A DNA stretch of 37,898 nucleotides, from positions 1 through 37,898 of IMG/VR virus record IMGVR_UViG_3300029448_000077; one strand, given 5' to 3'. A program made the translations under genes and the position numbers. Of the stretch, positions 1 to 37,898 are shown in pieces (positions within the stretch are counted from its first letter, which is position 1; every line of letters starts with the position of its first letter). The notes beneath the pieces are model-generated. The model did no database searches, was not told where the DNA came from, and saw only the letters and a list, made by a program, of their open reading frames with translations. Source of the DNA: a virus.

Positions 1-1850
1 TGGGTAAAATAAAAACAGACCCTCAAAGATACAGACCAGTCGCAAATAATGGTCACCCTGATATAAACCCAGAGTCGGTTGCGTATCAGGAGTATTGGGA
101 GCAAGAAAGGGATAGGTGCATCAATGGGTTTAAGCCCAAGGGTATGAAAAAGATTTCAGGTAAATACTATTTTTATCTGAATTACTATAGGATACTCGGT
201 AATGATGGCGAAGCAGGTTCACGTAAGACTTTAATAAGTCCGTGGTATAGACAGATGGATCATGAGTATTTTGATTTGTTTGAAACCTGTAAAGATGAAG
301 GTAAGGGAATGATTGTAATTAAAGCTCGTGATAAAGGTTTTAGTTATATGAATTCTGGAATGATTGCACATGAGTATACATTCTTTCCTTACAATGATGT
401 AGGTATTGCAGCTGGACTGCAGGCTACAGCAGATGCGTTCTTTGATAAAACTAAAAAGGGTATTAATGCTTTGCATAGTAACTTTAAGCATAGTATGTTA
501 AAAGATGCTGATGGCTTAATGCGATCTGGATATAAGACCAAGAACAAAGATGGTAAATGGGAGGTAGGTGGCTATCAATCAACCATTATTTGTAGAACTA
601 TGGATAATCCAGAAGTCTTTAAAGGTGAACGTGTTTCATTAATGGTATTTGAGGAAGCTGGTGAGTTCAAACATTTGAAGAATGCATATATGTCTTCTAA
701 GGCTTGTTTTATGGATGGTAAACTACAATTTGGTGTTCCTGTCATAGGAGGTACTGGTGGTGACATATCAAAAGCATCTAAAGATTTTATGGATATGTAT
801 TATGAGCATGAAGCTTATAATCTTATACCTATGTTTATTCCTGCGTCTAGAGCGTATTATGGATTCTTTGATGTTAAGACAGGTGTTGAGTTTGAGGCAA
901 AAGCTAAAAACACATTGATGGAAGAAAGAGAAGTTATCACAAAGTCTGGTGACAGAGAAGCGTATAACCTGCATGTACAGAACTATCCGTTAACTGTAGA
1001 AGAAGCGTTCTTAAATACTAAGACGGCTAGATTTGACAACTCTTTAATAAACGCACAAAGATCTAGAATATTGTCTAGTAAAGATTATAGAAGTCAGTTA
1101 CAAAATGGATTTTTAGATTGGCAAATAGATAACAAAGGAGATACTTATGTTACCTGGAGGGCACATCCACAAGGTCCATATAAAATACTAGACCATCCTG
1201 AAGAAGAATATAGCGGATTGGATATAGGCGGTATTGACTCGTATGACCAGGATAGTGCAGGCGCTTCTGATTCATTAGGATCAGCAATTATATATCGTAG
1301 GTTTTTAGATACTGATACACCAAGCGATTACGTAATAGCTGAGTATACAGATAGACCACCAAAGAAAGAAGATTTTTGGGATGGTTGCTTAAAATTAGCT
1401 GTGTATTATAACGCTAAGATGTTGGTAGAATATACAAAGATTGGTATATTAGACTACTTTAAGAGAATGAACGCATTGAAGTATCTTAAAGAAAAACCAG
1501 AATCAGCACATAACCCTGGAACAAAAACTCGTAATAGGTACGGAGTACATATGAATAAACAAGTCAAATCTTTAATGGAGGATGTAATAGATGATTACAT
1601 TAGAGAATCCTGGCAAGACATTTGGTTTATGGATTTGTTAGACGAGCTTGCTTCATACGGTACAAAAAATACTGACCGTGCTATGGCATTTGGTATGTGC
1701 TTGTTACACAACCTAGATAATTACAGGTCGCAGGCAAAACATGTAGATGAGCAAGTTAAAGATATTGGTTTTACAAAGTTAAGATTAGATAGCAGGGGAA
1801 TGCCTGTAAGAATAGAGAATGAAGAAAATAATACAAGATATAGTTTTTAA
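1..1850 (+). CDS. terL: Terminase large subunit, 5' end cut by window
   Basis: Packages phage DNA into the prohead by ATP hydrolysis and cuts it to length. The frame is open from base 3, and the window begins with TG GGT AAA, so the true start may be an ATG whose A lies one base outside; that would give about 616 residues, normal for the family. Numbering from the internal Met at base 144, an ATPase-type Walker A-like segment KARDKGFS lies at 60-67 and a Walker B LMVFEEAGEF at 166-175 with paired acidic residues. The RNase H-like nuclease domain begins at GLDIGG (Asp360), with further candidate metal ligands Glu429 (LVEYTKIG) and Asp511 (TDRAMAFG). The stop is followed after 2 bases by the portal gene, the usual partner. 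The assignment to large terminase is firm; the crAss-like affinity is inference. Confidence 0.9.
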   Translation, partial: GKIKTDPQRYRPVANNGHPDINPESVAYQEYWEQERDRCINGFKPKGMKKISGKYYFYLNYYRILGNDGEAGSRKTLISPWYRQMDHEYFDLFETCKDEGKGMIVIKARDKGFSYMNSGMIAHEYTFFPYNDVGIAAGLQATADAFFDKTKKGINALHSNFKHSMLKDADGLMRSGYKTKNKDGKWEVGGYQSTIICRTMDNPEVFKGERVSLMVFEEAGEFKHLKNAYMSSKACFMDGKLQFGVPVIGGTGGDISKASKDFMDMYYEHEAYNLIPMFIPASRAYYGFFDVKTGVEFEAKAKNTLMEEREVITKSGDREAYNLHVQNYPLTVEEAFLNTKTARFDNSLINAQRSRILSSKDYRSQLQNGFLDWQIDNKGDTYVTWRAHPQGPYKILDHPEEEYSGLDIGGIDSYDQDSAGASDSLGSAIIYRRFLDTDTPSDYVIAEYTDRPPKKEDFWDGCLKLAVYYNAKMLVEYTKIGILDYFKRMNALKYLKEKPESAHNPGTKTRNRYGVHMNKQVKSLMEDVIDDYIRESWQDIWFMDLLDELASYGTKNTDRAMAFGMCLLHNLDNYRSQAKHVDEQVKDIGFTKLRLDSRGMPVRIENEENNTRYSF

Positions 1851-1852
1851 TT

Positions 1853-4099
1853 ATGACGAATTATAGATCATCTGGATTTCCATCTTTAGTGTTGGACGAA
1901 TCAGAAAAGACACCAGAATGGTGTGAACAGGTTGTAGATGCAATCATAAATACGTTAGGAGGTAACAATTCTAGTTGGGAGTCAAATAGATATAGAGATA
2001 TAAAAAACTATTCTATATATAATGGTAATATTGAAGTAGACGATTATAAATATATTACGGAACAATATGGAATGGCATATCCTGCAAGGTTAGCAAACTA
2101 TCCTATAATACAGCCAAAGATAGATTTATTAATGGGTGAAGAAATAAGAAGACCTGTTGATATGAAGGTGTCTACAATTAATAAAGAAGCTACAATTAGA
2201 AAACAAGATTTTCTTGTAAACCTTACTCTTAAAAAACACCTCAACGAATTTTTTGAAGAAGTAAAAGCACAATACGGAGATGATGTAAGAACTGAACTTG
2301 AGAATGTGCCAATGCCAGAAGACATAGATCAGTATATGAGATATAACTATAAAGAAGCTGTAGAAGAAATGGCTCAGGATGGTTTAGATTATCTTATGCA
2401 ACGATATGATTTAAAAGATATATTTAAAACAGGATTTAGAGATTTTCTTGTAACAGGTAAAGAGTTTTATAAGATATACATAAAAAATGGTGATCCATTT
2501 TTAAGAAGAGTAGACCCAAGGTCTTTTGTATATGATATGAATTCTGATAGCGACTATCTTGATGATGCCGCTTGGGCAGGAGAGGAAAGATACTTAACTC
2601 CTAATGAGATATTAGATGAGTTTAGAGATTTCCTTACTAAAGAAGATTTAGAGTTTATAGCAAAAATGCAAAACATTACAGGGTATAATGATTATGCAAG
2701 ATATAACTCGCCAATTAACTGGATTGAGTGGGACAAAGGATCAGAGGCTAGAATTAGAGTTATACATTGTGAGTGGAAATCTACTATGCCTGTAAGGTTT
2801 AAGATTTCTGAAAACAAATATGATCCTGCAAGACCTTTTTATAAACTTATAAGTAAGAAGTATAGAAAGAAAAAGGGAGATAAAATAGAAACTAAATATG
2901 TTGATGATATTTGGCAAGGAACTAAGATTGGTGGGCAAATCCTAGTAGATGCTCGTAGAAGACCTAATCAAATACGTTCTGTTGACGATCCAGGTTCTAC
3001 AAGTTTATCTTATGTAGGTGTAGTAAGAAACAATACTACAGGTGCTGTAAGCTCTATGGTAGACCTACTTGCTAACGTACAGTTTTTATACAATGTAGTT
3101 ATGTATCACATTGAACTAGCATTAGCCCGTTCAGGTGGTAAAGCTGTTGTATATGATGTATCACAATTACCAGCAAACTTAGGTATGGATATGCAAACCG
3201 TACTGTATCATTTAAAAACAGATGGTATTATACCTATAAACTCTAAAGATGAGGGTGGTCAAATGTCAAACTTTAACCAATTTCAATCTATAGATTTTAC
3301 ATTATCACAATCTGTACAGCAGTTGTTTAATCTAAAACTGATGCTTGAAGAAACAGCTGGTAATATATCAGGGGTTAGTAGACAAAGAGAAGGTGCTGTT
3401 GGTCAGTATGAATATGTAGGTAATGTGCAACGTAGCGTTGTGCAATCTGCTACTATTACGGAAGGTTGGTTCTTTCAACACAATGAAGTAAAGAAAAAAT
3501 GTTTTGAAAAGCTTTGCAATTTAATGAAGTTATCTTGGTCGCAAGGTAAAAAGACTACTCTTATATTTGGAGATGGTGGGCAGAAGTTAATGAATATATT
3601 ACCTGAAATATCACTTAATGATTATGGTATATATGTAGGAGATGCTGGTAAAGATGAGGCAATGCGTCAAGCAATTACTCAACTATCACAAGCTGCCCTA
3701 AGTTCTGGACAAGTTAATTTACTTGATGTATTACGTGTGTTTAAGTCAGAAACAATGACAGAGGCAGAAACTGTATTAGAACAAGGAATTGAAGCTGCAC
3801 AGAAAATGCAACAACAACAAGCACAGCAACAGCAACAAGTTATGCAGATGCAACAACAAGCTGAGGCTGCTAAGTTTGAAAAAGAAGCACAATTAAAACA
3901 AATTGATAATGAAGCTAAAATACAGGTTGCCAATATTAATGCGCAAACTGATTTACAGGTAGCTAAAATAGCTTCAGATGATAAGCGTGACATAGAAGAC
4001 ATGAAAGTAAAGATGTCTTTAATGGATAAAGAAAAAAACGCAGCAGGCACTAATAATAATGATGCTGAGAAGTTTGAACAAATTAAAAACAAAGTTTAA
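1853..4099 (+). CDS. Portal protein
   Basis: Probable dodecameric portal through which DNA enters and leaves the head. It follows the terminase by 2 bases and is 748 residues long, in the range of portals of large short-tailed phages. The N-terminal third contains NYPIIQPKIDLLMGEEIRRP (about residues 83-102), a pattern typical of the entry of portal proteins, followed by mixed alpha/beta sequence. The C-terminal 110 residues are low-complexity and glutamine-rich (about 645-675), then a charged coiled coil (about 675-735), matching the barrel or crown helices that project into the capsid in related portals. No catalytic function is expected. The identification rests on position, length and the N-terminal pattern. 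Confidence 0.82.
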   Translation: MTNYRSSGFPSLVLDESEKTPEWCEQVVDAIINTLGGNNSSWESNRYRDIKNYSIYNGNIEVDDYKYITEQYGMAYPARLANYPIIQPKIDLLMGEEIRRPVDMKVSTINKEATIRKQDFLVNLTLKKHLNEFFEEVKAQYGDDVRTELENVPMPEDIDQYMRYNYKEAVEEMAQDGLDYLMQRYDLKDIFKTGFRDFLVTGKEFYKIYIKNGDPFLRRVDPRSFVYDMNSDSDYLDDAAWAGEERYLTPNEILDEFRDFLTKEDLEFIAKMQNITGYNDYARYNSPINWIEWDKGSEARIRVIHCEWKSTMPVRFKISENKYDPARPFYKLISKKYRKKKGDKIETKYVDDIWQGTKIGGQILVDARRRPNQIRSVDDPGSTSLSYVGVVRNNTTGAVSSMVDLLANVQFLYNVVMYHIELALARSGGKAVVYDVSQLPANLGMDMQTVLYHLKTDGIIPINSKDEGGQMSNFNQFQSIDFTLSQSVQQLFNLKLMLEETAGNISGVSRQREGAVGQYEYVGNVQRSVVQSATITEGWFFQHNEVKKKCFEKLCNLMKLSWSQGKKTTLIFGDGGQKLMNILPEISLNDYGIYVGDAGKDEAMRQAITQLSQAALSSGQVNLLDVLRVFKSETMTEAETVLEQGIEAAQKMQQQQAQQQQQVMQMQQQAEAAKFEKEAQLKQIDNEAKIQVANINAQTDLQVAKIASDDKRDIEDMKVKMSLMDKEKNAAGTNNNDAEKFEQIKNKV
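3808..3860 (+). repeat. CAA/CAG-rich low-complexity tract in portal gene
   Basis: The DNA is a run of CAA and CAG codons, broken by a few GCA and ATG codons, and encodes the glutamine-rich start of the portal C-terminal coiled coil. It is imperfect, so it is more likely coding-driven than a pure microsatellite. Confidence 0.7.
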
Positions 4100-4112
4100 A
4101 ACTATTTTTTAA

Positions 4113-4120
4113 TATCTTTG
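4113..4120 (+). promoter_or_regulatory. Putative Bacteroidota-type promoter -7 element
   Basis: TATCTTTG fits the Bacteroidota -7 consensus TAnnTTTG. It lies in the portal-scaffold gap, ending 31 bases before the scaffold ATG. The -33 TTTG is poor: GTTT lies about 18 bases upstream. The surrounding 16 bases (4108-4123) recur exactly at 19142-19157 before another gene block, which supports function. Confidence 0.5.
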
Positions 4121-4151
4121 CAAAAGTTAGGAAGTAAAAATTATATTTATT

Positions 4152-5198
4152 ATGGCAGAAGAAACAAACAATCTGATTGATCAAGTAGAAGAAACTACAT
4201 CAACAGAAACAACTGAAGAAACAAAAGACAAATCCTTTGATCCGTTAGGGTTTATGGGTGAAGCAGTAAAAGAAGAAATTAAAGGAAACTATGATGAAGA
4301 TAAAGCAGAAAAGCTTGATGAGTCTGAAACAGTTTCTGAAAACGTTGAAGAAGCTGAAGAGTCTGACGAAGAAGGATTCGCTTGGGGCGACATTGAAACA
4401 GAAACACAGCAAGAAGAAACAGTTGCAGAAGAACCAGATGAAGACTGGGACGAAGCTCTTACTGAACCAGCAGTTGCTGAAGAAACTCAGACAGAAGAAA
4501 CAACTGGAGATGTAGATTGGAGTCAAGTAGCAAAACAACTAGGTGTTGAAGCTGCTACTAAAGAAGATTTACAGAAATTATTAGAATCTCCTTTTGCGCC
4601 AGAGGTTCCTGAAACTGATACAACAAGACAGATTAAAGAATACTTGTCTTTATCAGATCGTGAACTATTAGCAGCCGAAATGCAAGCTGACGGAATGGAA
4701 AAAGATGATGTAGTTGATATTCTAGATAAAATGGAAGATACTGGTTCTCTTAAAAGAGAAGCATTTAGAGTTAGAAATCAACTTAAAGGGTATCTAGAAA
4801 ATATAAAAGCAAAAGCTTTAACTGATGCTTCTAATGCAGAAAAAACTAGAAAAGAAAAAGTTTCTGCAAATAAAAAAGATTTACAAAACCATTTAAAACA
4901 AATGAAATCCTTCATGGGTGGCCGTGTAGGAAAGAAAGAGTTGCAAGATGCATATAAGTATATAGTGTCTGGTAAGATGGCTGATAACATCTGGAAATCT
5001 CATGCCAATGCTGCAGAGGTTGCGATGTTTATGCTATATAAAGACAAGTTTGCTAAGATCTTGCGCTCACAAGGTGTAGAAGAGGGTAAAGCCTCTCTTT
5101 TTAATAAGATTTCTTCACCAGAACTACGTAGTGGTTCAAAGTCTAATTATAAAACAAAAAAGTCAGGCTTTGATATTATGGAGTTCATGAAAGAGTAG
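4152..5198 (+). CDS. Probable capsid scaffolding protein
   Basis: A 348-residue protein between portal and major capsid protein, the standard place for a scaffold that guides prohead assembly and is then lost. The first 120 residues are extremely rich in Glu, Asp and Thr with few hydrophobic residues and look disordered. Residues about 150-250 are charged and helical (for example KEDLQKLLESPF, then a Lys-rich helix), and the C-terminus is basic with a short hydrophobic end (SGFDIMEFMKE). An acidic start with a basic helical C-terminus is usual in scaffolds, where the C-terminus binds the capsid shell. No protease motif is visible. The role is inferred from position and composition, not from a recognised domain. 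A candidate promoter sits 31 bases upstream. Confidence 0.6.
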   Translation: MAEETNNLIDQVEETTSTETTEETKDKSFDPLGFMGEAVKEEIKGNYDEDKAEKLDESETVSENVEEAEESDEEGFAWGDIETETQQEETVAEEPDEDWDEALTEPAVAEETQTEETTGDVDWSQVAKQLGVEAATKEDLQKLLESPFAPEVPETDTTRQIKEYLSLSDRELLAAEMQADGMEKDDVVDILDKMEDTGSLKREAFRVRNQLKGYLENIKAKALTDASNAEKTRKEKVSANKKDLQNHLKQMKSFMGGRVGKKELQDAYKYIVSGKMADNIWKSHANAAEVAMFMLYKDKFAKILRSQGVEEGKASLFNKISSPELRSGSKSNYKTKKSGFDIMEFMKE

Positions 5199-5289
5199 AA
5201 TGCGGTAAAAACATAGGCAAAGCCTTAGTAATTATAGTATAATATTCTGGTTATATTTTAGTGTTTAATTAATTTAAAAAAGTAAAAAA

Positions 5290-6861
5290 ATGGCAACATT
5301 AACTACCTATTCAGGTACTTACGGTAGCGGTACAACGCCAGAGAATGCTTTGAACACAGCGCTAATGCAATACCCAGAGATTGCTAGAACGTTGATTCAA
5401 CAGTATCCACGTTATACTGCAACATTCCTTTTAGAGCGAACAGGACGTTTCGCTGCAGAAAAGGTATTAGGAGATAACTCCTTTGAATGGAAAGTAATGG
5501 GACGATACAACGCTCCTTCTTACTCTCTAGGTTGGTTTTCATCAGACAACGTAACATGGACAGCTTCGGCTTCTGTAACATTAAGTGGTACGGACGTAGC
5601 TGCAGCTGACGCTGACGGAGATCAATTTTATTTAGTGTTTGAACAAGACGCTGCTAATGACAAGTATGGTAACTTCTTAAACAAATTTGATATGGTACGT
5701 TTCCAATCGGGAGCTGTAGCTATCGTTGTTGAAGACCCTATAGCATTTAGTGGTACATCTTTATCTGCTTCTGGTACATCAGATGCAGTAACAAACGGAA
5801 CTGATTTCGTTGTTAAATTTGAAATATTTGATACAGCAAATCAGGCTTTACAATTAGCTGACTTAGAAGATGACGCAATCGTTGCTTCTATTGGTTCTGC
5901 TTTCCCTAACGGATCTAATGGATCTGATGTAGGTGAAAACTACGTATATCCTAAAACTTTCAAAAACTACCTTACTACATCTCGTAAGAAGTGTTCAGTT
6001 TCTGGAAAGGATATTACTGATGTAACTTGGATTGAAAACAATGGTCACAGACTATGGTACTTTACCAAGGAACAAATGATGATGGATGAATTTATGTACC
6101 AGCAAGAATTACAGCGTTGGTATGGAAGACGTTCTTTGAGCAACACTCCAACATCATATGCTACTGCTCCAACAACTGTTACTACAGGATTGTCTGGAAC
6201 AATGTCTACTTCTATTGTAACAGGAGATGGTATATTAGCACAAATTGATTCTTCTAACCAAGCGTCTTACACATTAGGTGCTTTAACTGAAGACATTATT
6301 ACTGAATTCTTAGCAAAACTTTCATTAAATGCTACTAACGCTGAAGGTAACGAATACGTTGTATTTACAGGTACTGAAGGTCGTTTAGCATTCCATAAAG
6401 CTATGAAAGATCTATTGATTGCACCTTCAGGAGCATTCACTGGTGGATCTATGAATGGTGTTAGTGGAGATGTTGAGTTAGGTGCAAACTTTGTATCATA
6501 CAATGCTTTAGGTAATAAGCTTACAATGGCTTACTGCCCAGTAATGGATGATCCAAATGTACACAGCGCTGCTGCTGGTACTAACGCATTTGGCGACAAC
6601 AGATTGAAAGAGTCTGCTAAAATGGTATTCCTAGATTTCGGAAGAACATCTGGTGTATCTAATATAGAGTTATTGACTAAAGGTGCAGAAGGTCAGAACC
6701 GTAGCTTCATTAAGAAGTATGTTGCGGGTATGATTAACCCTTATGACCAACAATCAATGATGGCAGCTAATGCTGATGACAAGTTTGAGTGTCACGTATT
6801 ATCTGAATCTGGAATTGTAGTTCGTAACCCATTATCTTGTGGAATTCTTTCTGCAGCATAA
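5290..6861 (+). CDS. Major capsid protein (probable HK97 fold)
   Basis: A 523-residue protein, probably forming the icosahedral shell. It follows the probable scaffold, and its codon use is more G+C-rich than that of its neighbours, as expected for the most highly expressed virion gene. The N-terminal region (about 10-80) is helical and then contains RTGRFAAEKVLGDNSFEW, resembling the N-arm to E-loop region of HK97-type proteins. A Gly/Ser/Thr-rich domain lies at about 95-200. The C-terminal end, SESGIVVRNPLSCGIL, is the closing strand pattern common in such capsid proteins. The start is preceded by an A-rich leader (TTAAAAAAGTAAAAAA) with no Shine-Dalgarno site, normal for Bacteroidota. A strong hairpin follows the stop. 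Confidence 0.8.
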   Translation: MATLTTYSGTYGSGTTPENALNTALMQYPEIARTLIQQYPRYTATFLLERTGRFAAEKVLGDNSFEWKVMGRYNAPSYSLGWFSSDNVTWTASASVTLSGTDVAAADADGDQFYLVFEQDAANDKYGNFLNKFDMVRFQSGAVAIVVEDPIAFSGTSLSASGTSDAVTNGTDFVVKFEIFDTANQALQLADLEDDAIVASIGSAFPNGSNGSDVGENYVYPKTFKNYLTTSRKKCSVSGKDITDVTWIENNGHRLWYFTKEQMMMDEFMYQQELQRWYGRRSLSNTPTSYATAPTTVTTGLSGTMSTSIVTGDGILAQIDSSNQASYTLGALTEDIITEFLAKLSLNATNAEGNEYVVFTGTEGRLAFHKAMKDLLIAPSGAFTGGSMNGVSGDVELGANFVSYNALGNKLTMAYCPVMDDPNVHSAAAGTNAFGDNRLKESAKMVFLDFGRTSGVSNIELLTKGAEGQNRSFIKKYVAGMINPYDQQSMMAANADDKFECHVLSESGIVVRNPLSCGILSAA

Positions 6862-6874
6862 TATTAACTTAATT

Positions 6875-6908
6875 GTCTACACAGGGGGGTAAAACCCCCT
6901 CTCTAGAC
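6875..6908 (+). terminator. Strong hairpin after capsid gene (terminator-like or 3' stabiliser)
   Basis: The core stem AGGGGG (6883-6888) pairs with CCCCCT (6895-6900) over a six-base loop, and a lower stem GTCTA (6875-6879) pairs with TAGAC (6904-6908). No long U-run follows directly, so it may be a partial terminator or protect the 3' end of the capsid mRNA. Confidence 0.55.
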
Positions 6909-6923
6909 TTAACTTTAAAAAGT

Positions 6924-6943
6924 CCTCTGAGTAAAGTAGGAGG
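6924..6943 (+). promoter_or_regulatory. SD-like AGGAGG with possible masking hairpin
   Basis: AGGAGG at 6938-6943 ends 11 bases before the ATG at 6955. CCTCT at 6924-6928 can pair with GGAGG (6939-6943) to hide it. It is the clearest Shine-Dalgarno-like site in the window, in a phage whose other genes lack one. Spacing is long, and use by the host ribosome is uncertain. Confidence 0.3.
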
Positions 6944-6954
6944 CATTTAATAAA

Positions 6955-7260
6955 ATGGCTTGTATGTTATTTTTTCAAACAGCTGATAACGACTGTATGG
7001 CTGTGCACTCTAGTCAAGTAAGAACTATTGAAAATGACGGAGATGGATCTGTTCATGTTAGTTTTGAAAATGCTGGAGCAGCTGGTGGTGTTATTGGTGT
7101 AGCTCAATTGACAGCTACAGATGGTAAAGAAGATGATGTTGTAAAAACAATCGCAAGAATTGTTTTAACTGGAAGAGGTGTAGTAACTATTGCTGATGAT
7201 ATTAAAAACGTTTACGTTTCTGGTGTTACAGCTTGTGGTACAATTACTCCAGGATCATAG
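6955..7260 (+). CDS. Small probable capsid decoration or head protein
   Basis: A 101-residue protein directly after the capsid gene. It is predicted to be almost all beta: residues about 15-50 form alternating hydrophobic strands (VHVSFENAGAAGGVIGVAQL), and the end contains VTIADDIKNVYVSGV before a Gly/Pro tail (TITPGS). It has no signal peptide or membrane segment. Small beta-rich proteins of this kind next to the capsid gene are often decoration or capsid-stabilising proteins in marine phages. I do not recognise a specific family. It is flanked by GC-rich hairpins on both sides, suggesting it makes its own abundant transcript segment. Confidence 0.5.
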   Translation: MACMLFFQTADNDCMAVHSSQVRTIENDGDGSVHVSFENAGAAGGVIGVAQLTATDGKEDDVVKTIARIVLTGRGVVTIADDIKNVYVSGVTACGTITPGS

Positions 7261-7275
7261 TAACTAACGATTAGA

Positions 7276-7302
7276 GAGGGGTGAAGTACAGAGTAACCCC
7301 TC
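7276..7302 (+). terminator. GC-rich hairpin between two small virion genes
   Basis: GAGGGGT (7276-7282) pairs perfectly with ACCCCTC (7296-7302) over a 13-base loop. It is not followed by a U-run, so it is more likely a pause site or mRNA-protecting hairpin than a complete intrinsic terminator. Confidence 0.5.
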
Positions 7303-7381
7303 AATAATCACTTAACTGGTATTGACGGAAGAGAAGCTTGAACGACAATACTTTAATTATTAATATTTAAAATAAATAGAA

Positions 7382-7885
7382 ATGGCTTTGAAATTTGATT
7401 TTAGTAGACTTAGAACTGCAGTAAAAGGCTTTATAAAAGCTCAAGATACTGCTGGTTCAGAAGTTCTTCATTTACCAATTATTCAAACTGCACCTGTTGT
7501 AGAGTTACTAGAACTCGGAGCAGGCGGAAGTAAGGTTTTGTTAGATGATGACTTTGGTAAAGTTTTTATGTGTAAACAATCTGGTGGTACAGATTCAGCT
7601 GTTACATTACCTCCTGCAACTGCTGGTGGTACTTTAACATTTATCGTTGCGCTTACTCCTTCTGGAACAGGCGATATGGTATTTAGTGCTGCAACTGCTG
7701 ATACAATTGTATTTGCTGGCGCTGCTGATGCTGATGCTGATGGTGCTTCTAACCTTTTAGCTGATAGCTTCACTATTGAAGCTGCTGCTGTAGGAGGAGA
7801 AAGAATTGAGTGCGTTGCTGACGGCTCATTCTGGTATGTGTATGCACACATGGGTGCTGTTGGTGGTGTTACTACTACTGGATAA
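7382..7885 (+). CDS. Small beta-rich virion protein
   Basis: A 167-residue protein. After a basic N-terminus (residues 1-20), the sequence becomes Gly/Ala/Thr/Asp-rich with repeated strands: FGKVFMCKQSGG, AVTLPPATAGGTLTFIV, and near the end GERIECVADGSFWYVYAHMG. The combination of a TLP-type strand, an Ala/Asp-rich loop (ADADADG) and a final DGxxWYV strand is common in small phage head-surface or fibre proteins. A specific role is not recognised. It is preceded by a 121-base gap holding a hairpin and an A/T-rich leader, and followed by a good intrinsic terminator, so it probably ends the capsid transcript. It could be a head decoration or a fibre component. Confidence 0.5.
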   Translation: MALKFDFSRLRTAVKGFIKAQDTAGSEVLHLPIIQTAPVVELLELGAGGSKVLLDDDFGKVFMCKQSGGTDSAVTLPPATAGGTLTFIVALTPSGTGDMVFSAATADTIVFAGAADADADGASNLLADSFTIEAAAVGGERIECVADGSFWYVYAHMGAVGGVTTTG

Positions 7886-7906
7886 TACAGTGTTTAATTA
7901 AGTTAG

Positions 7907-7937
7907 AGGGGGGCCTAGTGCCCTCCTTTAATTTTTT
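7907..7937 (+). terminator. Rho-independent terminator after capsid cluster
   Basis: AGGGGGGC (7907-7914) pairs with GCCCTCCT (7920-7927), with one G-U pair and a five-base loop, followed by a T-rich tail TTTAATTTTTTATA. It is the best intrinsic terminator in the window and separates the capsid genes from the oxygenase gene. Confidence 0.8.
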
Positions 7938-7948
7938 ATATTATAATT

Positions 7949-8641
7949 ATGGGGAGAAAAGAAACAAAACTAGAACTATTAAAACCATTTGGTCCAAAAA
8001 TTCTAAAAGTAGAGTTGCCAGATGAGATAACAAAAAAATTAATATCTGTAACAGATGAAATGTTTGAAAATGAAAACAAAAAAAGTTACGGAGAAAATTT
8101 AGTTGGACAAATTAAATGCGAAATAGAAATAGACTTAAAAGAATTGCACAAAAATAATTTGTATGATTTTTTTAAACAATGTTTATACGCATATATAAAT
8201 GCATCATTAAAAGAATTATATACATTTGATGAAGAAAGCCATGTTATTAACTGTGATTTAACAGATATGTGGTTTAATGAAATGAAGTCTGGGGAGTATA
8301 ATCCAGTTCACTATCATACAAATTGTTTAGTTTCTTCTACTTTATTTTTAAAGACACCTAAAAATAAAACAAAAAGAAATATAAAAAATAAAATTGATAA
8401 AGACGGATATTTAGAATTTATAGATAAATCTGTAGCTCCAGATTATTTGCAAAGAGGTCAAATGCTTATAGAACCCAAAGTGGGAGATATGTATATATGG
8501 CCCTCTAGCTTACATCATACAGTATATCCTTTTATTTCAGATGACGTAAGAAGAAGTATAGCTTGGAATGGTACGTATCAGTTTATACAAAAAAATAATA
8601 ATAAAGTTGTTTCAGGATTAAGACCCTGGAGTATTCAATAA
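7949..8641 (+). CDS. 2-oxoglutarate/Fe(II)-dependent oxygenase
   Basis: A 230-residue protein resembling the small phage 2OG-Fe(II) oxygenases (TIGR02466-type). Such enzymes use 2-oxoglutarate, O2 and Fe(II) to hydroxylate a substrate, here unknown. Visible motifs are GEYNPVHYHTNCLVSSTLFL (115-134), where His121 and His123 sit in the position of the metal-binding HxH; a middle GDMYIWPSSLHHTVYPF (179-195) with the distal His189 or His190; and RRSIAWN (201-207), whose Arg fits the 2-oxoglutarate carboxylate anchor. By eye its codons are more A/T-rich than those of the capsid genes before it, suggesting separate acquisition. It lies just after the capsid terminator. Targets in other phages are mostly unproven; a virion protein, a host protein or a nucleotide are all possible. 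Confidence 0.75.
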   Translation: MGRKETKLELLKPFGPKILKVELPDEITKKLISVTDEMFENENKKSYGENLVGQIKCEIEIDLKELHKNNLYDFFKQCLYAYINASLKELYTFDEESHVINCDLTDMWFNEMKSGEYNPVHYHTNCLVSSTLFLKTPKNKTKRNIKNKIDKDGYLEFIDKSVAPDYLQRGQMLIEPKVGDMYIWPSSLHHTVYPFISDDVRRSIAWNGTYQFIQKNNNKVVSGLRPWSIQ

Positions 8642-8650
8642 ATTTATTCT

Positions 8651-8658
8651 TATATTTG
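8651..8658 (+). promoter_or_regulatory. Putative promoter -7 element, near-leaderless
   Basis: TATATTTG followed by CA fits the Bacteroidota consensus TAnnTTTG and sits only 4 bases before the ATG at 8663. Transcription would start at or very near the start codon. No good -33 element is visible. Confidence 0.45.
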
Positions 8659-8662
8659 CAAT

Positions 8663-8863
8663 ATGAAAACAATTTATGCAGTAAGAGATGGTAAGGTTGT
8701 AGATGTTACAAATGAGCCAAAAGTTGTTGAATCAAGAGCTTTCCATATCAATGTAAAAGGTAGTGGTGGGTTAAAATGGTTGAATAAATCACAAAACAAA
8801 ACCTGGGTTAACGGAAACAAAGTCTATAGGATGAAAGAAGGTGACCCAACAAACCAAAAATAA
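8663..8863 (+). CDS. Hypothetical small protein, 66 residues
   Basis: A short basic protein of unknown function. It starts MKTIYAVRDGKVVDVTNEP, a pattern of two short strands around a Gly turn, followed by a Ser/Gly/Lys-rich stretch with two Trp residues (LKWLNK, KTWVNGNKVY). It has no signal peptide, membrane segment or known motif. It has its own candidate promoter and is separated by 27 bases from the next gene, with an A-rich leader between. Its location among head genes suggests a minor virion or assembly role, but nothing in the sequence proves this. Confidence 0.55.
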   Translation: MKTIYAVRDGKVVDVTNEPKVVESRAFHINVKGSGGLKWLNKSQNKTWVNGNKVYRMKEGDPTNQK

Positions 8864-8890
8864 GGGAGTATTAATCAAAACTATAATAAA

Positions 8891-9619
8891 ATGAAACATG
8901 TTGTTTTAATTAAGGCAAAGAACTTTGAAAAATTTAATTACGCAAAGTTTAGCACTTACACAAATAAAAAGGGAAAAAGAATACAATTAATAGATGCCAA
9001 CAATGAGCCTTGTGGTGGATTTGAAATGCATCATGCAGTATTATCTTTAAACATTAATGATGAATACGATAAGAGAGTTTATGAATTCTTGAAAGATCAT
9101 CCATTATGTAACAAGTTAATGAAGATAGAAGACCTTTCTGCTAAAGAAAGAGAGCAAGCTGATATATCATTAGCAAAAGCTGATTCTGTTACTAAGGCAG
9201 CTACACTTACAGATGGCGAAGTAAAAGACTTCTGTAGATTAGTTGGATTAAATGGAAATTGGGATAATAACATTCGCAGAGCAAAGCTTATATCTTACGC
9301 TAGTGATAATCCACAAAGATTTCTTGAAATTTTAAATGATGCTGATGGTGCACATAAATTATTTATTATTGAAGCATTGGATAAAAAAATGTTAGAAAGA
9401 GTAAATGGTGTATACAAGTATGGTAGTGAAACAATAGGTTTAACACAAGACCAAGCTATTGTCTGGCTAAAAGATAACGCTGATATTTACGCACTTCTGA
9501 AGAATGAACTAAGAGGTAATGTAGTGTTTAAAGCTGAGAATGATCCTGTCCCTGTTAAGTTAGAAGAAGACAAGGGTAAAGCAAGTTTTGTAGCTGAATT
9601 AGAAAAAGATAGTAAATAG
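8891..9619 (+). CDS. Hypothetical protein in head-connector cluster
   Basis: A 242-residue, soluble, mostly helical protein I do not recognise. The N-terminal 70 residues look alpha/beta (KHVVLIKAKNFEKFNYAKF, then GGFEMHHAVLSLNI). Residues 75-180 are charged helices including KDFCRLVGLNGNWDNNIRRA, and the C-terminus is acidic and Lys-rich. It lacks membrane segments and cysteine clusters. The stop overlaps the GTG start of the next gene by one base, so the two are probably translationally coupled. Position between the capsid and ring genes suggests a head-completion or assembly role. Confidence 0.6.
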   Translation: MKHVVLIKAKNFEKFNYAKFSTYTNKKGKRIQLIDANNEPCGGFEMHHAVLSLNINDEYDKRVYEFLKDHPLCNKLMKIEDLSAKEREQADISLAKADSVTKAATLTDGEVKDFCRLVGLNGNWDNNIRRAKLISYASDNPQRFLEILNDADGAHKLFIIEALDKKMLERVNGVYKYGSETIGLTQDQAIVWLKDNADIYALLKNELRGNVVFKAENDPVPVKLEEDKGKASFVAELEKDSK

Positions 9620-10278
9620 TGACTATAAGCCAGGCATATGATTTGATAGATCAACTTTTAGATAAGTCTGATCAACCATACTTTACAGAAAATGAAAAAG
9701 ATGATTTTATTAGACAAGCTATTCATGAGTTTATAAATAATCATTATGCAAAGTATGATATAAATCAAGTGTCAAGAGATGCTTTAGCTATGTTTACAGA
9801 ATCAATACAACTTGATAGTAATGACAATAATTGGGACAACTTTGGTTTAGATATGCCAGATGAGTATGTACATTTAATTCATTTTAGAATTAATTATACA
9901 AATGCATTGTCAACAGCTGAAAATTTTAATGCTGCAAAAATTATAGGTAGTAAAGATTTTTGGGATTTAGAAAATAGTAAAGATCCATATAATAGACCTG
10001 ATAAATCAAGTCCTATATGTTATGTTAGACAACCAGGACCTACAAGTCCTGTTCGTGTATATTTTAGACCTACGTCAACAATAGGATCTGTTAGTGCTAT
10101 GGTATTAAGAAGTAGAAGGCATGATGAATGTTTTGATGATACTAATCCTGGGGATGGTCTTAAAGAAGTTTATCAACGTGAGGTGATAGAAATAGCGGTA
10201 AGAAAAATGACGGGGAATATTGAGAGTAACAACTATAAAGTTGCTCTTAATGAACAACAGCAGAGCAAAACGAAATAA
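9619..10278 (+). CDS. Probable head-tail connector or ring protein
   Basis: A 219-residue protein. The start is GTG at 9619, overlapping the previous stop (TAGTG), and gives MTISQAYDLIDQLLDKSDQ. The N-terminus is helical (about 1-60). A middle beta part contains DMPDEYVHLIHFRI (about 76-89) and SPVRVYFRP (about 146-154), and the C-terminal helix follows LKEVYQREVIEIAVRKMTGN. A helix-beta-helix layout of this size before the nozzle gene is typical of ring or adaptor proteins that sit under the portal in crAss-like and other short-tailed phages. The specific ring identity is not known. Downstream is a structured intergenic region with a promoter. Confidence 0.5.
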   Translation: MTISQAYDLIDQLLDKSDQPYFTENEKDDFIRQAIHEFINNHYAKYDINQVSRDALAMFTESIQLDSNDNNWDNFGLDMPDEYVHLIHFRINYTNALSTAENFNAAKIIGSKDFWDLENSKDPYNRPDKSSPICYVRQPGPTSPVRVYFRPTSTIGSVSAMVLRSRRHDECFDDTNPGDGLKEVYQREVIEIAVRKMTGNIESNNYKVALNEQQQSKTK

Positions 10279-10294
10279 AGAGCTTTTTTTGCTC
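10263..10294 (+). terminator. Weak hairpin spanning the stop codon
   Basis: GAGCAAAA (10263-10270) can pair with TTTTGCTC (10287-10294) over a 16-base loop that contains the stop of the upstream gene and a seven-T run. An alternative short stem GAGC/GCTC (10280-10283 with 10291-10294) is possible. It may end or slow transcription from upstream. Confidence 0.35.
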
Positions 10295-10300
10295 CCTGCG

Positions 10301-10343
10301 CAATAATAGGCTGAATCACTATAAGTGTGCAGGCCTATTGTTG
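10301..10343 (+). promoter_or_regulatory. Inverted repeat overlapping a promoter
   Basis: CAATAATAGGC (10301-10311) pairs with GCCTATTGTTG (10333-10343), 11 pairs with one G-U. A smaller hairpin CACT-ATA-AGTG (10317-10327) lies in the loop. The right arm contains the TTG that fits the -33 promoter element, so the repeat could be an operator or a terminator arm. Confidence 0.5.
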
Positions 10344-10369
10344 TATACGAATAATTTTAAGTATTTTTG
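10341..10369 (+). promoter_or_regulatory. Putative complete Bacteroidota promoter
   Basis: TTG at 10341-10343 (or 10338-10340) is followed by an 18- to 21-base spacer and TATTTTTG at 10362-10369, matching the -33/-7 arrangement of Bacteroidota promoters. It lies 7 bases before the ATG at 10377 and favours that start over an upstream TTG at 10338, which would place the promoter inside the gene. Confidence 0.55.
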
Positions 10370-10376
10370 TATAATT

Positions 10377-11450
10377 ATGGCTACACTAAACGAAATAGCA
10401 TATAACATTAAGAATTTAGCTTACGGAGGTAAGTCTAATACAGAGGCTAATGTAACTACAAAACAGATTAAAACCTGGATTGCATATCATAGAGCAAATA
10501 TGATTAGAGAGATTGCTATGAAAAACGAAGACATACCAAGAGCCTTTTATCAAGAGTTTCCTTTGAGGGGTTGGATGGATATGCAATGCGGCTTGCTAGA
10601 AAGGGGTTTTGCTTTTCCTATTGTTGCAAATAGAGTTTCACAAAATGCTATACAGTCAAGTTGGTCAGATTATGTACAAAGCAAAATAGCTACTTTTTTA
10701 AATTCGCAAACTGGAGATTTAGATTCTTATGAAAGTATTATTTTTTCACAAAGGACAATATCTGAAGCAGGTATTGGATTTGGAAATATGTCTGTAACTG
10801 AAAATGAAGATTACTATGGTAGAGATTTTTATGATCAACATTCATATGAAGAAAAAGCTGATTATGGTCATATAACATATTACATACCGCAGGTGTTAGA
10901 TATAGAAGATAATGCTGTAAATCTTAGAGTAAAAAAATCACAGGGAGCATTTTTGCAAAATCATGATTCTATTGATATACCAGTTATTAGTGAGCAAAGA
11001 TGGAAAAACAAAAAGTTTAATAGATTTTCTAATGCTAAAAGTGTAGCAGGATATATAATGCAAAGAAAAGGTCGTCATATTGCTCAAATTGAGGTAGAAA
11101 GACTACCTTCTTACGCTGATGGTGAGTATGGATTCTATAGTAAAGATTTTTTAAAAATAGGTTTTTTATTTTCACATTTAAGACAAGCGTATGGTGATTA
11201 TATAGATCCTATGCAATTTAGATTTACGTGTGATTTGTTATTAGTAAATCCAAAACATTCTATTTACTTTGAAAGTGATGAAACAACAAGTTACCCTGTT
11301 CCTGAGTCTATGATACCAGAATTAGTAAAAAGAGTTTTGTCAAACGAAATGAATTATGAATTAAAAGCGCCATACGATCCATTAACAGATAATGCAGACA
11401 CAAACAAAGTTGTACGACCGCAAGTACAGAAACAAGTACCGAAACGTTAG
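10377..11450 (+). CDS. Probable head-tail ring/adaptor protein
   Basis: A 357-residue protein. The ATG at 10377 is chosen over the upstream TTG at 10338 because a promoter core ends at 10369. The N-terminus, MATLNEIAYNIKNLAYGGKS, followed by a charged segment and QIKTWIAYHRANMIRE (about 32-47), is a recurring opening of connector-type structural proteins in crAss-like and marine phages. The middle part is aromatic and beta-rich (FYDQHSYEEKADYGHITYYI), and the C-terminus has FRFTCDLLLVNPKHSIYF and a basic tail. It probably forms one of the rings joining portal to nozzle. The last 59 bases overlap the next gene in another frame. Confidence 0.55.
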   Translation: MATLNEIAYNIKNLAYGGKSNTEANVTTKQIKTWIAYHRANMIREIAMKNEDIPRAFYQEFPLRGWMDMQCGLLERGFAFPIVANRVSQNAIQSSWSDYVQSKIATFLNSQTGDLDSYESIIFSQRTISEAGIGFGNMSVTENEDYYGRDFYDQHSYEEKADYGHITYYIPQVLDIEDNAVNLRVKKSQGAFLQNHDSIDIPVISEQRWKNKKFNRFSNAKSVAGYIMQRKGRHIAQIEVERLPSYADGEYGFYSKDFLKIGFLFSHLRQAYGDYIDPMQFRFTCDLLLVNPKHSIYFESDETTSYPVPESMIPELVKRVLSNEMNYELKAPYDPLTDNADTNKVVRPQVQKQVPKR

Positions 11451-11805
11451 GGACGTTTACGATAAGACGAGCAAAAAAGTAAATTACAGTAGGTTTTATA
11501 AGATACTTACTGAGTTCTTAAAAATAGTTTTTAGGGATGTAGTTCTAAGAAAAGAACTAGTACATCTTCCTAATAGAATGGGTTATATCTATTTAGAAAA
11601 GAAAAAACATAAAAGAGCTTTTCATTATAGAATAGATTTAAATGAGTCAAATAAAAAGGGAGAAAAAGTAATTTATAAAGTGCCAATACTAGATGATTTT
11701 TATTATAAAATTATTTGGGTAAGGCCAAAAAAATATAGTAGGTGTAAGATTATGCCTCTAAAATATGTAAAGAATTTAATTAAAAGTATAAAACATGGGA
11801 ACTGA
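11392..11805 (+). CDS. Small basic conserved-looking protein, overlaps neighbours
   Basis: A 137-residue basic protein (Lys/Arg/Tyr-rich). The ATG at 11392 lies 59 bases inside the upstream gene; a TTG seven codons further on is an alternative start. Residues about 30-60 form a helix (YKILTEFLKIVFRDVVLRKE) followed by VHLPNRMGYIYLEKKK and, after a basic loop, FYYKIIWVRPKK. The order helix, LPNxxG strand, basic loop, YxxxW strand resembles small proteins found beside ring proteins in Bacteroidota phages. Function is unknown; it could bind DNA or be a minor virion protein. It ends with TGA, the only TGA stop in the window, 11 bases inside the next gene. Confidence 0.55.
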   Translation: MQTQTKLYDRKYRNKYRNVRDVYDKTSKKVNYSRFYKILTEFLKIVFRDVVLRKELVHLPNRMGYIYLEKKKHKRAFHYRIDLNESNKKGEKVIYKVPILDDFYYKIIWVRPKKYSRCKIMPLKYVKNLIKSIKHGN

Positions 11806-12256
11806 ATTAACAGCACAATCTTTAATAGTAACAATTACAGAAGCATTAGCTGTAGACCATGCTAATGGCGCTACTAATGATATTGATTTTGCACAAACAT
11901 ATACACATACATACGGAAGTATAGCTAATGTTTCAAAAAGAATTATAAAACTAGCTAATACTAATCTAACAGAAATAGCAACATTTGGCAGTACAACTGC
12001 TGACGGAGCATTTGTTCGTGCAGATATAAGATATATTAGAGTTACTAACTTAGATGCTTCTGACGCTTTACAAGTAGGTATGGATGATGAGGATTCTGAT
12101 GCAGCGTATACTTCAGTAGCTGCGGATAGTAGTATTATATTTACAGGAACAACTGTAGAAGGCGGAAATGGCGGCAGCACCTTGGATGCTGCTACAGCAT
12201 TAAAAGTCAAGGGTGCATCAAATCAACAACTAGAGTTATTTATAGCATCAGTATAA
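11795..12256 (+). CDS. Small beta-rich virion-like protein
   Basis: A 153-residue protein starting 11 bases before the previous stop. The sequence is Thr/Ala/Asp-rich and alternates strands: TAQSLIVTITEALAVDH at the start, RYIRVTNLDASDALQVGMDD (about 79-98), DSSIIFTGTTVEGG (about 110-123), and QQLELFIASV at the end. No catalytic or membrane motif is present. The style matches small head or tail surface proteins elsewhere in this window (7382-7885), but no clear homology is visible by eye. It lies between ring proteins, so a tail or connector accessory role is plausible. Confidence 0.5.
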   Translation: MGTELTAQSLIVTITEALAVDHANGATNDIDFAQTYTHTYGSIANVSKRIIKLANTNLTEIATFGSTTADGAFVRADIRYIRVTNLDASDALQVGMDDEDSDAAYTSVAADSSIIFTGTTVEGGNGGSTLDAATALKVKGASNQQLELFIASV

Positions 12257-12257
12257 T

Positions 12258-13325
12258 ATGAGAGTAGAAGTAAATAGAGTATTTAATAGTGTAGCTCGTA
12301 ATTTGGGTATAAATGATTATACACAAAATATAGACTCATGGGCAGAATGGGCTTTTGAAGCTGAGCAATATATAGGTGGATTGAAAACATTTCAAGAAAG
12401 AGAAATAACTTATGCTACAGCAACAGCTGCAGCTACAGCTGAAATAGAACATACTAGTTCGCCTGCAGAAAAGTCTTGGATAGAAATTAATGGTACAAGA
12501 TTTTATTATAGAGATACTACTGCTGCAAACTTTATTGATAATGACGACTATGTAATAGACACTTCTATAACGGGGCCAATAGATGCTCTTGACGGTTCTG
12601 GTAGTGTTACATATCTTGATCAACTATCAAGAGATATGGCACAAACATGTCGTAAGATAAATAGTTCATATTATGAAAACTTAAGAGGCATTAAGGCTAG
12701 TCCTGTAGCTTCTGCAACAGTTTCTAGTGGTGTTATTGAATTAACACATGGAAGGTTAGGAGATGAGGGAAATCACAATACATTAATGACTAGTGGTGGA
12801 GCTAAAATAACAAAGTTCTTTTCTGAAGGCAAAGAAAGAATACACAATAAACAAATAAGATTACCAAATAATTTTATTAAAATGCTTTCTATAAGAGCTG
12901 CAGATACAATAATATCACCAACGAGCTCTCAATTCAAAAGCAAAGTTTCTGATCAACTTAATAGATATTATGTTGACGGTAATAGAGTAAACTTTAGTAA
13001 AGATTATATTGATGATATAGTTGTTACATATTTAGCTATGCCATTGTCTGAGGAAGGCTATCCTACTATTAAACAAGGGCACGAAGAAGCTGTTGCTTCA
13101 TATGTAATGTGGAAGCATAAGTTAATAGATTATTATAATGGAAAACTAGCGCAGTATATAATTAAAGATTTAGAAAAAAGATGGTACTGGCTATGTGGTC
13201 AAACTAGAGGTAATGATAATATGCCAAACTCGGTTGAGTTGTTGAAGATAGGAAAAATGTGGAACACTAAGGTGCCTGTAACTTCAGCTAACCCGCCATT
13301 GTATGATGGATTAAATAGTTACTAA
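12258..13325 (+). CDS. Probable head-tail adaptor/ring protein
   Basis: A 355-residue protein. The N-terminus contains DYTQNIDSWAEWAFEAEQYI (about 20-39). A Thr/Ala-rich beta domain lies at about 50-185, probably an insertion with strands such as AEIEHTSS and SGVIELTHGRLGDEGNHN. The C-terminal half returns to helical sequence with IVVTYLAMPLSEEGYPTIKQ (about 250-270), HEEAVASYVMWKHKL and WYWLCGQTRGNDNMPNS. The segment with Gly-Tyr-Pro, then a helix with repeated Glu-Ala-Val, is typical of connector proteins that bind above the nozzle. Its stop shares one base with the ATG of the nozzle-type gene (TAATG), consistent with equimolar assembly partners. Confidence 0.55.
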   Translation: MRVEVNRVFNSVARNLGINDYTQNIDSWAEWAFEAEQYIGGLKTFQEREITYATATAAATAEIEHTSSPAEKSWIEINGTRFYYRDTTAANFIDNDDYVIDTSITGPIDALDGSGSVTYLDQLSRDMAQTCRKINSSYYENLRGIKASPVASATVSSGVIELTHGRLGDEGNHNTLMTSGGAKITKFFSEGKERIHNKQIRLPNNFIKMLSIRAADTIISPTSSQFKSKVSDQLNRYYVDGNRVNFSKDYIDDIVVTYLAMPLSEEGYPTIKQGHEEAVASYVMWKHKLIDYYNGKLAQYIIKDLEKRWYWLCGQTRGNDNMPNSVELLKIGKMWNTKVPVTSANPPLYDGLNSY

Positions 13326-16300
13326 TGTCAAAGAAAAGTAAACCAACTGGTTTTGTAAAAGGTATTATATCTGATACTGATCCAAGGTATCAAATTCCTG
13401 GTAGTTATAGGGATGCTATGAATATGCAAATCATCAATACTGATGGTAATACATTTTCTATACAAAACATAAAAGGCAATAAATTAACCATAAACTTAGC
13501 AAGTCATCCAAAATATTTATTAGACGGAACGCTTGACCCTGTATCGCAAACATGGGCTGAATTTACAAATTCAAATAATACTGCATTAAACGGACCATTA
13601 GGTATTACTAATTGGTTTGATTATGAAAATATGTCTTTTCAATACATGCAGGGACATTTTTTTGGATTAGGACAACTAGATGCTATACAAGGGTCAAATC
13701 CAGCAGCTTGGAATGATACTGCTTTTTATATGAGAGCAGCTTGTAATATTGTTGGTCATTTTTCTTTTCGTAATCAATTATTTTTAATAATAGTTGGTAA
13801 GTTTAATATTATAAAAAATGGCGATCCAATTAATTATGATTCTTTTCAAACACAATTCTTATTGTTAGATTTTGATTCAGAAGGTCAGGTAGATAAAGTA
13901 ACTGATTTAAAAGTTTGTTATGATTCAGGAGCAGGTGTGGGCTATCCAAATTTAAATATGGACCCAAATATACTTTGTCGTGTTGAGGGTATTATAGAAA
14001 ATGATTGTTTAAGTAGAGTATATTGGACTGATAATAAAAATGCTTTAAGAACATTAAATCTTAAAGGTAATGACTTGCATTTATTGGATGTTGATGAATT
14101 AGACATTAGTCCAAAGGCAGTAATGCAACCCGTAAATTTAAATTCAGTAATTACTGGAAACCTGCCTGCAGGAGCTTATCAATATGCATATAAATATTTG
14201 ACAGCAGATGGTGGAGAATCAACTGTTTCTCCTTTTAGTCAAATATATCATGTTTCTTCAACATCCTCGCAAAGTCCAAAAACATATTTTGGTTCACCTT
14301 CTGGTACTGTTAGTGGGGATGGCTTACAGCTTTTGATAGAAAATGCCGATGTAAAGTTTGATAAAATCCTTTTATATGTGCTTTACTATGAAGACTTAGG
14401 TGTACCGCCTAGAGTTTGTATAGCAGGAGAAAAAGATATAAGCGGTGGTTCTCTTTATTTTGATCACGTTATACTGGAAGATGAAGTTCCAAATGGACTA
14501 GAGGAGGTTCTTATACCTTCAAATACTTGGGACGTGTGTCAAGACATAGCTATAAAAGATAACATATTATTTGCGGCTAACTTAAGACAGAACGATACTA
14601 TTGTAGGTGAAAAAGAATGGAATGTAAAAGTTTTAAGAGGAGCGTTAAATAATCCAATGGCAAATAGGTCGTTAACAACAACGGATGATAATGTAAAGGA
14701 TTATTACAATGACCCTAGTGTTGCTTATGATCTAGCAAATACAGTGCAAGCTGGTTCTTATGCTATGTATCAACCATTATATTTAGGAGAAACATACAAC
14801 AACCATAGAGCTGCACATAGATATATAATGGGCGGCGGTAATACACCGCCTGATATTGTAGATAACACTATAGATGCTAACGGTAATATTATACAGCATT
14901 TAGTAGATCAAGATTATCCGACAACCTCTGAAAATGTTTTAGGAGGACAAAGTTTTGAGTTTGGCGCTAATGCTTTAGGTGGATGTAGATTGTCATTTAT
15001 AAATAAACCAAAAACATCAGACACTGTAAGTAACAAGGGTGGATTTATGGGTAATAGTTCTGATAACTTTTATTTTGGATCTTCACAGCCTATTGAAGAC
15101 TTGCAGTTAGAATATGATGATGCAGGTAATGCTTACGAAGTAGTATCTAATACATTTACTCTTGGTAGCAATAAAGATCCACAGCAAATGTCTGCGTTTA
15201 GAGGTTATCAACGTGGTGAAACATATCGTTTTGGCGTTCTTATATATGATAAAAAAGGTAATCCTGGCAATGTATTGTATATAGGAGATATACAAATGCC
15301 TACGCATTACGATCATTGTATAGAGTTTGATTTATCAGGTTCTGCCTATGGCTCAGTATTAAATAATGCAGTTAAATTTAGAACAAATTCATATACGCAA
15401 GATTTTAGAATATCAACTCATGGTAGTCATCCCGTACCTGCTTTTAGTGTGGCATATGATTCAGACTCTATATTAGGCAATCAAAGATATAAAAGCTTTA
15501 TACCTAACAGGGGTCAGTCTGAGGGTTATCATTTTACTTTTGATTTAGGTGTAGTATTTGAATTTATTATACCAGATCATGTTAGAGAAAAAATATCTGG
15601 ATATAAAATAGTAAGGGCAGAAAGAAACGAAATAGATAGAACTGTTTTACAGTCAGGATTATTGTGTCAAACAGCTGCTTATGGTAAAAGACATGCAAAC
15701 CTTACACCACAACAACAAATAGAGTCAGGTTATGATACAGGTCAGCCTATACAGCCTGCAATGATTGATTATTGTCAAGAAGAAAATGTGATAGAGGGAT
15801 ATGATTTAAACTTAAATACTAGAATGGGTCTTGACGCTACTATTATGAATAGAGCGACATATATAAGTACTGGTACATTTAAATGGAATTATGATTTTGA
15901 TACTCAAATTCAATATGGAGGGGGCACTTCATATTTAGAAAACGCACATGCATATAGTAGGTCTTTGTATTTTGGATCAGAAGAAAGGGGAGATTGGCTT
16001 ACAGATAATGGTGTTCATAAATATAGAGTTAGTACAGCTGGTGATTCTTTTGTTATGTATTCGCCAGATAGTGCTTTTGGTGTTAGGCCATATACTTTTA
16101 ATGAAGGACATCAACTACAGATAGTTGCTTCATACAAGCTATATGACCAACTTAGATTTAATGATTCTACATATTTACAGAATGACCCTAATAATACTGG
16201 GCATTCGTATAATACATATGGTCAAGCCTTACTGGCTGGCGGAACTTATGCTGGAGCTATAGCTAGCCCTGCGTATGATAATACTAGTATGGAGGTTGGT

Positions 16301-19189
16301 GATCCAATGACAAGGTTTGCAATAAAAAAAGATACCGTAATTAATACTGAAAGTGGAAATTCAGGAGTTTTAATAGGTAAATTTTATTGCTATGATACAT
16401 ATTTTTACAACTACGTAAACAGTTATGAAGTCAACGCTGTAAATGGAGATCAGTATGTGTCACAGAATAATCAACTTGGAGTATTAAGTACAAGTTTTAC
16501 TAATGGCGCAGGTGATTCAGCTGTTATGGGAGGAGCGGGTGTGGCTGCTAATGGTATTGGTGGTAACTTTAATATTGAAACAAATCCACATACTCCATTT
16601 ACCCAAGGAGGTGTAAGTACAAGATGCACTAGATATCACCATAGTATTGCTGGACTATATAATGCTAAAGAAATAGCAGATGGGGAATTTGTACCACAAG
16701 CATTTTTCTATCCTCATGGCAATACAGGCAACTCAAATCATTACGCAGGACAAAGAGGATTTTCTAATTTTTCATTAGGTTTTAAAGCTGAATTATATAG
16801 TGATAATTCATCTTATACTACAAGATATGTGGCTGGTTCTGTTTCTGATGGAACGCAAAACTCTAACAACCTTATTGTAGACAACACTGGCGATAATAAT
16901 GAGGTTATGACACAGGAGCAAATGATATATGAATCTGTTTCTACACTGCAAAGAGGAACTAGGGGTATATTATTAGCATTGAATGGTGCATCTGCGAATA
17001 ATAACTACGCACCTGCATATCCCCTACCAAACTTAAAAGATCATAGATTTTTCTATCCAAGGGATATAGGAACAATTCTTAGAGCACAAACTTATTGGTG
17101 GTCTAATAACCACAATCCTGTTAGGCAGGGTAGAAAAATACCATACATGGTATATGCAAATATTATTAAAGAAGTGCCAGGTCAGTATGGAGGAAGCAAT
17201 AGAGAAGCGATTGAAGAAACACAATATATATCTTGTGGTAATTTCCACCCTACACGTGGTGATTTAAATTATAATGATACACCTAATCATGTTTCTATAG
17301 TTTTTGGTGGTGATACTTTTACAAGCATGTATAGTCATCAACAAACAAGTGCTATATATGATGATAAAGGTTATGCAAAATGGTTAGTATTCCCAGTAGA
17401 ATCATATGTTAATACGGATATGCGCTCTGGTTTACATTTAGGCGCTGGTAATACAGAAGAAGGATTTAATCCAGATTTTCCACCAGTATCAAATGATTGG
17501 TTTTACAATTTAGTTTTTTCACAAGAAAATAATATTAGAAGATATTTATCTATACGAGAGAACCAATGTGACCAAACAGACTTGCCGTATGAGATTGCAT
17601 ATTCTAGAACAAAAATTTCAGGAGAACAGGCGGATGCATTTAGAATATTTCCAATATTTAATTTTCACAATGTAGAAGCACAGCATGGTCCAATTACATC
17701 TTTAGTAAATCATAATAATGAAATTTACTTTACACAAGAAAATGCATTTGGAAGATTGCTAGTTAATCCAAGAACTTTCTTGCAAGATGAGGGTAGTGGT
17801 ACAGAATTATTTACAGGAACTGGAGAAACTGTAGAAACACACGTGTACAATTCTGTAGAATATGGAACTAGACATATGCATAGTGTTGTGTCTAGCGATA
17901 AGCATTATTACTTTGTAGATGTAAACAAAAGTAAAATTATACAGTTTACAGGAACAGATGTTAATGTATTGAGTGATGATAAAGGAGTAAGAGATGCTAT
18001 TAATAATATAACAAAATATACTTTAAAAACTTTTGATAGGTACAATAGAGCCGCTAGAGTTCCTTTATGCGATATGCCTTTGTATTTTATAGGTATACAT
18101 GGAGTGTATGATTATAAACACAAAGAGTTAATTTATACATTTGCTAATAGAGTAAGAGCAGATAAACTTGATAGTTTTAATCATCCTGTTGGGGAAAACG
18201 TTAGTCAAGAGTTTTTAGCAACTGATGATTTACAAGATCCATTATATTTTTACGAAGTTTCAGATAATGATTTTGTAGCTAATCCAGAATTATATATAAC
18301 ATCTAAAACTATAGCGTATAATGAAGAGTTAGATAGCTTTACTTCATATTACTCTGCTATACCATCACAGTGGATAAAACATCAGGATAGAATATATACG
18401 CCAGGTAACAGGCTTCCGTTTTTAGCGCAACGTTTTTATACTAATGAAAATGTGTTACAAAATTATCAATTTGGTATTAATAGTTTTAATAATTCACAAC
18501 AAGCTGTTGGTCAACCTATAAATGGTATATATAACTTTAATCATGAAGGTAATGAAAATTATAATTATAGTACACTTGAATTAATAGAGGGTGGTTTAGA
18601 GTTATGGGAGTGGAAAGCTAATGATAAAAGAGCATATTTTTTTGGTGATATTCCTATAACAGATTCTTACGTTGTAAGTTCTGGTGGGCAACCAAACTAT
18701 GATTTTATAACAAATACGCCATTATTAGATAAAATTACATCAAGGTCTATGTTGGAAATAGTTTCAGCAGAAGTGCCTAATGAAAATAAAAAGTTTGATA
18801 ATGCACAGATAGTATCAGATTACGATTTTAATTTTATTGATACAGCTGCAAATGGTGACCATGAATCAGATATGGCTGTTGCAATATTTAAAACTGATCA
18901 GGTAGGTATTGGGGCAGCATTAAATTCGCAAACACCAAATATTACATATTTACACAATCCTTCTGTTGATGTAACTAAAAGAGATTTTGCAAAATACAGA
19001 GAAGGTATTTTGAGATTTCCATTACGAGATTTTAATAATAATATTTATAGTATAAAAGATATAAATGGACCATCACCTATTAAAGCTAGAATGCATGGTA
19101 CTTACTTAAGGTTAAAGCTAGATACAAAAACTAGGCAAAAATTTAATATCTTTGCAATAACTATAAAATATAGAAAATCATATAACTAA
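13325..19189 (+). CDS. Large stabilisation / tail-nozzle (muzzle) protein
   Basis: A 1954-residue protein. The N-terminal residues 8-31 read FVKGIISDTDPRYQIPGSYR followed by DAMN, the signature of phage proteins related to P22 gp10-like stabilisation proteins and crAss-like nozzle (muzzle) proteins, which close the tail and hold DNA in. The rest is beta-rich with many Tyr/Asn/Gly loops, as expected for a beta-propeller, and has large insertions (about 480-600, 830-1080, 1180-1350). Propeller-like strands recur near FNFHNVEAQHGPITSLVNHN and EIYFTQENAFGRLLVN (about 1440-1480). There is no membrane or signal segment. At 1954 residues it is far longer than P22 gp10 (about 470), so the insertions may carry receptor-facing domains. 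Confidence 0.7.
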   Translation: MSKKSKPTGFVKGIISDTDPRYQIPGSYRDAMNMQIINTDGNTFSIQNIKGNKLTINLASHPKYLLDGTLDPVSQTWAEFTNSNNTALNGPLGITNWFDYENMSFQYMQGHFFGLGQLDAIQGSNPAAWNDTAFYMRAACNIVGHFSFRNQLFLIIVGKFNIIKNGDPINYDSFQTQFLLLDFDSEGQVDKVTDLKVCYDSGAGVGYPNLNMDPNILCRVEGIIENDCLSRVYWTDNKNALRTLNLKGNDLHLLDVDELDISPKAVMQPVNLNSVITGNLPAGAYQYAYKYLTADGGESTVSPFSQIYHVSSTSSQSPKTYFGSPSGTVSGDGLQLLIENADVKFDKILLYVLYYEDLGVPPRVCIAGEKDISGGSLYFDHVILEDEVPNGLEEVLIPSNTWDVCQDIAIKDNILFAANLRQNDTIVGEKEWNVKVLRGALNNPMANRSLTTTDDNVKDYYNDPSVAYDLANTVQAGSYAMYQPLYLGETYNNHRAAHRYIMGGGNTPPDIVDNTIDANGNIIQHLVDQDYPTTSENVLGGQSFEFGANALGGCRLSFINKPKTSDTVSNKGGFMGNSSDNFYFGSSQPIEDLQLEYDDAGNAYEVVSNTFTLGSNKDPQQMSAFRGYQRGETYRFGVLIYDKKGNPGNVLYIGDIQMPTHYDHCIEFDLSGSAYGSVLNNAVKFRTNSYTQDFRISTHGSHPVPAFSVAYDSDSILGNQRYKSFIPNRGQSEGYHFTFDLGVVFEFIIPDHVREKISGYKIVRAERNEIDRTVLQSGLLCQTAAYGKRHANLTPQQQIESGYDTGQPIQPAMIDYCQEENVIEGYDLNLNTRMGLDATIMNRATYISTGTFKWNYDFDTQIQYGGGTSYLENAHAYSRSLYFGSEERGDWLTDNGVHKYRVSTAGDSFVMYSPDSAFGVRPYTFNEGHQLQIVASYKLYDQLRFNDSTYLQNDPNNTGHSYNTYGQALLAGGTYAGAIASPAYDNTSMEVGDPMTRFAIKKDTVINTESGNSGVLIGKFYCYDTYFYNYVNSYEVNAVNGDQYVSQNNQLGVLSTSFTNGAGDSAVMGGAGVAANGIGGNFNIETNPHTPFTQGGVSTRCTRYHHSIAGLYNAKEIADGEFVPQAFFYPHGNTGNSNHYAGQRGFSNFSLGFKAELYSDNSSYTTRYVAGSVSDGTQNSNNLIVDNTGDNNEVMTQEQMIYESVSTLQRGTRGILLALNGASANNNYAPAYPLPNLKDHRFFYPRDIGTILRAQTYWWSNNHNPVRQGRKIPYMVYANIIKEVPGQYGGSNREAIEETQYISCGNFHPTRGDLNYNDTPNHVSIVFGGDTFTSMYSHQQTSAIYDDKGYAKWLVFPVESYVNTDMRSGLHLGAGNTEEGFNPDFPPVSNDWFYNLVFSQENNIRRYLSIRENQCDQTDLPYEIAYSRTKISGEQADAFRIFPIFNFHNVEAQHGPITSLVNHNNEIYFTQENAFGRLLVNPRTFLQDEGSGTELFTGTGETVETHVYNSVEYGTRHMHSVVSSDKHYYFVDVNKSKIIQFTGTDVNVLSDDKGVRDAINNITKYTLKTFDRYNRAARVPLCDMPLYFIGIHGVYDYKHKELIYTFANRVRADKLDSFNHPVGENVSQEFLATDDLQDPLYFYEVSDNDFVANPELYITSKTIAYNEELDSFTSYYSAIPSQWIKHQDRIYTPGNRLPFLAQRFYTNENVLQNYQFGINSFNNSQQAVGQPINGIYNFNHEGNENYNYSTLELIEGGLELWEWKANDKRAYFFGDIPITDSYVVSSGGQPNYDFITNTPLLDKITSRSMLEIVSAEVPNENKKFDNAQIVSDYDFNFIDTAANGDHESDMAVAIFKTDQVGIGAALNSQTPNITYLHNPSVDVTKRDFAKYREGILRFPLRDFNNNIYSIKDINGPSPIKARMHGTYLRLKLDTKTRQKFNIFAITIKYRKSYN
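19147..19154 (+). promoter_or_regulatory. Putative promoter -7 element before the ejection block
   Basis: TATCTTTG lies within the 3' end of the nozzle gene, ending 34 bases before the ATG at 19189. The surrounding 16 bases (19142-19157) are identical to the element at 4108-4123. The -33 element is weak. Confidence 0.45.
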
Positions 19190-20460
19190 TGCCGAGTAGA
19201 AGAGATTATTTAGAATTGTATAGTGACTTAGGAGGTTATATGACAGATAACTTTGGAGAGGCTTATGAGCAATACTATGGCACTCCGCAGGGATCTGCTG
19301 TTGATTATACATCAATGGGTCCCGCTCCAACTGTAGAAGCTTCAAGAGAAGCAGTTAGTCCAGAGTTATTACCTTGGCAGGAAAAAGTTGGTCTTTCTAC
19401 ATTAAGACAAGCTGACACTTTTACAAAACTTAGTACAGGTCTAAGTGCTGCAAAAGGGATTAGTCTTGCTGGTAAAACTTTAGGGCTTGGTAAAGCTAGT
19501 TCATTACTTTCTCTTAGCGGTGCTTTTGGTGCAGGTAGTATACTTGCTGCAGGACCGACTGCAAAAGGCTTTTTTTTAGCTACACAACCTAATTTTATTG
19601 GCCCTCCTACAATGGCGCAAGCAGGGTATGCAACGGGTTTAAAAGCATTAAGCGCACCTGCAAAATCCGCTTTGGCTGGAGCTGGAGTTGCTCTTTTAGG
19701 AACAGGTATAAAAGCAATAGGTGATGATGATGACGCTACCACACTTAATGCAGGAGAAACTATTGGAAGTTTAATGCAAGGAGCTGGTACAGGCGCAGCA
19801 GTGGCTGGTCTTTTAGGAGCTACAGGTCCTGTCGGTTGGATCGCAGGTGGAGCTATTGCATTAATTTCTTCTTTATCTAAGAGAGAAAAAGCTAGAAAGG
19901 CTGCGGAGAAACAGCAAGAAACAGATATTAAGATTGAAGGTATAGATGAGTACAGAAAAAGTGTAGGTGAATATCAAGATAAATTAGTTGCAGAAAGACA
20001 AGCTAGATATTATAGTCAACAAGCAGCTATGTATGATAATGCATATGGAACAGGCGCAATGACTCCTGGTGGCTATGGAATATATTCAGAAGCAAGTTTT
20101 GAAAAGGGTGGTAAAAAAGAATCTTCTGCCGAGTTAACAGGTCAAGAAATAGTTACAACTGCATCTGAGCAAGAAGCTATAGAGAAGTCATTAGTAGAAG
20201 GAAATAAAAAACAAGCAGGGTCTATTATAAAGCAAGCTATTAACAGAGGTGATGTAACACCAGGCCCAGCTGATCACAAAAAAAATCCATTGCCTGTAGA
20301 TGATGAAACAGGAGCTGTGGGTGGCGGTTTGTTTGTAGAAGATGGTTCAGGCGTGTATGATCATGTAAATAGATTTAAAGGTAAGTCTGAAACACAGATG
20401 GGTGATATGGCAAAAAAAGATATAGAAAATAAATGGATACCTAATGGAATGTATAGATAA
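19189..20460 (+). CDS. Probable ejected internal virion protein, glycine-zipper membrane
   Basis: A 423-residue protein. Residues about 75-180 are Gly/Ala/Ser/Leu-rich (for example KSALAGAGVALLGTGIKAIG), and about 198-229 form a strong glycine-zipper hydrophobic segment including AAVAGLLGATGPVGWIAGGA. A basic charged helix (SKREKARKAAEK) follows. This layout is common in phage internal proteins that enter the host envelope with the DNA and form a channel. The C-terminal third is soluble, ending with GGGLFVEDGSGVYDHVNRF. It opens a tightly coupled block of four genes (19189-36341) with TAATG stop-start overlap to the nozzle gene and TAATG to the lysozyme gene. The role is inferred from membrane segments and position. 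Confidence 0.55.
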   Translation: MPSRRDYLELYSDLGGYMTDNFGEAYEQYYGTPQGSAVDYTSMGPAPTVEASREAVSPELLPWQEKVGLSTLRQADTFTKLSTGLSAAKGISLAGKTLGLGKASSLLSLSGAFGAGSILAAGPTAKGFFLATQPNFIGPPTMAQAGYATGLKALSAPAKSALAGAGVALLGTGIKAIGDDDDATTLNAGETIGSLMQGAGTGAAVAGLLGATGPVGWIAGGAIALISSLSKREKARKAAEKQQETDIKIEGIDEYRKSVGEYQDKLVAERQARYYSQQAAMYDNAYGTGAMTPGGYGIYSEASFEKGGKKESSAELTGQEIVTTASEQEAIEKSLVEGNKKQAGSIIKQAINRGDVTPGPADHKKNPLPVDDETGAVGGGLFVEDGSGVYDHVNRFKGKSETQMGDMAKKDIENKWIPNGMYR

Positions 20461-22349
20461 TGGCAAAACCAGGAAAAAATAAAATATCAGTAAGAGAAAT
20501 ATATAAGTATTTAATGACTTTTCCTGGAATGACTAATAATAAAGCTGTTGGTATTTTAGGTAATATAAAAGCTGAGTCTAGTTTTTATGCTGATGCTGTT
20601 GAAATGGGAGATGTAAAAAATAAAGGTCTTGGATTATTCCAATACACATTTCCCGAAAGAAAAGAAGCATATAAAAAACAAGTCCCTGATTGGAAAACAA
20701 ATTGGAAAGGTCAGATAGATTTTGCAATGCAGGAAGAAGAAATGAAAAAGTATTTAGCTAAAAACTATGATGACCCAGCTGAAGCGACAGAATCATTTAT
20801 GCTGACATTTGAAAAGCCAAAAGATCAATCAGAGGAGGCTATTGAAGAAAGAGTATCAGGTATAAGAAATATTTATTTAGGAAGCGCTAAGGGTAAAAGA
20901 AATACTATAGTAAAACAAGTAGAAGACGCACAGAAAACATATAGTGCTACTCGTAAGCCTGCAGATCTTAGTAAATTAAATACATTAAAAAATAAATTAA
21001 AAGCATTTGACGAAGGAGAAGAAAATAGATTAGAGGCAGACTTAGTTAAACAAAATAAAAACAAGTTAAATAATCTCCTAGCTACTGAAACAAATTTAAG
21101 AGAGGAATTAAAAACAATACAAAACAATCCTTTAGATTATACTCAAAAACAAATTGATGATGTACAAAAGAAGATAGATTTAGCTGCTATTAATATATCT
21201 GAAATACAAAATTCAGAATTTGACAAAGAAACAAATTCATATAAAATAGGTTCAGGAGTTAGGCCTACAGGTCCTTTTGGTTATAGTAAAAGCCAGATAG
21301 GAGATATGGATTTTTCAAGTGTTTTAGAGCCTCCTAAAGAAGAGGTAGTTAAAGCTGAAGGTGATACAGGGGAAACTCCATTTATGATACCTGAAATAGA
21401 TATTGTAGAAAAGAGAATAAAGAAAAACGTAGAAAGTGACGCAGGAGTTGATGAAGGTGGTGATGCAAAAGATGGTGAGCAAATAGATTTTAACTTTGAG
21501 CAAGGACAAGGTTCTAAAAAAATGCCACGAATGACTGGCGACAAAGTGTTTAATTTATTAGGAGGTGTTTCAACACTTGCGGCTGCGTTGTTCGCAAAGA
21601 AAGCTTTAGGTGAAACAATGAAGGATATAGACCTTCCTGCTATGCCAGAGCTTTCTGAGGCATTTAAAAGACATTTCTATGAATCTGAACAATTAGCTAA
21701 GACTGGACTAACAGTAGCAGAAGAAAGACTTGCTAGAAAATCTATAGACGCTGCGTATGATCAAGGTGTAGATAATTTAGTTAGAGGTACTAGTGGAGAT
21801 AGAGCTAGATTTTTAGCTGGATCAGGATTGTTAGATGCTAGAAGAGCTAGTGCTTTATTACAAGTGGCAGCAATGGATGATGATGCTAAAAGAAAAAATA
21901 GAGAAAACTTTACAAGACTTTTAGATTTTAAAGAGAATTACGAAAAAAACATATCTTTGCAAGAACGCAACGAAAAAATACAGGGACAGTTGGCAAAAAA
22001 AGAATCTTACGCAAAGCTTGGTAATGCTGCTTTACAGCAGGTTGTAAGCGGTTTAGAAAGTATAGCTGCAAACAAACAATGGAATGATTACATGAAGTTT
22101 CAGTATCATAATATGGGATATGATATGGATGAAACATATACGCCATCTATATTTGAAAGAGCTAAAAATATTACAAAAGGCATAGGTCAAGGATTTCAAA
22201 AGGCGTTTGCTACAAAAGAAGGCGGCACTGATGTGGGTAATTTCTTTAGAAGCTTTAAGCCAGCATCAACAAACACTTCAACACCAACAATCAATAATCA
22301 AGATGATATAATAGGTTTTGGTGATTTTGAACAACAAGATATGGTATAA
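20460..22349 (+). CDS. Internal virion protein with N-terminal phage lysozyme domain
   Basis: A 629-residue protein that probably cuts peptidoglycan during DNA entry. Residues 10-90 match the phage tail lysozyme family (Phage_lysozyme2-like): NNKAVGILGNIKAESSF (26-42) with the likely catalytic Glu39, then GLGLFQYTFPERKEAY (56-71). Residues about 140-245 are charged coiled coil. An acidic linker (290-350) leads to a short hydrophobic segment, VFNLLGGVSTLAAALFAKKA (about 363-382). The C-terminal 240 residues are helical with VAEERLARKSIDAAYDQGVD. The fusion of wall-cutting enzyme to an ejection-type body resembles in logic the T7 gp16 arrangement. It overlaps its neighbours by one base on both sides (TAATG). 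Confidence 0.72.
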   Translation: MAKPGKNKISVREIYKYLMTFPGMTNNKAVGILGNIKAESSFYADAVEMGDVKNKGLGLFQYTFPERKEAYKKQVPDWKTNWKGQIDFAMQEEEMKKYLAKNYDDPAEATESFMLTFEKPKDQSEEAIEERVSGIRNIYLGSAKGKRNTIVKQVEDAQKTYSATRKPADLSKLNTLKNKLKAFDEGEENRLEADLVKQNKNKLNNLLATETNLREELKTIQNNPLDYTQKQIDDVQKKIDLAAINISEIQNSEFDKETNSYKIGSGVRPTGPFGYSKSQIGDMDFSSVLEPPKEEVVKAEGDTGETPFMIPEIDIVEKRIKKNVESDAGVDEGGDAKDGEQIDFNFEQGQGSKKMPRMTGDKVFNLLGGVSTLAAALFAKKALGETMKDIDLPAMPELSEAFKRHFYESEQLAKTGLTVAEERLARKSIDAAYDQGVDNLVRGTSGDRARFLAGSGLLDARRASALLQVAAMDDDAKRKNRENFTRLLDFKENYEKNISLQERNEKIQGQLAKKESYAKLGNAALQQVVSGLESIAANKQWNDYMKFQYHNMGYDMDETYTPSIFERAKNITKGIGQGFQKAFATKEGGTDVGNFFRSFKPASTNTSTPTINNQDDIIGFGDFEQQDMV

Positions 22350-24421
22350 TGGCAGATCAATACGGATATACAGCGCAGCTTTTAGAGGGTTTGTTTTCTG
22401 GTGACAAAGGTCAGCTTAGACAACAGCGTCAACAAATGCAGTTATCTCAATTGCAACAAATGCAACAACAGCGTGAATCTGAAATGAAGATACAGGCACA
22501 GATGATGGAAAATCAAGCTTTGTTGTATGAACAATCTAAAAAAGATGTTGTTAGGGATAAAGACAAAGAATACCTTAGAGATATGCTTAATAAAGGTATT
22601 ACCTATATGCAGAGCGAAATTGATCAAAAGTATAATGGTAATGCATTGCGTTGGTATCAGGATGTTGGTTTTAAACAAATGATACAATATAAGAATGAAA
22701 TTAAAAATGGTAAGTGGGCGCAACAAGTAGATGCTAATGCACAAGCTATGACTAAGTTTAGAGATGCTATGCAAAAAGAAGATACTGCGGCATTAATAAA
22801 CCCTAGAACAGTAAAAAACTTTCAAGAGTATTTTGTTGATGAAACTGTAAATACTTTTGAATGGGATGGTCTATTGAGTGAAATAGATTCTCCCGATTTA
22901 AGTAAGCAAGATCAAAACTATATTACTAATCCTGACGCTATAATAGATGTAGGTAATAATGCAAGTAAACTTGCACAAAATTACTTAAGAACTTTTCCTG
23001 AAAAAGGACAAGAGATTCAAAGATTGTTAGGTTTACAAGAATACTCAGAAGTTGTTTCTTATGTAGCTAATGATAGAGATTTATTAAGATCTTATGTATT
23101 AGATAAATATTCTCCAATGTTGAATAAACGTGGAGAACAAAAAGTTGATTTTGATTCTGCTGCAGAATTTATTACTCTTAACAAAGCGGGAACTGCAAAT
23201 GTTCCAGTGGGTCGTGATTTTGATTTTGCAGAACAACATCTTAATAGTGTAGGTGAGGGTTGGAACAGCAGTGCTTTTGGATACAACGAAGGTGTAAGAG
23301 CTTGGGGTGGTGATTATGTAAATGGATCATCAAGACCAAATTTATCATATCAAATATTAAACCCAGAATCAGAAGCCGTAATGGATAATTTAGTATTTAA
23401 AGGTTCTGGTAGAGGTGTAGTACAACAACCATTTGTTACTGATGAAAAAGGTGGCACAACAAAAAGAAAAGGACCAGATGAATTTGAAGGCAGAAAAGTT
23501 GTGCAAGGTATACAAATGGATAATGGTAGGGTTTATAAATCAACAGGTGAGTTAATTACATCTGATATGATACAAACAGAAGGTAGTTGGATGAATTTTA
23601 TGGAACAAACTTTTGATCTGCTACCTAAATTCTATCAAGAAGGCTTAAGACATGAGGGTTATTTCCAAGCATTAAAATATATTGGGCCAGATGGCACACC
23701 GCAAATAGTACAGCAATTTGAAGATAAAGAAGGTTCTAAAGCAAAAGATTACAATGAATTATTTGGAGATCAAAAACCTGAGGTTGTAACAGTAGTGGCT
23801 TTAACAGATCCTGAATTAGCTAATGATTATTTTTTATATGAGGTAAAACCTGATAGGGCTTTTTATGCACAAATGAATAAAGCATATGCAGATATAGATC
23901 AACAATATAGTGAAGTAACTGGAGATGTTTTAGATGCAAAAACAAGAGCAGCTATTGATATAACTAAAGGTAAAGAAAGAGCAAATAGCGCTAAAGCTTT
24001 AGGAACTATATATGCTGATGGTGATCCTGAAAAAGCACCACAAACATTTGATTACATAGCAACTACATATTTACCATCTGTAACAACTTCTTTAGATGGA
24101 CTTGGAGCACCTAAAAAGATGATACCATATGTATTAGCAGAAATGTTAGTTAAGTCAAGTAATCGTATTGACCTTATGGAACAACAAAGTCCAGAGCTCT
24201 CAAAAGATGAGTTTAATAATATGAAAGATAACTTGTTTAATAACACCATGATAGATGCGTTAAAAAGCTATCCAACAACAATACAGGCGCCATATTCTTC
24301 TACATATAAAGAAATGGTAAAGAATGGTAATGTAACTGGATATTTAAACACTCTAACAGAGGACATAAGAAAAGAAGTAGTAAGACAAGCAAGACTTATA
24401 AGAAACGCAGGAAATTTCTAA
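22349..24421 (+). CDS. Probable ejected internal virion protein, coiled coil
   Basis: A 690-residue, soluble, hydrophilic protein lying between the lysozyme protein and the giant polymerase. Residues 15-65 are an extreme Gln/Met-rich coiled coil (SQLQQMQQQRESEMKIQAQM), followed by charged helices to about 200. The middle contains alpha/beta stretches (VYKSTGELITSDMI), and the C-terminus is helical and ends with a basic RKEVVRQARLIRNAG. No enzyme motif is seen. Position and lack of membrane segments suggest a cargo protein packed in the head or tail and delivered with the DNA, perhaps a scaffold or chaperone for the giant protein. Its stop is 1 base before the giant gene. Confidence 0.5.
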   Translation: MADQYGYTAQLLEGLFSGDKGQLRQQRQQMQLSQLQQMQQQRESEMKIQAQMMENQALLYEQSKKDVVRDKDKEYLRDMLNKGITYMQSEIDQKYNGNALRWYQDVGFKQMIQYKNEIKNGKWAQQVDANAQAMTKFRDAMQKEDTAALINPRTVKNFQEYFVDETVNTFEWDGLLSEIDSPDLSKQDQNYITNPDAIIDVGNNASKLAQNYLRTFPEKGQEIQRLLGLQEYSEVVSYVANDRDLLRSYVLDKYSPMLNKRGEQKVDFDSAAEFITLNKAGTANVPVGRDFDFAEQHLNSVGEGWNSSAFGYNEGVRAWGGDYVNGSSRPNLSYQILNPESEAVMDNLVFKGSGRGVVQQPFVTDEKGGTTKRKGPDEFEGRKVVQGIQMDNGRVYKSTGELITSDMIQTEGSWMNFMEQTFDLLPKFYQEGLRHEGYFQALKYIGPDGTPQIVQQFEDKEGSKAKDYNELFGDQKPEVVTVVALTDPELANDYFLYEVKPDRAFYAQMNKAYADIDQQYSEVTGDVLDAKTRAAIDITKGKERANSAKALGTIYADGDPEKAPQTFDYIATTYLPSVTTSLDGLGAPKKMIPYVLAEMLVKSSNRIDLMEQQSPELSKDEFNNMKDNLFNNTMIDALKSYPTTIQAPYSSTYKEMVKNGNVTGYLNTLTEDIRKEVVRQARLIRNAGNF

Positions 24422-24422
24422 T

Positions 24423-27400
24423 ATGGGTATAGATTTAAGTAAAATATCAGGACAAGCAGCAGGCATTCCTGCGACACCTCAACAAGGTATTAATATTTAT
24501 GATCAAGGAATGACACAAGATCAAAATATTGATGTACAAAAAAATCTTGAAATACAACAAGGCGAACAAAACCTTGAGGCGCAAACAATGCTTGATCAAC
24601 AACAACAAAAAGATGTTATAGGTAGAGAGCAGCAATTTCAAGATAATTTATTAAAGCTACAGGGCTTAAATTATTCAAAAGAAGCATTAGGTGTAAAACC
24701 AAGTGATATTGCTCGTGGTGAAGGAGAAAGATTAGCTAATAGTTTATATTCAGGTGTTGGACAAGTGATAGGTCAAGTGGGTGATGCTTTTACGTTTTTA
24801 CAATCTATGACTCCTGGTTCTAAGTATTGGTTACCTTTTAATGATCCTATAGGTAATTACTTTAGAGAAGCAGGAGAGGGTATGATGAAGGATTATAAAA
24901 ATACTTACATACCTTCAGAAATAGAAGATTTTAGTTGGAACTCTTTAGCAAATCCTACGTTTTGGACAGGAGAAGTTGCACAACAATTACCCAATTGGCT
25001 TTCAATGTTAGTTCCTGGTTATGCTGGATCTGGTATGGCTAAGAATGTTATTTTAAGAATGGGTAAATCTAGAATGCTTAAAGGTGGCTTAGGATCAGCA
25101 GGCACAGGTGTTCTTATTGAAAAAGGTAAATTAGCAGGACAAGTATTAAGAAAAACAAAAGGTAAGTCTTTATTGGGCACAAGTTCTTTATTTACTAAAG
25201 TTGCAAAAAAAGGAACTAAAGGATATAAGGTAGATGATTTAATGTTGAGTGATGGCATTGGTAAAACTTATGCATCTTTAGTGGGAGCTGGTATAGGTAC
25301 TACAGCTGTGGATGGGGCAATGATTTCTGGTCAAACATACAACTCTGTATTAGCAGAAACTGGTGATGCTGATGCTGCTTCTAAAGCAGCGGCATATACA
25401 TTTTTAGATAATTCAAAATGGTTAGCTGTTAATAGTTTGTCTTGGGGTATGACGTTTGGCTCTTTGCCAGGTAGTGCTGCACAAAGAATATTAAATAGAG
25501 GGCTTATATCTGGAGCACAATCTTTTGCTGCAAAAGCAACAAACTTTAGTTTTAAAGCTATTAAAAATATAGTGCCAAGAGCATCATTTGAAGCTGTAGA
25601 AGAAATGTATCAAGAGTCATATCAAGACTGGGTACAGAAAAAACAAATGTTTAGAGCAAAGGGAGAAAAATGGGACTATGATGATAGTTTTGATGGGTAC
25701 CTACGTTACTTTGATAGTGCAGAAAATCAAAGAACTAAAATGGTTTCTTTTGCAACAGGTTTGTTTGGTGGTACATTTGCTGGTAGTTTAAATACTATGG
25801 CTTCTAGACAATCAGCTTTAGACCAACAGCAAGAATTGTTTGAAAAATTATATAAAGAAATAAATGGAACAGATCAAGCAGAAAGATTAATGGCAATAGA
25901 TTCTATTGTGCAATCTTCTGTTGAGAATGAAGAAACGTCTAGTTTACTTGGCTTTATAGCAGAACTAGAAAAAGACGGAAAGATTTCTCCAGAGTTAAAA
26001 AGTCTGTATAACGAGGTTATAGAAAACTACCAAAATATATATGATAGAGTACCAGATTTTCTTAAACAAATAAGTCCAGAGGGTGCTGGCATATACTACA
26101 ATAATCTTACGCAGGTAGAAAGAAACAAACAAGCTATTAAAGAAGTTGAAGAAAACTTTGAGAGAAACTCTGAAAATGCTAAACAGCAATATGGAGGTAA
26201 AAAAGCTGAACAGCTTATCAAAGAATATAGGGAGCAAGCAGATACAGAGATAGCTCAAATAAATACAGAAATAGAAAATATAGCAGAAAAGAATCTACAG
26301 ATTGAAAGAACTATATTATCTAAAAACAAAAACTATAAAGCTGGTACTAGAGTTACTCAGGATGGTAAACTTACTACAGAAAAGAAACCAGGCACTAAAG
26401 CTAAAACAGGTTTTGTAGGTAGAACTTTAACAGAAAAAGAAAGAGATACTATATTACGTAAACCTGAAGAAGAAAGAACTGAACAAGAAAAAGAACAGTT
26501 ATCATTAGCAGAACGTGTTGGTTATGGTATAGGATACACTGCTGCAGCCGCAAAAAAGGCAGGTAAGGGTGTAGTCAGATTTGCTAGAAAAGAACCTAGA
26601 ATAGCAGGAGGCGCTGCAGTTGGTGCAGGTATAGGTGCTGCTATAGGAGGACCAGTAGGTGCTGTATTAGGTGGTGCTGCAGGAGCAGGTATAGCGGCTC
26701 TTACAGGACAACAGCAGACTGGTGCAGAAATAGAAGAAGTAAAAGAAGAAGCAAAGCAAGAGGTTCAAGAAGAAACTAAACCAAAGGTAGAAGTTACAGA
26801 GCAGTATGCAGAAAAATATGCTGATCTTAGAAAGCGTAAAGAAGTATTAGATGATAAGTCAAGAAGGTCTAAAAAAGAAGACAAGGAGCTAGCAGAAATA
26901 AATGCAGAGTTACAGAACTATGATGAGTCAGCAATTGTAGATAAAATTGTAGAAGAAGAAAAGGCTGGTAAAAAGTTATCAGCATCATATAAGGCGGCTA
27001 AAAATTATCTAGGTGATAAAGTAAAAAAAAAAGAACCGCCAGTCGTAAAAAAGAAAGTTAAGCCTGTAAATCCTACTTCATCTGAACCACAAGAAGAGGA
27101 GCGTAAAGCTAAATTATCACAAACAGAATTATACGAATTACCTGCAGATGAGCAGGCAGTTATTGCTAAGCTATCATTATCTTGGGATAAAAAATTACCT
27201 AAGGGCGCATACATAGCAATGATGTCTGAGCTTACTGCAAAACAAAAGAATGCTGCTGCATTTAATATAGGTGGCGCTATGTTTGTTAGACCAAACGCTA
27301 TATTCCAAGAAGCTTTTATACATGAATATGCGCACATATATAAAAGAATATATAAAGACTTACCATTACTTAAGGCATTTGATAGAGAGCTTATAGCTAA

Positions 27401-30400
27401 CAAGTCTTTATGGCTTAATGTACAGGCCATGTATCCTGAAATTGTTAAGTATAAGTTTTATGGTAAAGATGTTGAGATACAAAAAATACTTAGACGTATA
27501 AATCAACAAAAGAATCACAAGAGAAGTATATTTAGAAATCCTAAAACACCAGAGCTACAATCTTTAGTATTTAAAGCTGAAGAGATGTATGATAAGTTTA
27601 ATAGTGGTATGTATCTTAACTCTGAAGGTCAAAGATTACTTCGTGATGATTACAGAGATTTTATGGATGCATTAGATGCTGCTGGCTATAAGAAGACGGC
27701 TGATGCAAAGCAAGACGCACTATTAGAGGAAGCCTTTGCAACATACATAGCTAACCCAAGAGATGCAAAGTCAAGGGCTAGGGCAAGAGAAATTTTTGAT
27801 GATTTATTTATTAATAAGAAAGAAGTAGATAAAAGAAATAATATTGCTAAAAGATTTTGGAATGTTATAGGAGGATGGGGTAAGACTAATAAAAAAGACA
27901 TACAAGAACTTACACAAACCAGCAATCCTAATTTTGCTGACCTTACATTAGATCAGTTAAGAGATGAGATGGTAAATCAGCAAATGGGTATTAATGATCC
28001 AACTGCAGAGTTAGTATCTACTATTAATGAGATAAGAGAGTTTAAAATGCCAGACGCTATATCTAATCACGAAGATAGAATAGAGCGTTTACGTAATGAA
28101 GTAGAAAAAACTAAAAACAGGTCTAGAAAGGCAAAGTTACAGAAACGTTTAGATAAAGCAGAAAAATCATTAGAGGCAATGAGAGTTGCTGCAGAGTCAG
28201 AGGGTGTAACTATAGAAAGTTTAAAAGATAGTGGTGAAAGATTATCTGTTAAGGTAGCAGAAGTATATAAAGGTGTTATGTCATCTATAGAAGATGAGTT
28301 AAAACAAAAAAGAAGCACAATTATAAAAACACTTCTAACGGCAGATAATAAAGAAGAAGCTCTAAATATAATAGCAAGAAACTTAATACAGGACAACGCT
28401 TCTAAGACAGGCGTATATCACGATGTTATACAATACATGAAGCATAGTGATAATGAAGCTAGAATGATTGAGAACGTTAGAACGCTTATACAGATAAAAG
28501 TATTGGCTAATTCTAAACAATCAAATAAAATCATAAACGACATACTAAATGAGTCTGTAAGTTTAGAGGTAAAAAGACTTAAGAATAAGTTGGGGGAAAC
28601 AGAGTTTGAAGAAACAAGAGAAGTGCTGGTAGAAATGTTCCAAAACATAGAAGATCAGTTAAGAGAAAACTCTGTAGAGGGCGCTATAACTGTGCAGGAA
28701 TCAACTAACGTACTGAACAAGAATCACGACTTATTTACTGATTCTATATCTAAATTTGTAAAGCAATTTGTAAATGAATTGTATACTGGTAATATAGCAG
28801 AAGGTAGACAGCTTAGAGAGTTATATAAAGATAGCAAGACACCTTATATGAAAACCATAGGTAAAAGAGTCTTTATGGATTTATATAAGTTTTCAAATAT
28901 ATATAACAAAGACTTTGGTGCTTTTATATCTGAAATTAGAAGTGCAGAAAACACACATCCAGAAACGCAAGTGTTTGTAAGATGGATGGATAAAAAGTTT
29001 AGTGTGGCAGGTGGTAACTTATTTAATGTAGCACACAGCAATAAAATGCTATACTATATATATAAGTCATATAAAAATAAAATACACGAAAGAATATTTA
29101 GTACAGCAGTAGATACACAAACGCCTACAGCTTTATCTGACTTCCAATTGTTTAATGATGACAATATGGCTTTTGAAGAGGCTGGTCTTATTGATGCTGT
29201 AATGTCTTCTGTAAATGAGTTATACAATAAGAACTCTAAGTATTACGATAGAGGCACTAACCTTAGAAATCAAATAACAAATAAAGCAGAATCAATTAGG
29301 ACTAATCTTAAGAATGGTGTAAGACAAGATGAAGAGATAGTAGACTTTATGAAAACTTTCTTTTCTTCATTCCCGCATGGTTATGTTACATTTGAGTATT
29401 TAATGCAGAATGGTGTTACACAAAACAATAAGAAGTTTACGCTAGCAGAATTCTTTGAGGCTAACTACAACAAGGTGTTTACTAAGAAAGGTGTAAATCC
29501 AGAAATATTTAGACCAGCTATAACGCAAGCTATGGAGTATTCTAGATTTGACAATTACTTGACTGTTGTAGATAATCCAGAAGGCAATCCTACAAACACT
29601 ATGAATACTACTAGCTATATTCATAAAAAGAACAAAAGGTTAAATGATTTGTTCTACAAGATGGAGGATGAGAGTATTGAGAGTTATGAACAACGAATTG
29701 TTGATAACATTAAAGAACAGATATATACAAAGGGCAAGAAGCAGTATACTAATGAGTTTTTACCTATTAAGTTATTTAAGGACAAAGACGGTAATACTAC
29801 TTATGAGTTTGTTCCTAATACTATTAAGTTTAGAGGTGGTGTGTTAGATGTACATAGAAAAGCAGGGCTTAATTATGTAAGACTAAATAGCGCAGAGTTA
29901 CAGGTGTCTGATTTGACAGACTTTGTAAAAGCATTTAATACACCAGATACTAGATCTGCAGATGGTAGGTTGCAAAAAGCACAATACTATCAACCAATAG
30001 TAGTTGCTGCAGAAAAAACTAGACAATACTATATACTAGCCCCTGTGTTAAGAGGTAGAGATTCTGATAAGGCTAGAGGTTATTTATCACAGATAGCTGC
30101 GGAAACATATAGAGATGGTAGCTCTATTATACCTATACTTAACAAAACAGGTAGTTTTAATAATAGCGTTATCAATCAAGAGATAGAAGCTATTAAAGAT
30201 CATATGTCTAATAATATACACTTGTATAAAAACAATATTGACTTTAGACAGTTTGTAGATAATAAAGGTCGTTTAATAGATAGCAAGCTTGACTCTATGT
30301 TAAGAAGCTATGTTATAAGTCATGCGTTAAACAAAGCGCAAGCACAAATGATATTTGCACCACACTCTATATATAAGTCAGAAAACGATTATACAAAACG

Positions 30401-33400
30401 TGCCACAGGTATTATAGCTAGGCATATATCTTTAGACAAAGATGTAGAAAGCATTGTACTTGATAACGTTTACCAAATGGAAGATGGTAGTTTTATAAAT
30501 GAAAAAGAATACTTACAGCTACCAGAAGAACAGCAGACAGGACAGTTAATGACTGATGCGTCTTCATTTATTACGGAAGATACATCGCAAATGTTACAGG
30601 AGGAATACGGTCTTACGTTTATGCGTAATGATAGAGAAGCTTCTAAGCATTGGAAAGGTGTATACTTTGGACAAGACCTACGAGATAAAGGTAATCGTTT
30701 AGAAAACGAGTTAGGTAGAAAAGGTATTTATCTTAAATCAAATTGGTTTGTTATTACCAATGGAATGCGTGATCCAGAAAGCCCTACCTATAATCCATAC
30801 TTTGCACGCGTAGCGGAGTTAATGGAAAGACGTGAAGCGTTTATTAGACAAAACAATCCTGATGCTAATTTTATTACAATAGCTTCTAACAAAAAGGCTG
30901 TGCCTACATATGCACTAGAAGACGATGTTACTTTAGATGAGCAGGGTAATATAAATTGGTATCATTCTGTTGATTTAAGTGAAAGTATAGATGCTGCTTT
31001 TGAAAAGTTAAACTTTGCACAACAGCAGTTAATGGAAGATAATGGTGGCTTTAAAGGGTTAGATGGTACAAACTTTGGTATACAACTTATATTAGATAAA
31101 GACAAGAGTATGTCGCCTGTGCCTACACAGTCTATATCACATCATTTAACCAATGCTACACCAGAAACGCAAGAGATTATTGACGAAGCACATAAAGATT
31201 TTGCTGATGCATTGAATAATCAGTTTAGTTTAAGAGCAGAAGACTATCTTAAAATAAGCGCAGTAGATGATGTACAAGATTTACAAAAACTAAATCAACA
31301 GTTAAAAGACAGAATAGTTTCTGATTGGGCAGGTAGCTTAAAAGCAAACCTATCACAGTACGCATCTGCATACTTCCCTATGATAAACTATATGCGTAAC
31401 TCTATATTAAATAAAGATTTGGTGTTGTCGGGAACTAAGATGGTGGCTCCTGGTACTATTGCATTTCAAATGACTGATGTAGGATACAACTTAAAATCTT
31501 ACACAGGATTAAATTTCTTTGTTTCAGAAGATAGTACGTATGACCAGGGCGCAAAGAATAAAATACAGAAAGCAATTGATAAGTATGGCAATATAAATGT
31601 ATCCGAAGTTATTTTGCCAGACAACATGAAAGGAAGATACAGAGTTGGTGATATTGTATTAGGTTCTCGTATACCTTCGCACGGTAAAGCTTCGCAGCCT
31701 GTATTAATTATAAAAGGTTTTCACGATTCTACTGCTGGTAGCGCCATAACACTACCTAGCAAAGTAACTAATGTAATGGGTGCTGACTATGATGGTGATG
31801 CTATTTATGTACAAGCGTACTATACAAAAACAAATCAACCATACCAAGCAGCCTACAATAGGTTCTTTGATAACATTGTAAAATTAAATGGTAGTACACA
31901 ACATGCAGAGGAAGTTAGTAAAGCTATAGATATTGATTCTATTAATAATGATGTAGTTCCTGAGATAGAACAAATACTTAAAGTAGATGAGGCATATAAT
32001 TCATCACAGATGCTACCAATGGGTCATTTAAAAGCATTCCAAGAGAATGTACCGTCAAGAGGTATGATTGGTATTGCTGCTAATATGACTCGTGATATAA
32101 ACTACTTTGCTGCTTTAGATATAGGGTTGAAGTTTAATGTTGCTGTAGAAACATACGATGGACAAAAAATTGTTATGGATGGCTTTGATGATACAAAGAA
32201 TCCAGATACGTGGTTTAATGTTGCACAAGTATTAAATGTTGTTATTGATAACCCAAAACATCAAACAGCAAATAGACTAGGTCTTACTTATAATACTATT
32301 AAACCATATATACAACTGCTTAGAATGGGTGTATCTTTTAAAGATATAGCGTTAATTATGCGTAGTGAGGGTGCAAAGAAGTATAATAAGTATGCTACAG
32401 AAATGTCTGTAATACATAAAGATGAGTCAAAGTATTATAGCGCAGGATACAAAGCTATGTTAGAAATACTAGCTGGCAAAGAGGGCGCGTTAAGACAGGT
32501 AAAAGGTAAAGATGCAAATGATATTATATTAAACAGTAGCGAGTTTAGGAATAACGCTGCATCTGTAACTAGACAGATTAATGATAGATTAAATGTAAAG
32601 CTAGATGGTAGTGGATCATTGTTTATAGATGTAAAAAATGCACTTGAGGGTGGCGACTTATCACAAATAGAAGTAGTAAGATTATTAGAAGCGTTAAACA
32701 AATCAGGTCAAGAGATATTTGATGTAGGCAGAATGATAGGAGCGTATGCTTTAACTGTACAGAATGGATTCCAGGCACAAAAAATTATTGACGATTTTAA
32801 TAACGTTGGTAATCAGCAATCATCTTTTACAAATACTATTGGATTAAGAACTAATCCTGTTATTGTACAAAATGAAAAAGTGCTTAGAGAGATTGTATCG
32901 TTAGATGAAACAACTAACTTACAGTATTCTAATAAATCTAAGCAGCTTAACGAACATCTTGATAAATTAATACAAGACAAGAATTTGTTTTCTAGAAGTG
33001 CCACAAGTGTAAGAAACTTTGTAAAGTATAGAATGTCAAATGAACTATCTATACTTAATGGCATACCTGGTGAAGAAGAGTTGTATCAGATATTAGATGC
33101 AGAGATGTTTGATCAAATGGAGAAGCCAATAGAGGAAAGAAATAAATTCTTTTTAGATGGTATCGTTTTGACAAATGGTAAACTTAGACTTAACAATAAA
33201 ATGTTTGATAGTTTATCACATACATCAGATATAGAGATGATACAACAAGACTTTGCTAAGTTATCTCCATTTATAAAAGAAAGTATAATACAGTTAGATT
33301 TTTTACAAAATGGTTGGTTAAGCTCTAATTCTGTATCACCATTATTTCATCCAGATGTATTTACTAAAAACTATGAAGATGGTGGATTTAATATAAACAC

Positions 33401-36341
33401 AGAGCTTGACAATATGCTATCTACAGGTAGAGAAGAATATACTACTGAAGAGTTAAATCAATTAGGTGCAGACTTTTTAAGTGAATATTCATACTCAGCT
33501 CCTATTGTTAGAGAAAGACCACAAGAAAGAAAAGATGGTGAGTATTTTATTAAAGGCACATACTTTACTAAAGAGCTACAAACTACAGATGAGCAGTTTG
33601 GTACACCACACGTAGTTAAGTATTGGGATAAAAATCAAAAGCAATACTTAGTATTTAAGTATAATCCGAACTCTACCTATTATAGTTTGATTGGTGAAAC
33701 AAAACCATCAGAGCCTGGACAAGAAGAACAACATAATAAAACTGTTGTTAAAAAATCTAGAAAAGATATAAATAGACAAAGAAGAATTAATGATGTGTTT
33801 GGTCCAATTGTTAAGGAAGCTAAGCTTGGGGATGTAGAGGTTGTAATGGAAGATAGAACTCTTGGCGACAAACCGTTAGAAAAACAAGAATACTTAAAGT
33901 TAAAAGGTGTAAACCTTTCTAGGTTGCGTAATAATGCAGCTGCAGAAACATTCTATGACAATCAGTATCAAAGATATGTTGAGGATTGGAGAATAGGAAG
34001 AATAGAATATGAGAAGAATATAATTACACAGGAGTATAAGAACATGACTGATGCACAGCTTATAGAATTATCATTAGATAATAATGGTGCTGATGCATTG
34101 GTTCGTAATGTGCTTAACTATTATTATGACGTAGAGTTAGCTGTAAGGTCGGAAAAACAACAGCTTGACACTATTATGGATGTAGCCAAGAAAAACAATA
34201 TAGACATAACTAATAATGATTTAGGTGTTGTAGAGTCTTGGTTAATTTCTAATAATCTAAAACAAACAAGCGCAGACCTGCAAGGTGTAGTTAACCAAAT
34301 AGAAAAACAAACTAACATGTTTGTTAAAGAATGGAGAGATGCTGCTATTGGTATAAAGCAATTAGCACAAGCAGTAAAACGCGAAAGACTAAGTGGTATG
34401 TCATTTGGTGAAAAAACATCTTTAGCTTTATCTGGTGGTTTAGAAAACTATATATATGCACCTATGATTGTAAGGGTAAGGTTAAACAATGGTAGAACAT
34501 ATTTAAGGTTAAAGTCTATAGAAGAATCTAGAGGACTTACCGACACGCAGAGAGCGTTTTTAACAGCATTTAGATCTACTGTGCAAAGATTCTATCCAAC
34601 GGCAGATGAAACATCTTTACCACACAAAATGATAGGAGGTATAGAAGCTCTTAAAAAGAATGGTATTATGGGATTATATAGACTGTCTGCAGGTTCTAGC
34701 TCTAATATAGGTAATATAAAAGTAAGAGGGGAAAGACCTGACGGCAGAATAGATATACTACCATACAAACAGTGGATAGATATTTATGAAGAAGGCAGAA
34801 GAGGATTTGCAATTGAAGATATACAAAACATTAAACGTTTAGATGAGTTAAGAAAACGTGCTATAAGAGCAGCAAAGTTGGGTAGGCATGATGATGGTGA
34901 AACAATATATTTAAATAAATTTGATAGACAAGCTATGTATGAAGACAGCACATTCTATCAGTTTGTAGACTCTAAAAATGCATCTATGTCAGATATGGGT
35001 TCTATTGATTTAGAAGATATATTTTTAGCATTTACACATGCAGAAATGTTTAAGAAAGGTTCTAGGCTTTCAATTGATCAATACTTAGCTTCTGTACCAG
35101 AAGGTGATCGTGACCTTATTGATTATAACTCATGGGCAAGAGATAATAATATAAATGAGTTTATGGGTATGGAGCAATTAGAGCCGCTTATAGATGGAAC
35201 TATATTGTTAAACAAAGCTAGAGGAAATAAAAATGCTGTAAGATATTTACAAGAAGTTTGGAAAGAAGGATACCTAGGAGGTAAAAAGCAAAAAACATTT
35301 AATAGTTTTTGGGAGTGGATAGTAGATAAGATAGTAAAGCTTACATCGTTTGGTATACTTGGTTTTAATGTGGCTATTGGTTTTGGTAATGTAATAATGG
35401 GTAAGTACCAGGCATTACGATCTAAGGGTGGTAAACAATTTATTAAAGGTGAGGAGAGGTTCTGGAAAGGATGGGTTGGTCAAGACTTTGGTGAAAGAAT
35501 AAATCAATCTGGTAGAGAGAAAAGTTTAGAGGCTGTAGGTAGAAATAAAACAGCAGCCATGTTAAATGAGTTGTTGAAGTTTGAATTCTATCAATGGGAA
35601 AAAGTATCTAGTATATATAAACAAAACTCAATAATGCGTTTAGCGTTTATGCCATTAGACCTGTCAGAAAAATGGATACAAGGTTCAATGTTCCTAGGTA
35701 TGCTAACAGAAAAGCAGTACAATGCGTACGATGTAGATCAAGATGGTAACCTTATTGTTGTGGATGAAGCTAATGCATTATCAGATGCGCAGTTAAGAAT
35801 GTTAATTAACGAAGTTAAAAAACAACAAGGTTTTGGTTACTCTCCAATGGATCAAAGAAGATTACAATTATATTCTTGGGGTAGAGCTTTATTACAGTTT
35901 AAGAGATACTTTATTACTTTGCTTAGAGAGCGTTGGGGTGGTGAGTATATAGATAGGTTTGGTAACCCAGAAATAGGTTCTTATACAGGTAGTATAAAAT
36001 TCTTGCAAGAAGTTATGGAAGGAAAGAAGAAAATGTCTGACTATGAAACATTGCCTAAATACCAAAAGGATGCAATACGTAGACATCTTAATGGTGTGGG
36101 TATATTCTTTATGGGTATTATGTTATTAGGTATAGCTGGTGATGAAGATGATCCATATTCTAAAAAGGTAACAAAAGAAACAAAGAAGTTTTTAAATAAT
36201 CAAAATGCTATGTTTATACCAAACAGGGTACAGTTTATGGCACAGCCACCTGTATATTCTTATTGGAGGACCAAACTTAAGCCTTCTGGTAGAAAGAAAG
36301 ACAAAGAACCACAAAGGGAAGTAGAATATAGAATGAAGTAA
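24423..36341 (+). CDS. Giant virion RNA polymerase with zincin and membrane segments
   Basis: A 3972-residue protein, probably packed in the virion and delivered with the DNA to transcribe early genes, as known for crAss-like phage phi14:2. In order: N-terminal Gln-rich and hydrophobic region (1-460); coiled coil (about 560-640); glycine zipper (729-762); acidic/Lys linker; probable zinc metallopeptidase with HEYAH (967-971) and LLEEAFATY (1100-1108); long charged helices (about 1200-1500); RNA polymerase core (about 2040-2560) with a beta-like barrel (TDASSFIT from 2044; Lys2078 and Lys2105 candidates) and a beta-prime-like barrel with SRIPSHGK (2415-2422), PVL (2426-2428) and DYDGD (2455-2459); helical C-terminal region with hydrophobic segments at 3643-3660 and 3891-3906. 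The Asp triad and its spacing fit an active polymerase. It lies 1 base after its neighbour. Confidence 0.82.
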   Translation: MGIDLSKISGQAAGIPATPQQGINIYDQGMTQDQNIDVQKNLEIQQGEQNLEAQTMLDQQQQKDVIGREQQFQDNLLKLQGLNYSKEALGVKPSDIARGEGERLANSLYSGVGQVIGQVGDAFTFLQSMTPGSKYWLPFNDPIGNYFREAGEGMMKDYKNTYIPSEIEDFSWNSLANPTFWTGEVAQQLPNWLSMLVPGYAGSGMAKNVILRMGKSRMLKGGLGSAGTGVLIEKGKLAGQVLRKTKGKSLLGTSSLFTKVAKKGTKGYKVDDLMLSDGIGKTYASLVGAGIGTTAVDGAMISGQTYNSVLAETGDADAASKAAAYTFLDNSKWLAVNSLSWGMTFGSLPGSAAQRILNRGLISGAQSFAAKATNFSFKAIKNIVPRASFEAVEEMYQESYQDWVQKKQMFRAKGEKWDYDDSFDGYLRYFDSAENQRTKMVSFATGLFGGTFAGSLNTMASRQSALDQQQELFEKLYKEINGTDQAERLMAIDSIVQSSVENEETSSLLGFIAELEKDGKISPELKSLYNEVIENYQNIYDRVPDFLKQISPEGAGIYYNNLTQVERNKQAIKEVEENFERNSENAKQQYGGKKAEQLIKEYREQADTEIAQINTEIENIAEKNLQIERTILSKNKNYKAGTRVTQDGKLTTEKKPGTKAKTGFVGRTLTEKERDTILRKPEEERTEQEKEQLSLAERVGYGIGYTAAAAKKAGKGVVRFARKEPRIAGGAAVGAGIGAAIGGPVGAVLGGAAGAGIAALTGQQQTGAEIEEVKEEAKQEVQEETKPKVEVTEQYAEKYADLRKRKEVLDDKSRRSKKEDKELAEINAELQNYDESAIVDKIVEEEKAGKKLSASYKAAKNYLGDKVKKKEPPVVKKKVKPVNPTSSEPQEEERKAKLSQTELYELPADEQAVIAKLSLSWDKKLPKGAYIAMMSELTAKQKNAAAFNIGGAMFVRPNAIFQEAFIHEYAHIYKRIYKDLPLLKAFDRELIANKSLWLNVQAMYPEIVKYKFYGKDVEIQKILRRINQQKNHKRSIFRNPKTPELQSLVFKAEEMYDKFNSGMYLNSEGQRLLRDDYRDFMDALDAAGYKKTADAKQDALLEEAFATYIANPRDAKSRARAREIFDDLFINKKEVDKRNNIAKRFWNVIGGWGKTNKKDIQELTQTSNPNFADLTLDQLRDEMVNQQMGINDPTAELVSTINEIREFKMPDAISNHEDRIERLRNEVEKTKNRSRKAKLQKRLDKAEKSLEAMRVAAESEGVTIESLKDSGERLSVKVAEVYKGVMSSIEDELKQKRSTIIKTLLTADNKEEALNIIARNLIQDNASKTGVYHDVIQYMKHSDNEARMIENVRTLIQIKVLANSKQSNKIINDILNESVSLEVKRLKNKLGETEFEETREVLVEMFQNIEDQLRENSVEGAITVQESTNVLNKNHDLFTDSISKFVKQFVNELYTGNIAEGRQLRELYKDSKTPYMKTIGKRVFMDLYKFSNIYNKDFGAFISEIRSAENTHPETQVFVRWMDKKFSVAGGNLFNVAHSNKMLYYIYKSYKNKIHERIFSTAVDTQTPTALSDFQLFNDDNMAFEEAGLIDAVMSSVNELYNKNSKYYDRGTNLRNQITNKAESIRTNLKNGVRQDEEIVDFMKTFFSSFPHGYVTFEYLMQNGVTQNNKKFTLAEFFEANYNKVFTKKGVNPEIFRPAITQAMEYSRFDNYLTVVDNPEGNPTNTMNTTSYIHKKNKRLNDLFYKMEDESIESYEQRIVDNIKEQIYTKGKKQYTNEFLPIKLFKDKDGNTTYEFVPNTIKFRGGVLDVHRKAGLNYVRLNSAELQVSDLTDFVKAFNTPDTRSADGRLQKAQYYQPIVVAAEKTRQYYILAPVLRGRDSDKARGYLSQIAAETYRDGSSIIPILNKTGSFNNSVINQEIEAIKDHMSNNIHLYKNNIDFRQFVDNKGRLIDSKLDSMLRSYVISHALNKAQAQMIFAPHSIYKSENDYTKRATGIIARHISLDKDVESIVLDNVYQMEDGSFINEKEYLQLPEEQQTGQLMTDASSFITEDTSQMLQEEYGLTFMRNDREASKHWKGVYFGQDLRDKGNRLENELGRKGIYLKSNWFVITNGMRDPESPTYNPYFARVAELMERREAFIRQNNPDANFITIASNKKAVPTYALEDDVTLDEQGNINWYHSVDLSESIDAAFEKLNFAQQQLMEDNGGFKGLDGTNFGIQLILDKDKSMSPVPTQSISHHLTNATPETQEIIDEAHKDFADALNNQFSLRAEDYLKISAVDDVQDLQKLNQQLKDRIVSDWAGSLKANLSQYASAYFPMINYMRNSILNKDLVLSGTKMVAPGTIAFQMTDVGYNLKSYTGLNFFVSEDSTYDQGAKNKIQKAIDKYGNINVSEVILPDNMKGRYRVGDIVLGSRIPSHGKASQPVLIIKGFHDSTAGSAITLPSKVTNVMGADYDGDAIYVQAYYTKTNQPYQAAYNRFFDNIVKLNGSTQHAEEVSKAIDIDSINNDVVPEIEQILKVDEAYNSSQMLPMGHLKAFQENVPSRGMIGIAANMTRDINYFAALDIGLKFNVAVETYDGQKIVMDGFDDTKNPDTWFNVAQVLNVVIDNPKHQTANRLGLTYNTIKPYIQLLRMGVSFKDIALIMRSEGAKKYNKYATEMSVIHKDESKYYSAGYKAMLEILAGKEGALRQVKGKDANDIILNSSEFRNNAASVTRQINDRLNVKLDGSGSLFIDVKNALEGGDLSQIEVVRLLEALNKSGQEIFDVGRMIGAYALTVQNGFQAQKIIDDFNNVGNQQSSFTNTIGLRTNPVIVQNEKVLREIVSLDETTNLQYSNKSKQLNEHLDKLIQDKNLFSRSATSVRNFVKYRMSNELSILNGIPGEEELYQILDAEMFDQMEKPIEERNKFFLDGIVLTNGKLRLNNKMFDSLSHTSDIEMIQQDFAKLSPFIKESIIQLDFLQNGWLSSNSVSPLFHPDVFTKNYEDGGFNINTELDNMLSTGREEYTTEELNQLGADFLSEYSYSAPIVRERPQERKDGEYFIKGTYFTKELQTTDEQFGTPHVVKYWDKNQKQYLVFKYNPNSTYYSLIGETKPSEPGQEEQHNKTVVKKSRKDINRQRRINDVFGPIVKEAKLGDVEVVMEDRTLGDKPLEKQEYLKLKGVNLSRLRNNAAAETFYDNQYQRYVEDWRIGRIEYEKNIITQEYKNMTDAQLIELSLDNNGADALVRNVLNYYYDVELAVRSEKQQLDTIMDVAKKNNIDITNNDLGVVESWLISNNLKQTSADLQGVVNQIEKQTNMFVKEWRDAAIGIKQLAQAVKRERLSGMSFGEKTSLALSGGLENYIYAPMIVRVRLNNGRTYLRLKSIEESRGLTDTQRAFLTAFRSTVQRFYPTADETSLPHKMIGGIEALKKNGIMGLYRLSAGSSSNIGNIKVRGERPDGRIDILPYKQWIDIYEEGRRGFAIEDIQNIKRLDELRKRAIRAAKLGRHDDGETIYLNKFDRQAMYEDSTFYQFVDSKNASMSDMGSIDLEDIFLAFTHAEMFKKGSRLSIDQYLASVPEGDRDLIDYNSWARDNNINEFMGMEQLEPLIDGTILLNKARGNKNAVRYLQEVWKEGYLGGKKQKTFNSFWEWIVDKIVKLTSFGILGFNVAIGFGNVIMGKYQALRSKGGKQFIKGEERFWKGWVGQDFGERINQSGREKSLEAVGRNKTAAMLNELLKFEFYQWEKVSSIYKQNSIMRLAFMPLDLSEKWIQGSMFLGMLTEKQYNAYDVDQDGNLIVVDEANALSDAQLRMLINEVKKQQGFGYSPMDQRRLQLYSWGRALLQFKRYFITLLRERWGGEYIDRFGNPEIGSYTGSIKFLQEVMEGKKKMSDYETLPKYQKDAIRRHLNGVGIFFMGIMLLGIAGDEDDPYSKKVTKETKKFLNNQNAMFIPNRVQFMAQPPVYSYWRTKLKPSGRKKDKEPQREVEYRMK
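26607..26708 (+). other. Glycine-zipper membrane segment of the giant protein
   Basis: Encodes residues about 729-762, a Gly/Ala-rich segment with GxxxG-type spacing (GAGIGAAIGGPVGAVLGG). Such segments insert in membranes and oligomerise. It lies before the metallopeptidase, so it may anchor or thread the protein through the host envelope. Confidence 0.6.
27200..27760 (+). other. Zincin-like metallopeptidase domain of the giant protein
   Basis: Encodes HEYAH at residues 967-971 (bases 27321-27335), with two His ligands and a catalytic Glu968, preceded by a strand GGAMFVRPNAIFQEAF. A downstream LLEEAFATY (Glu1102 or Glu1103, bases 27720-27746) fits the third ligand of gluzincins. It may cut the giant protein, other virion proteins or host targets; the sequence does not decide between these. 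Confidence 0.6.
30540..32110 (+). other. Two-barrel RNA polymerase core of the giant protein
   Basis: Encodes residues about 2040-2563. DYDGD (2455-2459; bases 31785-31799) matches the metal-binding loop of multi-subunit and two-barrel polymerases. Arg2416, Pro2418 and PVL (2426-2428) sit 30-40 residues before, as in bacterial beta-prime. Upstream TDASSFIT (2044-2051), Lys2078, Lys2105 and MSPVPTQ (2230-2236) fit the beta-like barrel. RGMIGIAANM (2546-2555) follows in the place of the helical region after the metal loop. Confidence 0.75.
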
Positions 36342-36347
36342 ATTTAG

Positions 36348-36355
36348 TATATTTG
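36348..36355 (+). promoter_or_regulatory. Putative promoter -7 element before tail-end genes
   Basis: TATATTTG, in the 28-base gap after the giant gene, fits TAnnTTTG and lies 14 bases before the ATG at 36370. It could drive the two small paralogues and the fibre gene separately from the ejection block. The -33 element is not clear. Confidence 0.5.
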
Positions 36356-36369
36356 TAAAAAATAATATT

Positions 36370-36717
36370 ATGGCAAACGTAGATACGCTATATAAAAATC
36401 AATTTGGGCAGTTAGGTTGTATATTTTCTGATACTACAGGAGAAATAAAACCACCTACCAATAAAGTTTTTGTAGCAATACAAATAACTGATAATGCTAA
36501 GTTTACTGCTTTGGTAGCAGATACTAGCAATACATCTTTAGGTTATGCGGGAACACCTGCATCTATACATGATGCTAGTACACAAAGCGTTACGCTTGGT
36601 ACTGGTGGCGACGCTATGGATTCAAGTAATCAGATACCTAAAGGAATGACAATATTTGGTAGATGGACTGCTTTGACATTAAGTGAGGGAGCTGTAATAG
36701 CATACATAGGTAATTAA
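36370..36717 (+). CDS. Small beta-rich virion protein, tandem paralogue 1
   Basis: A 115-residue protein. Strand-rich sequence: VFVAIQITDNAKFTALVADT (about 33-52), a Ser/Thr/Gly-rich loop (about 55-85), then IPKGMTIFGRWTALTLSEGA and VIAYIG at the end. The next gene has the same order of motifs at about the same places, so the two are paralogues. The pattern I/FPxGxTIxGRxTALTL with a final xIAYI strand is seen in small virion proteins of marine phages. A decoration, tail-spike base or fibre-accessory role is plausible, but I do not recognise a family with certainty. It has its own candidate promoter and is followed by a short A-rich leader (AATAAAAAACA). Confidence 0.55.
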   Translation: MANVDTLYKNQFGQLGCIFSDTTGEIKPPTNKVFVAIQITDNAKFTALVADTSNTSLGYAGTPASIHDASTQSVTLGTGGDAMDSSNQIPKGMTIFGRWTALTLSEGAVIAYIGN

Positions 36718-36727
36718 ATAAAAAACA

Positions 36728-37108
36728 ATGGCTAATAATAACGATTTATTTTCAGTAGCTACAGGATACTTTGGTGCTGCTTATTTAGATGCATCATCAA
36801 GTGATGAGTCAGTACAAAACTTAGCTACAGCAGGCGATGTGCCACATCATGTTGTTGCAATTACAATGCTTTCAGAGTGTACTTTTACAACACTAACTCC
36901 TTATGCAGAAGGCGGAAAATTTTCGGCTTATCTTAATACAGGAGCTGCTGGAGCATTTGGTAAAGCTGTAGCAACATCAGATACTTTTCCTACAGGTGTA
37001 ACTATTTACGGTAGGTTTACAGCAGTTACATTAAACACAGGTAAATGTATTGCGTATGTAGCTCCTGCTTCAGGTGCACATCCAGGACTTAACAATCAAG
37101 CATCGTAG
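36728..37108 (+). CDS. Small beta-rich virion protein, tandem paralogue 2
   Basis: A 126-residue protein, paralogous to the one before it. Shared features in order: a strand HHVVAITMLSECTFTTLTPY (about 37-56) matching VFVAIQITDNAKFTAL; a Gly/Ala loop; then FPTGVTIYGRFTAVTLNTGK and CIAYVA, matching IPKGMTIFGRWTALTLSEGA and VIAYIG. It differs by a longer N-terminal segment and a C-terminal extension (PASGAHPGLNNQAS). The gap to the neighbour is 10 bases, and the fibre gene starts 4 bases after the stop. Function is unknown; the context suggests a tail or head surface protein. Confidence 0.55.
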   Translation: MANNNDLFSVATGYFGAAYLDASSSDESVQNLATAGDVPHHVVAITMLSECTFTTLTPYAEGGKFSAYLNTGAAGAFGKAVATSDTFPTGVTIYGRFTAVTLNTGKCIAYVAPASGAHPGLNNQAS

Positions 37109-37112
37109 AGTT

Positions 37113-37898
37113 ATGCATATGGGATTACATATGGGGTTAGAAAGTCCCCACAGAAAATCCTTTGATCCTTTGCATGACCTAGGCGCACCCCTTATACATT
37201 TTGATTTTTCAAAAGTCGCTAGAATATCTCAGTTCCCAGCAACAACTGTAAACCAAAGAATAAATGATACTTTAGCTAGTACTGGCGCTATTACTTTAAT
37301 AAGAATAAAATCGGGAGATGCTTTTTCAACAACAACTTTTCCTGATACGGGCGTTGTTTTAGTAAATGACGAATATTTTTCTTTTTCAGGGTATGATAAT
37401 TCAGGCACTGATATAACTCAATTAAATAATGTTACAAGAAATGTAGCTGGAACACAAGCAGAGCATACTGCAAGTGCTAGCATAACACTTGTGGCTGGCG
37501 AATATCAGGTTGTACATGGATCAGGAACGCCTGGCACAGGAACAGGGTTAAGAGATTTTAGTAATTGGACTACAAGTGAATTACAATTACAAAATGAAGG
37601 CTCAGCTGGTGGGTATCTTGAAATACCATCAGATGCTGCAGCAAGACCTGGAGGACATAATACAAGTGGTTTAGGACAAGTTCATAGAGCTTGTTTACAA
37701 TTTGACGGCACAAATGATAGAATGCCTTTAAATTCAGCTATAACTACAACCAATGGAGATTTTACTTTAGTATTTGTTCATAGACCAGGAGATAGCCCGT
37801 CTTCTGATTGTATTGTTGCAGGATCAAGTGGTGGTATAAATCAAATAATACCTATAGACACAACAATTATTCAACCACCAAGCGACATGAACCAAGAA
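37113..37898 (+). CDS. Probable lectin-like (LamG) tail fibre protein, 3' end cut
   Basis: Open reading frame of 262 codons that is still open at the window end, so the protein is longer. It starts at ATG 37113 (alternatives in frame at 37119 and 37131). The first 30 residues contain SFDPLHDLGAPLIHFDFSK. Residues 60-130 are a beta-rich module (TFPDTGVVLVNDEYFSFSGY). Residues about 192-245 fit the start of a concanavalin-like LamG domain: LQFDGTNDRMPLNSAITTTN, then GDFTLVFVHRP. LamG-type domains in phage proteins usually bind sugars, so a receptor-binding or fibre role is likely. The full domain set is not visible. Confidence 0.62.
   Translation, partial: MHMGLHMGLESPHRKSFDPLHDLGAPLIHFDFSKVARISQFPATTVNQRINDTLASTGAITLIRIKSGDAFSTTTFPDTGVVLVNDEYFSFSGYDNSGTDITQLNNVTRNVAGTQAEHTASASITLVAGEYQVVHGSGTPGTGTGLRDFSNWTTSELQLQNEGSAGGYLEIPSDAAARPGGHNTSGLGQVHRACLQFDGTNDRMPLNSAITTTNGDFTLVFVHRPGDSPSSDCIVAGSSGGINQIIPIDTTIIQPPSDMNQE

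Follow-up and report, generated by a model that had tools for sequence, protein, structure and literature searches.

The 3972-residue product of a single open reading frame in the IMG/VR virus record IMGVR_UViG_3300029448_000077 is very probably a single-chain virion RNA polymerase, which a Crassvirales-related phage would package, eject and use to transcribe its early genes. This reading builds on computed homology, fold and colinearity with the virion polymerase apparatus of phage phi14:2. While the preliminary description of this DNA covered the polymerase core alone, the outer parts of the protein match the phi14:2 virion proteins encoded next to that polymerase. The window analysed here comprises the whole stretch of 37,898 nucleotides (positions 1 to 37,898 of the parent record, which has 46,587 bases), and the phage is known from metagenome sequence only. 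All features are listed in Table 1.

Table 1. Features of the window, in order of position (residue numbers refer to the giant protein).
Feature	Position	Strand	Evidence
Terminase large subunit (TerL), 5' end cut by contig	3..1850	+	hhalign phi14:2 g094 99.8%; PHROG 6681
Portal protein	1853..4099	+	hhalign phi14:2 g093 100%
Major capsid protein (MCP)	5290..6861	+	hhalign phi14:2 g091 91.1%; PHROG 11589
Tail tubular protein	12258..13325	+	hhalign phi14:2 g072 94.2%
Tail stabilisation/muzzle-like protein	13325..19189	+	hhalign phi14:2 g071 99.9%, E 2.6e-35
Phage tail lysozyme domain protein, two genes before giant ORF	20460..22349	+	Pfam PF18013 E 5.4e-18
Giant ORF, putative fused virion RNA polymerase apparatus	24423..36341	+	full-length giant homologues in relatives
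N-terminal module, residues 99-587	24717..26183	+	hhalign p-crAss gp45 N-terminus 97.0%, E 1.2e-10; phi14:2 g067
Gly/Ala-rich hydrophobic stretch, residues 731-764	26613..26714	+	one of three hydropathy maxima
Zincin-like domain, residues 963-1109, H967-E968-x-x-H971 and E1103	27309..27749	+	four residues kept in 49/49 sequences with residues there
Two-barrel RNA polymerase core, residues 1704-2837	29532..32933	+	AlphaFold2 model; 6VR4 match in Foldseek and VIA
First (beta-like, DPBB-B) barrel zone, strand-rich, residues ~2000-2232	30420..31118	+	position in 6VR4 match, model strands; boundaries inferred
Second (beta-prime-like, DPBB-A) barrel region, residues 2339-2464	31437..31814	+	K2339 46/51, R2416 and P2418 51/51
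R2416-x-P2418-x-H2420 motif	31668..31682	+	R and P 51/51, H 36/51; aligned with RIP of phi14:2 g066
DYDGD, predicted Mg2+-binding catalytic triad D2455, D2457, D2459	31785..31799	+	aligned with DFDID of phi14:2 g066
LLN-x-x-x-DN-x-K-x-Q block after barrels, residues 2597-2636	32211..32330	+	N2605 and D2609 49/49 with residues there; aligned with g066 FLNAFVDNAKD
C-terminal module, residues 3611-3911	35253..36155	+	hhalign p-crAss gp44 C-terminus 94.4%, E 8.5e-8; phi14:2 g065

Results

The core is related to the virion polymerase of phi14:2

Membership in the class of the phi14:2 virion RNA polymerase, as proposed in the preliminary description, is borne out by profile comparison. In hhalign, section 1700-3000 of the protein matches phi14:2 g066 (98.9%, E 3e-17) and p-crAss gp44 (98.7%, E 2e-16), and the reversed control reaches 0.9%. 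Identity to g066 amounts to 12-20%. Searching 50,697 phage records with residues 1667-2959 (tblastn) yields crAss-like phages in nearly all of the matches listed, at 24-36% identity, a few being unannotated faecal phage contigs. The best of these matches is cr107_1 (E 4e-7), the 'putative RNAP catalytic subunit' of crAss002 reaches E 2e-6, and several matched features are annotated as RNAP catalytic subunit. Among all PDB sequences, a profile of 49 sequences (A3) has 6vr4_A as its sole significant match (E 1.9e-15). An 8-sequence profile (A1) misses 6VR4, phmmer of the single protein against the PDB gives no match, and Pfam yields nothing useful for the whole 3972-residue protein.

Structure prediction does not contradict the double-psi barrel expected around residue 2455. 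The AlphaFold2 model of residues 1700-2860, built with A3 (pLDDT 84.2, pTM 0.85), has as its best PDB match by far the phi14:2 virion polymerase 6VR4, with a Foldseek E of 3.0e-25, probability 1.00 and a TM of 0.63 by query length. VIA-align 2 superimposes 919 of the 1161 model residues on 6VR4 with a Z of 20.7 and an rmsd of 4.0, the next best structure reaching Z 13.2. In Foldseek, 6VR4 is followed by QDE-1 (E 2.9e-5) and then by P23-45 gp96 (E 5.7e-3), plant RDR2 and P74 gp62. Chains of cellular RNA polymerases match over about 110-220 residues, mostly starting near model residue 640, which corresponds to the second barrel.

The 6VR4 match spans both barrels of the phi14:2 enzyme, and through it the model suggests the barrel assignment given in Table 1. 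The stretch 30540-32110, to which the core had originally been assigned, is in frame and equals residues 2040-2562, but the resemblance to the polymerase reaches further, since the model matches 6VR4 over about 1704-2837. Beyond the barrels, the conserved block at residues 2597-2636 is a candidate for the bridge-helix/trigger-loop region.

Outer modules and gene order follow phi14:2

Three consecutive genes follow the tail genes in phi14:2, namely g067 (1797 aa), g066 (2180 aa, the polymerase) and g065 (1421 aa), and the GenBank entry records all three as annotated from MS/MS proteomics. In hhalign, residues 172-456 of the giant protein match g067 (95.8%, E 7.5e-9), while residues 3633-3920 match g065 (95.3%, E 2.2e-8). 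Six reversed-sequence runs stay below 1% and non-corresponding section/protein pairs below 12%, with one exception at 36.6%, the N section against the giant ORF of cr50_1, which is a plausible true pair. Residues about 880-1700 and 3000-3600 show no such hhalign match to phi14:2 or p-crAss proteins. Since the N- and C-terminal parts match two virion proteins that neighbour g066, the sequence is most simply read as a three-gene fusion, in which g067, g066 and g065 would be joined in one chain in the same order. This chain may have arisen by joining of the three genes, or it may represent an ancestral form that was later divided.

The surrounding genes are arranged as TerL, portal, MCP, tubular, muzzle-like, a 423-aa protein, the tail lysozyme protein, a 690-aa protein and the giant ORF. 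The TerL, portal, MCP, tubular and stabilisation proteins have phi14:2 homologues in the same order, and the lysozyme-domain product is probably another ejected or tail protein. IHF and the signature genes 74/75 in the structural block are a Crassvirales feature (PMC7886860); no ORF of the window matches g073 (IHF) or g074 in profile comparison with the phi14:2 targets alone, both of which are small. Midpoint rooting of a TerL tree places the clade as sister to the named Crassvirales families plus Fipvunavirus FpV4, but long branches render this position uncertain. Within the head gene block, 7949-8641 encodes a putative 2OG-Fe(II) oxygenase (PF13759, E 9.4e-20), which looks recently gained because only one homologue occurs among the fetched loci.

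Beyond the window, at about 41087-43333 of the record (L002:13088-15334), lies a gene for a 748-aa protein with many GCTDSTAFNYDPLANTDDGSC-type repeats. Its C-terminal stretch resembles a type 9 secretion sorting domain (PF18962, E 1.4e-4, below the cut-off). Together, the repeats and the sorting-like stretch suggest that the host belongs to Bacteroidota and that the phage encodes a secreted or surface protein.

Giant homologues are widespread among relatives

More than 50 relatives in IMG/VR encode similar giant proteins, and the full homologues mostly have 3.5-4.3 thousand residues. A scan of viral_contigs for close relatives with the core alone found none, whereas a search by way of the terminase did. 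The clade, whose relatives come from IMG/VR, is probably marine. Several relatives are contigs of 65-68 kb that carry DnaB together with the giant gene. In one of them (G017:C1), the two ends (1-3000 and 65387-68399) each carry DnaB with its neighbouring genes, the two versions being similar though not identical, and because of this similarity the genome is probably a circle near 65 kb, closed from mixed strains. In G005 the polymerase appears to be split after DxDxD, which we attribute to an assembly gap, with X in the translations at the break. A more distant branch is represented by L165 (IMGVR_UViG_3300030060_006367), which has GSDHDGD instead of GxDLDGD and its best match in the N-terminal part.

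Promoters of late and early genes in relatives

No early region is recognised in the 46.6-kb record of the window phage. In four longer relatives, the host-type pattern TTG-N17-25-TAnnTTTG, the Bacteroidota promoter consensus, stands before 5 of 41 genes on the late strand (0.2 expected) and before 1 of 40 on the early strand (0.8 expected). The contrast agrees with the preliminary expectation that early promoters differ from the host type, but it is small and sensitive to the simple way in which ORFs were called. Across the four relatives, neither dyad nor k-mer searches gave a convincing shared early promoter. In one genome (L199, G018:C1), five near-identical ACTTWAWAATARMTAAT-like copies (0-1 mismatch) lie within 4285-6327, each shortly before a small early-strand gene, and some come after a hairpin followed by T's. 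The AT-rich 17-base motif of this genome precedes five consecutive early genes and has 10 matches at <=2 mismatches versus 0.83 expected, an enrichment that is not an independent test because the motif was read off those same sequences. We regard the ACTTWAWAATARMTAAT-like motif as a candidate early promoter of this relative; the 17-base motif is absent from the window.

Gene position and promoters bear on whether the enzyme travels in the particle at all. The two-barrel polymerase gp64 of phage P23-45, which could not be detected in virions (PMC10770324), provides a precedent for an unpackaged enzyme that is made in the infected cell for middle or late genes. We give such a role little probability here, given that the gene lies behind the tail genes within the structural block, at the place of the three MS/MS-annotated genes of phi14:2, that the polymerase is fused to homologues of two of these genes, and that late-strand genes of the relatives carry host-type promoters.

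The predicted catalytic motif is conserved

DYDGD is present at residues 2455-2459, as first described, and the distance from R2416 to D2455 is indeed 39 residues. Of the sequence context reported with it, R2416, P2418, H2420 and Pro-Val-Leu (2426-2428) are all found in the protein, but the Pro-Val-Leu is not conserved in relatives. Alignment to phi14:2 g066 places DYDGD on DFDID and SRIPSHGKAS on YRIPNQGQSS.

Across 2000 shuffles of the giant protein, DxDxD occurs 0.88 times on average and is therefore worth nothing by itself; a second copy, DVDQD, lies at 3770. The expectation falls to 0.05 for DxDGD and to 0.0005 per shuffle for R-x-P-x(1-2)-H-x(25-45)-DxDGD. Conservation provides stronger evidence than these statistics. 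All relatives found through the terminase, a search that made no use of the motif, keep GxDxDGD and RxPxHxK (7 distinct sequences aligned to that of the window). DxDGD is kept in 51 of 51 aligned sequences, but this count partly reflects how they were found, as DxDGD formed part of one of the two search patterns.

The same alignment argues against an inactivated polymerase core within a packaged protein that serves ejection or structure. Such decay would fit the low identity to g066 and the fact that much of the protein's length is not polymerase. However, despite a mean column identity of 29% across the family alignment, the three Asp residues, R2416 and P2418 never vary and 46 of 51 sequences have K2339, and relatives found without the motif still keep it. 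Loss of activity thus has very little probability.

That the protein is a tail tape measure with a polymerase attached, as in P23-45 gp96 (a 5002-residue tape measure-polymerase fusion exists in that phage; PMC10770324), has a negligible probability. The match to PHROG 934 (tape measure) at residues 714-845 (E 9e-4) falls on a low-complexity stretch rich in Gly/Ala and Lys/Glu and was discarded for this reason. The structural genes belong to the type found in phi14:2, a crAss-like podovirus, gp96 reaches a Foldseek E of 5.7e-3 versus 3e-25 for 6VR4, and both the N and the C part have their matches among crAss-like proteins.

A zincin-like domain precedes the core

Between the N-terminal module and the polymerase core, the protein carries an HExxH motif with a downstream acidic zinc ligand, E1103. 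The model of residues 963-1109 has confident helices around the motif and no significant PDB fold match in Foldseek or VIA, and in Pfam one of the 48 family members comes near Tox-MPTase2 (E 0.0024). The HExxH motif makes a zinc-protease function likely. In the giant ORF of one relative (L103, G007), the sequence aligned to window positions 27321-27335 reads HEFTGH and is one residue longer, possibly a degenerate or shifted zinc site. N-terminal to the zincin-like domain, the Gly/Ala-rich stretch of residues 731-764 may insert into a membrane, as its hydropathy suggests.

Discussion

From these relationships we infer packaging, ejection, catalysis and the use of early promoters, as well as the roles of the outer modules and of the HExxH domain. 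The chain would be ordered as a g067-like N-terminal module, a zincin-like HExxH domain, a g066-like two-barrel DNA-dependent RNA polymerase core and a g065-like C-terminal module. Most likely, the protein is made late together with the structural proteins and packed in the capsid. At infection it would be expelled through the tail, probably partly unfolded, refold in the host and transcribe the early genes until the host polymerase takes over the late genes, with D2455, D2457 and D2459 predicted to hold the catalytic Mg2+ ions. Virion proteomics of PhicrAss001 detects RNA polymerase-associated proteins, for which the authors propose expulsion through the tail in a partly unfolded state (PMC10172136). 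According to a review of the Crassvirales, the virion polymerase transcribes early and middle genes and the host enzyme late genes (PMC10136315); given the homology to crAss-like systems, the same division of labour is expected here.

Ejection machinery and early polymerase might even be one molecule, in which the N module would aid envelope crossing, the HExxH domain would cut the chain (or a host factor) after entry and thereby release the polymerase, and the attached core, by transcribing, would help to pull in the rest of the genome. We consider this extended version of the packaged, ejected polymerase rather unlikely.

Among crAss-like phages, giant polymerases reaching about 6000 aa and zincin fusions are already known. 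The element that seems new is an apparently complete fusion of all three parts, which is the rule in a large environmental clade not included in the named Crassvirales families. The literature that we searched contains no published description of such a fusion, although one may exist elsewhere. The phi14:2-type virion RNA polymerase is thereby extended beyond these families to the more than 50 IMG/VR relatives, some with contigs of only about 65-68 kb. As the whole apparatus would reside in one chain, one function links three separate virion proteins whose roles are known in part or not at all.

The N4 vRNAP is a T7-type polymerase, unrelated to the two-barrel enzymes. The phages described here offer a compact system for asking why two unrelated types of virion polymerase, two-barrel here and T7-type in N4, adjoin an HExxH domain, and also whether ejection, proteolysis and early transcription are coupled.

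Comparison with known systems

With phi14:2 gp66 (PDB 6VR4), the giant protein shares the overall fold, a single chain that holds both barrels, and a second barrel bearing DxDxD preceded by R-x-P. Both genes also come after the tail genes, and their homologous neighbours are arranged in the same order. In contrast to the single gene of the window, phi14:2 has three, and its metal loop reads DFDID rather than DYDGD. A search of g067 for HExxH found none, whereas the giant protein has this motif.

In p-crAssphage, gp45 is annotated as an RNAP-associated protein fused to a zincin protease and gp44 as an RNAP catalytic subunit fused to an unknown subunit. The N module of the window corresponds to gp45 and the core plus C module to gp44, two chains there and one here. 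The HExxH of gp45 lies near its C-terminus, just before the polymerase gene. The 4774-aa ORF of cr50_1 likewise carries HExxH about 1490 residues before DFDID, compared with 1488 before the metal loop here, but a separate 1386-aa protein follows the giant one. The zincin regions give no significant profile match to one another, so that homology between them is a matter of position only.

P23-45 gp96 is also a giant virion protein with a two-barrel RNA polymerase, for which AT-rich early promoters have been proposed (PMC10770324). Unlike the window core, to which it is a weak structural match, its polymerase lies at the N-terminus, lacks a clamp and is joined to a tape measure. The N4 vRNAP (Schitoviridae) resembles the giant protein in its about 3,500 residues, in being packaged and ejected, and in having an HExxH domain next to the polymerase (PMC12633501). 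There the domain stands after the polymerase and here before it, and the likeness is at most convergent. QDE-1 and plant RDR2 are single-chain two-barrel enzymes as well and form the second tier of structural matches (Foldseek E 2.9e-5, Z about 11-12), but they are cellular RNA-interference enzymes without virion modules.
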